The notes under the pieces were generated by a model, which made no database searches, was not told the origin of the DNA, and was given only the letters and a program-made list of their open reading frames with translations. Shown here in pieces: positions 1 through 55,384 of a stretch of 55,384 bases of DNA. Source of the DNA: Marinobacterium litorale DSM 23545 (lineage in GTDB: Bacteria > Pseudomonadota > Gammaproteobacteria > Pseudomonadales > Balneatricaceae); NCBI RefSeq assembly GCF_000428985.1, contig NZ_AUAZ01000026.1, positions 1 to 55,384 of the forward strand, given 5' to 3'. Position 1 is the stretch's first letter, and the number at the start of each line of letters is the position of its first letter. The position numbers and the translations under genes were made by a program.

Positions 1-249
1 TCGGTATGGCGCCACGAACTGAGGGGCCATCATCCGGACTTCATGGCCAAAGCTGCGGAGCTTTCGGGCCCAGTGATGGGCACTACCGCAGCTTTCAATA
101 CCAACAATGCAAAGATTAAGCTGGGCGAAGAACTTCATTACCTGGCTGCGCTTGAGCGTCTTACGCAGAGCCGGTCGCTCCTGCTCATCAACCCCATAGA
201 CTTCGAAAACATTCTTGGCCAAGTCGAGACCAATACGCATAATTTCCAT
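1..249 (-). mobile_element. IS110-type transposase, 5' part, cut by window edge
   Basis: Reading leftward from the ATG at 249, an open frame of 83 codons runs off the window start. It begins MEIMRIGLDLAKNVFEVYGV, the typical opening of IS110-family transposases, whose DEDD catalytic site starts with the Asp of GLDLAKN (D9 here); the second acidic residue is the Glu of GIESCG (E52). The GSAHHWARKL stretch after it is also typical. These enzymes move circular IS intermediates without making terminal inverted repeats. Only the N-terminal DEDD half is visible, so it cannot be said whether the element is complete. The IS end should lie between 250 and about 336, just before the MazG-like gene. Confidence 0.85.
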
Positions 250-336
250 GATGGGCTCCTTCTTTACGATTGGTTGAGTCAACTACCAATCTGGCACATA
301 AATGCCATAGGAGGGGGAGTCCATCCCATTTCCCTA

Positions 337-705
337 ATGTCGAACCCTTTCAAACATCTTAACGAAGCCATGGAGCAGTTCGCCAAAGAGCGAGACTGGG
401 ATCAGTTTCATTCACCCAAAAATCTCGCCATGGCCTTAACCGTTGAGGCGGCAGAACTGCAAGAGTGCTTTCAATGGACGACCGAAGCCCAGTCGTCAGA
501 GCTGGATGAGGAGTCGCTTTCAGCGGTGCGCGACGAGATAGCGGATGTGCAACTTTACCTTATTCGCCTCGCAGGAAAATTGAACATCGATATTGAGCAG
601 GCTTGCCAAGACAAGATGGTTAAAAACGCAAAAAAATACCCCGCACAAGAGGTGAAAGGTAGCTCCCGGAAGTATACCCATTACCGTAACGAGACGAACA
701 AATGA
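337..705 (+). CDS. MazG-like nucleotide pyrophosphohydrolase
   Basis: A protein of 122 residues, the size of the small single-domain MazG/RS21-C6 (dCTP pyrophosphatase-like) enzymes that hydrolyse nucleoside triphosphates to monophosphates and so clean the nucleotide pool. The metal-binding pattern ExxE...ExxD is present: E37 and E40 in VEAAELQECFQW, then E67 and D70 in RDEIADVQLY. The leading segment KERDWDQFHSPKNLAMAL is also characteristic. The frame stays open upstream to 43, but that part is antisense to the IS110 gene, so the start is placed at ATG 337 with a purine-rich GGAGGGGGA at 310-319, rather far away; ATG 370 is a weaker alternative. The exact substrate cannot be read from sequence. 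Confidence 0.8.
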   Translation: MSNPFKHLNEAMEQFAKERDWDQFHSPKNLAMALTVEAAELQECFQWTTEAQSSELDEESLSAVRDEIADVQLYLIRLAGKLNIDIEQACQDKMVKNAKKYPAQEVKGSSRKYTHYRNETNK

Positions 706-922
706 ATGACGCCCGCGGTTATCGCACTAATTTCCACAGGTGGCTTTTGATTTGCTTTTGAATAAAGACAGAAGTTAATAAGTAGATTACGAATACTCTA
801 TATCTTATTGATTTACAAGAATTAGGCTGCGCGAAATATTCGAAACCCGGAGAGCGTCCGCTGCGGTGAGCATCGCTAGAGAACGTCCCGGATTCCCACT
901 AATTTGTTGCAAAGGAGTTCAG

Positions 923-1156
923 ATGAACAAGGATGTCGAAAAACTTCAGGAATACCGCGAGCGCAAAGCAAACAAGGATCGCTGGAATCTGGGTGACTGG
1001 CGCGCAGAAGCTCATCCGACCAATAGAACTCAGGCACGCAATGGACAAGCGGTTAAACCCCAGGAAGAACTCTACGCAATTATCCGTAGCTTACGTATCC
1101 AGCTGATCATCTCGTTAGGCTTCAATGCGGTGCTCGTTTACCAGCTGTTATTCTGA
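923..1156 (+). CDS. Small membrane protein, WNLGDWR family (copy 1)
   Basis: A 77-residue protein starting at ATG 923, seven bases after a strong AAGGAG at 912-917. The first half is charged and hydrophilic and contains DRWNLGDWRAEAHPT; the last 20 or so residues (LIISLGFNAVLVYQLLF) form one membrane segment ending at the C-terminus, as in a tail-anchored protein. It has a clear homologue on the other strand at 2447-2689 inside the inovirus prophage (shared DRWNLGDWR, EAHPT, EELY-IIRS and QLIIS). This copy lies outside the left dif site. The function is unknown; the pairing with a phage gene suggests a phage remnant or a host counterpart. Confidence 0.7.
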   Translation: MNKDVEKLQEYRERKANKDRWNLGDWRAEAHPTNRTQARNGQAVKPQEELYAIIRSLRIQLIISLGFNAVLVYQLLF

Positions 1157-1347
1157 AGCACAGAAAACGAGAGCCTAATGCCATGACGCGCTACGTTGAA
1201 ATCTACGACACTCAGCCCGCAAAACTTAAATCTTGGCGACTCTCCGCGCGGTTTATCGCAACAGAACATCGGGGTGAGGGTACATGCCAGAGCCAAGAAG
1301 GACACAAACCATCAATCCACGAATCCACCTCCACACGAATATACATA

Positions 1348-1375
1348 ATTTAACATAATATACATTATGCGAAGT
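1348..1375. other. Chromosomal dif site / left prophage attachment site (attL)
   Basis: The segment reads as ATTTAACATAA, then the six-base centre TATACA, then TTATGCGAAGT. Compared with the reverse complement of E. coli dif, it agrees at the first 24 positions and at one of the last four. The left half is therefore a XerD-type arm, the right half a XerC-type arm. dif is where XerC/XerD resolve chromosome dimers at the terminus, and it is the usual integration target of inoviruses that lack their own integrase. A second, degenerate copy lies at 8614-8641 on the other side of the phage genes. Confidence 0.88.
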
Positions 1376-1516
1376 TGCATATTGAGACATGACAGGACAT
1401 CACAGATCAGCGAATACCCACCAACCACACCGCAAAACCTCCCCAAATCCTTCCGCTACGATCCCAATGACTCCTAAGAGTCGATGAGAAACTTTCATAA
1501 TCAAGGATCGAAAAAA

Positions 1517-1828
1517 ATGAAACATAACGCTGCATCAATGCTGAAATTCCGCCTGATCTCTCGCTGCGGTAACCATGCTCGCTACCTTCTGGCGTCTGAT
1601 CTGGTAGAGCTTCTGGGTGTATCCAGGGCGACGGCTTACCGGATGATCGCCGAGCAACGGCTAACACCGCTACAACGGGAAATGCTGGAACTGAAGATAT
1701 TCGGGCTAATTCCCGGCTGGGATGGCTGGCAGATCGAACCAGGTGCGTTGGTGGATCCGCAGGGATATCGGTACACCGTGGGTGAAATCATGGGTATACC
1801 GTATCTGAAAGCATTAAAAAGCGGTTAA
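1517..1828 (+). CDS. Phage-type helix-turn-helix protein (DUF3653-like)
   Basis: A 103-residue protein just inside the left attachment site. Residues roughly 15-50 (YLLASDLVELLGVSRATAYR) look like a DNA-binding helix-turn-helix. The C-terminal part has the pattern GWDGWQIEPGALVDPQGYRYTVGE, which I associate with small regulatory proteins of inoviruses and other phages (DUF3653-like, from memory). The start at 1517 is chosen because AAGGATCG at 1503-1510 sits in front of it; the frame is open a little further to ATG 1484. It is transcribed away from dif and opposite to the structural genes. A regulatory role is inferred. Confidence 0.6.
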   Translation: MKHNAASMLKFRLISRCGNHARYLLASDLVELLGVSRATAYRMIAEQRLTPLQREMLELKIFGLIPGWDGWQIEPGALVDPQGYRYTVGEIMGIPYLKALKSG

Positions 1829-2049
1829 TCAGGGGGCTGTTAGGTCAGCGATCTGATCAACACCCGAGAGCTTTGTTCGTCAGTGCATCTACGAACAATG
1901 GCGGTCGCTGGGTCTGTAGTCCTGGCGATCGCCGCGGTCAAGGTATCGGCGGATCAACGATGGTGCACTGATCTAACAACGTGATGCCGCCTATCACGCT
2001 AACGCGTAAAAGCATGCCCGGGCCTGAGCGAACTCCCTTAATTTATTTC
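1829..2049. other. Intergenic region of the prophage with dyad symmetry
   Basis: No gene is visible in these 220 bases. Imperfect complementary blocks are present: GTTAGGTCAG near 1849 and CTGATCTAAC near 1969, and TCAGTGCATC near 1880 facing a partner GATGGTGCACTGA near 1956. Filamentous phages keep their rolling-circle origin and packaging signal in non-coding structured DNA, so this is one candidate place for the origin. That role is only an inference; no known nick motif was recognised. Confidence 0.3.
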
Positions 2050-2115
2050 GTGACAATCACACTTTTTAATTGCTTTTTGTGACGGTCACGCTATAATGAA
2101 TATAGTGACAGTCAC
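2050..2115 (+). promoter_or_regulatory. Promoter with three GTGACnGTCAC-type operators
   Basis: Three near-identical palindromes occur: GTGACAATCAC at 2050-2060, GTGACGGTCAC at 2079-2089 and GTGACAGTCAC at 2105-2115, about 29 and 26 bases apart. A promoter is interleaved with them: TTGCTT at 2070-2075, 16 bases, then a perfect TATAAT at 2092-2097. The second operator fills the spacer and the third covers the transcription start, so a bound protein would block RNA polymerase. The promoter drives the gene at 2131, whose product is a plausible self-repressor. Confidence 0.8.
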
Positions 2116-2130
2116 GAAATGGAGAACGAC

Positions 2131-2457
2131 ATGAAAAGAACCGCCTATCAAATGTTCTGCGAGAAATACGGATTAAAACCAGAGTGGCCGAGCGCAAAAG
2201 AGCAGTTTGCAGATTACTGCAAGCAATACGAGCTAGATATTGATTACGAGACGGACGAGCTCAAGCCAGCGCCTGGAAGTGATGATTTTAACGAACCAAA
2301 AAAGCCAGGGCGAAAGCCGAAACTCAAGTCGGGGGCTATGACAGCGGCGGAACGAAAAGCAGCCGAGCGGCAGCGCCGCCAGGCGCGGGGTGAAGTGCAA
2401 ATGTGGCTAACGCCGGAAGAAGTAAAAGTGATCGAGCAACTAAGGGCTAGAACATAA
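2131..2457 (+). CDS. Putative phage repressor with basic C-terminal DNA-binding segment
   Basis: A 108-residue protein with an acidic N-terminal half (QYELDIDYETDELKPAPGSDD), a basic linker KKPGRKPKLK, and a C-terminal part MTAAERKAAERQRRQARGEVQMWLTPEEVKVIEQL. That end resembles small ribbon-helix-helix proteins, in which the short strand (VQMWLT) enters the major groove and the helix PEEVKVIEQLRA follows. The start at ATG 2131 is preceded by GGAG at 2121-2124; ATG 2119 is less well placed. The gene sits directly behind three palindromic operators, so autorepression is likely but inferred. Its last 11 bases overlap the end of the convergent gene 2447-2689. Confidence 0.6.
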   Translation: MKRTAYQMFCEKYGLKPEWPSAKEQFADYCKQYELDIDYETDELKPAPGSDDFNEPKKPGRKPKLKSGAMTAAERKAAERQRRQARGEVQMWLTPEEVKVIEQLRART

Positions 2458-2689
2458 GGTGATAAAGCAACAACGCATTGAGCCCGACCGAGATTATGAG
2501 CTGTGTCCGCTGGCTGCGGATGATGGTGTAAAGCTCTTCCGTGGATTTGTCGTGTTTGCGGTTTTTTCGGGCCCGGGCTAACTGCGTGGGGTGCGCCTCC
2601 TTCCTCCAGTCGCCCAAATTCCACCGATCCACATTCGCCTGACGGTCCCTGCGGTCCTGTTTCATGTAATCCCGATCTTGTAATGACAT
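2447..2689 (-). CDS. Small membrane protein, WNLGDWR family (copy 2, in prophage)
   Basis: An 80-residue protein with a hydrophilic N-terminal part containing VDRWNLGDWRKEAHPTQ and a C-terminal membrane segment LIISVGLNALLLYHLMF. It is homologous to the 77-residue product at 923-1156, which lies outside the left attachment site on the opposite strand. It is the last gene of the minus-strand phage block, beyond the hairpins that follow the zot-like gene. GGGAGAG lies in front of ATG 2689. The function is unknown. A role in the host membrane, such as superinfection control, would fit the topology but is speculation. Confidence 0.65.
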   Translation of the reverse strand: MSLQDRDYMKQDRRDRQANVDRWNLGDWRKEAHPTQLARARKNRKHDKSTEELYTIIRSQRTQLIISVGLNALLLYHLMF

Positions 2690-2748
2690 GCCCTGCTCTC
2701 CCTGCTATTACGAAACGGGGACGATCACCCCGCCAAGCTGTGACGATT

Positions 2749-2807
2749 AAGGGGTTTTGACCCCTCCACGCCTCGGGGACTCCTCCGGAGTCGTCGACCC
2801 CGAGGCG
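2749..2807 (-). terminator. Tandem hairpins after the phage assembly genes
   Basis: Read on the minus strand, the first hairpin has perfect 10-base arms CGCCTCGGGG (2798-2807) and CCCCGAGGCG (2769-2778), with a smaller GACTCC/GGAGTC stem inside its loop. A second hairpin follows at once, GGGG-TCAAAA-CCCC, then TTAAT. This looks like a terminator for the long minus-strand transcript. Because filamentous phages mark their single strand for packaging with an imperfect hairpin, a packaging-signal role is an alternative. Confidence 0.6.
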
Positions 2808-2815
2808 CGTCCAGG

Positions 2816-2911
2816 TCAATCGAAACCTTCTTCTTCTTCGATCTGACGGGCGCGAATCACCCCGGTAACGAATATAGCAACAAACAGCAGTGCGATTAAA
2901 AAATAATCCAT
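2816..2911 (-). CDS. 31-residue single-span membrane protein (inovirus)
   Basis: A very small gene directly behind the zot-like gene, with GAGG close in front of ATG 2911. The product is about 31 residues: a hydrophobic stretch MDYFLIALLFVAIFVTGVI, then a charged tail RARQIEEEEGFD. One membrane span with a strongly acidic tail is a plain design for an accessory assembly or minor coat protein. The hydrophobic composition and good ribosome site support it; the function is unknown. Confidence 0.55.
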   Translation of the reverse strand: MDYFLIALLFVAIFVTGVIRARQIEEEEGFD

Positions 2912-2918
2912 ATCGACC

Positions 2919-3809
2919 TCACTGATAGGACGCACGCCACCAGCTGGACGGCGTGATCAGGGAAAGGATGGACGCCAGAATGACAACGACGAACCCAAAA
3001 ACCTTTAAAGCGCGAGACACGAAACGGCTCCAAAACGATACCTTCGGTGGCAGTTTGTAGCCCTCCAGGTGCCAGGCAGGCAGCAGCATGTGAACCCCGG
3101 CTGTGCCGTGATGTTTGATAGCCCAGGGCGGAGAATACTCAGCATCCAGCACCTGCGCGGTGTTGTAACACCGTTTAACCGCCCCGCTGATGGTTTTAGA
3201 TTCGATCTTAAGGCCATCCGGCGAATAACCATCGCGGAACGTCACACGAAAGGTTTTCGGGAAACGAAGTGTCTTTCCGGTGAGTTTGCGGGTCAAAGAG
3301 CCGAGGATCGGGATGGGTAAGCGGGACATATCGCGGCAGTAACCGGTTTCTTGCGCGAGTGCTTCCCTGATCTGCTTATCAACCATATCGATGTGCTGAA
3401 CGATAAAGTAAGCATCCCAACCGCGTTTTCTGAGCAATACCAGGAAAGAGATGATGTTAAGCCGGTCTTTATTGGTGTAACTCCGGGTATTGAGAAACTG
3501 GGCCAGTTCATCCAGGAGCAACAACGAGTTTGCCGCGGGGTCGTAATTGGGACCCGGAATCAACGAGCCGTCAGGACCCGGTACCAGTGTGGCGTTACCC
3601 GGTGGGAGCGCCTTCAAATCATCAGAACTGGGATGATCCGGGAGCCGGTAAATTCGAACGGTCTTATTACGCTTATCGCCGAAGTTCTCGGGATACAGGT
3701 CAACGTTAGTGGCAACCATTCGCCCTTTTTTCAGGTACGACATCGCGACACCAACACTAACCATGGTTTTGCCGGTACCGAGACGACCGGTCACGAAACG
3801 AAAAATCAT
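2919..3809 (-). CDS. zot: Zot/pI-like phage assembly ATPase, short form
   Basis: A 296-residue P-loop protein of the Zot / gene I family, the inner-membrane ATPase that drives extrusion of filamentous phage. The Walker A motif is GRLGTGKT at residues 8-15 and a Walker B-like LLLLDE is at 96-101. One membrane span lies near the C-terminus (FGFVVVILASILSLITP). Family members usually continue after this span with a periplasmic domain; here only about nine residues (SSWWRASYQ) follow, so the periplasmic part is missing or encoded elsewhere. The start overlaps the stop of the preceding 42-residue gene by four bases (ATGA), implying translational coupling. No phage secretin gene is seen, so a host secretin is probably used. 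Confidence 0.85.
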   Translation of the reverse strand: MIFRFVTGRLGTGKTMVSVGVAMSYLKKGRMVATNVDLYPENFGDKRNKTVRIYRLPDHPSSDDLKALPPGNATLVPGPDGSLIPGPNYDPAANSLLLLDELAQFLNTRSYTNKDRLNIISFLVLLRKRGWDAYFIVQHIDMVDKQIREALAQETGYCRDMSRLPIPILGSLTRKLTGKTLRFPKTFRVTFRDGYSPDGLKIESKTISGAVKRCYNTAQVLDAEYSPPWAIKHHGTAGVHMLLPAWHLEGYKLPPKVSFWSRFVSRALKVFGFVVVILASILSLITPSSWWRASYQ

Positions 3810-3934
3810 GACTGTGATACCTCAGCTATGATGTCGAACCACTGCAAATCCGAGTACACCATGCCTAGCGAGAATCCCACCAGGAAAACAACCAGGAAAA
3901 CAAACAGGGAGTAAATCGCGAAACGTAAAAGCAT
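3806..3934 (-). CDS. 42-residue single-span membrane protein (inovirus)
   Basis: A small gene between the pVI-like and zot-like genes, with a near-perfect ribosome site AAAGGAGG before ATG 3934. The product is 42 residues: a basic start MLLRF, a long hydrophobic segment IYSLFVFLVVFLVGFSLGMV, then a short acidic tail. The stop overlaps the zot start (ATGA). Size, position and topology fit a minor virion or assembly protein, but no family was recognised. Confidence 0.6.
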   Translation of the reverse strand: MLLRFAIYSLFVFLVVFLVGFSLGMVYSDLQWFDIIAEVSQS

Positions 3935-3948
3935 CAGCCAACCCTCCT

Positions 3949-4269
3949 TTACAGCGCCGACGACCAAAGCCGGATAATGGCCGCGTGATACTCAAACGTG
4001 GCCCGAACCACCCAGGCAGACATGCCGGCACCGATACAGGCGATAGTGTTATCAGGTACGAACCAAGACATTGCCCGAGACAGGTCATCGTTAACCGCCA
4101 TTTCAATGCCGCCGATCAGTCCCATCAATGCGGCGATCAGCACACCGAAAATCGAGGTGTAAACGGCGATCAATGAGAGAGACGCCGCGATCTTTGCCGA
4201 AATGGTACCGGCTACCCAGCCAGTGAAACTTGAAGCAATCCAGGTGATTAAAGCTGCGATAGCTTGCAT
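3949..4269 (-). CDS. pVI-like minor coat / membrane protein of inovirus
   Basis: A 106-residue, very hydrophobic protein with about three membrane segments (residues roughly 1-25, 28-56 and 72-90). In filamentous phages the gene between the adsorption protein (pIII) and the assembly ATPase (pI/Zot) is gene VI, a small multi-span protein that caps the virion end together with pIII. Position, length (fd pVI is about 112 residues) and hydrophobicity all agree. The gene begins 12 bases after the pIII-like stop. The assignment rests on synteny and topology, not on a sequence motif. Confidence 0.7.
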   Translation of the reverse strand: MQAIAALITWIASSFTGWVAGTISAKIAASLSLIAVYTSIFGVLIAALMGLIGGIEMAVNDDLSRAMSWFVPDNTIACIGAGMSAWVVRATFEYHAAIIRLWSSAL

Positions 4270-4281
4270 GTATCCGCCCTC

Positions 4282-5628
4282 CTACGCCGCGCCCTTGCGA
4301 GCGCCGAGAATAATGTGAACGATCCCGAAAAACGTTAAAACGTAAATGAACCAACCGAGCATATCTTGCGCGGTCTGGAGCTTTGAACACTGGGATGTAC
4401 TGGGAAATACAACCGATGCACCGTCCCAATTGAACGTGATGGTTTCGCACGTGCCCGAGGACTGAAAACCAACATCGGGATTGATACCGAGATCAGGCAT
4501 ATCAGGGAGCGTGTCGAACTCATCGGTCAAATTCTTGTACGCCTCATCGGCTGGACTATCACCGATAATGTCTGGCTCTTCTGGGATGTCTTTACCATCG
4601 ACAAGCGTTTCCTTGAGCTCCTGTAAAAACCCCTTTGATTCTTCCAGCTGAGTCTTAGCCTCCTGTAACGTCTGCTCACGGGCATAATCAGTCGGCAATT
4701 CGAACGGGGTTTCTGTTTCGACTTCGGGTGTTGGAGATTCTTCGACAGGCATACCATCGATGCCAAGACCCTGACCTTCGAGAGGATTGTTTACGATAGC
4801 CGCTTCAGGTAACGCAGCAGCACCAGGCACACCGACTCTAACTTCATCCTGGGCGTCAGCTACCTCGGGGTAAATATAAGGATTACCGTTGGGGTCTGTG
4901 ACCCAAGGACGCAATTGGGTCTGTGTTGCTTCATCCGCTACAGCATCAACGATTTCCCAAACCTCTTGATCTGGTACCACTTCTACACCAGTTTGCTGAG
5001 CACAGTACTGAGCGCCAACGGGGTCGGTACAAGGCTCAAAGTTAACAACAATATCATGCCACGTACCCCATTCAGCGACGTAAAACCGTATCAATCCAGG
5101 AGTATTAGAGGAAGGATCACCCTGTTCGACAATTGACACATTACGTGCAAGCACATTATTTGAACTGGGCAAAACTGCTGCACAACCTTCGATAGTGGTT
5201 GCCTGACAAAACCATGTTTGACCGCGAGTTTCATAATACGAATTAGCCCAATAAGAGGCAGTTCCAGCGGGACGAACAACCTGACCTGTTAACTCATCTA
5301 TCGACCAGCCGGCAGCGAAAACCGCAGCTGTGACAGCTATTTCAAGGGGATTTTTCTTTACCCAAGAAAGTGGATTTCCGCGTTTCGGAACACGAAGCCG
5401 TTTTTTTACGTAAGCGGTTTTACCGGGAAAATTAGGATCATCAGCGGCCCATTTTTTTTGAAAATGATAATCCGCTTCGAAATAGCCTTTATCGTTTCCA
5501 ATGTTATTGACGGAATAAACATTAACGGCCGCACCGTTATATGCGTATGCACTGCCGACCATGGAAACAAAAAGGGCGACCGAAGCCGCCCCGATTGCTC
5601 CGGCCCGCTGGAATAACCGGAGTAACAT
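4282..5628 (-). CDS. pIII-like adsorption protein of inovirus
   Basis: A 448-residue secreted protein. It has a signal peptide (basic start MLLRLFQR, hydrophobic core, cleavage after GSAYA), a long exported part with several cysteines, an acidic proline-rich linker (VEESPTPEVETETPFELP), a helical charged section with repeated E/K/L, and a C-terminal hydrophobic anchor MLGWFIYVLTFFGIVHIILG followed by ARKGAA. This is the architecture of the receptor-binding minor coat protein pIII, which sits between the major coat gene and gene VI. The glycine-rich linkers of fd pIII are absent and replaced by Pro/Glu-rich sequence. Host receptor unknown. Confidence 0.75.
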   Translation of the reverse strand: MLLRLFQRAGAIGAASVALFVSMVGSAYAYNGAAVNVYSVNNIGNDKGYFEADYHFQKKWAADDPNFPGKTAYVKKRLRVPKRGNPLSWVKKNPLEIAVTAAVFAAGWSIDELTGQVVRPAGTASYWANSYYETRGQTWFCQATTIEGCAAVLPSSNNVLARNVSIVEQGDPSSNTPGLIRFYVAEWGTWHDIVVNFEPCTDPVGAQYCAQQTGVEVVPDQEVWEIVDAVADEATQTQLRPWVTDPNGNPYIYPEVADAQDEVRVGVPGAAALPEAAIVNNPLEGQGLGIDGMPVEESPTPEVETETPFELPTDYAREQTLQEAKTQLEESKGFLQELKETLVDGKDIPEEPDIIGDSPADEAYKNLTDEFDTLPDMPDLGINPDVGFQSSGTCETITFNWDGASVVFPSTSQCSKLQTAQDMLGWFIYVLTFFGIVHIILGARKGAA

Positions 5629-5638
5629 AACGGTCCCC

Positions 5639-5887
5639 TTAAATCTGAGAACCGAAACGCTTGAACAGCTTGAACAGGATCAACGCCCCGAACAGGGTAA
5701 TGACCACCGGCCACACCAGATCAGCCAGCGCCAGGGCGTCGGTCTCGATAGCGGTCAGCTCAGTACCGATGGAGGCCGGAAGTGCTGCGTTGGCGCTAGA
5801 GGCCAGACCGGTGAGGCCCGCGATGATTGACGCGCGGAACGCAGCTGATTTGGTGCACGCTTGGGTGAAACGATCTTTCATGCTCAT
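5639..5887 (-). CDS. Major coat protein (pVIII-like)
   Basis: An 82-residue precursor with a signal peptide ending SSANA, giving a mature protein of about 46-47 residues. The mature chain has the classic pVIII layout: acidic amphipathic start (ALPASIGTELTAIETDAL), one membrane helix (LVWPVVITLFGALILFKLF) and a basic C-terminus (KRFGSQI) that would face the DNA. AGGAG lies six bases in front of ATG 5887. It sits just before the pIII-like gene in the order expected for inoviruses. Confidence 0.85.
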   Translation of the reverse strand: MSMKDRFTQACTKSAAFRASIIAGLTGLASSANAALPASIGTELTAIETDALALADLVWPVVITLFGALILFKLFKRFGSQI

Positions 5888-5896
5888 AAGAGACTC

Positions 5897-6013
5897 CTAA
5901 ATTTTTTCGAAGTAACGCCGGGTCATTGTGATTAAAAAGCCGATGCCCCACCCCGACGCGAAAAGGGCCATCAACATTCCGCCGTACTCGGCAACGAAAT
6001 CTTCGACTGTCAT
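5897..6013 (-). CDS. 38-residue membrane protein (pVII/pIX-like)
   Basis: A tiny gene starting at ATG 6013 within the stop region of the preceding gene (ATGA overlap) and ending ten bases before the coat gene; its stop lies inside the AGGAG used by that gene. The product is 38 residues with one hydrophobic segment (GGMLMALFASGWGIGFLITM) and a basic tail RRYFEKI. Filamentous phages encode two proteins of about 32-36 residues (pVII, pIX) just before the coat gene, so this is a good candidate for one of them. Confidence 0.65.
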   Translation of the reverse strand: MTVEDFVAEYGGMLMALFASGWGIGFLITMTRRYFEKI

Positions 6014-6213
6014 GACGAGGACCCCGCTACCCAGCCCAACATGAAGGCGAGAGCACCCGTAGAAACAGCGATGACGGTGTTACTCTCGGTCGCCATCCTC
6101 TCAGCGTCCCCGATCGTGAGCGGATCACCCGGCGCGGAGTAAGCAATTTCCGGGACCAAAGCGGCGCAAAGAACGAGCGCAAACGTTGAGAAGAAAGCGA
6201 TTGTCGGGTTCAT
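6010..6213 (-). CDS. Small exported membrane protein of inovirus
   Basis: A 67-residue protein with a signal-like start (MNPTIAFFSTFALVLCAALVPEIAYS), a short polar stretch and a second hydrophobic segment (TVIAVSTGALAFMLGWVAG) at the C-terminus. It overlaps the upstream gene by one base (TAATG) and the downstream 38-residue gene by four. A small coat-like protein in this position suggests a minor virion protein. It could instead be a second coat-type subunit; the sequence does not decide. Confidence 0.6.
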   Translation of the reverse strand: MNPTIAFFSTFALVLCAALVPEIAYSAPGDPLTIGDAERMATESNTVIAVSTGALAFMLGWVAGSSS

Positions 6214-6560
6214 TAGCTCGCCTTCCGTTCCTGAGACTGCGCGTTCGGGAAAAGCAGCTTTGAACCTTTCGGCATCCGCACAGAAAGCCAGGCACCGGTG
6301 CTACCCCCTTTACGGGCGTTACAAACGACGGGGACCATTACTTGCTGACCTTGAATGCGGCCTGCCTGAGCCTGAAGTGTCGGTAAATCTTCCTGAGAGA
6401 TATCGACCCGGATAACTTCTGTTTGCGGGTTGCCGAATTGATCTTCATACGGATTATTCAAAATGATCCGATGATTGAATTTCGTTTCATCGTTTCTCCA
6501 GGGCTCTGATTGAACAGAGTGGAAGTTGCCAATAACAAAATAACCATTATTAAAAGACAT
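6213..6560 (-). CDS. Phage single-stranded DNA-binding protein (pV-like)
   Basis: A 115-residue protein directly downstream of the replication gene, where filamentous phages keep gene V, whose dimeric product coats newly made single-stranded DNA before packaging. The sequence is strand-rich with several aromatic and basic residues (NGYFVIGNFHSVQSEPWRND, FNHRIILNNPY) and a basic C-terminus, as expected of an OB-fold ssDNA binder, although no strict motif exists for the family. The call depends on position, size and composition. GGAG lies before ATG 6560. Confidence 0.6.
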   Translation of the reverse strand: MSFNNGYFVIGNFHSVQSEPWRNDETKFNHRIILNNPYEDQFGNPQTEVIRVDISQEDLPTLQAQAGRIQGQQVMVPVVCNARKGGSTGAWLSVRMPKGSKLLFPNAQSQERKAS

Positions 6561-6575
6561 CTGGATTTCTCCTGT

Positions 6576-7616
6576 TTATGCGACCGCAACTAAGCGGTTT
6601 TTAAAGGCCCAATCGGGAATCTCGACAGGCTTGGCTTCAAGCACCCGAACCAAGGGCACCACGTTATTACCCGACGCGAAAGGCGGGGGGTTTGAGATAT
6701 CAACACCAAACTCGAGAAGACGCTTCCGGTGACGGTAAAACGTCGGTTTGGGAAGAACATCAAAAGGAGTGTGGCCGCCTTTCCAAAGGTGATAGGTTCC
6801 GGCCAGAGAACGCGGGAGCTTTAAAGCGACATCATCGCTAAGCGTCATTTTTTCAGTCATTTCAATTCTCCCGATATATTCGGAAAAAAGTTCACGTACC
6901 CGAGCGGGGGGCACTTGGAAGGCATACTTGATGCCGAGGTCTCGCAGCTCTAACTGACGAAGGCGAAGCTCTAAACGGAGCTTGTCTTGAACCCAGTCGC
7001 GCAGTGGTTTAAATCGTGGATGGTCAGGGAGTTTGTGCTTACCCTTCCCTTCGACTTCCGCAGCCTTACCGTAACCTTTGATCGACCAGCGACGAGAGTG
7101 CTTACCCCAGTAAACGGTGCCCTTGTCATTACGCGGGCGACCGTGCCGGGTGTGAGAGCAGTACTCAGCAGCACGAAGCCAGGCGTTAACGTCGGAACGC
7201 GAGGGAAGCTGGTACATGTAGTTGACATCGAACATGTCGAGTTCGAAGCGCCCTTCTCGGATCGCTTGCCAATCGACAGCATTTTGGAAGAACGGCGTAA
7301 CGAGCTCGGCATCAGTGAGCTGAATAACGACACGCTGCATTGCCATCTCAACCAGGTGGCAAATGTCATCACCGCCGATGATGTTGTGACCCTGAAGAAA
7401 CTTGGCCGGGTTACCAGAAAAATGGAGCTCTGTTGCGTGACCTTCGCCATCGCCACCCTGAGAGCGAACAGCGATAGAGGTATCAAAGGAACCTTCCACC
7501 TGAGTGCGGCAAACGCTGGACCACTCAATCTCACCTTCAGGGGTCAGTTTCATGACCTGACCGGACTGAATAGGTGCGTGAGTACAAGGGATTTTGCAGG
7601 TGATCCAATCAATCAT
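6576..7616 (-). CDS. Phage replication initiator, gene II/X family
   Basis: A 346-residue protein beginning MIDWITCKIPC, the usual opening of the phage/plasmid gene II/X replication family, which nicks the double-stranded form at the origin to start rolling-circle replication. Further family-like parts are the segment with RWSIKGYGKAAEVE around residue 180 and the charged LRLELRLRQLELRDLG near 220. The start at ATG 7616 follows GGTGG; the frame opens three codons earlier. It leads the minus-strand block of single-strand binding, coat, adsorption and export genes. The catalytic tyrosine cannot be fixed by eye. Confidence 0.75.
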   Translation of the reverse strand: MIDWITCKIPCTHAPIQSGQVMKLTPEGEIEWSSVCRTQVEGSFDTSIAVRSQGGDGEGHATELHFSGNPAKFLQGHNIIGGDDICHLVEMAMQRVVIQLTDAELVTPFFQNAVDWQAIREGRFELDMFDVNYMYQLPSRSDVNAWLRAAEYCSHTRHGRPRNDKGTVYWGKHSRRWSIKGYGKAAEVEGKGKHKLPDHPRFKPLRDWVQDKLRLELRLRQLELRDLGIKYAFQVPPARVRELFSEYIGRIEMTEKMTLSDDVALKLPRSLAGTYHLWKGGHTPFDVLPKPTFYRHRKRLLEFGVDISNPPPFASGNNVVPLVRVLEAKPVEIPDWAFKNRLVAVA

Positions 7617-7692
7617 AACGACCACCGAGTCTCAAAAGTGAGACAAACGTGCAGTATTACTACACTGCACGCCCACGATCTGGCCGCCCGGA

Positions 7693-7890
7693 TCACTTCA
7701 CACCTCGGTCATAGCAAAGCATGAGGTAACCAAAGAGGTTAAAAACGAGAAACCAAGCGCCGACCACCTGGACGAAATAACCGGGAGTCGACAAAACCAT
7801 CAGACCACCCACAACAACAGACGCAGCGATGACGCCCATCTCGAAGAGCAGAAAACCAGCAACGCGCTTGGGGATCAGGGGAATGATCAT
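7693..7890 (-). CDS. 65-residue double-span membrane protein (inovirus)
   Basis: The product starts MIIPLIPKRV and has two membrane segments (FLLFEMGVIAASVVVGGLMVL and FVQVVGAWFLVFNLFGYLML), ending with a basic YDRGVK. GGAGGG lies eight bases in front of ATG 7890, and the start overlaps the stop of the preceding small gene (ATGA). It is translated just before the replication gene. No family recognised. Confidence 0.6.
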   Translation of the reverse strand: MIIPLIPKRVAGFLLFEMGVIAASVVVGGLMVLSTPGYFVQVVGAWFLVFNLFGYLMLCYDRGVK

Positions 7891-7930
7891 TCTGCCGCCC
7901 TCCCACATTGAACGCAGGCCAAGTGCCAGG
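7887..7930. repeat. 44-base direct repeat, copy 1 (copy 2 at 8033-8076)
   Basis: The segment starting TCATTCTGCCGCCCTCCC and ending GTGCCAGG recurs 146 bases to the right at 8033-8076 with two differences. Both copies encode, on the minus strand, the end of a zinc-ribbon protein and carry the same ATGA stop-start overlap. The DNA between them is GC-rich with a small ATCCGC-TTC-GCGGAT hairpin near 8000. Confidence 0.9.
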
Positions 7931-8036
7931 CAAAAACGCCGGTTCCCACCCCTGCGCGGGCTTCCCCCGTCGAGCTGCGCTCGCCGCCGCCGATCCGCTT
8001 CGCGGATTTCCCCTTGCTAAAAGCAAAAGCGGTCAT
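7887..8036 (-). CDS. Small protein with a duplicated zinc-ribbon tail
   Basis: An open frame of 49 residues starting inside the stop of the zinc-ribbon gene (ATGA) and ending inside the start of the next gene (ATGA). Its last residues, WHLACVQCGRAAE, are identical to the end of the upstream protein because the coding DNA lies in a 44-base direct repeat. The first 33 residues are low-complexity Gly/Ala/Ser/Arg and it has only one CxxC pair, so it cannot form the same four-cysteine site alone. It may be a by-product of the duplication rather than a working gene. Confidence 0.4.
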   Translation of the reverse strand: MTAFAFSKGKSAKRIGGGERSSTGEARAGVGTGVFAWHLACVQCGRAAE

Positions 8037-8076
8037 TCAGCCGCCCTCCCACATTGAACGCAGGCCAGGTGCCAGG
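8033..8076. repeat. 44-base direct repeat, copy 2
   Basis: Second copy of the repeat at 7887-7930, overlapping the 3' end of the 48-residue zinc-ribbon gene and the start of the 49-residue frame. See copy 1 for the comparison. Confidence 0.9.
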
Positions 8077-8179
8077 TCGTACCGTAGTAAAGCGCCAAGG
8101 AGCCGGAGCAGTGCCGGCAGCGGGTGGGTTCAGAGTGGTAAACAATTCGACCGAATTGGTAAGCAGAGTGGTAACGCAT
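8033..8179 (-). CDS. 48-residue zinc-ribbon protein (inovirus)
   Basis: Starts at ATG 8179 behind a strong GGAGG eight bases upstream. The protein has two CxxC knuckles, CRHC at 21-24 and CVQC at 40-43, the standard four-cysteine set of a small zinc ribbon. It is the first gene of the minus-strand phage block, divergent from the repressor gene at 8316. Small zinc ribbons of this kind usually bind nucleic acid or proteins; the role in the phage is unknown. Confidence 0.6.
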   Translation of the reverse strand: MRYHSAYQFGRIVYHSEPTRCRHCSGSLALYYGTTWHLACVQCGRAAE

Positions 8180-8315
8180 GTCCGTTGCCTCCAAAGGTGT
8201 AAACCAGTGGGAGACAACATTAGTCAACCGAAAGTACCCTGTAAACCACTTGGCCCCGTAGTCCAACCGGGTAACGTCAACTAAGATTACTCTAATTCAA
8301 CAAAGGGGGTGCGTT
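8180..8315. promoter_or_regulatory. Divergent control region between phage repressor and early genes
   Basis: This 136-base gap separates the minus-strand block starting at 8179 from the repressor gene starting at 8316. Short related blocks recur (TTAGTCAAC near 8220, GTAGTCCAACC near 8260, CGTCAACTAA near 8275), which may be repressor half-sites. An AT-rich ATTACTCTAATTC just before the repressor could hold its promoter. The layout is that of a lysogeny switch, but no exact operator was identified. Confidence 0.4.
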
Positions 8316-8588
8316 ATGGGCTACAGCATCATCCTTGTTGACGCCATGAAAGAAGCACAGGGAATACCTTCGGACTACAAAGCTGCCCAAGCGCTTGAAG
8401 TCTCTAGGCAATTCATATCAGCGGTAAGAGCAGGAAGGAAAAATCTAGCGCCAGAACAAATAGTTAGAGCTGCTAAACTCGCTGGAATAGATCCGGGTGT
8501 GGCGTTAATGAGGCGATTCAAAGAAACGATAGAGGATCTCGAAACCAGACAGGTGATGGAGGAAATGGAGAAAAAAATAGCCAGCTAA
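8316..8588 (+). CDS. Phage repressor-like helix-turn-helix protein
   Basis: A 90-residue protein of the small repressor type found in inoviruses (DUF3693-like layout, from memory). Residues 1-60 hold the DNA-binding domain, with KAAQALEVSRQFISAVRAGRKNLAPEQIVRAAKLAGIDPG showing the helix-turn-helix and the LAGxDPGxAL continuation typical of the family. The last 25 residues are a charged helix (FKETIEDLETRQVMEEMEKK) that could dimerise. AAAGGGGG precedes ATG 8316. It is divergent from the replication block, as RstR-type repressors are, so control of the lysogenic state is the likely job. Confidence 0.75.
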   Translation: MGYSIILVDAMKEAQGIPSDYKAAQALEVSRQFISAVRAGRKNLAPEQIVRAAKLAGIDPGVALMRRFKETIEDLETRQVMEEMEKKIAS

Positions 8589-8613
8589 ATCAAGACCTTA
8601 TAGGGATTTGCTG

Positions 8614-8641
8614 ATGCACCACAATATACATTATGCGAATT
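8614..8641. other. Right prophage attachment site (attR), degenerate dif
   Basis: The segment reads ATGCACCACAA, centre TATACA, then TTATGCGAATT. Centre and right (XerC-type) arm match the left dif site, while the left arm agrees with the XerD-type arm at only about 7 of 11 positions. After a XerC-type exchange, the outer XerD arm at the left end and the outer XerC arm at the right end come from the chromosome, and the inner arms from the phage. The pattern seen here is what that model predicts: the poor arm is on the phage side. Confidence 0.8.
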
Positions 8642-8706
8642 ATTATATTGAGGCATAACAGGAGCCTCAAGATCAGCGAATCCTTACCAACCAGCTCCAG
8701 CCAACC
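8642..8706. repeat. Sequence outside attR resembling the inner left end of the prophage
   Basis: Beyond the shared dif arm, the DNA to the right of attR (ATATTGAGGCATAACAGGAG, then AGATCAGCGAAT and ACCAACCA) matches the DNA just inside attL (1379-1443: ATATTGAGACATGACAGGAC, AGATCAGCGAAT, ACCAACCA) for about 65 bases with scattered differences. One copy is phage DNA, the other should be chromosome, so the chromosome side probably keeps a trace of another related insertion, or the phage picked up chromosomal DNA. Confidence 0.7.
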
Positions 8707-8814
8707 TCCGTCGCAGCCCAATTAAACCGGCTGGCGCTAGCCCGCACCGGGCTTTAAACTGCTTTAACATTCCAGTGGCATAACAACGCTGGCTATCACA
8801 ATCGGAGACAGACC

Positions 8815-9189
8815 ATGACTCAGACCAAAACGCTCTCCACAACGAAAAACCAGGAGCTGGAACCAACCTCCAACACGTACCCGACAGTCGCCAACAACCT
8901 GCTTCCAGGTCTCGGGGTATTCTCCAGCGTCATGCCGGGCTTGATGATTGACTACCGGCGTATCGAAATACGCCTGAATGGCGGACAGACATCGATCCAT
9001 GGCGAGCGCAAGACACTCCAGGACGGCCAGATAACTGCCGAGCAATTTGATCTCTCTGCGCCCGCTGAGATCTACATAGAGGCTCTGGAGGCCATGCAGA
9101 ATCAGATGAACTCAATGATTCAAGCGGCACTAACGCCGTGGGCGCTTATGATGTGGCCTTTCCAAAGAGCCTCTGAAAACGAAAATTAG
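8815..9189 (+). CDS. Hypothetical protein next to the right attachment site
   Basis: A 124-residue protein starting at ATG 8815, with GGAG seven bases in front. The N-terminal 45 residues are polar; a middle part (DYRRIEIRLNGGQTSIHGERKTLQDGQITAEQFDLSAP) looks strand-rich; the C-terminal third is an amphipathic helix region (IYIEALEAMQNQMNSMIQAALTPWALMMWPF). I do not recognise it. It is followed by a strong terminator at 9341. It could belong to an older phage remnant, since the DNA upstream resembles the prophage end, or be an ordinary chromosomal gene. Confidence 0.55.
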   Translation: MTQTKTLSTTKNQELEPTSNTYPTVANNLLPGLGVFSSVMPGLMIDYRRIEIRLNGGQTSIHGERKTLQDGQITAEQFDLSAPAEIYIEALEAMQNQMNSMIQAALTPWALMMWPFQRASENEN

Positions 9190-9340
9190 GAAAAACTCCT
9201 ATATCCATTTTCTCAGCCAGCGCCATAATAGACCCATGGATTCCGGTTCAGGGCATGAACAGACGGATGGCAGATAGCGGCAAAGGACGCAGGATGCATG
9301 CAGGAGCATGGTGCCGCAGGGTTTAAGGAACGCCGAATGA

Positions 9341-9377
9341 GGGGTGCATGATGGATCATGTGCCCCTTTTCTTTTTT
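9341..9377 (+). terminator. Rho-independent terminator
   Basis: The arms GGGGTGCATGAT and ATCATGTGCCCC pair across a two-base GG gap, with G-T wobble pairs, and are followed by TTTTCTTTTTT. It closes the plus-strand gene ending at 9189. The convergent gene 9383-9670 ends just beyond it. Confidence 0.85.
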
Positions 9378-9382
9378 AGCCA

Positions 9383-9670
9383 TCAGGCCTGATGCGGAGG
9401 CTCATCCGGCGAGCGGTAGTCAGCGATAAAGCCCGGAAACAGCTCGACCACCTCCCCGGTTAAGTCCGACTGCACATACAGGCAATGAAACGCATCTTCA
9501 GGCGACGATTTGCCGATCACTTCGTAGTAACGCCTGACCGACAGCAGCGTCTTTCCCTCAACGACCAGGTCCGCCTCCAGCCTGACACTATCCCCCAACT
9601 GAATAAGTTGCCAAAGCGACAGAGAGTCATTGACCTGCTGTTCTTGAGGCGCATCTTTAGGCTCAGTCAT
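9383..9670 (-). CDS. Hypothetical protein downstream of a response regulator
   Basis: A 95-residue acidic soluble protein with no membrane segment or motif that I recognise. It begins MTEPKDAPQEQQ and has a central SVRLEADLVVEGKTLLSVRRYYEVIG that could form beta strands. It starts 22 bases after the stop of the NarL-type regulator on the same strand, so the two are probably co-transcribed. Confidence 0.55.
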   Translation of the reverse strand: MTEPKDAPQEQQVNDSLSLWQLIQLGDSVRLEADLVVEGKTLLSVRRYYEVIGKSSPEDAFHCLYVQSDLTGEVVELFPGFIADYRSPDEPPHQA

Positions 9671-9691
9671 GCATTGCCACTCAGCCGACCA

Positions 9692-10363
9692 TCAGGTTTG
9701 AAGAATGCCGGCACGCATCGCCATCTGAATGATTTCAGAATTGGAGTTAATACCAAGCTTGCGCAGCAGGTTCGCGCGATGAGCATGAACGGTTTTTGGA
9801 CTGACATGCATAATCGATGCAATCTGGTTAACCTTGTGCCCTTCGGCAATCATCGAAAATATTTCAAGCTCTCGCCCGGTAAGCTGAGAGAGCTGATTAT
9901 CTTCGTAAGCTTCCTCTTCGCAATCAACCAGTTGCGCTATGGATTTAGAGTAATACTCACCACCCGACGCAACCCGAACAACTGCAGGATACAGATCAGT
10001 AGATGCCGCTTTTTTGGTCACATAACCAAGCACGCCAGCCTGGGAGGCTCGCTGAGGGTAAGGATTGGAATCAAGCCCGGACACAACCAGAATGCGCGCC
10101 TGCGGATCATAGCTACGTATGCGACGAATAGCTTCCAGGCCACCTGCAGTGGACTGCACCTCTTCCGAATCGCTATCCATGGGGATTGCCAGATCGAGTA
10201 TGACGACGTCGGGCTCCTGAGAGCGATAGAGCATCATGGCCGATGCGCAGCTGTCGGCTTCGCCAACAATCTCAACCCCGCTCCTGGCTATCAGCAACTG
10301 CTGGTAGCCAAATCTGACAATCGAATGATCGTCAACCAGTAGAACGCGTATCGCCTGACTCAT
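9692..10363 (-). CDS. NarL/FixJ-family response regulator
   Basis: A 223-residue two-domain regulator. The receiver domain spans about 5-130, with the acidic pair D11-D12, the phospho-acceptor D57 in VVILDLAIPMD and a conserved lysine in the GYVTKKA segment. A LuxR-type helix-turn-helix covers about 155-220 (LTGRELEIFSMIAEGHKVNQIASIMHVSPKTVHAHRANLLRKL). It resembles the UvrY/GacA group, but between D57 and the GGLEAIRRI helix there is a longer than usual acidic stretch (DSDSEEVQSTA). No sensor kinase is adjacent. It lies between two hypothetical genes on the same strand. Confidence 0.9.
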   Translation of the reverse strand: MSQAIRVLLVDDHSIVRFGYQQLLIARSGVEIVGEADSCASAMMLYRSQEPDVVILDLAIPMDSDSEEVQSTAGGLEAIRRIRSYDPQARILVVSGLDSNPYPQRASQAGVLGYVTKKAASTDLYPAVVRVASGGEYYSKSIAQLVDCEEEAYEDNQLSQLTGRELEIFSMIAEGHKVNQIASIMHVSPKTVHAHRANLLRKLGINSNSEIIQMAMRAGILQT

Positions 10364-10425
10364 TAAGTCTTTCTCTCAAGCAGGATGCGCCACCGAAAAG
10401 CCGCGCTCACTAGTCTCGATTCTAA

Positions 10426-10872
10426 TCAGGTAGACAACAACGAATCAATACCATCAGCCCCGCGATAGCTGCCATGAGCATCCACATCAACCGCATACGC
10501 CGAGGCCAATTCACTACCAACGAGACCCGAGGGCAAGGCGACCAGTTCATCACTGTAACCAATCAGCGTAACGCCCTCCTTCTTGCAGTGCGACAAGACC
10601 TTTTCCAGGGCCTTGATCACTGCCAGTTGCCGATCATTCAGCTGAGGGCCGGAGACCTGCGTACGCTTCTTGCTTGAAGTTTGCCGAATCACATAATCAT
10701 CCTGATCCAACAAACAGATCGTAACACCGGCCAGCTTGGCTTTAATCAGAGCCTGCTTGCAGGTCTCAAACTGCGAATCACGCTTACAGCAGATGGTATC
10801 ACCGGGCGACGCCCCAGCAATGAGCGCTACTATCTGCTCCTGACCATCGTCTATATCGATATGAAGTTCCAT
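10426..10872 (-). CDS. Hypothetical protein upstream of the response regulator
   Basis: A 148-residue soluble protein that I do not recognise. It starts MELHIDIDDGQEQIVALI, has cysteines in TICCKRDSQFETCKQ and an alternating strand/helix composition with SKKRTQVSGPQLNDRQLAVIKALEKVLSHCKKEGVTLIGY in the middle. It ends about 60 bases before the response regulator on the same strand, so the two may form a unit with the 95-residue gene that follows. No domain assignment is offered. Confidence 0.5.
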   Translation of the reverse strand: MELHIDIDDGQEQIVALIAGASPGDTICCKRDSQFETCKQALIKAKLAGVTICLLDQDDYVIRQTSSKKRTQVSGPQLNDRQLAVIKALEKVLSHCKKEGVTLIGYSDELVALPSGLVGSELASAYAVDVDAHGSYRGADGIDSLLST

Positions 10873-10904
10873 AAATATCAGCCTGATAGGTCAAAGTGTT
10901 AACG

Positions 10905-11567
10905 CTATTTTTCAATTTTTTGCCTGAGCGCAGCATTTTCACGATTCAGCTCATCATTCAATCGACGCAAACGCTGCAGCTCTTCGTCCTGAATACTGAG
11001 CCGCACCCGAGCTTCAATCAATGCCTCGCTACCGCCACCCTCACCCGACATCGCCCTCTGCTGGCGAAGCTGGTGCTCAAGCTCATCCACGCGAGCCCCC
11101 ATGCGATAGCTTTGCTCATCCGCTTTGAGCAGCTTCTGCTCCAGTGCATGCTTTTCATCGGAGAGCAGCTCACACCGCTCAAGCAGCCGGCCATTCTGGG
11201 ACTGCAGCTCCTGCAGTGCTTGATGACCGCCCTGCTGCGCCACCTGAGCCTGCTCGCGCAACTCCCGCTCGCGCTGCTGGAGTAACTGTCGCTGCTCCTC
11301 AAACCGGTTCTCGGCGTAGGCGAGCGCCCGATCCCACAACTGATTAGCGACGGTCAGAACAGGCTCAGGCAACTCCGGGTGCTGTCGCCGACGCTGTATC
11401 CGGTCCCCGAGCGCAGCCCACCACTCATTCAGCGCCTTATTGATTGTTGTCAGGCTGCCGGTTCCAATGCGCTCTCGCACAGCTTGCTGAGTCGGCCGAA
11501 CACCCTCCTCAAGCAACGCATCGGCCGCATCAAACACCTTCTCCCGAGTTGAAGCTTTTTGTTCCAT
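10905..11567 (-). CDS. KfrA-like coiled-coil DNA-binding protein
   Basis: A 220-residue protein with the KfrA N-terminal DNA-binding domain (about residues 5-60: REKVFDAADALLEEGVRPTQQAVRERIGTGSLTTINKALNEWW). A long coiled coil rich in Q, E, R and L follows from about 85 to the end. KfrA proteins were first known on plasmids, where they bind DNA at their own promoter and form filaments; chromosomal copies exist. A nearly perfect palindrome at 11577-11598, ten bases before the start codon, fits autoregulation. rimO is read divergently from the other side of that palindrome. Confidence 0.75.
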   Translation of the reverse strand: MEQKASTREKVFDAADALLEEGVRPTQQAVRERIGTGSLTTINKALNEWWAALGDRIQRRRQHPELPEPVLTVANQLWDRALAYAENRFEEQRQLLQQRERELREQAQVAQQGGHQALQELQSQNGRLLERCELLSDEKHALEQKLLKADEQSYRMGARVDELEHQLRQQRAMSGEGGGSEALIEARVRLSIQDEELQRLRRLNDELNRENAALRQKIEK

Positions 11568-11576
11568 TAATACACC

Positions 11577-11598
11577 ATACGTATCATTTGATATGTAT
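11577..11598. promoter_or_regulatory. Palindromic operator upstream of the KfrA-like gene
   Basis: ATACGTATCA (11577-11586) and TGATATGTAT (11589-11598) form an inverted repeat with nine of ten pairs matched and a two-base centre. It lies in the 145-base gap between the divergent kfrA-like and rimO genes, close to the former. Likely bound by the KfrA-like protein; inferred from position. Confidence 0.65.
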
Positions 11599-11712
11599 TA
11601 CTCGCCAATATTAGCATGTTTCACCCCTTCTCCAAGACGCTTTATCGATTGAACCGACAACTTCCGCTAGAATCCGCGCGATCACCCACCGCAACTCCAG
11701 AGGATCCAGTGC

Positions 11713-13026
11713 ATGAGCGCTCCCAAAGTCGGTTTTGTCAGCCTTGGCTGCCCCAAGAACACGGTCGACTCAGAACGCATTCTGACTCAGCTACGTACGG
11801 AGGGTTACGATATCAGTGCCTCCTACGACGGCGCCGATGTGGTTCTGGTTAACACCTGCGGCTTTATTGACAGCGCGGTTCAGGAATCCCTCGACAGCAT
11901 CGGAGAGGCGCTTCAGGAGAACGGAAAGGTGATCGTTACCGGATGTCTCGGCGCCAAAGAGGATTTGATCCGAGAAGTACATCCCAAGGTACTGGCAGTC
12001 AGCGGGCCTCACCAGTACGACCTGGTCATGAAGCAGGTACACGAAGTAGCCCCAAAACCGGTACACGACCCATACACCAGCCTGGTGCCTGATACCGGTA
12101 TCAAGCTGACACCGCGACATTACGCGTATCTGAAGATCTCCGAGGGCTGCAACCACCGCTGCACCTTCTGCATCATCCCCTCCTTCCGTGGAGACCTGGT
12201 GAGCCGCCCGGTGGGTGACGTGCTGAGCGAAGCGCGCAGGCTGGCAGAGAACGGCGTTCAGGAGTTACTGGTTATCTCCCAGGACACCAGCGCCTACGGT
12301 GTCGATACCAAGTACAAACTCGATTTCTGGGATGGCAAACCCGTTAAGACCCGTATGAAGGAGCTTTGCGAAGAGCTCGCCAAGCTGGGCATCTGGGTAC
12401 GCCTGCACTATGTCTATCCCTATCCGCATGTGGACGAAATCATTCCGATGATGGCCGAGGGCAAGATCCTGCCTTATCTGGATATTCCGTTCCAGCACGC
12501 CTCACCTGCGGTACTCAAGAATATGCGCCGACCCGCACATGCGGAGAAAGTACTGGACCGCATCCAGAACTGGCGTCGCCAATGTCCCGAGCTGACACTT
12601 CGGTCGACATTTATCGTCGGCTTTCCGGGCGAGACCGAACAGGACTTTCAGATTCTGCTCGACTTCCTTGAAGAGGCGCAGCTGGACCGGGTGGGCTGCT
12701 TCCAGTATTCACCGGTCGAGGGTGCCGCCGCCAATGCGCTTCCGGACCCGGTAGAAGATGCCGTCAAACAGGAGCGCTGGGAACGCTTTATGGAGGTCCA
12801 ACAACGGATCAGCGCCGCCCGCCTCCAGGCGAAAGTCGGCAAAACCATCGAAGTCATTGTCGATGAGGTGGTTGAAGAAGGCGCGGTCTGCCGCTCCCAG
12901 GGTGACGCACCCGAGATCGACGGCCAGGTATTCCTCGACAACCAGACTCACCTGACGCCGGGCCAGCGATTACTGGTTGAGGTTGAAGAAGCGGACGAAT
13001 ACGACATGTGGGCACACCCGGTATAA
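11713..13026 (+). CDS. rimO: Ribosomal protein uS12 methylthiotransferase RimO
   Basis: A 437-residue radical-SAM enzyme that adds a methylthio group to an aspartate of ribosomal protein S12. The three N-terminal cluster cysteines are C13 (SLGCPKN), C49 (VNTCGF) and C78 (TGCLG). The radical-SAM cluster is CxxxCxxC at C146, C150 and C153 ([12 protein letters not shown]). A C-terminal TRAM domain covers about the last 65 residues. The SLGCPKN opening and [10 protein letters not shown] segment distinguish it from MiaB. Full length. AGAGGAT precedes ATG 11713. It is convergent with tamB, with an inverted repeat across its stop codon. Confidence 0.95.
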
Positions 13027-13038
13027 AAGGATACCGGG
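13017..13038. terminator. Inverted repeat between rimO and tamB ends
   Basis: CCCGGTAT and ATACCGGG form a perfect eight-pair stem around AAAAGG, spanning the rimO stop codon and ending at the tamB stop. There is no T run on either side, so it is at best a weak two-way terminator. Confidence 0.5.
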
Positions 13039-16000
13039 CTAGCGCTCAAAGCTATAGATCAGATCGCCGCCGCTGGCCTCGCCGCTGGTTTCTGTCTCCA
13101 GGAACCAGCGATCAGTGAGCTGATAATGAATCAGGAAGGTATTGATCGGCTCCACCAGCCCGATACCGTATTTGATATAGAGATCCGGCGACAGATGCTT
13201 GGCCACATACAGCGATGTGTCTTCCGCGGTATCACCGGAACTGATACCCAGTTCATCCACATTGAGCGCGCCCTGTAGGTTCTGAACCAGATTATTGCCC
13301 CCTTTGGTCGCCAGCGAGAGCGCCATTTTCATCAGCAACTCCTGCTCTGAAGCCGAGGCAGAACCCGGAGCACGACCCAGCAACAGGTAGGACAATATTC
13401 TGTTATCCGGCATCGCCGGGCTCGACGTCAGCTCCAGCGCCGGATTGCGCAAAGTGCCGCCCACCAGCGCACCGACACTGACATCATCCACGTCGCGGGC
13501 AACACGCAGATCCAGCCCCGGATTAGTGACCGGGCCACCGGTAAAGAGCACACTCCCCCGGCTAATCTGAAGCTGTTGACCATACAGTGTGTACTCGCCG
13601 GTCCGGACACCCACACGCCCGGTACCCCGCGCCGGACTTCCGGCACTCTGCTCCAGCGTCAACGCTCCGGTGAGGTAACCATCAAAACCGAAGGCATCCA
13701 CGCGGACGTCATCACCCAGCACGATACGGAGATCAAGCTCGGTATCGAACGCCTGAGGATCTTCCGGTTCTCCATCGCGCTTCACCACCAGATCAGCGGA
13801 AGGGTCCACTGATGACGGTCCCAGCTTCGGCGGCTGAATCAGCGCGCGCGGCACATTGAGCTCACCGGTCACACGCACCCCGTCAGGCGAGCCACTGATG
13901 GCCATATCAGGAGAAATATTAACCAGAATTTCCTGGGTATTCATGGCCGTAAACTGATCACCTCTCAGGGCCAGCTCGATCCTCCCGGCCAACGGCTCAA
14001 CGAACCCATCCAGGGCCAGTGAGCCGTCACCGCTGTTCAAGCTACCTGTAAGCTGCATCCGCTCTTTGCGCTCGGGATCATCTCTCAAACGTAGCTGCGC
14101 ATCTTCGATACGAATCCCGGCGGCCGCGATCTCAGCCACCCCCTCTGTCACCTGAAGATCACCCTGGATTCTGGGGGCCGCCAGGGTGCCTGCGACTGTA
14201 ACATTGACATCGGCACGCCCTTTATCAATGACCACGCCGGGGCTGAGAACACCAAGCGGGCGCAGATCAGGAAGATCCACCTTTACCTGACCGGCCAGGG
14301 ACTGCGTACCCGCCGGATCCTTGATATTGAAATTGCCGTTGATCTGTCCATCCAGGCCGGACAAAGGCACATCCAGACGCCCTTTAACGGCGTCCGAATC
14401 TCCAGTCAGTTCGAGGACAGAACCATCAAAGCCCAGCGTCAGATCGGTATCCGGCGCGTCAATCTGGGCGCGCGGAAGCCGGGCATTGACTCGATAGCTG
14501 ATTGCATCACCCCGCTGACGGAAGCCGCCATTCGCTTCAAGCTCTCCATCAAGCAGCAGCGACGGCGGCAAAAACGAAGCCAGCACCGTCAACGGCAGCG
14601 CCTGCACTTCGAGCTCAGCATCCGTTCGAGCAACAGCAGGTTGGTGATCCAGGTTTACACAGACTTGCCCGCCCAGCGCCTCTGGAACCAGACAGCTGAG
14701 AGCAAGGCGATAACGCTTACTCCCCAGGTCTATCGCCGCGGGCTCCTCTAATTGCCATGGATTCAGTCCCACGGGGCTCAAGGCGAGGCGCTGCAGATAG
14801 CCTTTATAACGCCACGCCGGCAGCTCCATGCTGGCACTACCCTCAATCTGGAGTTCAACCCCACCTTTGTCGCTATCGACACTCAGCAGAGTAACGAGTG
14901 CCTGCTGGGGCCCTTTCAAGGACAGGTCGATCTGTTCTATAGACTGCCCCGGCAGCGCAAGCCCGCGGGCAGACAGCTGGATATCCGCGTCATGTTTCCA
15001 GCTTGCATCGAAAGCCACCTGACCTTCGGCTGCATTCAGTCGTAGCTGATTCACGCGCAGGTTCTGCGCCGAAAGCTGAGCATCGACTCGAGGTAACACC
15101 CGCGATCCAGCCAAGGTTCCTTTCGCACGCAACGCGCCGCGGGCTTGCGGTAAAAGACTGTCGAGCGATGGCAGATCCAGCGACCAACTCAGGTCCAGCT
15201 GTTCATCGATACGCCCCGCTGCAGCTAACTGCGCCTCGCCCCAGCCGAGCTGCAGGTCACTGACATCGATCGCCGCGCCCTGAACAACGACCTGCCCGCT
15301 TCCTGACAGGGGCTGGCCTTTCAGCTGCCCGCCCAAGCTTTGAATGTGAACCCGGGAATACAGCGCGGGATCGAGCCTTCCCTCCACCGCAAGCCGGGAA
15401 TTCAGCTCGCCATCCAAGTCCGGCCATTGCAAACCCGGCTGAACCTGCTGCGCCTCAAGCTTGAGCTGCCAGCTTGTTTCATCGGCCCAACCCGCTTTTC
15501 CGTCCACCAGAACGCGACCCCCTAAAAGATCGGCCTCAATACCAATTTTGTCCGCACCACTGGGTGATACCTGGGCCTGCCCCTTCAGAGAAACCTCCCC
15601 AATTTCAACAGATTGGAGCTCTGTGTTAATACGTGTATTGAGGTTATCAAAGGGCCCGGACAGTAACAGCTCGCCCTGCGGTGAGCGCAACGCGACAGAC
15701 TCGCCCTGCAGCGGATAACGAACCCCTTCCCACTGGAGCCTGGCATTCACCGAGGGCGCAGAGCTATCCAGCCCTTCCACCTCGCCATTAACCTTCAGGC
15801 GGGTCTCACCCCCGTTCAGCGCGAGTGTCGAAGACGCCAAGGTCGCTAAGGAGGGCGTCCACTTGGCCGACAAGTCCAGAACCCCCTTGCCCAGCATCTG
15901 CTGTTCAAAACGGACTTGCCCTTCCAGGTTAGCCTGTGCAAGACCACCACTGGCATCCAGATTTGCCGCAAGACTGGACAAGCCTGTTTGCGCCAGCGCC

Positions 16001-16842
16001 GGATCCAGCTCGGACAGCTGCGCATCGATCAGTTCCAACGCAACGGACCATTGCGGATCTTCGCCGAGCGCGCTGTCCACGTGCGCCCTCAACTGTGCAT
16101 CAATTAAACCGGACGCCGACTGAGTCACTGCAAGACGCTCCAGGTCTCCCTTTAGCTCGCCACTCAGTACGACCTCTCCACCGCTTGCATTCGGAGGACG
16201 AAAGCGGATATCGCTGGTCAGGTCTAACGCATAGGGCTTTGCCAGTGCGATATTGCCCTGCACACTCAGCTCGCCTTGCGGGTGACGTATATAGAAGTGG
16301 CTCAAACGTCCGGTATCGCCCTCCGCACTGGCGTCAAGCTCAATCCGATCAATACGCTGGACGCTTTCCCCATTTACGATCTCGAGCGGACCGATATCTA
16401 AAGCGTGAACGACCACGGAAACCGGTAACTGAATCCGGTCCGGCAGCCCGCCCTTCTGCGTATCCTCCGCTGCCTGCTGTTCAGGGTCGGCGGGAGGCAA
16501 CGCGAGCCGCCCCTGAGCCAGGGAGAATCGGCTGATTTCAACGCGGCGCGAAAACAGCGCCATCGGCTTCCAGTCGAAGCCGATGGCTCCAAGCTGAATA
16601 TCCGTACCCTGGTCATCGCGATAGCTCACCTGCTCAAGCTCAAGCGGCCCGACCAACCTGCCGGACACGCCATCCAGACTCAGACCCGCTATTCGTTTCT
16701 CCACCTGACTGAGCAACAGTTGAGTACCGGTGTCACTGCCAATTAACAAAGCCACCGAGCTGATCAGGACAATAAGTAGAACCGAAAGCCCCAAAAGGAC
16801 TCGGCGCAGCACTGCTTTCCAGCTTATACGGAGCGCACTCAT
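13039..16842 (-). CDS. tamB: Translocation and assembly module protein TamB
   Basis: A 1267-residue envelope protein. It has an N-terminal membrane anchor (VLLGLSVLLIVLISSVALLIG, about residues 14-34), a very long stretch of repeating beta strands like the lipid-groove proteins of the AsmA/YhdP/VPS13 type, and the conserved C-terminal TamB (DUF490) domain, where GRVGVRTGEYTLYGQQLQISRG and GTLRNPALELTSSPAMPDNRILSYLL can be seen. It ends LIYSFER. TamB bridges inner and outer membranes and works with TamA in outer-membrane biogenesis, probably phospholipid transport. Its start overlaps the tamA stop by four bases (ATGA). Length is typical. Confidence 0.95.
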   Translation of the reverse strand: MSALRISWKAVLRRVLLGLSVLLIVLISSVALLIGSDTGTQLLLSQVEKRIAGLSLDGVSGRLVGPLELEQVSYRDDQGTDIQLGAIGFDWKPMALFSRRVEISRFSLAQGRLALPPADPEQQAAEDTQKGGLPDRIQLPVSVVVHALDIGPLEIVNGESVQRIDRIELDASAEGDTGRLSHFYIRHPQGELSVQGNIALAKPYALDLTSDIRFRPPNASGGEVVLSGELKGDLERLAVTQSASGLIDAQLRAHVDSALGEDPQWSVALELIDAQLSELDPALAQTGLSSLAANLDASGGLAQANLEGQVRFEQQMLGKGVLDLSAKWTPSLATLASSTLALNGGETRLKVNGEVEGLDSSAPSVNARLQWEGVRYPLQGESVALRSPQGELLLSGPFDNLNTRINTELQSVEIGEVSLKGQAQVSPSGADKIGIEADLLGGRVLVDGKAGWADETSWQLKLEAQQVQPGLQWPDLDGELNSRLAVEGRLDPALYSRVHIQSLGGQLKGQPLSGSGQVVVQGAAIDVSDLQLGWGEAQLAAAGRIDEQLDLSWSLDLPSLDSLLPQARGALRAKGTLAGSRVLPRVDAQLSAQNLRVNQLRLNAAEGQVAFDASWKHDADIQLSARGLALPGQSIEQIDLSLKGPQQALVTLLSVDSDKGGVELQIEGSASMELPAWRYKGYLQRLALSPVGLNPWQLEEPAAIDLGSKRYRLALSCLVPEALGGQVCVNLDHQPAVARTDAELEVQALPLTVLASFLPPSLLLDGELEANGGFRQRGDAISYRVNARLPRAQIDAPDTDLTLGFDGSVLELTGDSDAVKGRLDVPLSGLDGQINGNFNIKDPAGTQSLAGQVKVDLPDLRPLGVLSPGVVIDKGRADVNVTVAGTLAAPRIQGDLQVTEGVAEIAAAGIRIEDAQLRLRDDPERKERMQLTGSLNSGDGSLALDGFVEPLAGRIELALRGDQFTAMNTQEILVNISPDMAISGSPDGVRVTGELNVPRALIQPPKLGPSSVDPSADLVVKRDGEPEDPQAFDTELDLRIVLGDDVRVDAFGFDGYLTGALTLEQSAGSPARGTGRVGVRTGEYTLYGQQLQISRGSVLFTGGPVTNPGLDLRVARDVDDVSVGALVGGTLRNPALELTSSPAMPDNRILSYLLLGRAPGSASASEQELLMKMALSLATKGGNNLVQNLQGALNVDELGISSGDTAEDTSLYVAKHLSPDLYIKYGIGLVEPINTFLIHYQLTDRWFLETETSGEASGGDLIYSFER

Positions 16843-18557
16843 AGATCCGGCCCCAGCGTAAAGTGCAGGCGAATGCCGTCATCATCCAGCGGTTTCGCCA
16901 GATCAATGCGCACCGGCCCCACTGGCGACTGCCATCGAGCCCCGACACCGACCCCACTGACCAACGGGGTGTCGATCGAATCAAATGCGTTACCGGTATC
17001 CCAGAACAGCGCCGCTCGCCAGTTCTCCTTCACCAGATAGTCAACCTCCACACTACCGGTGATCATGTAACGACCACCGCGTACATCACCGTCGTTATCC
17101 TTGGGTGCCAGTCGCTTATAGCCATAGCCCCGAACGCTGTTATCGCCACCGGCAAAAAAGCGACGCGACGAGGGCAGAACCGAAAAGTCAGTGACCGCAG
17201 TCGCACCGACGTCTGCACGGCCGAGCTGCCGCCAGCGTTCACCAAACGACTGCACCGCTTTGACACCGGCTTCCGCCTGCACAAAATCGGTATCGGACAG
17301 GAGTGTTTCACTGCCTCCGCTAAGGGAAAAGTCCAGGCGGTAGCCCCGGTTGGGATAGAGCCGGTTATCCGCATTCACATACTGCCAGCCAAACTCCGGC
17401 ACCAGTAATCGCGTGGTTTGTGTATCGCGGCCAAAGGTAAAACTTTCCTCCTCCAACGACAGACCGTAGGTGAATCGATGACCGTTACGAATTTTCTGCT
17501 CCTGCAGCCCCAACACCCATTTTTCGGTATCGGTTGTGTCAGTTTGCTCCTGTTCATAGAGGGCACGCACGATATATAGATCGGTCATGGGATCCGGGCC
17601 GGGAATTTCGTAACGACTACTGAGTGTATTGGTAACTTCCGAAAGGCGCAGCACGGTGTCCATGCGATGGCCCAGGGAGTTTACCCAACGTCGATTCTGC
17701 CGCGCACTGAGCCGGGCCCCGGTGTCGGTACCATAGCCTGCACCCAGTCGATAAGCCGTCCGTTTATTGGGCTCCAGCGATACATCAATGGGCACCTGCT
17801 GCTGCGCATCGGCTTCCTCCCAGCGCGGCTGCACCTCGACCAGGCTGAAATAATCACTGTCTATCAAGCCTCGCTGCATCGTCAGCAGCGCTTCGGTGCT
17901 GACAGGATCGCCTGGCTTAAAGGTTTCGTAGCGCTCCAGTAACGACTGAGTGACGGGCGCTGGACTGTAGCGGAAGACACCCACCCGGTACTGGGGGCCC
18001 GAGTCAAATATCAGCGTGATGTGTGCCTGATTGTTCTCCGGATCAACCGCTATTTTCGACTGCGTAAAGCGCGCCTCGTAAAAGCCCGCACTCGCGGCAC
18101 GCTCAAGCAGGTCACTTTTTAGCGATTCATAGGCCGGTTGATCGAGCGGCGTACCCACACGCAACGCCGGGTCCGCCATCCATTGCCGAAACCGAGCCTG
18201 GGTTGATGCTTCACCCAACACATCAAGGGTCGTGTCATGAATAACCGTTCGAGGCCCAAGCTGCACCCGATAGGTCGCGACCCAATCCTCGCCATCACGA
18301 CTCAAGAGACTTTCGATTTCAGCGTTAAAATAGCTGAACGCGCTCAGAACCCGGTGTATCGCAACATCTGCGCGGGAGTGCAGGTAGCGCACACGCGCCG
18401 CACTGAGGCTTCCCTCTTCGCGTACTAACGGAAGTGCATTGCGCACAGGGTCCTGTAGCTCAGCAGGCAGATCCGGCACTTCGACACGTACGTCCGCATA
18501 GAGCGCCGGGGAAAGCAGGCTCAAAGAGAGAAGTAGAGTTCTGGCAGTTGGGGTCAT
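16839..18557 (-). CDS. tamA: Outer-membrane assembly factor TamA
   Basis: A 572-residue Omp85-family protein. A signal peptide (MTPTARTLLLSLSLLSPALYA) is followed by three POTRA-like modules (about 22-255) and a 16-strand barrel domain. Typical barrel features are FFAGGDNSVRGYGYKRLAP (about residue 460, the family's G-x-x-x-V-R-G-Y loop motif), VEVDY, FWDTGNAF and the end VGPVRIDLAKPL...LHFTLGPDL. It is the first gene of the tamA-tamB pair and is coupled to tamB by an ATGA overlap. The 208-base gap upstream should hold the promoter. Confidence 0.95.
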   Translation of the reverse strand: MTPTARTLLLSLSLLSPALYADVRVEVPDLPAELQDPVRNALPLVREEGSLSAARVRYLHSRADVAIHRVLSAFSYFNAEIESLLSRDGEDWVATYRVQLGPRTVIHDTTLDVLGEASTQARFRQWMADPALRVGTPLDQPAYESLKSDLLERAASAGFYEARFTQSKIAVDPENNQAHITLIFDSGPQYRVGVFRYSPAPVTQSLLERYETFKPGDPVSTEALLTMQRGLIDSDYFSLVEVQPRWEEADAQQQVPIDVSLEPNKRTAYRLGAGYGTDTGARLSARQNRRWVNSLGHRMDTVLRLSEVTNTLSSRYEIPGPDPMTDLYIVRALYEQEQTDTTDTEKWVLGLQEQKIRNGHRFTYGLSLEEESFTFGRDTQTTRLLVPEFGWQYVNADNRLYPNRGYRLDFSLSGGSETLLSDTDFVQAEAGVKAVQSFGERWRQLGRADVGATAVTDFSVLPSSRRFFAGGDNSVRGYGYKRLAPKDNDGDVRGGRYMITGSVEVDYLVKENWRAALFWDTGNAFDSIDTPLVSGVGVGARWQSPVGPVRIDLAKPLDDDGIRLHFTLGPDL

Positions 18558-18734
18558 TCAGTCACGCTTGCCCGAATCGGTTGTTTGCGCCAATTCTAAC
18601 CTGAGGGGGCCCGTCGTTTCAGCGTAATTGGTAAAAATATATTGCAAATGCGAATCCTTCGCATTATTATTCAATTGCTTTGACAGGCACACATCGGGTG
18701 AAACGACTGCAGTGCGACACCCGTTCACGGCTCT

Positions 18735-18767
18735 GCCCGCCCCCTCCACCGGGGCGGGCATTTTTTT
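18735..18767 (+). terminator. Strong terminator facing right, with no plus-strand gene in front
   Basis: GCCCGCCCC and GGGGCGGGC form a perfect nine-pair stem around CTCCACC, followed by ATTTTTTT. This is a textbook rho-independent terminator on the plus strand. However, the nearest genes on both sides (tamA and the GGDEF-EAL gene) are on the minus strand, and the T run is on the wrong side to serve the latter. It may end a small RNA started within 18558-18730, where a TGCGAA-TCC-TTCGCA hairpin also lies at about 18647. Confidence 0.75.
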
Positions 18768-21138
18768 AACCGAAGCCTACGTGGGTATGCTCCGGATCCG
18801 ATAAGTACCGGGCGATAAAATGCCCCGCGGGAATTGGCCGGGAGAAAAAGTACCCCTGACCCAGCTCGCAACGCAGCGCCTGAAGACATTCAAGCTGTTG
18901 CTGCGTCTCAACCCCCTCCGTTATCACTTTCAGGTTCAAAGCACGACTCATGGTGACAATCGCCCCCACCAGCGCGTGGTGTGTTTGATTCTCTTCTATA
19001 TCCATGACAAAGGAGCGATCAATTTTCAAAATATCCAGCGGGAACTTCTGCAAGTAACTCAGCGATGAATATCCGGTGCCGAAATCATCAATGGACAGGA
19101 GGCAACCCAAGCGCTTAAGCGCATTCATCACATCCAGTGTATGCGCGGTGTTATGCATCAGCATGGACTCTGTAATTTCGAGGATCAGGTAGCCGGGAGC
19201 TATCTCATGCGCCTCAAGCACCTCACGCAGAAGGTCAACAAAACGACTATCCATAAACTGCTGACCCGAGACGTTAATCGACAGATATGCCTGGCTGTGA
19301 TGTCGTTGATGCCAGGTCGCGAGTTGTCGTAACCCTTCTCGCAAGACCCACTCCCCGACCTGAACAATCAGCCCGGTCTCTTCGGCCACATCAATAAAGT
19401 CGCCCGGGAACAACAGGCCCCGTTCCGGATGACGCAGACGAATCAACGCTTCCGCCCCTACAACGCGCTGGCTTTTCAGATAGACCACCGGCTGATAATG
19501 GAGCTCGAACCAGTCGTTCGCCAAGGCATCACGCACCAGTGTCTCGGCATCCATCCGCTTGCGAGTCCTTTCTTCATCCTCCGGCAGGAACACGCGAGCC
19601 CGGCTGCGCCCCTCCTCCTTGGCGCGATACATCGCCAGGTCAGCACTGCGTAACAGGGAATCAGCCGACGTATCACGGGTTTTATGAACCACGATCCCGA
19701 TCGAAGCCGAGATATGCAAACGCCGCTCATCGATCTCGAAAGGCCGCTCAAGCTCCTCGACGATACCTTCAGCAAGCTGCAACAGGGCAGCTTCTTCCTT
19801 GCGTCCATGCAGAAGCACGGCAAACTCATCGCCACCCAGGCGGGCGACAAAGTCACCGGCAGGCAGGTGGTGCTGAATACGCTGCCCCGCCGCTGCCAGC
19901 AGCTTGTCACCGGTATGGTGGCCGTGGGTGTCATTGATGTATTTAAAGCGGTCCAGATCGATAAACAGGAGCGCGAGCCCCTGCTCCAGCGATTGATCGG
20001 AAGTAAGCTGCTCAGCCAGCATCAATTTAAAGAAATGCCGGTTCGGCAGTGTCGTCAGAGAGTCAAAATTAGCCTGCCGCTCGATGGTGCTAAGCGCCTC
20101 ATCCAGCGAAGTGATATCGGTCATTACCGCCAGCGCACCCTGCCCCTGCGGGTTGGCTGTAAGGTTTATTCGCATGGAATGGACCTCGCCGGCCCGATCA
20201 CGCACCTGCAGATAACACTCGCTGCTGGTGTCGGGTGTCACCTGTTTTAACTCGTCACGGAGCGTATTCAGCTCTTTTTCATCGCAGGCGAGGTGCGCGA
20301 TCGAACGGCCCACAATATCGCGTTCATTGAAACCCAGATGGATCAGAAAGTGTTCGCTGACACTCTGGATGCGACCGTCAGGCAGCAACGTAAACAGCAA
20401 CGCCGGCGTCTGGTTGTAGAGATTACGAAACCGCGTCTCACTCTCCTTTAAGGAGTTATGTTTATTATCAAGTTCATCCAGTAACTCATTGTATGAACTT
20501 ATTATTATCCCAAACTCATCACCGGAACCACGTGATTTTGCACGGATAAAATCGCCGGTTTCCCGCGCCCGCTGGATAGCGAACAGCAGCTCTCGTAACG
20601 GCCGGTTGACCACGCGCGTCTGAAAAACGAACAGCGCGGCGGAAAGCGCGACGGCGACCAGAATCAATGTGAGAAAGGTATCCTCTAACCGCTCCCGCTC
20701 GGCCAGATAAAGCGTCTGCGCGCTAACTTCAGCGATAAACCAGCCGGCTTCCTCCCCCATTTCGCGCCCGGCGATCAGCGGAATAACGAAACGACTTTCG
20801 ACCTGCACCCTGCCGAAGTCCGACGAGAGACGCTCGGTTAACGGCTGAACCTGAGCGTTCAGAATCTCAAGGCGCAGTGTATCGGCCTCATCCATAACCA
20901 GATCGAGAATGGCTTCTATCTGCTCCTGTCGTCCCTGGGCAACCGGCTCTGTCAGCAGATCTGCGTAGGTTTCCAGCCGGGCAACCCGGTTATCCAGGTC
21001 GTAACGGAAGCTGTCACGCGCCATATAACTGGTATAAAGGAAGCTGCCACCGAGAACGACAACCAGCGAGACCATCAGCAAAATTGCCAGCTTGACGTGT
21101 ACCGGCCGACGTGGGTGCAGGTTAACCCTATCCTGCAT
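18766..21138 (-). CDS. Membrane-bound PAS-GGDEF-EAL cyclic-di-GMP enzyme
   Basis: A protein of about 790 residues. Order: membrane span (LAILLMVSLVVVLGGSFLYTSYM), periplasmic sensor of about 120 residues, second span (FLTLILVAVALSAALFVFQ), HAMP linker, PAS domain, GGDEF domain, EAL domain. The GGDEF motif is intact at about 435-439 (RLGGDEF) and EAL at about 563-565 (GAEALIRL), with NVSGQ, EITES, DDFGTGYSS and LKIDRSF, so both synthesis and breakdown of cyclic-di-GMP are possible. The RxxD inhibitory site is absent (PAGD). The start is uncertain: ATG 21138 (MQDRVNLHPRR) is preferred to an upstream in-frame codon at 21201. Confidence 0.9.
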   Translation of the reverse strand: MQDRVNLHPRRPVHVKLAILLMVSLVVVLGGSFLYTSYMARDSFRYDLDNRVARLETYADLLTEPVAQGRQEQIEAILDLVMDEADTLRLEILNAQVQPLTERLSSDFGRVQVESRFVIPLIAGREMGEEAGWFIAEVSAQTLYLAERERLEDTFLTLILVAVALSAALFVFQTRVVNRPLRELLFAIQRARETGDFIRAKSRGSGDEFGIIISSYNELLDELDNKHNSLKESETRFRNLYNQTPALLFTLLPDGRIQSVSEHFLIHLGFNERDIVGRSIAHLACDEKELNTLRDELKQVTPDTSSECYLQVRDRAGEVHSMRINLTANPQGQGALAVMTDITSLDEALSTIERQANFDSLTTLPNRHFFKLMLAEQLTSDQSLEQGLALLFIDLDRFKYINDTHGHHTGDKLLAAAGQRIQHHLPAGDFVARLGGDEFAVLLHGRKEEAALLQLAEGIVEELERPFEIDERRLHISASIGIVVHKTRDTSADSLLRSADLAMYRAKEEGRSRARVFLPEDEERTRKRMDAETLVRDALANDWFELHYQPVVYLKSQRVVGAEALIRLRHPERGLLFPGDFIDVAEETGLIVQVGEWVLREGLRQLATWHQRHHSQAYLSINVSGQQFMDSRFVDLLREVLEAHEIAPGYLILEITESMLMHNTAHTLDVMNALKRLGCLLSIDDFGTGYSSLSYLQKFPLDILKIDRSFVMDIEENQTHHALVGAIVTMSRALNLKVITEGVETQQQLECLQALRCELGQGYFFSRPIPAGHFIARYLSDPEHTHVGFG

Positions 21139-21450
21139 GGACAAAGCTCGCTTGCACAGCCAGACGGGAGTTGGAAAGCTGACAGCACGCGGATGTACCA
21201 TCTCGCACGGTCAGTAAAGGAAGATCAAACGAAAGGGACAATAAAGAAGCGAAACTAGATCGCACACTCCGGCACGACACTACGCTGGTCTGACACAGCA
21301 TAAAAATTTGGACCCTGCGATTTTTTATATTTGTATTCCCCACGGGCCTAGTCAATGTCCGTCAGACTGGCCGGGGAGAAGTATGATGCGTTTAACGCCA
21401 CTTAAATACAACTCCCCTTTAGTGTAGCGATATTCCTACACTGCTTTTGC
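21139..21450. other. Intergenic region between the GGDEF-EAL gene and ureG
   Basis: No convincing gene is present. The right-hand part holds AGTGTAG (21421-21427) and CTACACT (21436-21442), a perfect seven-pair hairpin just past the ureG stop, which may weakly end the urease transcript but lacks a T run on the minus strand. AT-rich stretches near 21300-21335 may contain the promoter of the minus-strand GGDEF-EAL gene; no clear boxes could be assigned. Confidence 0.4.
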
Positions 21451-22071
21451 TCAAGCCGCTTCTAACATACCCTGACGAACGATAAACTCGATTATCTCCT
21501 GTAAGCCCTTACCCTCTTTGAGGTTGGTAAACACATAGGGCCGTTCAGGGCGCATCCGTTGGGTATCAGCCTCCATCACGGACAGGTCCGCGCCCACATA
21601 GGGAGCCAGGTCGATTTTGTTAATCACCAGCAGGTCCGATTTGGTGATTCCCGGGCCGCCTTTACGCGGAATTTTTTCACCCTCAGCCACATCAATCACA
21701 TAGATACACAGATCAGCCAGCTCAGGGCTGAACGTGGCGCTCAGGTTATCGCCGCCGCTCTCGACGAACACCACATCCAAGTCGCCATGGAGACGCGCCA
21801 GATCTTCGACGGCGGCCAGGTTCATCGAAGCATCTTCCCGAATCGCCGTGTGCGGGCACCCCCCGGTCTCAACACCAACGATTCGATCTGCGGGCAACGC
21901 TTCGGCGCGCGTCAGGATCTTGGCATCCTCCTGGGTGTAAATGTCGTTGGTCACGACTGCGATACTGTAGTGATCACGCATCGCCTTACATAGAACCTCT
22001 AACAACGCGGTCTTGCCCGAACCAACAGGACCGCCAACCCCGATACGCAGGGGGGCTTTATATTCACTCAT
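21451..22071 (-). CDS. ureG: Urease accessory GTPase UreG
   Basis: A 206-residue SIMIBI-class GTPase that drives nickel insertion into urease together with UreE, UreF and UreD. The P-loop GGPVGSGKT lies at about 13-21, and the nickel-binding Cys-Pro-His motif is present in [38 protein letters not shown] and the guanine-binding NKID are also seen. Start ATG 22071 has AGGA at the right distance; an upstream in-frame codon at 22086 is not needed. It is the last gene of the cluster, immediately after ureF. Confidence 0.96.
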
Positions 22072-22086
22072 TATTAAATTCCTCAA

Positions 22087-22752
22087 TCAGGATCGGAATA
22101 ACCGGGAGTATTGGGTTTCATGCCGGGCGCTGGCTATCGCCAGCGCCGGAGTTGAGCTGCCGATAGCATCATCCGACAGCCGCATCGCCGTATCGAGCAA
22201 GGCCGGCAGCGTTTCACTGATTGTTAAGAGAAGACGCTGCCCCGCGGTCTGCCCCAACGGCACCAGTTTGACACCGGCCATAACCGCATTTTCCAGCCAG
22301 CTCCAGACAAAGCCACGACACAAGCTGTTTGTTTCTATCGACCAGGCCGAGGCGGCCAGAGCCATACCGGCTAACTGCGTTTGCTTCGCAGAGCGCTGCA
22401 GCGCATCCGGGATAGTCACATCCAGCGCCGGTAGCAGGCGAACCAGAGCCTGAGCGCGCTGGCGCTCCTCAGCGCGGAGTTCACGGGTTTCTCGACTGGC
22501 GATCAGAAACTGGCACCAATGATCGAATGAAGCACTATCATCCTGTGCCAGTGCAGTGCACAGGCGCTGCAAAACCGGAACTTCCAGCGACAGCACACTG
22601 TGTTCCAGCGTGGATGAGAGCCAACGCTCAAGCGACGGCTCGCTTTCAACCCAGCCGGTTTCTATCGCCCACTCCAAACCCTGGGAATACGTAAACGCAC
22701 CCACCGGCAAGGCCGGACTGATGAGCTGGTAGAGCCGCAGATCGGCAAGCAC
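22087..22752 (-). CDS. ureF: Urease accessory protein UreF
   Basis: A 221-residue, all-helical accessory protein that forms the UreD-UreF-UreG activation complex on apo-urease. The family opening is clear: LYQLISPALPVGAFTYSQGLEWAIETGWV. A mid-region SRETRELRAEERQRAQALVRLLP and a C-terminal WLENAVMAGVKLVPLGQTAGQRLL also match the family. It starts four bases before the stop region of the mini HupE/UreJ gene upstream and is followed directly by ureG. Length is typical. Confidence 0.95.
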   Translation of the reverse strand: MLADLRLYQLISPALPVGAFTYSQGLEWAIETGWVESEPSLERWLSSTLEHSVLSLEVPVLQRLCTALAQDDSASFDHWCQFLIASRETRELRAEERQRAQALVRLLPALDVTIPDALQRSAKQTQLAGMALAASAWSIETNSLCRGFVWSWLENAVMAGVKLVPLGQTAGQRLLLTISETLPALLDTAMRLSDDAIGSSTPALAIASARHETQYSRLFRS

Positions 22753-22755
22753 AGT

Positions 22756-22992
22756 TTACTCCTGACGGGCTGCGGACAAGACGCCCTTGCGCGCTTTGCG
22801 TTTGCGCAAAATCTTACGCAGGGCAAACCCTGCACCCACCGCCGCGGCAAGGGCCAGCATCATCGCCAGGTGATCAGGTTCGGTCAAGGTGTGGCCCAAC
22901 CCGGCAAAAAAACTCCCGCCATGAACACCTTCGTGGGCCAGTGCCAAAGAGGGAAAAGCGACCAGAACGGACGCTCCTGCGAACTTATGCAT
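22756..22992 (-). CDS. Short HupE/UreJ-like membrane protein
   Basis: A 78-residue protein with a signal-like N-terminus (MHKFAGASVLVAFPSLALAHEG), then FFAGLGHTLTEPDHLAMMLALAAAVGAGFALRKI and a very basic tail RKRKARKG. The AHEG start followed by a GLxHxxxxxDHLAMM motif is the nickel-binding opening of HupE/UreJ permeases, which are normally about 190-200 residues with six or more spans. Only one further span is present here, so it is a natural short form or a shortened UreJ. Its place between ureE and ureF is where ureJ usually lies. A nickel-related role is inferred. Confidence 0.7.
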   Translation of the reverse strand: MHKFAGASVLVAFPSLALAHEGVHGGSFFAGLGHTLTEPDHLAMMLALAAAVGAGFALRKILRKRKARKGVLSAARQE

Positions 22993-23006
22993 TGTGCTCT
23001 CCTGAA

Positions 23007-23474
23007 TTATATCGATTCGTCGTGGCTGTGATGATGGTGGTGATGGTGCCCTTCGCTACTGTATGCACCGGCTTCCGGCTCAAACGGAGCCTGCTCGCCA
23101 AGCACTTCTGCGCCCAGGCCTCTCACCATGTCGTCAAGGACATGATCATGCTGATAGCGTAAAAACCCTTCGCCCACTTGCAGCGGCACATGACGGTTAC
23201 CCAAATGGTAGGCACAGCGTGTCAGCAGCAGGCTGTCCCCGGTGCGCACCGTTGAAACCGACTCATCGGCAGCCCGTATCTCCACCACTTCGCCACACTC
23301 GCTGATCAAGCGGTCGCCTCCGCGCAGGATCAAGCCCCGCGGCAGGAACAGGCCCGCTTCACGCCCGTCATCCAGCGTGACGCGCAGTCGGCTGCGAATA
23401 CGCGAGTCTATCGGTAAGCTCAAGCTGGCGGTGGCCGCCTGATCTGCTGGAGCCTTGGAGGTCAGTCGTATCAT
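23007..23474 (-). CDS. ureE: Urease nickel chaperone UreE
   Basis: A 155-residue metallochaperone that delivers nickel to the UreG/UreF/UreD complex. The N-terminal peptide-binding domain (about 1-75, with [17 protein letters not shown]) is followed by the metal-binding domain with [34 protein letters not shown], containing the conserved dimer-interface histidine. The tail is histidine-rich ([11 protein letters not shown]), as in Klebsiella UreE, allowing storage of extra nickel. It is placed between ureC and the short HupE/UreJ gene. Confidence 0.95.
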
Positions 23475-23489
23475 TTACAGTTTCCCAAA

Positions 23490-25193
23490 TCAGAACAGGT
23501 AGTAACGCTGAGCCATCGGCAGCTCTGTTGCCGGCTCACAGACAAGCAACTCGCCATCGGCACGCACTTCATAGGTCTGTGAATCGACCTCGATCCGAGG
23601 CTGGTAGCTGTTCAGTATCATCTTGTCCTTGGTCACCGACCGGCAGTCGCGAACCTCTCCAATCAGGCTGCGCAGTCCGAGCTGAGCAGGCACTCCGGCG
23701 GCAAGCGCTGCCTGTGACATAAAGATCATGGACGTACTTTGGGACGCTTTGCCGAAACTACCGAACATCGGCCGGTAATGTACGGGCTGCGGTGTGGGAA
23801 TTGATGCGTTCGGGTCGCCCATAGGCGCCGTTGCAATCATGCCGCCCTTGATAATCATGCTGGGCTTGGTGCCAAAGAAGGCGGGCTTCCACAACACCAG
23901 GTCAGCCAGCTTACCCACCTCCACTGAACCCACCTCATGAGCAATACCGTGGGTCAGTGCCGGGTTAACCGTGTATTTGGCGATATAGCGTTTGATACGG
24001 CTGTTGTCGTTGCGCTCCGAATCACCGGTCAACGCCCCGCGCTGCACCTTCATTTTGTGGGCCGTCTGCCAGGTCCGCGTAATCACCTCACCGACGCGGC
24101 CCATGGCCTGAGAGTCGGAAGAGATCATCGAAAACGCACCCAGATCGTGCAGAATATCCTCAGCGGCTATGGTTTCCCGGCGAATACGGGACTCCGCGAA
24201 GGCTACATCCTCCGCGATGGAGGGATCCAGGTGGTGACACACCATCAACATATCCAGATGCTCGTCGATGGTATTCACGGTGTAGGGACGCGTCGGATTG
24301 GTGGAAGACGGCAGGATATTATTCTCACCCGCCGCCTTGATGATATCCGGCGCGTGGCCGCCGCCGGCCCCTTCCGTGTGATAGGTGTGAATGACACGAC
24401 CGTTGATCGCTTTCAGGGTTGTTTCCACAAAGCCCGCTTCGTTGAGCGTATCGGTGTGAATCGCCACCTGTACATCCATCTCATCGGCCACACTCAGGCA
24501 GCAGTCAATGGCGGCCGGTGTCGTACCCCAGTCCTCGTGCAGCTTTAATCCGATGGCACCGGCAGCCACCTGCTCACGCAGCGCCTCGGGCAGACTGCCG
24601 TTACCCTTACCCAGGAAGCCCAGGTTCATCGGCAGCTCATCTGCAGCTTCCAGCATCCGGTGGATATTCCAGGGCCCCGGTGTGCAGGTGGTCGCATTGG
24701 TACCGGTCGCCGGCCCCGTGCCACCACCCAGCATGGTGGTGATGCCTGAGCAGAGCGCCTCGTCAATCTGTTGTGGGCAGATAAAATGAATATGGGAGTC
24801 GATACCACCGGCCGTCAGGATCTGTCCCTCACCGGCAATGACTTCAGTACCCGGCCCGATCGCGATGGAAACATCCGGCTGCACATCCGGGTTACCGGCT
24901 TTGCCGATCGCCGCTATGCGTCCGCTCTTGATACCCACATCCGCTTTTACGATACCCCAGTAATCGACAATCAGTGCGTTGGTAATCACCAGGTCCATGG
25001 TCCGGCTGCTGGGGCGCTGCCCCTGCCCCATACCGTCACGAATCACTTTACCGCCGCCAAATTTCACCTCTTCGCCGTAGGTGGTGTAATCCTTCTCCAC
25101 CTCCAGCAGCAGTTCCGTATCGGCCAGCCGCACCCGGTCACCGGTGGTTGGACCAAACATCTCCGCGTAGGCCTGTCGGGAAATAGTCGCCAT
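23490..25193 (-). CDS. ureC: Urease alpha subunit UreC
   Basis: A 567-residue catalytic subunit that hydrolyses urea to ammonia and carbamate in the cytoplasm. All active-site parts are visible: nickel ligands in [14 protein letters not shown], the carbamylated lysine K217 in [33 protein letters not shown], the catalytic histidine H320 in MVCHHLDPS and the aspartate in SSDSQAMGR. The numbering matches Klebsiella UreC exactly at K217 and H320, so the enzyme is full length and should be active. It follows ureB by 24 bases, with GGAG at about nine bases before its start. Confidence 0.98.
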
Positions 25194-25217
25194 CTTCTTA
25201 CTCCTGTAGTCTGGGGC

Positions 25218-25523
25218 TTAAAGTGCGCCCATCACCCTGCCCTGAAATCCATAGACTTCCCGTGCGCCCGCGTACTCAACCAGCTCCACCGTGCGGCTCT
25301 GGCCGGGCTCAAAACGCACCGCCGTGCCAGCTGCGATATCCAGTCGATAACCGCGGGCCTGTTCGCGATCAAAACGCAATGCGTCATTCACTTCGTAGAA
25401 ATGGAAATGGGAGCCCACCTGAATCGGGCGATCACCGGTGTTGGCAACTTCGATAGTCACCTTGGCACGGCCGACGTTCAATTCGATTTCACCGGGGTCG
25501 GTGATGATCTCTCCGGGTTTCAT
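25218..25523 (-). CDS. ureB: Urease beta subunit UreB
   Basis: A 101-residue structural subunit. It begins [16 protein letters not shown], the usual opening, and has [55 protein letters not shown], matching the family almost throughout. It packs on UreC to complete the trimer of heterotrimers. It lies 11 bases after ureA and 24 before ureC on the same strand. Confidence 0.97.
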
Positions 25524-25534
25524 CCTGTGCTCCT

Positions 25535-25837
25535 TCAGACGATCGGTTCGTGAACGGTGATCAACTTGGTACCGTCCGGAAATGTGGCCTCAACCTGAAC
25601 CTCGGTAATCATTTCCGCGACCCCATCCATGACATCGTCACGGGCCAGCAGGGTGCGTCCATAATCCATCAATTCAGCGACGCTGCGCCCATCTCGCGCA
25701 CCCTCGAGAATGGCCGCACTGATATAGGCCATCGCTTCCGGATAATTGAGCTTGAGCCCCCGCTCCTTGCGCCGCTCCGCCAGCAGCGCCGCAGTAAAAA
25801 GCAGCAACTTGTCTTTCTCTCTCGGTGACAGCTCCAT
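25535..25837 (-). CDS. ureA: Urease gamma subunit UreA
   Basis: A 100-residue subunit beginning [35 protein letters not shown], with the conserved GRSVAELM and [18 protein letters not shown] end. It is the first gene of the ureABCE-(J)-FG run. A sigma-54-type promoter lies about 60-75 bases upstream, so nitrogen-limited expression is likely. In most related clusters ureD directly precedes ureA; here ureD is nearly 10 kb away at 35461-36309. Confidence 0.97.
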
Positions 25838-25897
25838 GATCGTCCTCTTGATAACCGGGCAGTGTTACGGTTTCTTGTTCAGCTAGACAGCAGGCCA

Positions 25898-25913
25898 AGC
25901 AATATGCATTCCA
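25898..25913 (-). promoter_or_regulatory. Sigma-54 promoter of ureABC
   Basis: On the minus strand the sequence is TGGAATGCATATTGCT: the invariant GG and GC are ten bases apart, and the TTGCW part of the consensus TGGCACG-N4-TTGCW is perfect. It lies about 61 bases before the ureA start. The preceding ATTGATT is shared with the promoter of the allantoicase gene. Expression by NtrC-type activation under nitrogen limitation is the expected behaviour. Confidence 0.75.
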
Positions 25914-25953
25914 AATCAATCACATGCATCAATATTTTCCCGTCTTTCCGGGG

Positions 25954-26964
25954 TTACCCCCGGTCAACGCGGCCTTTGACGCGCAAGCGACTGATACCGC
26001 CATCCGGATAAATATTGATTCGAAGATGCGTGACCCGCTTTGGTGCATCCATTTCGGCACCAAATTGGTGCACTGAGTCGGCAGAGAGTTTCTGCGGCGG
26101 GAGCAGTTCATCCCAAAACATACTCTGTGTAATCAGAGACTCATCGGTCCCCGCTTCCACCAACGCGCCTTGTACCGAACATTTATCAGGATAGTTACCT
26201 TTGAAGAAAGCGGTATCGATGGTGAACTCTTCGATCACGCCCGGCGCAGCCAGTGCCACGATACACCAGTCATTGCCGGGTTCCCGCCGACGCCGTGTTT
26301 CCCAGCCATCGCCCATATTGACACCGGGCGTAGGCAGCAGAATGCGGTTGGGGTCGCCGTAGTGTGAATCGTTCCAGGCCAGCACACGTGCCCCCAGCTC
26401 GCGGGCAGCCAAGTTAACCGCATCCCCGTTATTGAGCTCGGCAACCGGAGAGCCGTAGACACGAAGCCGGGCAACGCCACCGTCTGGCAATATATTCAGC
26501 CGGATATGGCTCCAGGTTCCCACAACCTCGGCGGCGACAAAGTGATGCGCGTCAGGCCCCAGGGACACACTGGGTGTAATCGCTGTCCATTGCGTTGCTG
26601 CATCCGGTGTCCCCTCCACCAGACAGGCCTCAACCATAGCGCCGGGGGGGAAGTTACCGGTGAAAAAGCTGGTATCGATATCGAAGCCGGCAATGACGCC
26701 CGCGACACCGAGTTTAACAATGCACCAGTCATGGCCACCGTTTCTGCGCCGGCGACTTTCCCAGCCATCCATCCATTTACCGTGATCATCATAACGATCC
26801 GGGTAGAACCGCGCAGGTTCCGGCGCGAGCATCCGCGGTGCAGGTGCAAAAAACTGATCTGAGCAGGAGACGATTTCGGCACCCAGCCGAGGATCAGCAA
26901 GATCCAGTTGCCCTTGAGTAAACAGAGGAAGCTCGGCGGGCGCTTGTGCTTCGATAAATTCCAC
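25954..26964 (-). CDS. alc: Allantoicase
   Basis: A 336-residue enzyme that splits allantoate into ureidoglycolate and urea, the third step of purine ring breakdown. It consists of two similar beta-jelly-roll modules. Each carries the family signature: DGWESRRRRNGGHDWCIVKLGVAGVI in the first (about residue 66) and DGWETRRRREPGNDWCIVALAAPGVI in the second (about 220), each followed by DT-FF-GN-P. The internal duplication is typical of allantoicases. It sits between the RpiR-type regulator and the urease genes, so the urea it makes would be used at once. No ureidoglycolate lyase gene is seen in the window. Confidence 0.95.
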   Translation of the reverse strand: MEFIEAQAPAELPLFTQGQLDLADPRLGAEIVSCSDQFFAPAPRMLAPEPARFYPDRYDDHGKWMDGWESRRRRNGGHDWCIVKLGVAGVIAGFDIDTSFFTGNFPPGAMVEACLVEGTPDAATQWTAITPSVSLGPDAHHFVAAEVVGTWSHIRLNILPDGGVARLRVYGSPVAELNNGDAVNLAARELGARVLAWNDSHYGDPNRILLPTPGVNMGDGWETRRRREPGNDWCIVALAAPGVIEEFTIDTAFFKGNYPDKCSVQGALVEAGTDESLITQSMFWDELLPPQKLSADSVHQFGAEMDAPKRVTHLRINIYPDGGISRLRVKGRVDRG

Positions 26965-27028
26965 GGTTATTCCTCACTGATGTCGGTGACATGCTTGAAT
27001 TGGATTATTTGTTTCACTTAATATTACG

Positions 27029-27044
27029 TGCAACATTAGTTCCA
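27029..27044 (-). promoter_or_regulatory. Sigma-54 promoter of allantoicase
   Basis: On the minus strand the sequence is TGGAACTAATGTTGCA. GG and GC are ten bases apart and TTGCA is perfect; against TGGCACG-N4-TTGCA ten of twelve fixed positions agree. It lies about 65 bases before the allantoicase start. The bases just in front (ATTGATT) repeat those before the ureA promoter. Confidence 0.75.
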
Positions 27045-27143
27045 AATCAATAACAGACACTGGCACCTGCATCTCGGCTGCAGTGGCTGCCAGAACACTA
27101 TAGAGGAACCTTCAGCTATATGTTTCGGCTCCGCGCTGAAGGC

Positions 27144-27995
27144 TCAGGTCAGATCCGGTACCCCGAGACTGATTTCGTCCAGGGCGTCATAGTAATGGCT
27201 GATCTTGGCGATGCGCTCACGGCCCACCTCGAGCCGCTGATGCAAGAGACGATTGACGAGAAGCGTGACCAGACACATGGGGGCTGCGTAGCTATCAAAC
27301 GCGGAACGCGAATCTATTCGACATTCGAACCACCAGTTCGCACAGGTGCCATTCGGGGCCAGGGTTTCGTCGGCAACCAGCGCCCAGGGCGTATCGAGCC
27401 GATAAAGCTGGCGCAGAAGTGCATCAAACCCCTTGGGACGGCGGCGGAAGCCGAACACGATCAGCAGATCATCAGGCCCCAGGTCAGCCAGATCTTCACC
27501 GAGGGTTTGTCCGGGCTGAGGGACGAGCTGAACCGAACTGCGAATCTGCTGTAACTGCTGACGCAGATGCAGTGCCAGTGGATAGCTGTTGCGAAAGCCG
27601 AGAACAACAACACGCCGGGCCTGATCAAGTGCACGGACAAGACCATCCACCTGTGCCGTATCCAGGGACTGAAACAGACGGTGCAGATTGGCCTCTTCCT
27701 GATGCAGATGAGTATCGAAAGCCACCGTATCGACTTTCGCTTCGGTAACCGGAACACCCTGATGACGGAGCTTGCGGGCCAACTCGCGCCCTTCCCTGAA
27801 TGAGGAAAAGCCGAGTCGCTTGAACAACCGGCTCACCGTTGCCTTGGACACACCGCACATCCTTGCCAGTTCCGCGGTATTAAAGAGCGCGAGATCTTCC
27901 GGGTGCGCCAGAATAAAATCAGCGATCAGCCGCTCTCGGGGTGTCAGACTGTCATACTGGAGTTGCAGTTTTTCATCGATGGTCGGTTCGGTCAC
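27144..27995 (-). CDS. RpiR/MurR-family regulator with SIS domain
   Basis: A regulator of about 283 residues. The N-terminal helix-turn-helix (about 10-80) has the RpiR pattern LTPRERLIADFILAHPEDLALFNTAELARMCGVSKATVSRLFKRLGFSSFREGR; the C-terminal part is a sugar-isomerase-like SIS domain (about 110-250, with RRVVVLGFRNSYPLALHLRQQLQQI). RpiR-type regulators close to allantoin or urate genes often act as repressors relieved by a pathway intermediate. It is divergent from the allantoinase gene and upstream of allantoicase. Start: GTG 27995 has GAGG six bases in front; ATG 28007 is possible. Confidence 0.85.
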   Translation of the reverse strand: MTEPTIDEKLQLQYDSLTPRERLIADFILAHPEDLALFNTAELARMCGVSKATVSRLFKRLGFSSFREGRELARKLRHQGVPVTEAKVDTVAFDTHLHQEEANLHRLFQSLDTAQVDGLVRALDQARRVVVLGFRNSYPLALHLRQQLQQIRSSVQLVPQPGQTLGEDLADLGPDDLLIVFGFRRRPKGFDALLRQLYRLDTPWALVADETLAPNGTCANWWFECRIDSRSAFDSYAAPMCLVTLLVNRLLHQRLEVGRERIAKISHYYDALDEISLGVPDLT

Positions 27996-28060
27996 AGCAG
28001 GCCTCATGCACACCGGGCCAGCCCCGGTGGCGGGATGGCCATCAAACGAACTATCTTAGC

Positions 28061-28090
28061 GGTCCGGACAGGGAGTCAACACCCCGGACC
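28061..28090. promoter_or_regulatory. Inverted repeat in the regulator/allantoinase divergent region
   Basis: GGTCCGG (28061-28067) and CCGGACC (28084-28090) are exact complements 16 bases apart, in the 124-base gap between the divergent regulator and allantoinase genes. It is a reasonable operator for the RpiR-type regulator, or a hairpin in the leader of the allantoinase message. Confidence 0.45.
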
Positions 28091-28119
28091 TTAAAATACG
28101 ATGTATAAGGAGTGACGCG

Positions 28120-29049
28120 ATGTCAGATTCAGCCTATCCGCGTGATCTAATCGGCTATGGCAAACAGCCCCCCGACGCTCGCTGGCCCGGCCGGGCACGC
28201 CTGGCCCTGCAATTCGTTCTGAACTATGAAGAGGGTGGTGAGAACTGCGTGTTGCATGGAGACCCCCATGCTGAAACCTTTCTTTCCGAGATCGCCGGTG
28301 CCCAACCCTACCCGGATCGCCACCTGAGCATGGAGTCGATTTACGAGTACGGATCCCGCGTCGGCGTATGGCGTATTCTGCGGGAGTTTGATCGGCGCGG
28401 ACTACCACTCACGGTATTCGGCGTGGCAACCGCGCTTGCCCGCAACCCGGAGGTCACTCAGGCCTTTATCGAGGCGGGACATGAAATCGCAAGTCATGGC
28501 CTGCGCTGGATCCACTATCAGGAGATGTCGGCCGATGAAGAGCGCCGCCACCTGCAGGAGGCGATGCGAATTATTACCGAGTTGACCGGAACCGCACCAC
28601 TGGGCTGGTATACCGGACGTGACTCCCCTAACACCCGCCGGCTGGTCGTTGAGCATGGCGGGCTATTGTACGACTCTGACTATTACGGCGACGATTTGCC
28701 GTTCTGGACTCAGGTCGAGACCACCAACGGCGAGTCACACGATCACCTGGTGGTACCCTATACGCTGGATTGCAATGATATGCGTTTTGCGTCTCCCCAG
28801 GGGTTCGCGGACGGTGACCAGTTCTTTAACTACCTGCGTGATAGTTTCGATACGCTGTACGCAGAAGGCGCACTTCAACCAAGGATGATGTCGGTGGGCC
28901 TGCATTGCCGTCTGGTCGGTCGCCCGGGCCGGTTCAGAGCGCTGCAGCGTTTCCTGGATCATGTTGAACGTCATCCCGATGTCTGGGTAACGCGTCGCGT
29001 CGATATTGCCCGGCACTGGATCAGCGAACACCCGCCGGCAAAGGTGTAG
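28120..29049 (+). CDS. puuE: Allantoinase PuuE (polysaccharide-deacetylase fold)
   Basis: A 309-residue member of the cofactor-independent allantoinase family PuuE, which opens the allantoin ring to allantoate and is unrelated to the metal-dependent amidohydrolase allantoinase. The typical opening is YPRDLIGYGKQPPDARWPGRARLALQFVLNYEEGGE; EIASHGLRWIHYQEM and GWYTGRDSPNTRRLV follow, as does DSDYYGDDLPFW. AAGGAG is seven bases before ATG 28120. It is divergent from the regulator gene. With allantoicase and urease it gives a near-complete allantoin to ammonium path. This PuuE is distinct from the aminotransferase of the putrescine pathway that has the same symbol. Confidence 0.93.
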   Translation: MSDSAYPRDLIGYGKQPPDARWPGRARLALQFVLNYEEGGENCVLHGDPHAETFLSEIAGAQPYPDRHLSMESIYEYGSRVGVWRILREFDRRGLPLTVFGVATALARNPEVTQAFIEAGHEIASHGLRWIHYQEMSADEERRHLQEAMRIITELTGTAPLGWYTGRDSPNTRRLVVEHGGLLYDSDYYGDDLPFWTQVETTNGESHDHLVVPYTLDCNDMRFASPQGFADGDQFFNYLRDSFDTLYAEGALQPRMMSVGLHCRLVGRPGRFRALQRFLDHVERHPDVWVTRRVDIARHWISEHPPAKV

Positions 29050-29223
29050 CTAAAAAGCGCGTTTAGCCAGCCTATACGCATACACTATGTATGGTTATAT
29101 TCACTCTCTGCACCGTTGTGGCTCAAAAGTCCGACAAAGATGCTACAAAATGGTGGTTTTTCAACGACCAGGGGGTTTGAAAGTTCAATGGCATCAGGCT
29201 ACAGCCCCCGTGTTGACCGGCCC

Positions 29224-29239
29224 GACAGAATTTTCTGTC
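29224..29239. promoter_or_regulatory. Perfect 16-base palindrome upstream of the amt fusion
   Basis: GACAGAATTTTCTGTC is its own reverse complement. It ends four bases before the sigma-54 promoter at 29244. A palindrome this close to a -24 box would be well placed for a protein that blocks polymerase. No known operator was recognised in it. Confidence 0.6.
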
Positions 29240-29243
29240 ACTA

Positions 29244-29259
29244 TGGCGTATAAATTGCT
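29244..29259 (+). promoter_or_regulatory. Sigma-54 promoter of the amt fusion gene
   Basis: TGGCGTATAAATTGCT fits the consensus TGGCRYR-N4-TTGCW at every fixed position. The GG and GC pairs are ten bases apart. The expected start is near 29270, giving a leader of about 60 bases before the GTG at 29329. That leader contains a strong hairpin. Ammonium transporter genes are classic sigma-54/NtrC targets, which supports the call. Confidence 0.82.
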
Positions 29260-29280
29260 CCGGTTATAAGAGGGAGATGC

Positions 29281-29313
29281 GCCTGCTGCCCGCCCTTCGG
29301 GAGGGGCGCAGGC
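29281..29313 (+). promoter_or_regulatory. Hairpin in the leader of the amt fusion gene
   Basis: GCCTGC (29281-29286) pairs with GCAGGC (29308-29313), with a further GC-rich inner stem closed by a CCCTTCGGGA loop. It ends three bases before the ribosome site AGGGAG. It could influence translation or message stability; no riboswitch family was recognised. Confidence 0.55.
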
Positions 29314-29328
29314 AGGGAGTGATCGATA

Positions 29329-32300
29329 GTGTCCGACCAACAAGCGTTCAATGCACTCTGGCTGATGATTGCCGCTGTTCTCGTGCTCGTCATGCAGGGC
29401 GGTTTTCTTTGTCTCGAGTCGGGGCTGACCCGCAGTAAAAACGCCATCAACGTGGCGCTTAAAAACGCCTTTGACCTGCTGGTAACCACTGTGCTGTTCT
29501 GGCTGGTGGGCTTCAATCTGATGTTTGGCGCCCACCAAGGGTTCGATCTTGATTTTTCATTAATCGCAGCGGATTTCAGTAGCCTGAGCTTCTGGACCGC
29601 CAGCTTCTTCTTCTTTCAGCTGACGTTCTGTGCCACAGCGGCCACCATCGTATCCGGTGCGATAGCCGAGCGAACCCGCTTCAGTACTTACGTGCTGCTG
29701 ACAGCATTGATCGCATTGATCGTCTATCCCGGTTTCGGTCACCTGGCCTGGGGCGGCGCCCTGTCCGGCCCCGCCGGTTGGCTGGGTGCCCAGGGGTTTG
29801 TGGATTTTGCAGGCAGTACCGTCGTCCATAGCCTTGGAGGCTGGGTAGCACTGGCCGCCATCATTGTGGTTGGCCCCCGTAAAGGCCGGTTTGTCGATGG
29901 CAAGGTGAACCAGATACCCGGCAGCAACCTGCCTTTCGCCATGCTGGGCATGATGTTTTTCATCATCGGCTGGATCGGTTTCAACGGCGGCAGCACTCTG
30001 GAATTCTCCGAGGCGATCCCCGGCATCATCGTGAATACACTGATCGCCGCGACAGTGGGCGGAATTACCGGCATGCTGCTGGGGCACTACCAGCCCGTAG
30101 GCAATCAGACTTCGCAACTCACGATCAACGGAACCCTGGCCGGCCTTGTCGCCATTACCGCCGGGTGCCACGCCGTCAGCACCCTTGAGGCGGCGTTAAT
30201 CGGGGGCGTTGGCGCACTGTGCATGCGCCTGACCGAGCTTCTGTTAATCCGGCTGAAGCTCGACGACGCCATCTCAGCCACACCGGTTCACCTGGCCGCC
30301 GGGATCTGGGGCACGCTGGCTGTCGCTTTGTTCGGCGACGCGTCAGTTCTCGGTACCGGCCTGACCCGCCCTGAACAGCTGTTGGTTCAGATCAAGGGGA
30401 TCCTGATCTGCGGCGCCTGGGCATTTTCACTGTCACTGGCCTTCCTGCTGGTGTTGCGCCGGTTTACCCCACTTCGGGTAACCGATGCCGCGGAGGATGA
30501 GGGCCTCAACAGCTCAGAGCACGGCGCGTCCACCGAGCTGACCGACCTGCTCAACGCCATGAACGAGCAGGAGCGTAGTGGCAACACCGAGCGCGCGGTA
30601 CCGGTAGAGCCCTTCACCGAGGTGGGCCAAATCGCAAAAAAGTACAATCAGGTGATGAGCAAACTCAACCGCATGGTCGCGCGGACGCGATTGATCTTGA
30701 GAGACATGCGCGACGGCGTCATCACCTTCAGTGAACAGGGCATCATTACCAGTGTTAACCCCGGTGCGGAATCCATCTTCGGACGCAAACACCATCAACT
30801 GGTGGGGCAGTCGGTCGGCGTCCTGCTGCACGAGGAGTGCCGCGCACTCTATCCGCGTATCCAGACCGACAAGCTATTTGTACTGATTGCCACCAGCCAG
30901 AACGAAGGCCCCCATGAACTGATCGGCCGCGATGGCGCCGGCCAACCCCTTCAGATCGAAGTGACCACCTCGGCAAGCCCCACCGAAGAGGGCGTTCAGT
31001 ACAGCGCCGTGATCCGTGACATCGGTGAGCGGAAACGGATGGAGGAACGTTTACACCGCCACTCCGAGCTTGCGCAGGTGACCCTGGAAGCGATCACTGA
31101 GGCGGTCATCACCTGTGATGCGGATATGAAAACGGTTTACCTGAACCCGGTTGCCAAGACGCTGACGGGCTGGCGGCCCGATGACGCCTTCGGCCAGCCC
31201 ATCGATCAGGTAATCCGACTTCAGCATGAAGCGGGCGATAACGTCTCTATCGCTGCGCTCTGCCGTGATAGCGAACCCGCCGGTGAGTACCGCCAGCTGC
31301 GGCTGCTGGGCGCGAACGGTGAACGCGCTCTGGTGCAGCTTAATTGCGCCCCCCTGCGTGATGCGTCCGGCAGGGGCGTGGGCTGGGTCATCGCCATGCA
31401 GGACATCACCCAGAACAGTGAACTGCAGGCCAAGCTGACCTTCCAGGCGGTTCACGACGCGTTAACCGGCCTGATCAACCGGCGCGAGTTTGAGCGGCGG
31501 CTCGATCAACTGATTATCGCGGCTCGTGCTGATAAAACCGAACACCTGATCTGCTACCTCGATCTGGACCAGTTCAAGCTGGTCAACGATACCTGTGGTC
31601 ACCGGGCGGGTGATGCCCTGCTGCGCCAGCTCTCGCAGGAGCTCAAACCGATACTGCGCCAGAATGATACCTTTGCCCGCCTTGGCGGCGACGAATTCGG
31701 TATTCTGCTGGGTAACTGTCCGGTGGAGCGCGGCCGCCTGATCGCCGAACAGCTGCGCCAGACAGTCAAGGATTTCCGCTTTCCCTGGGAGGGACAGGTA
31801 TTTTCTGTCGGCGTCAGTATCGGCCTGGTGCCGTTTGGCCCCGACTGTGAATCACTGGATGAACTTCTGAGTCTGGCCGATGCTGCCTGCTATGCCGCCA
31901 AAGATGCCGGGCGTAACCGTGTCCATCTGTATGAGCCCGATGACAGTGAGCTCAGCCACCGCAAAGGACAGATGCAGTGGGCGGCAAACATTCAGCAGGC
32001 GATCGATACCGACCGCTTCCGTCTGTTCTTCCAGACCATTGAACCACTCAAACCCGATACCGCCGCGGCACCGCATATCGAGATCTTTGTGCGGATGCTT
32101 GATGAGCGTAACAGCCTTATTCCTCCCGGCGCCTTTGTCCCCGCTGCCGAGCGTTATGACCTGATGCCCCAGATCGACCAGTGGGTCATCCGTAACACAC
32201 TGGCCTGGCTCGGCGATCGCCTCCATGCAGAGAACAACCCGATCCAGTGCGCGATCAACCTGTCCGGCGTCTCCATTGGCAACGTCGAGTGCCTGGAAGC

Positions 32301-32742
32301 GATCAAACGCGACATTGAACGTCACCGGATACCGGCACACTACCTCTGCTTTGAGATCACCGAGACCGCCGCCATGTCAGACCCGGAAGCGGCTCGCGCG
32401 TTCATCAATGAGCTGAAGTCGCTGGGCTGTCGTTTTGCACTGGATGATTTCGGCAGCGGCCTCTCCTCTTTCGGTTATCTGAAAAAACTGCCGGTGGATT
32501 ATCTGAAGATCGACGGTATTTTCATTCGCGACCTGGCCAATAACGAGATTGACCAGGCGATGGTGGCATCGATTAACAACATCGCTCATATCATGGGTCT
32601 CAAGACCGTCGCAGAATTTGTCGAAGATAAGAAAACACTGGGACTGCTGCGTCAGATAGGCGTCGACTTCGCACAGGGATACCTGCTCAGCGCACCCAGC
32701 CCTCTGGAGCAGTTGGGACAGGTCCGCGTGATGCCTCGCTGA
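29329..32742 (+). CDS. Ammonium transporter fused to PAS-PAS-GGDEF-EAL
   Basis: A 1137-residue fusion. Residues 1 to about 395 form an Amt channel with 11 membrane segments; the pore histidines appear conserved (STVVHSLGGW and ATPVHLAAGIWGTL). A short helical linker leads to two PAS domains (about 440-565 and 575-700), a GGDEF domain (about 705-865) and an EAL domain (about 880-1125). The cyclase motif is intact (GGDEF 786-790) with an RxxD inhibitory site (RQND). The EAL motif reads EIF (E918), but NLSG, EITE, DDFG, LKID and QGY are kept. The likely job is to sense or pass ammonium and set cyclic-di-GMP. The start is GTG 29329 after AGGGAG. The gene lies amid allantoin and urea genes. Confidence 0.93.
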   Translation: MSDQQAFNALWLMIAAVLVLVMQGGFLCLESGLTRSKNAINVALKNAFDLLVTTVLFWLVGFNLMFGAHQGFDLDFSLIAADFSSLSFWTASFFFFQLTFCATAATIVSGAIAERTRFSTYVLLTALIALIVYPGFGHLAWGGALSGPAGWLGAQGFVDFAGSTVVHSLGGWVALAAIIVVGPRKGRFVDGKVNQIPGSNLPFAMLGMMFFIIGWIGFNGGSTLEFSEAIPGIIVNTLIAATVGGITGMLLGHYQPVGNQTSQLTINGTLAGLVAITAGCHAVSTLEAALIGGVGALCMRLTELLLIRLKLDDAISATPVHLAAGIWGTLAVALFGDASVLGTGLTRPEQLLVQIKGILICGAWAFSLSLAFLLVLRRFTPLRVTDAAEDEGLNSSEHGASTELTDLLNAMNEQERSGNTERAVPVEPFTEVGQIAKKYNQVMSKLNRMVARTRLILRDMRDGVITFSEQGIITSVNPGAESIFGRKHHQLVGQSVGVLLHEECRALYPRIQTDKLFVLIATSQNEGPHELIGRDGAGQPLQIEVTTSASPTEEGVQYSAVIRDIGERKRMEERLHRHSELAQVTLEAITEAVITCDADMKTVYLNPVAKTLTGWRPDDAFGQPIDQVIRLQHEAGDNVSIAALCRDSEPAGEYRQLRLLGANGERALVQLNCAPLRDASGRGVGWVIAMQDITQNSELQAKLTFQAVHDALTGLINRREFERRLDQLIIAARADKTEHLICYLDLDQFKLVNDTCGHRAGDALLRQLSQELKPILRQNDTFARLGGDEFGILLGNCPVERGRLIAEQLRQTVKDFRFPWEGQVFSVGVSIGLVPFGPDCESLDELLSLADAACYAAKDAGRNRVHLYEPDDSELSHRKGQMQWAANIQQAIDTDRFRLFFQTIEPLKPDTAAAPHIEIFVRMLDERNSLIPPGAFVPAAERYDLMPQIDQWVIRNTLAWLGDRLHAENNPIQCAINLSGVSIGNVECLEAIKRDIERHRIPAHYLCFEITETAAMSDPEAARAFINELKSLGCRFALDDFGSGLSSFGYLKKLPVDYLKIDGIFIRDLANNEIDQAMVASINNIAHIMGLKTVAEFVEDKKTLGLLRQIGVDFAQGYLLSAPSPLEQLGQVRVMPR

Positions 32743-32825
32743 TTTAGCAAAGCGGCCACTGTCACCGTGACGCAACCTGTTGGGGCTAAGCTGGGTGAGC
32801 GTTGAATACCCAGTGGAGCCCGTTG

Positions 32826-35516
32826 ATGCCATCCTCCTTCTACCGCGATATTCGCGACCAATACGAACATTTCCTCAGTAAGGCCGATGGCGGTGTGGAT
32901 ACCCATAACCGCCTGCGGATCGATCTGCATTGCCATGACCGCAACAGCGATATCCCTGATGAGCTTTGGGGCCGGTTACTGCGGCTACCCGAAACCTGGC
33001 TGGAAACCGATCAATTGGTGAACGCACTAAACCGCGCCGGAACCGACCTTATAACCGTTACCAACCACAATAATGCACGCTCCTGCTGGTCGCTGATTGA
33101 AGCGGGCCAATCGGTACTCACCGGCTGTGAGTTCACCTGTCACTTTCCCGGCGAGGCGCTCAGCGTCCATGTACTGATCTATGGATTTTCTCCGCAACAG
33201 GAGCAGATGCTGAACGACTTGCGCCACGACATTTACGCGTTCTGTGCCTATGCCCGTCAGCAGGACCTGCCCACGGTACTGCCCCACCCCCTGTTTTTTT
33301 ACAGTCATGGCAACCGCGTATCCACCGAGGTTCTGGAGCGCTTTGCACTGCTGTTCGAGCGCTTTGAAGTCCTCAACGGCCAGCGCGGCTACTGGCAGAA
33401 CTTGCTGACGCTACGCTGGGTACAGAGCCTGACGCCTGAGAAGATCGATCGTTGGGCACGCAAGCATAACCTGAATCCCTACGATTACTGTCGCGATCCC
33501 TATCGCAAACGACTGACCGGCGGCTCCGATGATCATAACGGTCTCTTTGCCGGTCGCTGCGGCACGCTGCTGGAGATCCCGGACCTGCAAGCCAGGCTAT
33601 CGGCCGGAGCAAGCAAGGCCGAGCTGGCGCTGGAGGCGCTGAAAGACGGACGCATCGCCCCCTACGGGTTTGTCGGCGAGGAGGAAAAACTGACCACCAC
33701 CTTCCTGGACTACTTCGCTCAAGTGGTACTCAATATGGAAGATCCGGGCCTGATACGAATGTTGTTGCACAAGGGCTCGCTGAAGGATCGTTTAATCTGC
33801 CTGGGCCTGAGCAATGTGCTGCAGGAACTGAAGCGGCACAAATACACACTCACCTTTCTGGATACCTTTCATCAGGCACTCAAGGGTAAAAAGCCCAAGA
33901 TGCTGGTTAATCTCGGCGTTTCCAGTGAATTTAAACCCACCCTTAAACTGATCAAGCAGATCGCACGCACGCAGCGCGACACCCCCGAACGGTTTCCGGA
34001 AGTGCTGCGTGAAGCGATACCGGACCTGCATCGACAGATCAGTAAAACATTCTTCAGCCGTGTTCATGACGAGCTGGATAAGCTGGACACCCACGCCCTG
34101 TCATCAATCCCGGTCGACGAGATGGTCCGTATGCTGGAGGTGCCCTCCTACTTCCGGGCGCTGTTCTCATCGGAGAAGAGTAACGGGCGGGATATGTCAC
34201 AGGTGGATCTGGCAAAGCTGCTGGACAAGCTCACTTTTCCGGCCCTATCGGCCGGAGTTGTCGCTGGCGCCGCCTTCGCCAGTACCCGTGTTCTCTACAG
34301 TAACCGAAGATTCCTGGATCAGCTTGCTGAGCAGCTGGAAATACCCGGTCATCCGCAACGGATTCTCTGGCTAACCGACACCTTTGCGGATCGCAACGGG
34401 GTTTCCTCCGCCCTGCGCGACACCCTGACCCAGGTGCAGGAGAAAGGACTGCCGATCGATCTGCTGGTATGTCACCCCACTCTCAAACCGCAACCGCACC
34501 TCCAGGTGATCCGCCCTATCAGCTCGTTTGACTTCAACCAGCTGGGCGAGCAAACCATCCATGTACCGGACCTGCTCGAGGTGCAGAAACTGTTCGAACA
34601 GGGCGGCTATGACCGCATTATCTGCTCCACCGAACTCTGCATGGGGCCCGTGGCCCTCTATCTAAAGCATGCCTACTCGGTACCGGCGTGGTTCTATATG
34701 CACACAGACTGGCTGGAGTTTATCAACCGAAAGACGGGGCTGGATCACCACTTTCAGGATCGCATTCGCCGCCTGATTCGTGCATTTTATCATCAGTTCG
34801 ACGGAATCTTTGCGCTGAATGATGAACACCGCTCCTGGCTGACGGGCCCGGAAATAGACCTGCCTGAGGAACGGGTCAAACTCACCGCTCACTGGGCAAA
34901 TACCAGCACCTCAACCGCAAGCCTGGTACCGCGCGTTGAGAATGATCATCCGATCCTGCTGTATGTAGGCCGCCTGAGCGAAGAGAAAGGAGTGATGGAT
35001 CTGGCCCCTATCTGGCAGCAGATCAGGGAAGCGCATCCCGGTGCCCAGCTCTGGGTTGCCGGCAGCGGACCGGCGGAAAAGAAGCTGCGCAAAAAGCTGC
35101 CCGAGGCGATGTTTTTCGGCTGGCTGGAGCAGTCCCAGATCCCTCAGCTTTACCAGCAGGCCGATCTGCTGCTGCTTCCTTCCCGTTTCGACACCTTCGG
35201 GTGCGTCATTCTGGAAGCGATGCGTTCGGGTTTGCCCACTCTGGCATACAACTGCAAAGGACCCGCTTCGATCATCCAGGCCGGTCGCAGTGGACTGCTG
35301 GCGAACTCTCTGGACGACATGGCGGAACAGGCGGTGGCCTATCTCGCCAACCCCGGCGCCCAGGGTAATCTGAGAGTGGGCGCCCTGGCACGCTGCCTGG
35401 ATTACGCGCCCGAGCGCATCCTGAGCGATCTGCTACGGGACATGGGAATGGAGCCGCCGGTCAGGTTGACCAGATCCGAGGCGGCACTGCAGCTCGCCCC
35501 GCCAACAACGGCCTGA
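32826..35516 (+). CDS. PHP-domain / GT4 glycosyltransferase fusion
   Basis: A protein of about 896 residues. The N-terminal quarter is a PHP-type metal-dependent phosphoesterase domain, with RIDLHCHDRNS, VTNHNNA, GCEFTC, LPHPLFF and GGSDDHNG supplying the metal-binding His/Asp/Glu set. The middle (about 300-500) is helical and unassigned. The C-terminal 400 residues form a GT4-type glycosyltransferase: a Rossmann start LWLTDTFADRNGVSSALRDTL, then YVGRLSEEKGVMDLAPIW and the donor-site part LPSRFDTFGCVILEAMRSGLPTLAY. It starts at ATG 32826 with GGAG eight bases upstream. It may make a surface glycan or glycolipid. Its 3' end overlaps the ureD end by 56 bases. Confidence 0.85.
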   Translation: MPSSFYRDIRDQYEHFLSKADGGVDTHNRLRIDLHCHDRNSDIPDELWGRLLRLPETWLETDQLVNALNRAGTDLITVTNHNNARSCWSLIEAGQSVLTGCEFTCHFPGEALSVHVLIYGFSPQQEQMLNDLRHDIYAFCAYARQQDLPTVLPHPLFFYSHGNRVSTEVLERFALLFERFEVLNGQRGYWQNLLTLRWVQSLTPEKIDRWARKHNLNPYDYCRDPYRKRLTGGSDDHNGLFAGRCGTLLEIPDLQARLSAGASKAELALEALKDGRIAPYGFVGEEEKLTTTFLDYFAQVVLNMEDPGLIRMLLHKGSLKDRLICLGLSNVLQELKRHKYTLTFLDTFHQALKGKKPKMLVNLGVSSEFKPTLKLIKQIARTQRDTPERFPEVLREAIPDLHRQISKTFFSRVHDELDKLDTHALSSIPVDEMVRMLEVPSYFRALFSSEKSNGRDMSQVDLAKLLDKLTFPALSAGVVAGAAFASTRVLYSNRRFLDQLAEQLEIPGHPQRILWLTDTFADRNGVSSALRDTLTQVQEKGLPIDLLVCHPTLKPQPHLQVIRPISSFDFNQLGEQTIHVPDLLEVQKLFEQGGYDRIICSTELCMGPVALYLKHAYSVPAWFYMHTDWLEFINRKTGLDHHFQDRIRRLIRAFYHQFDGIFALNDEHRSWLTGPEIDLPEERVKLTAHWANTSTSTASLVPRVENDHPILLYVGRLSEEKGVMDLAPIWQQIREAHPGAQLWVAGSGPAEKKLRKKLPEAMFFGWLEQSQIPQLYQQADLLLLPSRFDTFGCVILEAMRSGLPTLAYNCKGPASIIQAGRSGLLANSLDDMAEQAVAYLANPGAQGNLRVGALARCLDYAPERILSDLLRDMGMEPPVRLTRSEAALQLAPPTTA

Positions 35517-36309
35517 CAGCGCTCCAGATCGCAGATAACAGCCGCAGCATGGGCTCCGTACCGGGGCCCAGAAGGCGAACGGCAATCACGCCATCAACCC
35601 ATGTCGCACCGGCTTCCAATCCGCTTGAGTGGGCTTCGACCTGCGCCCTGACCTGATCGAGTATCTCGTCGGCGCGGGACGGGTCCCAACCCGGCACGAT
35701 CAGCATGGTCGCCTGCATCGGGTAACCGCGCATACCGGAGGCCGCCTGAATCAGGCGCTCCCCCTGAGTGCGAAGCTGGTCAATCAGCACCAGTTCGCCA
35801 TCAATCGACAGCCGGGTGGATGCGTTGACCGCTCCGGTATCAAACGCCTCACTGATGGCGGGTCGACCCAAACACTGCATATCCCAACCGATAAACGCCG
35901 CCCCGGACTCAAGCTCAATGCGGGTTTCGACCTGCGCCCGGGCATCAGGGAAGAAGATATTTTCCTGGGGCATCCATTCCAGCAGCCCCCCTGCTGCGAC
36001 CTCAAGGGTTTGCACCTGGGTTGCCAGACGACCACCGGAGCGGTAGAACTTGGTCGCACCGGGTGTTGTAATCAGGGCTTTGGCATCGGCCTCCACCGCA
36101 ATCCGAATATCCAGGCTGTCACTCCCAACCACCCCGCCCGGCGGGTGCAGCAGATAGGTGTGACACACCTCGCCTTCCGGGTAAAACGGGCGCTGGACTG
36201 CCAGAGGGCCGTGCCGCTCACGTTCGATTATTCGAGTACAACCGCCGCGCTGTGCGTACCTGAGCCGCAGCAGCGCTTCCCAGCCAGCGGGCTTGGCTAA
36301 CATATTCAT
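35461..36309 (-). CDS. ureD: Urease accessory protein UreD
   Basis: A 282-residue accessory protein that binds apo-urease and channels nickel from UreG through UreF. The family opening is seen in WEALLRLRYAQRGGCTRIIERERHGPLAVQRPFYPEGEVCHTYLLHPPGGVVGSDSLDIRI, with later LITTPGATKFYRS, LEWMPQENIFF and GWDMQCLGRPAISE. It is complete but stands apart from the other urease genes: allantoicase, the RpiR regulator, puuE, the amt fusion and a glycosyltransferase lie between. It converges with the glycosyltransferase gene with a 56-base overlap. No sigma-54 match was found in its 86-base upstream gap. Confidence 0.95.
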   Translation of the reverse strand: MNMLAKPAGWEALLRLRYAQRGGCTRIIERERHGPLAVQRPFYPEGEVCHTYLLHPPGGVVGSDSLDIRIAVEADAKALITTPGATKFYRSGGRLATQVQTLEVAAGGLLEWMPQENIFFPDARAQVETRIELESGAAFIGWDMQCLGRPAISEAFDTGAVNASTRLSIDGELVLIDQLRTQGERLIQAASGMRGYPMQATMLIVPGWDPSRADEILDQVRAQVEAHSSGLEAGATWVDGVIAVRLLGPGTEPMLRLLSAIWSAVRPLLAGRAAVPPRIWST

Positions 36310-36396
36310 CCTTCATCCCTTATCCATGCCCGCCTTAAAACCGGCAGGCCTACCCCTCGTCTAACGTACATACTATACAGGGTGTTATTCGGTTGC

Positions 36397-38544
36397 TCAC
36401 TGCGTTGAGACTTCAAACGAGCCCACCAGCTGCTGCAGTTTATCGGCGGTAATCCGGGTCTGATCAGAGCTGGTCTGCAGGGCTCGGATCGACGCGCGCA
36501 TCTCTGTACTGATCTGCGAGACGCCCTGCGCCGTCTCGCCATTACGCTGACTGTTCTCATCGATATGCTTGATGATATCGAACATCTGCTCGACCAGATC
36601 GTGCAGGCGGGCGTTATCGGCAGATGCATCCTGGGTCATCCGCAGGTTCTGGTCCACATCTTCAACCCCCTTTTCCATAAACCGAACGGCATCACCGCTT
36701 TCGTTCTGAATGCTTTCGATCTTGCTGCCGATATCCTGAGCTGCGGCTTCTGTCCGCGCAGCCAGCCGTCGTACCTCATCGGCCACCACCGAAAAGCCCC
36801 GCCCATGCTCGCCGGCACGCGCGGCCTCGATGGCTGCATTCAGGGCCAGCAGATTGGTCTGCGCCGTAATATCCGTGATCACATCGACAATCTCACCAAT
36901 CTCCGAGGTGCTCTCATTCAGACCCTGAACACGCTGCGCGGAGGTCTCCACCACATCGCGTATGGTCTGGGTGCCGGCACGTGCGCTTTCGTAGCTGCGA
37001 CGCGCTTCCTCGACCACCTCTTCCATCGCCTGGCGCATTTCGCCTGCGGTAATGGAGGCTCGGGAGATATCTTCCAGCTGCTGGGAGACCAGCCCCATCA
37101 TTTCGTCGATCGCCTGATTCACTTTATTGGCCGAGTGGTGGGCGACCTGGTTGCGCGACTGCATGATGTTGCTGTTCTTCTCGACCCCGTCAGCGGCTTT
37201 GATCACCTGACCGACGATAGCATCCAGATTATCGACAAAGCTGTTGATCCAGCGCGACAGATCGTTGGTCTCATCATTGGACATACGCTCGGTATCGATA
37301 CGCTGGCGCAGATTTCCCTCGCCTTCGGCTAGCGTCCGAATCACATCGGTCATCCGTCCCATCCGGCGCGCCAACCGCTTGGGTCCAAAAGCCATATAGC
37401 CGAGCGCGGCAACTGCCATCATACCGCCCTGCATCAAGTAGGAGGACCAGTCCGGCATCTCGACCAGATGCTGAATTGCTGAACTGACACCCCAGGCGCC
37501 ACCGATCATGAGCGTCAGCAGTCGACCTTGCTTATAGCTGACGGAACGACGGCGGTACACCTCCTCCAGATCGGCTTCGCACATCATCCCCCAGCGGTCG
37601 GGGGACCCGGGCATCTGAAAGGTTACCCCTTTACCGATCACCGGAATGTGCCGGTAATCGGAGTAACCGGGGTAGAGAATATAGAGATTTTCACCGTTAC
37701 GGATCGTCTCTCGAACCCCGGGATGAAGCTGACCGGTAGCCGGGTCGGTAAAACGGATCTCGAACTCGGTGTGCTTGCGGACCTGAACAGTCCCGAAGTC
37801 GGTATGGATACCGCTTTTCAGGTTCTCGCCGTGGGCAAAGGTATCATCCTCAAAGCGCGAACGTGACAAAGCGATCCCCTGAGCGATGGACCGGTCGAAG
37901 TGGGACTCCACCATGAACAGATAGTTGTCGCCGGACTCGGGATAGATATGACCGGCTTCACGTTGAATCAGATCACCGATGACATCGTTCGGCACCCGAC
38001 CACACAAACAGCCTTTCACCTCGGAGTCGATAATCAGCGGTTGATAGAACATCAGCGTGACCTGATCATGAAACTTGGAGCTTGAAGGACCGATCTGCTC
38101 GGTCAGCGGATCGGTATACGGGCCGTGCAGGAACGGCCTTTTCAGCCCTTCTGACAAGGCTTTTTCATCACGAACTACAGAACCCGCGCGCCCTGCAAGC
38201 GTGGAGTGGGCGATCTGACCGTCAGCTCGGACAAAAAACAGCTCCGAGAAATCATCAGCCTGTTTCAGCTTGGCGTTAAACAGATCGGCATCGATCTCCG
38301 GGTAGTGATCCGCCAACTGATCAGCCAGGCTCTCCAGATGGCTCCACTGAGTGCGCGCCCAGCGTTGAAGCAGTCCCACCCGAATCCGGGCGACACCCTC
38401 AAAGGTATGCTCAAGCACCTCGGTGGCATCGCGGTTCAGCCAGCAGGACCAGCGCATCTTCAGTTTTCCGGTCGCCCCGAGCCAGGGTAGCCAGCGGCGT
38501 TCAGCGGGGGACAGGTTCATCTGGTGGCTTTTAAGCGACTTCAT
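36397..38544 (-). CDS. Methyl-accepting chemotaxis protein, unusual topology
   Basis: A chemoreceptor of about 715 residues. The signalling end is standard: the conserved hairpin with [40 protein letters not shown] lies at about residue 545. What is odd is the front: there is no membrane span near the N-terminus. A sensor-like region of about 330 residues (with [14 protein letters not shown] and [23 protein letters not shown], cache-like) comes first, then two closely spaced membrane segments ([39 protein letters not shown]), a HAMP-like part and the signalling domain. It thus seems to sense in the cytoplasm or lacks a leading span. Start ATG 38544 has GAGG eight bases upstream. Confidence 0.88.
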
Positions 38545-38802
38545 TGCATACCTCATCAAGAAAATGACGGAGACAACAAAGCAAGCTCTGAGCCAAAAAG
38601 GTGCACTATAAAACAGACACTTAGAGGACTAAAACCCGCATGAACGCACCATAGAAGCGCAAACTGATTATTATTTAGACGATTTCAGGTTTTATTTGGT
38701 GCGTTTTTATAACCATTCATTATAAATGGGCATTATTCCTACCAGTGATAAATTTTTATTTCCACCTATTGCAGACAAAACAAAGCCATGCACCAAAATC
38801 GA
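38545..38802. other. AT-rich intergenic region between chemoreceptor and puuB
   Basis: No gene is visible in these 258 bases. The inverted repeat AACGCACCA (38643-38651) and TGGTGCGTT (38697-38705) is exact, with a T run right after the second arm (38704-38708). Further GGTGC/GCACC half-motifs lie near 38600 and 38790. It probably contains the chemoreceptor promoter and the end of the puuB transcript. No certain promoter boxes could be assigned. Confidence 0.4.
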
Positions 38803-40095
38803 TCATAGACCGAGACGATCTCGTAGCGTGTAGTACCAGGCCCCCAATGCACTGAACGGCGCCTGGAGCAAGTGCCCGCCGGGAAACGGGTAATGCCGCA
38901 GCGAGGCAAATGCATCGAATCGGCGAGTGTTTCCGCCAATCGCCTCACTCAAGATCCGCCCAGCCAGGTGGGTGTAGGTCACACCATGGCCGCTGCAACC
39001 CTGGGAATACAGAATATTGTTGCCCAGACGCCCCACTTGAGGCAGACGTGAAAGCGTCATCAGGAAATTGCCGGTCCAGCGGTATTCGATATTCACACCG
39101 TCAAGCTGAGGAAAGGTGCGCAGCATCTTGGGCCGTATCAGCCGATCGATGTCCGCCGGATCGCGGGCACCATAGACAACCCCTCCGCCATAGAGCAGCC
39201 GCCGGTCTGCAGAAAGACGGTAGTAATCGAGCAGGTAGTTACAATCTTCGACACACTCGCCACCGGGTATCAAGGAGGCAGCCAGCGTGTCAGGCAGGGG
39301 CTCGGTCGCGATCATCTGGGTGCCACAGGGCATCGATTTGGCCTTGAGTTCGGGCACCAAACCCCCGAGATAGGCGTTACCGGCGATTACCAGAACACGT
39401 GCCCGAATCTGTCCATGAGCGGTGCGAACCACCGGCCTGACACCGCGTTCGATGGCGATCACTTCAGACTGTTCATAGATTCGGCCACCCAGTTTCTGTA
39501 CTGCCCGAGCCTCGCCCAGTGCGAGATTCAGCGGATGAATATGACCGCTCCCCTGATCCAGCAGTCCCCCGACATAGCGCTGTGTCGCGACTTTGTCCCG
39601 TATTCCGTCGCCATCGAGCAGCTGGAGTTGCTTATAGCCATAGCGCTCCCAGAGCGCCTTCTGCCTGGTCAGTTCCTCCATTTGCCGGCTGTTCAGGGCC
39701 GCAAAAATACCGCCCTGCTTCAGATCACACTGAATGTCATAGCGGTCGATCAACTCACGGATAATCCGGCCGCCTTCAAAGGCCATAGCACCAAGTTCAG
39801 TGGCCACTCGCGCACCTGCCGTGCGCTCGATCACATCGATATCCCGGCTATAGCTGTTAACGATCTGGCCGCCATTGCGCCCGGATGCGCCCCAACCCAC
39901 CCTTGCCGCTTCAACAACGGTCACATCGTGCCCCTGCTCCAGCAGATGCAGTGCGGTCGAGAGCCCCGTGTAACCGGCGCCTATGACACAGACTTCGGTC
40001 TCCTGATCCCCTTCAAGGGCGGGTGCCTGAAGCGGATTGTTCGCGGAAGCCGCATAGTAAGACGGGGGATAACGGGTATCGCTGATACTGGCCAT
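38803..40095 (-). CDS. puuB: FAD-dependent gamma-glutamylputrescine oxidase-like protein
   Basis: A 430-residue flavoprotein of the DAO family. The FAD-binding N-terminus is clear (EVCVIGAGYTGLSTALHLLEQGHDVTVVEAARVGWGASGRNGGQI), and the PuuB/OrdL-like parts LYGGGVVYGARDPADIDRLI, YRWTGNFLMTLSRLPQVGRLGNNILYSQGCSGHGVTYTHLAGRILSEAI follow. PuuB oxidises gamma-glutamylputrescine to the aldehyde, releasing ammonia and peroxide. It is 29 bases behind a PuuA-type ligase on the same strand, which supports the polyamine role. Related amines as substrates cannot be excluded. Confidence 0.88.
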   Translation of the reverse strand: MASISDTRYPPSYYAASANNPLQAPALEGDQETEVCVIGAGYTGLSTALHLLEQGHDVTVVEAARVGWGASGRNGGQIVNSYSRDIDVIERTAGARVATELGAMAFEGGRIIRELIDRYDIQCDLKQGGIFAALNSRQMEELTRQKALWERYGYKQLQLLDGDGIRDKVATQRYVGGLLDQGSGHIHPLNLALGEARAVQKLGGRIYEQSEVIAIERGVRPVVRTAHGQIRARVLVIAGNAYLGGLVPELKAKSMPCGTQMIATEPLPDTLAASLIPGGECVEDCNYLLDYYRLSADRRLLYGGGVVYGARDPADIDRLIRPKMLRTFPQLDGVNIEYRWTGNFLMTLSRLPQVGRLGNNILYSQGCSGHGVTYTHLAGRILSEAIGGNTRRFDAFASLRHYPFPGGHLLQAPFSALGAWYYTLRDRLGL

Positions 40096-40124
40096 GACAG
40101 GCTCTCCGCAACAAAACGACGCAG

Positions 40125-41471
40125 TTAGACACTGAGCAGCAGGAACTCACGCTCCCACGAACTGATGACACGTTTGAAGTTTTCGTGCTCTGCCCGCTTC
40201 ACCGCCACATAGCCTTCGGTGAACGCGCGTCCCAGGTAGCGCTGGGCAACGGCCGACTGCTCCATCTCCTCGACCGCACTTTCAATGGTGGTCGGCAAGG
40301 AGAAGTTCTTCAAATCGTAGGCCCGCCCCTGGCAAGGTGCGGAAGGAACCACCTTTTCCATCATGCCGATATAGCCACACAACAGGCTGGCTGCGATGGC
40401 CAGATACGCATTGGCATCGGCGCCTGCAAGGCGGTTTTCCAGGCGCCTGTTGTCCGCATCGGATTCAGGGATCCGCAGGCCACAGGTCCGGTTGGCATGG
40501 CCCCACTCCACATTGACCGGTGCCGAGGTGTCGGGCAGAAAGCGTCTGAACGAGTTGACGTTGGGCGCCAGCAACGGCAGAAGTTCCGGGATGTAACGTT
40601 GCATACCGCCGATGTGATAGCGGAACAGCTGGCTCATCTCACCGTTTTCATCACTGAAGATATTGCGCCCGGTGTTTACATCCAAAATACTCTGATGCAG
40701 GTGCATGGCACTGCCCGGCTCATTGGTGATCGGCTTAGCCATAAACGTAGCCAGCACATTGTGCTTCATCGCGGCCTCGCGCATGGTGCGTTTAAACACC
40801 TGCACATGGTCGGCCAGCATCAGTGGGTCGCCATGGAGGAAGTTGATCTCCATCTGCGCGGTCCCCTCTTCGTGGATCAGGGTATCGATCTCCAGCCCCT
40901 GATATTCACACCAGTCGTACATATCCTCGAACAGCGGATCGAACTCATTGGCCGCTTCGATAGAGAACGACTGGCGCCCGGTCTCCGGGCGTCCTGAGCG
41001 GCCTATCGGCGGTTGTAATGGCACATCCGGATCATCGCTGCGTTTGGTCAGGTAAAACTCCATCTCCGGAGCCACAACCGGCTTCCAACCCTGCTGATCA
41101 TAGAGTGCCAGAACCCGTTTCAGGACGTTGCGGGGCGACAGTTCAATGGGGTTGCCATCCCGGTCGTAGGTATCATGGATCACCTGAGCGGTGGGCTCCT
41201 GAGTCCAGGGCAGCAGGAAAACCGCATCCGGGTCCGGCTGGCACACCATATCGATATCCGCCGGATCAAGCAGCGAGTAGTAGATATCGTCATCGATCCA
41301 GTCACCGGTCACCGTCTGCAGCAAAACGCTCTCCGGCAGATGCATCCCGCGCTCGTACAGAAACTTGTCCACGGGCGTTATTTTGCCACGCACGATTCCG
41401 GTCAGATCGCTGACCACACACTCCACCTCGGTGACTCTGTTTTCCTTGAGCCAGGTAGCCAGACGCTGCAT
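40125..41471 (-). CDS. puuA: Gamma-glutamylpolyamine synthetase, PuuA type (copy 1)
   Basis: A 448-residue glutamine-synthetase-fold ligase that joins glutamate to an amine such as putrescine using ATP. Visible parts are VVSDLTGIVRGK at the front, the metal/ATP-site region PVVAPEMEFYL, GTAQMEINFLHGDP, GSAMHLHQSI, NSFRRF and GHANRTCGLRIPESD. The VSDLTGIVRGK opening and missing adenylylation loop separate PuuA-type ligases from true GlnA. It is divergent from a second such ligase at 41688 and upstream of puuB. It would feed the oxidase with gamma-glutamylputrescine. Confidence 0.9.
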   Translation of the reverse strand: MQRLATWLKENRVTEVECVVSDLTGIVRGKITPVDKFLYERGMHLPESVLLQTVTGDWIDDDIYYSLLDPADIDMVCQPDPDAVFLLPWTQEPTAQVIHDTYDRDGNPIELSPRNVLKRVLALYDQQGWKPVVAPEMEFYLTKRSDDPDVPLQPPIGRSGRPETGRQSFSIEAANEFDPLFEDMYDWCEYQGLEIDTLIHEEGTAQMEINFLHGDPLMLADHVQVFKRTMREAAMKHNVLATFMAKPITNEPGSAMHLHQSILDVNTGRNIFSDENGEMSQLFRYHIGGMQRYIPELLPLLAPNVNSFRRFLPDTSAPVNVEWGHANRTCGLRIPESDADNRRLENRLAGADANAYLAIAASLLCGYIGMMEKVVPSAPCQGRAYDLKNFSLPTTIESAVEEMEQSAVAQRYLGRAFTEGYVAVKRAEHENFKRVISSWEREFLLLSV

Positions 41472-41687
41472 TGAATCCCCCTGTGTATTGCTTCAGACGC
41501 CGCCCAACCGCGCCACGCGGCGTTCGGCTATTGCGCATGACGTTACAACCAAAGTCAGTGCTAAGCAATCGGCGGAAGAGACAAGTAACGGCCTAAAGCC
41601 GCTGTAATTGTTGACTTTGACCCGGGGTTGGATTTCACTCCAAGGGGACAGAGTCTGCGAGACTCTGTAGCTTTCTGGTGGTGGACA
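41472..41687. promoter_or_regulatory. Divergent promoter region of the two puuA-type genes
   Basis: A 216-base gap shared by two divergent ligase genes. A perfect nine-pair hairpin or operator lies at 41648-41668 (ACAGAGTCT, GCG, AGACTCTGT), 20 bases before the start of the right-hand gene. A TTGACT at about 41610 could be a -35 box for that gene, but its -10 partner (TTCACT) is poor. No sigma-54 match was found on either strand. A shared regulator of polyamine use is the natural guess. Confidence 0.5.
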
Positions 41688-43082
41688 ATGAACGAACATA
41701 TCAAAGGGTGGTTGGAGCTACCCGACCCGGCCGAAGCCGGCCAATTCCTGGATCAACATCCCGATCTGCAGTTTATCGATCTTCTGATTGCCGACATGAA
41801 CGGCATCGTACGAGGCAAGCGGATCGATCGCTCCGCACTTAAAAAGGTATTCGAGCGCGGTGTCGCTTTACCCGCCTCGCTTTACGGCCTCGACATTCTC
41901 GGCGAAACGGTGGAAAGCACCGGTCTCGGGCTGGAGATTGGCGAGGCGGATCACACCTGCTACCCGGTTCCTGGCACCCTGACCATGGAACCTTGGCAGA
42001 AACGGCCTATCGCGCAGCTTTTGATGAGCATGTACGAGGATGAGCAGACGCCGTTCTATGCCGACCCTCGCACCGTCCTTAAAAGTGTACTGAAACGGTT
42101 TGAAGAGCTTGAACTGACGCCGGTTACCGCATTTGAGCTGGAGTTTTACCTGATTGATCAGGAAAACATCGCCGGTCGACCGCAGCCTCCCAAATCGCCT
42201 ATTTCCGGCAAGCGTCCGGAAAGTGTGCAGGTCTACTCCATCGACGAGCTCGATGAGTACGCGGACTTCCTGACCGATGTCATCGACGCGGCCAGAGCAC
42301 AGAACCTGCCGGCCGATACGATCGTTGCCGAATCCGCGCCGGGGCAGTTTGAGATCAACCTGCAGCACGTGGACTGCCCGCTGCGCTCCTGCGACAACGC
42401 CACGCTGCTGCGCCGGGTGATCAAGAGCGTCGCCTACGACCATGAGATGGATACCACCTTCATGGCCAAACCCTACGCGGATCAGGCCGGTAACGGCATG
42501 CACCTGCATATCAGCCTGGTTGATGCTCAGGGCAAGAATGTTTTCGCGCTGGACCCGGACACCGAGCAACCCAACGACATCATGCGCTGGGCGATTGGCG
42601 GGCTGATTGAGGCGATGGAGGACTACTTGGCGATCCTCTGCCCCAACATCAACTCTTACCGGCGCTTCAGCCAGGGGTTCTATGTGCCGACCTGGCCCTG
42701 CTGGGGTGTGGAAAACAGAACGACCGCACTGCGCATACCCGGGGGCGAACCCGAGGCGACCCGGATCGAACACCGCCTGGCGGGAACCGATGCCAACCCC
42801 TACCTGCTGATGGCGGCGATGCTGGCGTCCATGCACTTCGGGATAACACACAAGATTGAACCCCCTCCCCCCGTTGAGGGCAATGCATACGATCAGCAGG
42901 AACTGGTGCTACCGGGCAACTTGCGCGATGCACTGCGCGAGTTGGAAAGCTCGGGCATGATGCGCGAATACCTGGGTAACGACTTCCTGAATGTATTCAT
43001 CGCCTGTAAAGAGCATGAGCTGACCCAGTTTGAACAGACCATCTCCGATCTGGAGTACACCTGGTATCTGCATACGGTCTAG
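41688..43082 (+). CDS. Gamma-glutamylpolyamine synthetase, PuuA type (copy 2)
   Basis: A 464-residue relative of the product at 40125-41471, sharing the ligase fold with FIDLLIADMNGIVRGKRI, PVTAFELEFYLID, APGQFEINLQHVD, GNGMHLHISLVD, NSYRRF and NRTTALRIPGG. It differs clearly across its length, so it is not a recent copy and may act on another amine or be spermidine-preferring. Start ATG 41688 follows GGTGGTGGA; the in-frame codon at 41628 would put the hairpin inside the gene. It is followed 48 bases later by an inositol-monophosphatase-family gene, probably in one transcript. Confidence 0.88.
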   Translation: MNEHIKGWLELPDPAEAGQFLDQHPDLQFIDLLIADMNGIVRGKRIDRSALKKVFERGVALPASLYGLDILGETVESTGLGLEIGEADHTCYPVPGTLTMEPWQKRPIAQLLMSMYEDEQTPFYADPRTVLKSVLKRFEELELTPVTAFELEFYLIDQENIAGRPQPPKSPISGKRPESVQVYSIDELDEYADFLTDVIDAARAQNLPADTIVAESAPGQFEINLQHVDCPLRSCDNATLLRRVIKSVAYDHEMDTTFMAKPYADQAGNGMHLHISLVDAQGKNVFALDPDTEQPNDIMRWAIGGLIEAMEDYLAILCPNINSYRRFSQGFYVPTWPCWGVENRTTALRIPGGEPEATRIEHRLAGTDANPYLLMAAMLASMHFGITHKIEPPPPVEGNAYDQQELVLPGNLRDALRELESSGMMREYLGNDFLNVFIACKEHELTQFEQTISDLEYTWYLHTV

Positions 43083-43130
43083 CGCCCGGCAAACACGCGT
43101 CACCGCACACCCATGCTTACGAGGAGACGG

Positions 43131-43973
43131 ATGGCTATTACGCAGCAGCAGGAAAATGCCCTTGTTGATCTGGTCCGACAGGTTGCGCAGGCAGAGATAA
43201 CACCCCGTTTCCGCCGCTTGCCCGAGCAGGCGGTGCGCGTAAAGTCCTCAGTCCACGACCTGGTTACCGAGGCGGATTTAGCCGCCGAGGCCGCTATAAC
43301 GGCCGGGGTAAACCGTATCTTGCCCGCGGCCAGAGTCGTGGGTGAAGAAGCGGTGGCGAGTGATCCGAAGATTCTGGAACACCTTGTCGGTGCCGAATAC
43401 GCGGTGCTGATCGACCCGGTGGATGGCACCTGGAACTATGCCAACGGCCTGGCGACTCATGGCGTGTTACTCGCGGTGATGCATCAGGAACAGACGATCC
43501 TCGGACTCTTATATGACCCGGTCATGGACGACTGGATACTGGCGCGGCGCGGCGGTGGCTCCTGGTTCTGCACCCCCGACACCCGCCCGGTGGCCATGAC
43601 GGTGAGCGAGACCAAACCACTGACCGAACTGACCGGCTTTATGACGCCGTTCAGTTTTCCGGCCCATTGCCGCCAGGAAGCCGCTAGCGCCATGCTCACC
43701 TTCGGACGCGCCCATACACTGCGCTGCGCCTGCCACGAGTACCGTATGCTGGTCCAGGGCAACGTGGATTTCTACATCAACGCCAGCGCCAAACCCTGGG
43801 ATCATGCCGCCGGAGTGCTGGCACTGGAGGAGGCCGGCGGCAAAGCCGGTTTTCTTGATGGCCGCCCCTACTCACCACTGGTCAGCGATGGCTTTCTGGT
43901 CGCAGCCAACAGCGATGCCACTCTGGACGCGATTCGACACCAGTTTGGCGGCTGTCTCTACGAAGCCACTTAG
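43131..43973 (+). CDS. Inositol-monophosphatase-family phosphatase
   Basis: A protein of about 280 residues with the metal-dependent sugar-phosphatase signatures: VVGEEAVA (first metal-site Glu), DPVDGTWNYANGL (Asp-x-x-Asp-Gly-Thr core) and WDHAAGVLALEEAGG near the C-terminus. Members hydrolyse inositol phosphate, histidinol phosphate, 3'-phosphoadenosine phosphate and related compounds; the sequence does not decide. In puu-type loci such genes occur next to PuuA homologues. Start ATG 43131 has GAGGAGA four bases upstream; ATG 43113 is an alternative. Its stop overlaps the end of the convergent regulator gene by four bases. Confidence 0.85.
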   Translation: MAITQQQENALVDLVRQVAQAEITPRFRRLPEQAVRVKSSVHDLVTEADLAAEAAITAGVNRILPAARVVGEEAVASDPKILEHLVGAEYAVLIDPVDGTWNYANGLATHGVLLAVMHQEQTILGLLYDPVMDDWILARRGGGSWFCTPDTRPVAMTVSETKPLTELTGFMTPFSFPAHCRQEAASAMLTFGRAHTLRCACHEYRMLVQGNVDFYINASAKPWDHAAGVLALEEAGGKAGFLDGRPYSPLVSDGFLVAANSDATLDAIRHQFGGCLYEAT

Positions 43974-46210
43974 TGTGACTTCTGCTCACCGCTGACCAGT
44001 CGTTTCAGCAATGCCTCCGCCGGTTCCGGGTAACCGAAGTGGTAACCCTGCAGGTGCATTCCCGGAAAGCGCCCGGTTAACAGCGCGGCGTGGCGCTCGG
44101 TTTCAACCCCTTCGGCAACCACCCGCAGGCCGAGAAACTCGCCCAGGTTATTAATCGTGGCTACGATCTCCGCATCCATGGGATCATCCGGAGCGTGCAT
44201 GACGAACGCGCGGTCGATTTTCACCTCCTCGATGGGAAGCTTTCTCAGATAAGCCAGCGACGAGTAACCGGTACCAAAATCATCCACCGAGAAACCGGCG
44301 CCGCGCTCAACAACACGCTTCATCTTTTCGATAACCAGGTCGGTGTTTTCGATCATCAGCCCCTCGGTCACCTCCAGCGTCAGCCGTCCTGAAGGGATCC
44401 CGTGCGCATCGATAAGATCACCGACAAAGGCTTCGAAATCCGCTTCGCGGAAGTGGCGTGGACAGATATTAACGGACACGCGGATCGCCAGCCCCTGCTG
44501 TTCCAGCTTCGCTATCAGCGCCACAGACTGCCTCAGCACCCAGCGCTCCAGGCCAACGATCAAACTGGATTGTTCGGCGATCGGAATGAAACGCCCGGGC
44601 GGCAACAGCCCCTCCTGGGGATGGTCCCAGCGCACCAGTACCTCCAGCCCCTGGCAGTGGCCGTTCGGATCGATCTGCGGCTGGGCAAACAGGCGTAACT
44701 CCTCGCCCTCGATGGCACGGCTCAGGTCGCTCTCCAGACGAAAGCGCTGACGGACCGAACGGCCCATGGAGTCCTCAAAAAACAGCACCGGCTCACCCTC
44801 CGTCTTGGCCAGGTGGTGAGCGGTATCGGCATGCTGAAGCGCCAGCGCCGCACTGTCCACTTCCGGTGACGGAATCATGACGATACCCACCGTGCACTCA
44901 AGCAGTATTGTGCCTGCCCCTTCAATTGTGAAGGGCGTCATCATCGCCTGCTGTATACGGCGGACAACCTCGTCGGCGCACCGGGATGCATCGTCCAGTG
45001 AACGGGTATGCGGCGCCAGGGCCAGGCCGAATTCGTCTGCTCCCAGGCGCGCCAGGGTGTCATCTTCAGCCACGCAGGTTTTGAGTCGCGCGGCCAGCTC
45101 CCGCACAATTTGGTCCCCGACGAGATAACCGTGGCTCTCGTTGATCGCTTTAAATTTATTGAGATCAACGACCATCAGCGCGGTTATATCGCCGGATCGA
45201 TGACAATACCGGAGCAGATTGTCGAGGCGATCAAGCAGGAGCATTCGGTTAGGCAGACGCGTCACCGGATCGTGCCAGGTTAGAAAATCGACCTGCTCCT
45301 GGGTCTGTTTGAGGCTGGTGATGTCGCTGAAAACGGCCAGATAATTGGTAATCTCACCGGTATCATCGTGTACAGCGCTGATCGTGCGCAGCTCCGGGTA
45401 GCATTCACCGTCCTTACGGCGGTTGTAAATCTCGCCGGTCCAGTGCCCCTCTTCGTGTATACAGCGCCACATGGTCTTGTAAAACGCGTCATCGTGCATG
45501 CCTGATTTTAAAAACCGAGGGTTGCGCCCCAACGCCTCGGATTCGCTATAGCCTGTGATACGGCTAAACGAACGGTTGACGGCGATTACCCTGGCATCGG
45601 CATCGGTCAGCAGAATCCCCTCGGAGGTGCTCATGAATACGCGTTCAAACAGGTTTTTCGAGGAGCGCGTCACCAGCAGTTCCCGGGATTGCTTTTCCAG
45701 GGTCTGGTTGACTTGATCGAGCTCTTTCAGCCTTGTCTGCAGTTCCTCGTTAAGCTCCAGCAACCGATCCAGCATGCCCTGAAACGACAGGTGGGTACGA
45801 ACACGGGCACGAACCAGTGAGGCGCGAAACGGCTTGTGAATATAATCGACCGCGCCGACCTGAAATCCTTTCTCTTCCGATTCCACATCATTCAGCGCGG
45901 TAATAAAAATAACCGGTGTTCGCCTGAAACCAGGCATCTGCTTGATGCGACAACAGAGGTCAAACCCGTTCATGGCAGGCATCATGACATCCAGGATAAT
46001 CAGCTGGGGCTGCTCCCCGGATTCCAGGATGCGCAAAGCGGACGGACCATCGTTGGCGACAATCACGTCATAATCGGTACTCAGTGCTTCACTGATAATA
46101 CGGAGGTTATTGGGTTCATCGTCGACAACCAGAACCCGGTACATGGGCAGGCTGCTCGGCGAAGACCTGTCGATCACGTCCAAATCCAGCTCAGTGAAGG
46201 GGTCTGACAC
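43970..46210 (-). CDS. Response regulator REC-PAS-GGDEF(degenerate)-EAL
   Basis: A protein of about 746 residues. The receiver domain (about 24-145) has D30-D31 and phospho-acceptor D74 (IILDVMMPAMNG) and conserved YIHKPF; a coiled-coil linker, PAS domain (about 200-320), GGDEF domain and EAL domain follow. The cyclase motif reads GADEF (390-394), so synthesis is doubtful. The EAL part (EVL, E523) keeps NICPRHF, EVTEG, DDFGTGYSS, EEVKIDRAF and AEGVE, so it is likely a phosphorylation-controlled phosphodiesterase. The start is GTG 46210 with GGGAGGG eight bases upstream. It overlaps the REC-GGDEF gene by about 20 bases and is the third gene of the operon. Confidence 0.88.
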   Translation of the reverse strand: MSDPFTELDLDVIDRSSPSSLPMYRVLVVDDEPNNLRIISEALSTDYDVIVANDGPSALRILESGEQPQLIILDVMMPAMNGFDLCCRIKQMPGFRRTPVIFITALNDVESEEKGFQVGAVDYIHKPFRASLVRARVRTHLSFQGMLDRLLELNEELQTRLKELDQVNQTLEKQSRELLVTRSSKNLFERVFMSTSEGILLTDADARVIAVNRSFSRITGYSESEALGRNPRFLKSGMHDDAFYKTMWRCIHEEGHWTGEIYNRRKDGECYPELRTISAVHDDTGEITNYLAVFSDITSLKQTQEQVDFLTWHDPVTRLPNRMLLLDRLDNLLRYCHRSGDITALMVVDLNKFKAINESHGYLVGDQIVRELAARLKTCVAEDDTLARLGADEFGLALAPHTRSLDDASRCADEVVRRIQQAMMTPFTIEGAGTILLECTVGIVMIPSPEVDSAALALQHADTAHHLAKTEGEPVLFFEDSMGRSVRQRFRLESDLSRAIEGEELRLFAQPQIDPNGHCQGLEVLVRWDHPQEGLLPPGRFIPIAEQSSLIVGLERWVLRQSVALIAKLEQQGLAIRVSVNICPRHFREADFEAFVGDLIDAHGIPSGRLTLEVTEGLMIENTDLVIEKMKRVVERGAGFSVDDFGTGYSSLAYLRKLPIEEVKIDRAFVMHAPDDPMDAEIVATINNLGEFLGLRVVAEGVETERHAALLTGRFPGMHLQGYHFGYPEPAEALLKRLVSGEQKSH

Positions 46211-47105
46211 AGTTCCGCCCTCCCTCTTCCTTCGCCGCATAGAGCTGCCGATCAGCCTCGGCGATCAGCTCCTCGGGACTGCTTTGCACATGGGGGACGA
46301 CCGAGGCACACCCCAGCGTAATCGTGACGGTCTGACATTGAGGGCCGGAGTCCGGGCAGTCGCTGCATGTATGCTCGGCTTTACGACGCAACCCCTCCGC
46401 CACCAGCAAGGTCTCACCGAGATCGGATCCGGGCAGAAGGATCACAAACTCATCACCGCCAAACCGCGCAACCAGGTCCGAGGCGCGCTGCAGGTTGTTC
46501 TGGAGCAGGCCTGCCACCCGCTTTATACATTCATCGCCCGCCTGATGCCCGAGCGTATCGTTGATCGACTTAAAATGATCCATATCCACCAGCATCATGG
46601 ACAGTGGCTTGGCGTCGCGTGCCATCCGCCGCCACTCCAGATCCAGCTGACGCTGGAACATCCGACGGTTGGCGATATTGGTCAGGTGGTCGGTAAACGA
46701 CTCCGCTTTCAGCAGCTCCGTTTTGCGCTTGAGGTCGAGAAAGGTTTTGACCTTTGAGCGCAAGATGACCTGATTGTAGGGCTTTAGCATGTAATCGGTG
46801 GCGCCCGCCTTGAAGGCCGCCTCCACATCCGCCGTGCTGTCGGAACCAGTCACACAGATTACCGGCACCTCACCCAACTCGCCGACGGCCCTGAGATGCT
46901 CCAGGATGTCGATACCGCGCATATCCTCGAGATAAAGATCAAGCAGGATCAGATCCACCGGCTGTTGCAGCAGCTTAATCGCGTCCCGGCCGGATGTGGC
47001 AATCAGAAGGTTGTAGCTCTGGCCGAAAATTCCGGTGATCGCTCTCAGGCTGGCCGGGTCATCCTCAATTACCAGTATGGTGGCATCCATGTGGTCATAG
47101 GTCAT
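46191..47105 (-). CDS. Response regulator diguanylate cyclase (REC-GGDEF)
   Basis: A 304-residue protein. The receiver domain (about 8-125) has E14-D15-D16, phospho-acceptor D56 (LILLDLYLED) and the LKPYN lysine; the GGDEF domain (about 140-300) has an intact RFGGDEF (216-220) and an RxxD inhibitory site (RASD). It is the WspR/PleD-type arrangement for phosphorylation-driven cyclic-di-GMP synthesis. An unusual cysteine cluster, CSDCPDSGPQC, lies in the second half of the GGDEF domain. It begins in an ATGA overlap with the hybrid kinase gene and ends inside the next regulator gene. Confidence 0.92.
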   Translation of the reverse strand: MTYDHMDATILVIEDDPASLRAITGIFGQSYNLLIATSGRDAIKLLQQPVDLILLDLYLEDMRGIDILEHLRAVGELGEVPVICVTGSDSTADVEAAFKAGATDYMLKPYNQVILRSKVKTFLDLKRKTELLKAESFTDHLTNIANRRMFQRQLDLEWRRMARDAKPLSMMLVDMDHFKSINDTLGHQAGDECIKRVAGLLQNNLQRASDLVARFGGDEFVILLPGSDLGETLLVAEGLRRKAEHTCSDCPDSGPQCQTVTITLGCASVVPHVQSSPEELIAEADRQLYAAKEEGGRNCVRPLH

Positions 47106-50100
47106 CGCAACTGTTCCAGAATCTCTTTGATCTCGGCTTGGGCTCTGGGATAGTCGAACATATCAACTGCATCCTGCAGGCGTCGTGCACGGTTTTCCAT
47201 TCGCAATGCTTTCAGGGAGTTTAGCACTGCATGCAGTTTGTCATCGGGAACAACACGATGGGCCTCAAGTATTTGATCGATCTCTTCCAACCACTGAGTC
47301 AGAGCGCTCCTGTCTTCGAGCGGATTAACGGCGTGTAGAACCGGTCCCTCGTCACGCGGCGTCAAACGCATCAAGTGCTCTCGAAGCAGTGTCTGTAACT
47401 GCTCGAACCCGGACCACTCCCCCTGCTTGAGCGAAGCTTCCAGCTGGGATGCAGCCTCAGCCAGAGACGTGTCCGCTATATTCCCCGCAGCGCCTTTCAA
47501 CTGATGCACACGTGCACACGCTTGATTCGCATCATCCTCGGCTCGAAGCCTGTCCAGATCCCGGCTCAAGCCGGAAAAACTTTTGCTGAACGCATCCAGA
47601 CACCGCTCAAGTAGCTGCCGGTCGCCCCCGAGCTGACTCATGGCCCGGTTCAGATCGATAAAGCCGGGCAGTCCGTCCTCCGTTTTTTCGGCCTCAATCT
47701 TCTGCGCAGCCTCAATCGGCTCCGGTTCGGGCCCCGCTTCCGGTGTACAGAGCTCAATCAGGGTTTTATGCAGCTCTCGCAGTAACAGTGGCTTGGTCAG
47801 GTAGGCATCCATACCGGCATCGGCGGCCTCCTGTTTATCCTCATCCAGAACCGATGCCGACAGAGCAATGATTCTGGGTTGGACGATATCCAGCTCACGA
47901 ATTCTCCTCGCTGCCTCATGACCGGAGATACCGGGCATATGTACATCCATCAGCACCGCTTGATAACGCTGGGTTTGAACGGACTCCACGGCAGCTTCAC
48001 CACTATCCACAGCATGAAAACTTGCGCCGATGCGGCTAAGCAGCTGGGTGGCCACATCACGGTTCAACGCCAGATCATCCACCACCAGAATACGGACACC
48101 CGACAAAGGCGGCAGTGATGAGCCTCGTTGCATCGGTGCCCCGGCTGGTTGTGCCTGAGCGAGCCCCGAGCGCAAACTGACGATGGCATCATACAGTCTG
48201 GACGGGGTTAGAGGCCGTGTTATCAGCGTAGCCCCATCCTGCACGTAGACCTTGAGGTCGTCCTCGCTGGAACTGGCGGGCACAACCATCACCACACCAA
48301 GGCGCTCTACGTCCCGGCATTGACTCAGACAACGGCTGGCCGGCCCATTCCAGTCAGGATCCGCGAACAGATCGGTATCGATGATAATCACCCGGTAGTT
48401 ACTGACAGTCTGCTGACTCACCTGCTCTTCGAGCATCCGTGGTGAGTCAATCGGCACGCTGTTGATATGCCAGGCATGGGCATAACGTTCTACACTCCGG
48501 ACCAACGTCTTGGACTCCGTCACCAGCAGCAGTTCCACCGAGGAGAGCTCCAGCTCATCATACCGACGCACACCGGGTGTCAGGTCACAACTTAACTTCA
48601 GGGTGAATTGCGAGCCTTTCCCCAGCTCGCTTTCTACGTCAAGGGTCCCGCCCAACAGGTGGGTCAGGTGGCGACAGATGGTCAGCCCCAATCCGCTGCC
48701 GCCAAAATGGCGCGTGGTACTGTCATCGGCCTGACTGAAACTATCGAACACCTGTACCAGACGGTTCTGCGGAATACCCACACCGGTATCGGAAACCACA
48801 AAAGCCAGTTCCGTCGTAGCGTCCGTACTTGATATTTCATGAATACTCAGGTGAACCGATCCTTCACCGGTAAACTTGATCGCATTCCCCAGCAGATTGG
48901 AGAGTATCTGGCCCACACGCAGCGGATCGCTGATCAGGCGCTGAGGCACTCGGGGGTCCACCTCGACGGACAGCTCCAGCCCCTTGTTGTCGGCGCTGAC
49001 GGAGAATAGATCCACGGTACGCTGAAGCAGCTCCTCGACGCTGAAATCCACCCTTTCCACCTTGACTCCATTGGCTTCCAGGCGGGACAAATCAAGGATA
49101 TCGTTGAGCAGATGAAGGAGCGCATCGGACGCCTGATAGGTTTTTTCAACAAAGGACTTTTGCTGGTCCGTAAGTGAGCTTTCACGGAGAATCGTCAGCA
49201 TGCCGATGATCGCATTCATCGGCGTACGGATCTCATGGCTCATGTTGGCCAGAAACGCACTTTTGGCTTTTGTCGCCTGCTCCGCCTCCTCCCTGCGTTG
49301 ATCCAGTGCGGCGTTCAGCTCAATCAGCGCCTGCTCCGATTCATGCTGTTCAGTCACGTCCTGAGCCACGGAGATGAAGCCGCGCTCTTCGCCACTGACA
49401 TCAAACGGGATGTAGAGTGTATCGACCAGACAGCGCTTTCCATCACTACGCTGAAACCAGACCTGTGAGCGGGTTTCCAAACCATTCAGGACGCGCTGAT
49501 AAAATTCCTGCCGTGATGCAAACAGAGTATTGCCCACAAACTCCGACAGATGCTTGCCGACGGCCTTACCACTGGGTATGCCAAACCAGGCTTCCGACTC
49601 TCGATTGATAAAGCGACAACAGAAGCTCTCATCCCAGTGTGCGATCACTATAGGCAGGTGGTCGGTTATCGAACGGATGAATGCCAGGACCTTGTTAATC
49701 TCCGCCGTTTGACGCTCCACCTCATGATGAAGCTCGATGTTGTTGGCATGGCGAACCTTCGCCTCAAGCTCACGCTCATGGATCTCTTCTGACATTCTGC
49801 GATGGCGCCGTAACACCAGGAAGCCAATCAACGAGAGCAAGCCCACCAGGAAGGCGTACACGGCAAAGCCCAGTTCATCCTGCGATGTTACCGCCGCCGA
49901 AAGCTCACTTTGCGTTATGCCGGTCACCAGGTACCAGCGCTCTTCAGGATAAAATGATGTCTGCAACGAATCGGGCAACTCAACACGCTGACTCAACCAG
50001 TAAGTGCCTTCGGGGCCTACCAGAGACTGGCTAACACCGTCGTACAGCTGCTCACTGCGGGCTCCCAGATAATCTTTGAGTCCGGATTCACGACCAAACA

Positions 50101-50803
50101 TGAACGCCCAGGCCTCTCCGCCCTCCGGCGCTACCAGCCAGTCTCCCCGGGGATTGACCAGCCAGGCCGGATAGCGGGAGTGTTTGGCCTCCTGTACATG
50201 CCCCAGGATGCGATCACCTTTCATGTTCAGGATAAGGAAACCGCCACTTCCGCCGGCCTCTGCGGGACGCAGCCGGATTGCCACACGCAGGGTCGGTTTA
50301 AAAGGCCGCTCTACCTGCCCCGCCTCCACGTTCAGATCGAAGCGGGAAATATAGATTGAGCCCGGCTCCAGCGAGAGAATTTTCTGACTGTAGTAGCGAC
50401 GCGATTTATCGGCCAGGGCACCCGCGCCAACACGATGCAGCAGCCCATTTTCAAGACGGTCTACCCGGAGGCGCTCGTAGCCGTTTTCATCGATCAGGCG
50501 TGCTTGAAAATACCGGGGATTGTTACGCAGAAAATAGACAAACGCGGTCTGCAGGTCGATCAGGTCGATCTCCGCGCGCACCAGTGCGGCTGAACGCTTT
50601 AAGCCCGCCAGGTGAGCCATCGTCTCTTCCAGCTCAAGCCCGATCAACTCACTCTGGATATTCAGCGACAGGGCGTGCTCATTAACGAGGGAATCAACGA
50701 TCTGGGATTTCCTTTGATCACTGATCCAGTAAAAAACGAGTAGCAATAACAGAGCAACAGGTAGCAGCAGATATTCGTAGCGGAGGGATCGTTTTATCTT
50801 CAT
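47102..50803 (-). CDS. Hybrid sensor kinase with two receivers and Hpt
   Basis: A 1233-residue kinase. Order: membrane span (about 10-25), large periplasmic cache-like sensor of about 290 residues, second span (AVYAFLVGLLSLIGFLVL), PAS domain, histidine kinase (H523 in MSHEIRTPMN, ATPase boxes NLLGNAIKFT, DTGVGIP, GGSGLGLTIC), a degenerate first receiver (IIIDTDLFADPDW), a complete second receiver (D953 in VLMDVHMPG) and an Hpt domain with H1100 (RVHQLKGAAGN). Signal can thus run His-Asp-His and on to the two response regulators encoded next. The start codon ATG 50803 lies about 120 bases from the tRNA fragment. Confidence 0.93.
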   Translation of the reverse strand: MKIKRSLRYEYLLLPVALLLLLVFYWISDQRKSQIVDSLVNEHALSLNIQSELIGLELEETMAHLAGLKRSAALVRAEIDLIDLQTAFVYFLRNNPRYFQARLIDENGYERLRVDRLENGLLHRVGAGALADKSRRYYSQKILSLEPGSIYISRFDLNVEAGQVERPFKPTLRVAIRLRPAEAGGSGGFLILNMKGDRILGHVQEAKHSRYPAWLVNPRGDWLVAPEGGEAWAFMFGRESGLKDYLGARSEQLYDGVSQSLVGPEGTYWLSQRVELPDSLQTSFYPEERWYLVTGITQSELSAAVTSQDELGFAVYAFLVGLLSLIGFLVLRRHRRMSEEIHERELEAKVRHANNIELHHEVERQTAEINKVLAFIRSITDHLPIVIAHWDESFCCRFINRESEAWFGIPSGKAVGKHLSEFVGNTLFASRQEFYQRVLNGLETRSQVWFQRSDGKRCLVDTLYIPFDVSGEERGFISVAQDVTEQHESEQALIELNAALDQRREEAEQATKAKSAFLANMSHEIRTPMNAIIGMLTILRESSLTDQQKSFVEKTYQASDALLHLLNDILDLSRLEANGVKVERVDFSVEELLQRTVDLFSVSADNKGLELSVEVDPRVPQRLISDPLRVGQILSNLLGNAIKFTGEGSVHLSIHEISSTDATTELAFVVSDTGVGIPQNRLVQVFDSFSQADDSTTRHFGGSGLGLTICRHLTHLLGGTLDVESELGKGSQFTLKLSCDLTPGVRRYDELELSSVELLLVTESKTLVRSVERYAHAWHINSVPIDSPRMLEEQVSQQTVSNYRVIIIDTDLFADPDWNGPASRCLSQCRDVERLGVVMVVPASSSEDDLKVYVQDGATLITRPLTPSRLYDAIVSLRSGLAQAQPAGAPMQRGSSLPPLSGVRILVVDDLALNRDVATQLLSRIGASFHAVDSGEAAVESVQTQRYQAVLMDVHMPGISGHEAARRIRELDIVQPRIIALSASVLDEDKQEAADAGMDAYLTKPLLLRELHKTLIELCTPEAGPEPEPIEAAQKIEAEKTEDGLPGFIDLNRAMSQLGGDRQLLERCLDAFSKSFSGLSRDLDRLRAEDDANQACARVHQLKGAAGNIADTSLAEAASQLEASLKQGEWSGFEQLQTLLREHLMRLTPRDEGPVLHAVNPLEDRSALTQWLEEIDQILEAHRVVPDDKLHAVLNSLKALRMENRARRLQDAVDMFDYPRAQAEIKEILEQLR

Positions 50804-50925
50804 TCAGCGCAGCTTGTCGCGACAGGAGGAGGTCCTCTGAATACTAGTTGCGTAGCAACTAAGCGACAAGCGTTTAGGTCTTCGATTTTGACTAAAGGAC
50901 CAGGAATGAACGGATAACCAGGAAA

Positions 50926-50950
50926 TGGTGCCCCGGACCGGAATCGAACT
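50926..50950 (-). other. tRNA 3'-end fragment, candidate attachment site
   Basis: On the minus strand the sequence ends TTCGATTCCGGT, then CCGGGGC, A and CCA: a T-loop, the 3' half of the T-stem, the 3' acceptor strand, the discriminator base and an encoded CCA. Upstream of AGTTCGATT the match stops, the 5' half of the T-stem does not pair, and no anticodon arm is found, so it is not a whole tRNA. Such fragments are left where an integrase recombines into the 3' end of a tRNA gene. The tRNA identity is not clear from this piece. Confidence 0.65.
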
Positions 50951-51195
50951 ACCGCGTATTCCGTGGCCTGCAGGCAAGTTGCTGTACTGGTGCTGTAATA
51001 GTTTGAGAGGGTGATAAAAAATCATGCCAAAAAATGGAAGAATTTGATGACCACTCATCTCTCTATTTTGTGACTATACCCCTCCGGCTTCACCTCCGTC
51101 TCGCCTTGCGCTTGCGGGTGCTCGCTTCGCTGCGCTCCCGGTCGCGGCGGACTGCGTTCAGCCGTCGGGTAGGCTTTATGTCCTATTTCACTAGA

Positions 51196-51216
51196 ACACC
51201 CATCCGGGTGTCTTTT
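51196..51216 (+). terminator. Rho-independent terminator upstream of the island genes
   Basis: ACACCC (51196-51201) and GGGTGT (51206-51211) pair around ATCC, followed by CTTTT. It would stop plus-strand transcription entering from the left, insulating the island promoter. No plus-strand gene lies directly before it. Confidence 0.7.
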
Positions 51217-51231
51217 CCCATCTGATAAATC

Positions 51232-51386
51232 CCCTATAAATTTATAATATATAGGGACCGGTTTTTATTAAGATGCTGATTTTAAAAGAAAAAGTCAAAA
51301 AATGACTGACACTAAAGTGTGTTATACATGGGTGCTGTGAACCCTGTATAGGGTTGTAGTAATACCTTGTGAACACACTTTAGTGT
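51232..51386 (+). promoter_or_regulatory. Palindrome-rich control or origin region of the island
   Basis: CCCTATA (51232-51238) faces TATAGGG (51250-51256). Then ACACTAAAGTGTGTT (51309-51323) and its exact complement AACACACTTTAGTGT (51372-51386) flank a perfect palindrome AACCCT-GTAT-AGGGTT (51340-51355). Each outer arm contains a smaller dyad, ACACT-AA-AGTGT. The whole is AT-rich and directly precedes the gene at 51429. It resembles a plasmid or phage operator or replication origin; which one cannot be decided. Confidence 0.6.
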
Positions 51387-51428
51387 TAGAATTTTGAGAA
51401 AATACAGTAGGCACACCAGAGGAAATCT

Positions 51429-51914
51429 ATGAAGTTGATACGGGAATCCAACCTACTTACTGTCCGTGAACGTGTTACCCGTAAGGTTAGCCATCACGTT
51501 GATCCAGTAGAAAAACGGGCTGTACTGTCTCGTATCAATGAGACAGCTTACTACCTTTACGATCACTATAGAACTGGGTTCTTTGCTGATGCGTCAGATA
51601 TCAGTGATGAGGTGATAGGTGAAACGATTGGTTGGCCTACGCGTAAGGTAGGTAAGTACCGTGTTGAACTCCAGAAAGCTGACCTCATCCGCATTATCAA
51701 GATTGGCTCAAGCAACAGGGCTATCACTAAGCTCATTGTAGGTATGGATAGAGTGGCCCTATCTGATGCTGGGTTGCCGGATAGCATCCAAGACAGTGCA
51801 GCCCTAAGGCGCATCAAGAAGTCTTTAAATATCAACTCTCCTCTTGATCTGGTGAGTAATATCAAGTCTATTCAGCAACGGTATGAAGAGATTACAGACG
51901 GGAAACAACTATGA
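51429..51914 (+). CDS. Putative DNA-binding regulator or replication protein of the island
   Basis: A 161-residue basic protein. The middle (about 35-90: LSRINETAYYLYDHYRTGFFADASDISDEVIGETIGWPTRKVGKYRVELQKADLIRI) reads as a winged helix-turn-helix: a helix pair in which the GWPTRKVGKYRVEL segment would recognise DNA. AGAGGAAA precedes ATG 51429. It is the first gene after a palindrome-rich region, which it may bind. It overlaps the next gene by four bases (ATGA). I cannot place it in a named family; a plasmid-type initiator or a repressor would both fit. Confidence 0.55.
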   Translation: MKLIRESNLLTVRERVTRKVSHHVDPVEKRAVLSRINETAYYLYDHYRTGFFADASDISDEVIGETIGWPTRKVGKYRVELQKADLIRIIKIGSSNRAITKLIVGMDRVALSDAGLPDSIQDSAALRRIKKSLNINSPLDLVSNIKSIQQRYEEITDGKQL

Positions 51915-52174
51915 CACCAACTGAGCTTAAAGAGCAGTACCTGAGCCAGTTCCGATCAGAGTTAGTGAAAGCCAAGAAAGTAGACACCCTACTCCTGATG
52001 GTAAAAAAGCGAGCGGCCGATGCTCGTATTCATTTCAATGAAGCTGTAGACAGTTACAAGTCCGCAGCTAAAGCCTATGCCAAGTACAAAAATGTACGGG
52101 CTGAAGCACTCTTCACAGCCGCTGATGAGCGGTTCCACCGACTCAAACCCTGGGATTACGATCACCATATCTGA
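51911..52174 (+). CDS. Hypothetical helical protein of the island
   Basis: An 87-residue protein, almost wholly helical and lysine/alanine-rich (RSELVKAKKVDTLLLMVKKRAADARIHFNEAVDSYKSAAKAYAKYKNVRAEALFTAADERFHRL). It is translationally coupled to the regulator gene by an ATGA overlap, which suggests a joint role. No family recognised. Confidence 0.55.
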   Translation: MTPTELKEQYLSQFRSELVKAKKVDTLLLMVKKRAADARIHFNEAVDSYKSAAKAYAKYKNVRAEALFTAADERFHRLKPWDYDHHI

Positions 52175-52225
52175 TGAGCAGGGCTCCGCCCTGTTGGGTG
52201 GTCATACCCACTACAGGAGCCCATC

Positions 52226-52576
52226 ATGGATTATTCCAACGAAATCGACATTGCCATTGAGAATGGCACCCTGGTTGAAGAACCCAAGCTGACAGAAGAT
52301 CTGTGGGCTGAGCGCTTCAAACCCATCCCTAATCCCTACACCCTCGGTATGGGCTACGACTACGGTCGGGGCTCCTGCCTAATGCTCACCGTCGATCTGG
52401 ACCGGTATCTGAAAGAGCACATAGTAGATCCTATGGCGATCTGGACTCTGATGGATGGTGAGGACCATGCCTATGGTTACATCGCCCAGGGCCGCCGTTA
52501 CGTAAATGCTATTGGTTGGTTCATTACGGAGTCTATACCGGCCTTTGAACTCCACTATGACATTGAGGTGGAGTGA
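52226..52576 (+). CDS. Hypothetical soluble island protein
   Basis: A 116-residue acidic protein with good ribosome site AGGAG six bases before ATG 52226. It contains FKPIPNPYTLGMGYDYGRGSCLML and AIWTLMDGEDHAYGYIAQGRRYVNAIGWFIT, mixed strand/helix in character; small proteins of this style are common in phages and plasmids, but no function can be named. Its stop overlaps the next start (TGATG). Two short hairpins lie in front of it (52186-52222). Confidence 0.6.
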   Translation: MDYSNEIDIAIENGTLVEEPKLTEDLWAERFKPIPNPYTLGMGYDYGRGSCLMLTVDLDRYLKEHIVDPMAIWTLMDGEDHAYGYIAQGRRYVNAIGWFITESIPAFELHYDIEVE

Positions 52577-52830
52577 TGCTTGAACCAGGTGACCTGCTAC
52601 TGGCACTGGATGAAGGCGTCTGGTCCCGCAGTAAGCGGATCCTGGTGTTCAGTGGATTTGCTGGAAACGATCTCTGGATTCACCCGGCAGGGGAACCTGA
52701 GTTCCTGGATTATGTACGCCCCTACCGGGTCCGTCCCCTCACCAAAGAAGAGCGCCTTGAATACCTGCTGACTGGTACTTTGGAGATCCTCAATGAGCAA
52801 GAAAAAACAAAAGGTGGACACACCTCGTAA
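52576..52830 (+). CDS. Small island protein, LTKEER family (1 of 3)
   Basis: An 84-residue protein beginning MLEPGDLLLALDEGVWSRSKRILVFSG and ending with VRPLTKEERLEYLLTGTLEIL. The same plan, a short beta-rich start then a C-terminal motif of the type LTKxExxEfLLT, recurs in the products at 52918 and 53172. Its start overlaps the previous stop (TGATG). SH3-like small beta domains often look like this, but that is a guess. Function unknown. Confidence 0.55.
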   Translation: MLEPGDLLLALDEGVWSRSKRILVFSGFAGNDLWIHPAGEPEFLDYVRPYRVRPLTKEERLEYLLTGTLEILNEQEKTKGGHTS

Positions 52831-52933
52831 AGGGGCTTGTTATCAACAAGTGAACCAGCCGGGGTTCATTCCTAAAAAAGTAAATCACCGGCTGCGCTAC
52901 CGTATAAGAGGTCCATTATGGGAACTGATCTAA
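52793..52933 (+). CDS. 46-residue basic protein overlapping two island genes
   Basis: A small frame with GGAG six bases before ATG 52793, overlapping the end of the previous gene in another frame and the first 16 bases of the next. The product is rich in Lys and Arg (MSKKKQKVDTPRKGACYQQV, FIPKKVNHRLRYRIRG). It fills the only gap in an otherwise gapless gene run. The composition fits a nucleic-acid-binding peptide, but no family was recognised. Confidence 0.4.
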   Translation: MSKKKQKVDTPRKGACYQQVNQPGFIPKKVNHRLRYRIRGPLWELI

Positions 52934-53175
52934 AGCCAGATGATCTTGTTGTAATAGATGATGTAATCTGGGGAGAATATAAAACCTTTTACCAAAGGGT
53001 AGGTAGTATTAAACGTTTGTTTTCTATACCTGCAGGTGGTGCAGAACCGGAAACGCTGTGCGTCATAGTGCAGAAATTAGAGGATAACTTATCGCTTACC
53101 ACGGAAGCTAAGTATGTACGTCAACTAACGAAAAAAGAAAAAGTGGAAGTACTACTAATGAGAGGCATTATATGA
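52918..53175 (+). CDS. Small island protein, LTKEER family (2 of 3)
   Basis: An 85-residue protein starting MGTDLKPDDLVVIDDVIW and ending YVRQLTKKEKVEVLLMRGII. The end corresponds to VRPLTKEERLEYLLTGTLE of the gene two places upstream. AGAGG lies before ATG 52918. It overlaps the following gene by four bases (ATGA). The DNA here is among the most AT-rich of the island. Function unknown. Confidence 0.5.
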   Translation: MGTDLKPDDLVVIDDVIWGEYKTFYQRVGSIKRLFSIPAGGAEPETLCVIVQKLEDNLSLTTEAKYVRQLTKKEKVEVLLMRGII

Positions 53176-53420
53176 CTCCTTGTGAAGAACGTGGGTACAA
53201 AGTAGGTGATTTGTTTCTTGTTATTGCTATTATTGGTATTTATCCATCAATACCTAAAGGGTCACTGGTAAAACTAAGCGATGATGATGGAACACATGCT
53301 CCATTTTTCAGCAAAGAAGGTGAAAATTACCGGTACTGTTTAAGTATAGACTGGGTAGTTCCCGCCACCCCTGAAAACCGTATTGAGTTTCTTTTGACTG
53401 ACTCAGTCGAAACAGAATAA
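53172..53420 (+). CDS. Small island protein, LTKEER family (3 of 3)
   Basis: An 82-residue protein, coupled by ATGA to the previous gene. It starts MTPCEERGYKVGDLFLVIAIIGIYPSIPKGSLVKL and ends DWVVPATPENRIEFLLTDSVETE, so the C-terminal pattern (P/L-T-x-E-x-R-x-E-F/Y-L-L-T) repeats that of the two genes before it. Together the three look like diverged tandem copies. Function unknown. Confidence 0.5.
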   Translation: MTPCEERGYKVGDLFLVIAIIGIYPSIPKGSLVKLSDDDGTHAPFFSKEGENYRYCLSIDWVVPATPENRIEFLLTDSVETE

Positions 53421-53472
53421 CCCCGCCTCCGGCGGTCATCCCGGTCTGTTAACAAACCACCGGAGAAATTCC

Positions 53473-54468
53473 ATGACCGCTTATACCAATTTGACAGGGA
53501 TCCCCCTGTCTGTCGCGCTATGGTTAACAACTGATGATTATGACTATGATCAGCGTAGTAACCATATCTCGGCTACCACACTCCTCAAACCCGTTCGCCA
53601 GATCGTTCTGAGCGCCCGTGTACCGCCTCAGGATGCGATTCCTGATATTGCCTCACTGGTACCTTCCCGAATGGGATCAGCTATTCACGGGCAAATTGAG
53701 CAGTCCTGGCTCAAGCGTTATAAAGAGGGCTTAATTGCCCTGGGCTATCCACAGAAAGTCGTGGATAAAGTCCGAGTCAATCCAACCCCTGAAGAAGCAG
53801 TCGGCGATATTATTCCTGTGTATCTGGAACGCCGTGCTGAGCGTCATATTGATGGCTATGTAGTATCCGGAAAATTCGATTTTGTAGCGGATGGACGCCT
53901 GGAAGATTTTAAATCTACCGGCGTTTTCACCTACATGAGTAATTCGAATGATGCAAAATACATCAAGCAGGGTAGTATATACCGCTGGCTCAATCCCGAT
54001 ATTATTACTCAAGACCGTATGGCTATTCAGTTTATTTTTACTGACTGGAGCCGCCAGCGTGCTTCTATTGAACGTGCTAAAGGGTATCCGCAAAATCGGA
54101 CACTCGAGCATGTTTTGCCTTTAGATAGCCCTGCTGCAACTGAAGCCTGGATTCGTACCAAACTGAGCCAGATCACTCAATATCAAACAGCACCGGATGA
54201 ATTAATCCCACGCTGTACGGATGAGGATCTATGGCGTAAATCCCCAGTTTGGAAGTACTACAAAAACAAGGACAAGATGAGCCGGTCCACTAAAAACTTT
54301 GATACTCAGGGAGAAGCCAATATCCGTTTAGCGGAAGATGGGTATACCGGGGTTGTTGTTGAAGTTAAAGGTAAAGTGACTGCTTGTAAGTATTGTTCAG
54401 CTTTCCCTGTCTGCAAACAAAAAGACGAATACCTGAAAAGTGGCGAACTAGAAATTGAGGAGCTGTGA
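53473..54468 (+). CDS. Phage-type PD-(D/E)XK exonuclease with cysteine cluster
   Basis: A 331-residue nuclease. The PD-(D/E)XK core reads HIDGYVVSGKFDFVADGRLEDFKSTG (about 130-155): D in GKFDF, then E-D-F-K as the (D/E)xK element. SRMGSAIHGQIEQSW (about 66) supplies the first motif and YIKQGSIYRW the conserved Q-x-x-x-Y helix, as in RecB/Cas4-like nucleases. At the end C305, C308 and C314 (CKYCSAFPVC) with an earlier cysteine (PRCTDEDLW) may bind an iron-sulphur cluster. Phages use such enzymes for recombination or DNA end processing. A Cas4 role is not supported, as no CRISPR genes are seen. Confidence 0.8.
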   Translation: MTAYTNLTGIPLSVALWLTTDDYDYDQRSNHISATTLLKPVRQIVLSARVPPQDAIPDIASLVPSRMGSAIHGQIEQSWLKRYKEGLIALGYPQKVVDKVRVNPTPEEAVGDIIPVYLERRAERHIDGYVVSGKFDFVADGRLEDFKSTGVFTYMSNSNDAKYIKQGSIYRWLNPDIITQDRMAIQFIFTDWSRQRASIERAKGYPQNRTLEHVLPLDSPAATEAWIRTKLSQITQYQTAPDELIPRCTDEDLWRKSPVWKYYKNKDKMSRSTKNFDTQGEANIRLAEDGYTGVVVEVKGKVTACKYCSAFPVCKQKDEYLKSGELEIEEL

Positions 54469-54469
54469 C

Positions 54470-54826
54470 ATGATCAAACTGATCAAGAAAATTCTGTCGA
54501 TGATTTTCCCAAGTGCTGAGCCAGTGGCTGAAACGCCTAAGCGTAAACGCCGTTCTCCTACGCACCGGGATACTACCAAACTGACCCAGTGGCACTACGA
54601 TATTATCGTGCACCGCCATGCAGCTTGGTTGTATCACAATAAAACGCATTCCCATGCTGAGCGCCGTTCAGCTCAAGATCTGGTAAACGAGATCAATAGC
54701 CTGATGGGTACTCAGAAGTCTCATCGTGCATTGGCGCGTATCTGGAATGGTGAACTCCAGCGGGAGGATCTACCTGAAGCCCATGATGTTGCGATGTCAG
54801 AAGATACCACCCAGCAAGTAGCGTGA
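54470..54826 (+). CDS. Hypothetical basic protein of the island
   Basis: A 118-residue protein with a hydrophobic/basic start (MIKLIKKILSMIFPSAEP), a basic patch PKRKRRSPTHRDTTKLTQWHYDIIVHRHAAWLYHNKTHSHAERRSAQDLVNEIN and an acidic end. The central part could be a helix-turn-helix (HRALARIWNGELQREDLP follows), so DNA binding is possible. Start ATG 54470 overlaps the nuclease stop region; GAGGAG lies eight bases upstream. It is probably co-transcribed with the nuclease. No family recognised. Confidence 0.55.
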   Translation: MIKLIKKILSMIFPSAEPVAETPKRKRRSPTHRDTTKLTQWHYDIIVHRHAAWLYHNKTHSHAERRSAQDLVNEINSLMGTQKSHRALARIWNGELQREDLPEAHDVAMSEDTTQQVA

Positions 54827-54834
54827 GGTGCTGA

Positions 54835-55077
54835 ATGAAGTATTTACAGCGTGACCTCGAAAATCCGACCTTTCACCCGCTATCAGAGCAGTTGGTAGAT
54901 GTACTCTGTGAACGCGTTGAAAATGATGACCGGCTGTTCTTTCGGGTACTGGTTAGCTACGTGTTCTCCAAAGTTGCAGCCATGATGCGAACTTCGGTTG
55001 ATACGACTGACAAAGGAAATATTCCGGTCAGTCAGTTTGTACTAATGGGTTCGAAAGTAAGCGAACATCATTTATAA
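54835..55077 (+). CDS. Hypothetical protein, possibly truncated by the IS630 element
   Basis: An 80-residue protein (MKYLQRDLENPTFHPLSEQL to SQFVLMGSKVSEHHL) with GAGG six bases before its start. It ends 40 bases before the transposase start, within DNA that likely belongs to the IS end (GTAAGCGAACATCATTTATAATG), so the last residues may not be native. The body is helical. Function unknown. Confidence 0.5.
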   Translation: MKYLQRDLENPTFHPLSEQLVDVLCERVENDDRLFFRVLVSYVFSKVAAMMRTSVDTTDKGNIPVSQFVLMGSKVSEHHL

Positions 55078-55117
55078 TGTAGGCTCCGTTCGCCAAGCTT
55101 ATCGGATATTTACACAC

Positions 55118-55384
55118 ATGCGCCACGATGACGGTCGTAAACTTGATCACAAAACATTAGAAGCCATTCGCGTTCGCGCCGTTCAACGGGTCATGGATGG
55201 CGAGAGTCCAGAAGTCGTCATCAAAGCGCTGGGGATGAGCCGAGCACGAATCTATGAATGGCTGGCTGCCTACCGCGAGGGTGGCTTTGACGCGCTCAAG
55301 GCCAAGCAGATTTCCGGTCGTCCCAAGAAACTGAGCGGTGCTCAGATCCGGGAGCTGTATATCTGGATAACGACCTTTACGCCG
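55118..55384 (+). mobile_element. IS630-type transposase, 5' part, cut by window edge
   Basis: From ATG 55118 an open frame of 89 codons runs off the window. It has an N-terminal helix-turn-helix (VIKALGMSRARIYEWLAAYREGGFDALKAK) followed by SGRPKKLSGAQIRELYIWI, the winged-helix pair typical of IS630/Tc1-mariner-type transposases in bacteria. The catalytic DDE part lies beyond the window. The likely left end is around 55055-55080, before the gene. Insertion of such elements is usually at TA. Confidence 0.85.

Follow-up and report, generated by a model that had tools for sequence, protein, structure and literature searches.

A candidate transmembrane ammonium receptor for cyclic-di-GMP turnover in Marinobacterium litorale

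Introduction

Sd-Amt1 of Shewanella denitrificans reportedly has a HAMP linker, and ammonium has reportedly been proposed to switch its GGDEF domain on and to raise cyclic-di-GMP (c-di-GMP). Its PDB entries, which comprise ON and OFF states, are titled 'Receptor Sd-Amt1'. The intramembrane ammonium site of Ks-Amt5 from Candidatus Kuenenia stuttgartiensis consists, in the cited part of its description, of Q24, E31, N47, D50, T51, T109, and T112 (PMC5764959). Among GGDEF-EAL proteins, RbdA (PA0861) of Pseudomonas aeruginosa acts as a phosphodiesterase in vivo according to the cited passages (PMC7148300, PMC7825114), one of which describes it as GTP-stimulated (PMC7825114). A keyword search of the open-licence literature returned no paper on an Amt-GGDEF-EAL fusion by title or abstract opening (mention within a text is possible), and the terms diguanylate, GGDEF, EAL, and fused are absent from a 2023 review of prokaryotic Amts.

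Here we describe an Amt-PAS-PAS-GGDEF-EAL fusion in a window of 55,384 nucleotides from M. litorale DSM 23545 (contig NZ_AUAZ01000026.1). Judged from its sequence, it is quite probably a transmembrane ammonium receptor governing c-di-GMP turnover under sigma54-type nitrogen control, with net phosphodiesterase activity as the likelier output.

Architecture and conservation of the fusion

The features of the locus are listed in Table 1. The single open frame described in the original prediction is confirmed. The Pfam PAS signal falls into two stretches. In the AlphaFold model, the part up to residue 379 forms 11 long helices (16-33 residues), and two PAS-like parts, one GGDEF-like part, and one EAL-like part follow. 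The pTM of the full fusion is 0.43, so the arrangement of the domains is not readable from this model. A HAMP-like linker (about residues 404-450), which was absent from the earlier domain list, contains helices at 404-417 and 431-461, a pattern compatible with HAMP, with pLDDT values of about 44-70. In the Pfam search of the protein, HAMP stayed below the threshold in this region; P428, E431, I435, A436, and N440 are invariant in nine aligned fusions with differing outputs.

Table 1. Features at and around the fusion gene (positions in the window)
Feature	Position	Strand	Remarks
ureA-ureB-ureC-ureE-(small hydrophobic ORF)-ureF-ureG	21451..25837	-	ureC/E/F/G by profile; ureA, ureB, and small ORF by eye, without HMM
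Allantoicase	25954..26964	-	TIGR02961
Sigma54-like element TGGAACTAATGTTGCA before allantoicase	27029..27044	-	Identical in 4/5 genus copies of allantoicase within the stretches compared
RpiR-family regulator	27144..28013	-	PF01418 and PF01380
puuE allantoinase	28120..29049	+	TIGR03212; neighbour, outside the receptor
NtrC-site-like TGCACC-N5-GGCTCA	29109..29125	+	10/12 positions; 220 nt upstream of start codon
Sigma54 (-24/-12) promoter-like TGGCGT-N5-TTGCT	29244..29259	+	9/11 consensus positions
Amt-PAS-PAS-GGDEF-EAL fusion gene	29329..32742	+	1137 aa; GTG start; no internal stop
Amt receptor module, aa 10-401	29356..30531	+	Pfam Ammonium_transp, E 2.7e-103
HAMP-like linker, aa 404-450 (approx.)	30538..30678	+	Co-linear with Sd-Amt1 linker
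PAS 1, aa ~452-575	30682..31053	+	Pfam PAS
PAS 2, aa 584-695	31078..31413	+	Pfam PAS; within RbdA-like part, aa 568-1127
GGDEF with I-site RQND, aa 707-864	31447..31920	+	Pfam, E 4e-41
EAL, motif EIFVR, aa 887-1123	31987..32697	+	Pfam, E 6e-62; catalytic residues kept
ureD, far side of fusion	35461..36309	-	PF01774

A frameshift or assembly error joining two genes could produce such a frame, and one of the 18 family genomes (G085, 87% complete) does carry the gene split over two frames; in another (G084), it is cut at a contig end. However, a search for the domain order elsewhere found the fusion unbroken in 15 other family genomes at 65-84% identity, and the same order recurs in other gammaproteobacterial families, where the Amt part is 50-63% identical. 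We therefore reject the artefact, whose probability is negligible. Receptor fusions occur in 13 of 369 genomes of the class, and long Amt frames, which were counted by frame length with their outputs uninspected, in 18 of 398 genomes of the phylum; the two samples share the source genome and two others. These counts weaken the initial description of such fusions as rare. The fusion is a real and conserved, yet not unprecedented, kind of receptor. Its modules are under purifying selection, with dN/dS values of 0.07-0.16 (lowest in GGDEF, 0.07), figures that are limited by a dS of 1.1-1.5 between copies, which is near saturation.

The Amt module

A tree was built from 86 Amt modules, 66 fused and 20 unfused, the latter being a selected sample. 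A single branch (support 100/98) separates all 66 fused modules, including Sd-Amt1, Ks-Amt5, and the Marinobacterium fusion, from the unfused proteins. Outputs have been exchanged repeatedly on this lineage; those named are histidine kinase, GGDEF, RbdA-type GGDEF-EAL, another GGDEF-EAL, chemoreceptor, class III cyclase, and SpoIIE-type phosphatase. Three residues, A43, H138, and N394, distinguish fused from unfused Amts in this set and are new here as markers. Position 394 is Asn in every fused row having a letter and Asp in 20/20 unfused rows.

The nearest solved relatives of the Amt part are Sd-Amt1 (8qj3/8qpf) and Ks-Amt5 (6eu6). Sd-Amt1 is the closest, with E values of 3e-133 for the whole sequence and 1e-112 for residues 9-448, through the linker, and TM-scores (by target) of 0.90-0.93 between the fusion model and the solved structures. 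Five of the seven Ks-Amt5 site residues are identical in the fusion, Thr112 is replaced by Ser, and the position of Thr51 is occupied by Leu (Phe in Sd-Amt1). Together with the kinship to the Sd-Amt1 receptor, this supports the original proposal of an ammonium sensor with a c-di-GMP output. The counterpart residues are Q23, E30, N46, D49, T106, and S109. In the four unfused Amts of the same genome, Q23 and T106 are absent from all four and D49 from three. Among the 20 unfused Amts, however, the residues are often kept (Glu in 20, Asn in 20, Gln in 12, Asp in 12, Thr in 16, and Ser in 20), so the site alone is insufficient as proof of sensing.

The residues of a transporter pore are also present, namely the twin histidines H167/H321 (both noted in the original prediction), the Phe gate F100/F218, and W141/S222, and transport by the fusion could thus persist. 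Two of the three pore-blocking residues of Ks-Amt5 are less bulky here (L29 and L33), so that its pore plug is present only in part. These features, with the selectivity residues likewise retained, would suit a transceptor, in which ammonium import by the Amt module continues and what the cytosolic part senses is the transport cycle instead of a bound ion. Against this stand the grouping with the fused Amts, Ks-Amt5 and Sd-Amt1 among them, and the PII genes: the genome has two, both flanking another Amt, and none was found near the fusion. Moreover, Ks-Amt5 has the same pore motifs and is reported, in the cited part of its description, to be inefficient in ammonium translocation (PMC5764959). 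We consider the transceptor improbable. In the preferred reading, the Amt module would mainly no longer be a transporter and would bind ammonium at the intramembrane site, as in Ks-Amt5. The binding signal would then pass through the HAMP-like linker and the two PAS domains to the RbdA-type GGDEF-EAL pair, which may respond with altered c-di-GMP turnover.

The GGDEF-EAL output

As originally predicted, the GGDEF motif (786-790) and the inhibitory I-site (R777-Q-N-D780) are intact, and the I-site RxxD is found in 8/8 genus copies. The EAL domain had been credited with most of its catalytic residues; the residues are indeed present, and this was an understatement, because the full set is kept: E918, R922, E941, N977, E1009, D1039/D1040, K1060, E1096, E1099, and Q1116, positions which we take to be catalytic. 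The EIF in place of EAL, which had been called unusual, retains the Glu and is found in 8/8 genus copies, and RbdA has ELL; it is thus less peculiar than supposed, and we reject it as the mark of a dead EAL domain.

The match to RbdA spans residues 568-1127 (E 4e-157), and RbdA ranks first in Foldseek (E 9e-47); the whole-chain TM-score by target is only 0.47 because the domains are placed differently in the fusion model. With the I-site intact and the EAL site complete on an RbdA-like scaffold, we somewhat favour GTP-stimulated c-di-GMP hydrolysis as the net output, with cyclase activity in reserve. The direction is not readable from the architecture, since PA2072, as described in the cited passages, has the domain order of RbdA and the opposite direction of action (PMC7148300). 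A net diguanylate cyclase, in which ammonium turns GGDEF on, c-di-GMP rises, and EAL serves as a brake, would agree with GGDEF being the most constrained module, with the conserved I-site, and with the GGDEF domain of Sd-Amt1. However, the EAL residues are just as complete, and RbdA, the closest relative of the output, is the phosphodiesterase described above; we regard the cyclase reading as rather unlikely.

Upstream elements

The sigma54-like element, which has the GG/GC and the spacing of a -24/-12 promoter, is the only run of invariant columns 5' of the start codon among the eight genus members. Scored against the consensus TGGCACG-N4-TTGC as given in the cited part of PMC3224663, an element with at least 9/11 positions precedes 25/28 RbdA-type fusions, compared with 27/416 among control upstreams. 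The 25 comprise 8/8 genus members, 9/9 members of the second genus, and 8/11 of the remaining fusions of this type; the eight genus members are the discovery set, and the cut-off of 9 was chosen after the scores were known. It is missing before three RbdA-type fusions (L061, L074, and L075). Fusions with other outputs have it in 5/17 cases in one set and, in a second set, before 1/13 histidine kinases, 0/13 SpoIIE, 1/8 chemoreceptor (MCP), and 2/11 other GGDEF-EAL fusions. A sigma54 link for the entire receptor lineage is accordingly rejected; the association holds only for RbdA-type fusions, before which this element is new here. A pattern search allowing one mismatch gave 7 matches against 4.7 expected, no better than chance, and missed the site of the fusion because it has two mismatches.

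An NtrC-like site lies 135 nt upstream of the sigma54-like element. Under the consensus that we assume for NtrC sites, scores of at least 10/12 were obtained for 12/45 fusion upstreams (3/8 genus members) and 21/1350 shuffles. Both ntrC and rpoN are present in the genome, and its glnK-amt-glnK operon has a similar layout. These patterns suggest that the fusion is probably expressed under nitrogen limitation from a sigma54, probably NtrC-dependent, promoter, by which the receptor would be made when nitrogen is short. A hairpin beside the ribosome-binding site was discarded (z -0.41 against shuffles, unconserved), and Rfam at its gathering cut-offs gave no RNA element at the fusion.

The allantoin/urea neighbourhood

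The original prediction held that the protein reads ammonium made by the neighbouring allantoinase, allantoicase, and urease. Of these enzymes, allantoinase and allantoicase release no ammonium, and urease is the sole releaser. In the genus, the neighbourhood is largely kept: among the eight genomes with the fusion, counting the source genome, ureC is near in seven, allantoicase in five, and puuE in five within the stretch compared. Sigma54-like elements also precede both the fusion and the allantoicase gene, as would suit a receptor specifically monitoring this pathway. Outside the genus, within 5-20 kb, no allantoin or urease genes were found around the fusion in 9/9 loci from the family's second genus or in 14/14 loci of other families, and 44 named fusion loci gave domain-level matches only. 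The setting is thus seen only in this genus and the fusion is kept without it elsewhere. This leaves the proposed coupling unsupported, and we reject it as a general feature; specific monitoring of the adjacent pathway appears very improbable.

Implications

Taken together, we would give about an even chance to a broader reading, in which a dedicated branch of the Amts abandoned transport long ago for the role of a general ammonium receptor, marked by A43/H138/N394 and bearing at least seven swapped kinds of output; in marine Gammaproteobacteria, its RbdA-type version would be a nitrogen-starvation (sigma54) gene turning external ammonium into c-di-GMP hydrolysis. A receptor of the kind proposed for the fusion would link nitrogen status directly, within one protein, to whether marine bacteria attach or swim, and would provide a bifunctional c-di-GMP enzyme with a known, small, readily titrated ligand. 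It also poses a structural problem, as a trimeric Amt sensor would have to drive an output whose usual working form is a dimer. In annotation, 'ammonium transporter' models match receptors and transporters alike, and the A43/H138/N394 signature could tell the two apart.

Comparison with known systems

Sd-Amt1 (8qj3, 8qj4, and 8qpf) shares the Amt receptor and the linker with the fusion at about 44% identity, but it ends in a single GGDEF domain, whereas the Marinobacterium protein continues into PAS-PAS-GGDEF-EAL, where the phosphodiesterase site is complete. Ks-Amt5 shares the Amt module with an intramembrane two-ammonium site and belongs to the same fused clade; it differs at T51 and T112 (Leu and Ser in the fusion) and in its output, a histidine kinase that the cited part of its description presents without HAMP or PAS (PMC5764959). 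AmtB/GlnK transporters have the Amt fold and the pore residues in common with the fusion, which in contrast has no adjoining PII gene, carries N394 for the transporter-type C-terminal Asp of the 20 unfused Amts, and bears a fused output. RbdA (5xgb, 5xgd, and 5xge) is 46% identical over about 550 residues of PAS-GGDEF-EAL and has the same catalytic residues, but its solved part has no match to the Amt module, its EAL motif is ELL instead of EIF, and its input is presumably different.

Architecture and intactness of the fusion

The Amt fusion is encoded by an uninterrupted frame of 1137 codons with a GTG start, in which Pfam places, all well above cut-off, an Ammonium_transp domain (residues 10–401), two PAS domains, a GGDEF domain (707–864), and an EAL domain (887–1123), as originally predicted. 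An AlphaFold model (21 alignment rows, pLDDT 79.7, pTM 0.43) recovers the same parts. Its membrane part consists of 11 long helices in the stretch up to residue 379, the number of spans that had been read from the sequence; helices at 404–417 and 431–461, two PAS-like parts, GGDEF, and EAL follow. In Foldseek, the top structural match of the model by E-value is RbdA (5xgb). For the membrane part, Sd-Amt1 (8qpf, 8qj3, and 8qj4; TM-score by target 0.90–0.93) and Ks-Amt5 (6eu6; 0.91) outrank A. fulgidus Amt-1 (0.88) and E. coli AmtB (0.85–0.90) by E-value, TM-score alone hardly separating the four.

At E ≤ 1e-200, 18 of 116 family genomes (own included) match the fusion protein, in 2 of 16 genera: eight in the window genus and ten in one second genus. 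A frameshift or assembly artefact joining two genes, a frameshift having been named beforehand as one thing that would refute the fusion, is excluded by 15 further family copies, which are unbroken at 65–84% identity. One relative's copy (G085) is split over two frames, and another (G084) ends at a contig edge. Codon-wise alignment of seven genus copies (21 pairs; dS 1.1–1.5) gave dN/dS values of 0.12 for Amt, 0.13 for the linker, 0.16 for each PAS, 0.07 for GGDEF, and 0.10 for EAL. Because the ratio is 0.07–0.16 throughout, all modules are maintained in the genus.

Sensor and catalytic residues

The fusion keeps the transporter pore motifs, namely the predicted twin histidines (H167/H321), the Phe gate (F100/F218), and W141/S222. 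According to an excerpt of the Ks-Amt5 report, seven residues hold two ammonium ions (PMC5764959); their equivalents in the fusion are Q23, E30, N46, D49, L50, T106, and S109. Sd-Amt1 is identical at these positions, apart from Phe at position 50. Among the four unfused Amts of the window genome, Q23 and T106 are absent from all and D49 from three. Because unfused Amts frequently retain these residues (20 unfused rows), the ammonium site looks necessary rather than diagnostic.

Screening 66 fused against 20 unfused rows (cut-offs of 85% and 30%) identified three residues that mark fused Amts in this set: A43 (98% of fused versus 5% of unfused), H138 (97% versus 20%), and N394 (100% versus 0%, with Asp in 20/20 unfused rows). 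A43 lies one turn ahead of N46, and N394 is at the start of the C-terminal stretch, which is regulatory in AmtB.

The GGDEF motif and the inhibitory site (RxxD) are complete, as predicted. The EAL domain, credited with most catalytic residues, was understated: the set that we take to be catalytic is complete. The EIF motif in place of EAL is indeed present, but it is a genus-wide feature (8/8 copies), and every aligned GGDEF-EAL fusion retains the Glu of the EAL motif. Separately, the fusion of genome G128 (L063:8355–11819) has partly lost both ends: its sensor carries D49N/T106A and its EAL signature is broken, a pattern resembling joint decay of sensor and output.

Lineage, outputs, and distribution

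In a careful tree of Amt modules (86 rows, 410 columns), whose unfused rows are the nearest found plus two of the window genome's own, a single branch separates all fused Amts, including Ks-Amt5 and Sd-Amt1, from the unfused ones (100/98; 100% of 200 bootstrap trees). Labelled by output (seven kinds, with "unfused" as an eighth label), the tree requires 13 changes against a minimum of 7; therefore, outputs have been exchanged several times among fused Amts. The RbdA-type fusions group together at modest support (68/82). In a quick tree, whose rows differed slightly, 14 changes were required, and two for this group.

Of 369 class genomes, 18 have a match to the Amt-plus-linker part at E ≤ 1e-85, and 13 of those 18, counting the window genome, carry Amt in one frame with a downstream signalling domain (Pfam for 10 proteins, full-length BLAST for the remainder). 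The complete PAS-PAS-GGDEF-EAL order occurs in seven class genomes (own included); the other fusions end in a histidine kinase, kinase-receiver, GGDEF, or chemoreceptor signalling domain. A phylum sample, partly overlapping the class sample, gave 21 matches in 398 genomes, classed by length as 18 with frames of 741–1298 aa and 3 unfused. Among the best 80 of at least 588 confirmed named relatives, with domains called by BLAST against seeds, the RbdA-type order is found in Marinobacter sp. ELB17, Halochromatium roseum, Vreelandella stevensii, Vreelandella sedimenti, and Pseudomonas neustonica; other GGDEF-EAL fusions occur in Marinomonas, Neptuniibacter, Neiella, Roseibium, Stappia, Salinarimonas, Agrobacterium albertimagni, Novosphingobium, a Granulosicoccaceae, and a Magnetococcales assembly.

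Other outputs were also observed. Pelagibacteraceae (SAR11) carry Amt fused to a SpoIIE-type phosphatase (thirteen SpoIIE loci, frames of 707–765 aa; Pfam on three), a pairing also seen in Leptolyngbya sp. PCC 6406 (L087). Amt-chemoreceptor (MCP) fusions, found in Vibrio, Roseibium, Terasakiella, Methylobacterium, Salibacterium, and others (Pfam for L068, L070, and L071; BLAST for L106, L107, L109, L110, L112, L115, L118, and L123), are possible ammonium chemoreceptors. A Leptospiraceae MAG and a Treponema MAG carry further pairings.

Coordinates of the fusion, its neighbours, and selected loci of relatives
Feature	Coordinates	Strand	Remark
Amt fusion gene	window 29329–32742	+	
TamA-like gene and adjacent large ORF	window 13039–18557; L051:2283–8026; L056:10–5180	− (window)	near fusion in all three
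5_ureB_sRNA (Rfam RF02514)	window 24760–25041	+	100.6 bits; antisense to urease alpha gene
Sigma54-like TGGAACTAATGTTGCA	window 27029–27044	−	upstream of allantoicase; identical in 4/5 genus copies available
PHP-GT4 glycosyltransferase-like gene	window 32802–35516	+	immediately 3' of fusion; near fusion in 7/8 genus members
Chemoreceptor gene	window 36397–38559	−	inside urea/allantoin locus
Amt-SpoIIE, SAR11	L091:5956–8103; L099:5959–8109; L105:228–2522		and similar loci
Amt-MCP	L068:8365–10635		
Amt-class III nucleotide cyclase	L077:3386–5530		Leptospiraceae MAG
Amt-Hpt-HATPase, CheA-like	L111:5980–8790		Treponema MAG
Genes with glutamate-synthase region and FAD-dependent oxidoreductase (DAO) domain	L060:5648–7270; L064:11609–12862		adjoin fusion; two other families

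Genomic setting

In the genus, the fusion is flanked by puuE/RpiR/allantoicase/ureABCEFG on one side and ureD on the other (ureC 7/8, ureD 6/8, RpiR 6/8, allantoicase 5/8, and puuE 5/8 stretches, window included, with counts limited at some loci by contig ends). None of these genes, nor the PHP-GT4 glycosyltransferase-like gene, is found around the fusion in 9/9 second-genus loci or 14 other-family loci (5–20 kb each); therefore, the urea setting is a genus trait. Across 44 named loci (up to 13 kb), only domain-level matches were found. Allantoinase and allantoicase do not release ammonium. The proposed readout of ammonium made by the neighbouring allantoinase, allantoicase, and urease is accordingly not upheld. 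Two of nine second-genus loci, L051 and L056, have the TamA-like gene and large ORF near the fusion (46% and 32–34% identity to the window), so some gene order is still shared between the two genera.

A sigma54-like element precedes the chemoreceptor gene by 36 nt (by 40 nt in locus L044), and the encoded receptor may have a nitrogen compound as ligand. The genes adjoining the fusion at L060 and L064 possibly belong to nitrogen metabolism.

Promoter-like elements

TGGCG-N6-TTGCT, the sole run of invariant columns 5' of the start codon in the eight genus members, is a predicted sigma54 −24/−12 element. The consensus in an excerpt of the cited paper is TGGCACG-N4-TTGC (PMC3224663). With correctly spaced GG and GC and a match at 9/11 positions or more within 400 nt upstream as criteria, a cut-off chosen after the scores were known and with the genus as discovery set, we found such an element in 8/8 genus members, 9/9 second-genus members, and 13/28 other fusions, compared with 27/416 control upstreams of the same loci and 4–6% of shuffles (other fusions versus control upstreams, Fisher p 5e-8). 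The 28 comprise 8/11 RbdA-type fusions, three of the 11 being close, non-independent relatives (Vreelandella-like), and 5/17 of the rest. Named fused loci gave 9/53 versus 12/331 controls (p 7e-4): RbdA-type 4/6 (L073 repeats L044), single GGDEF 1/1, other GGDEF-EAL 2/11, chemoreceptor 1/8, kinase 1/13, SpoIIE 0/13, and class III cyclase 0/1. No such element was found upstream of puuE.

Scored against what we presume to be the NtrC consensus, sites of ≥10/12 occur in 12/45 fusion upstreams versus 21/1350 shuffles and in only 3/8 genus members; in the second genus, they lie mostly downstream of the promoter element, an odd position for an enhancer. The window genome encodes both ntrC and rpoN, and its glnK-amt-glnK operon has a promoter layout similar to that of the fusion.

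Comparison with known systems

Kinase and GGDEF outputs have already been described for Amt receptors, with solved structures. In listings and excerpts of open-licence papers, we found neither an RbdA-type bifunctional output on Amt nor the sigma54 element, the residue signature, or the breadth of Amt outputs. In the proposed mechanism, the Amt module would bind ammonium, and the signal would be relayed via the linker and PAS domains to alter c-di-GMP turnover. RbdA is the nearest relative of the output. In the excerpts available, RbdA has phosphodiesterase activity, a PAS-containing construct is reported to have both cyclase and GTP-enhanced phosphodiesterase activities (PMC7825114), and loss of rbdA raises c-di-GMP, whereas loss of PA2072, of identical domain order, lowers it (PMC7148300). 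Because RbdA hydrolyses while PA2072 acts oppositely, we lean only somewhat toward net c-di-GMP hydrolysis as the output of the fusion.
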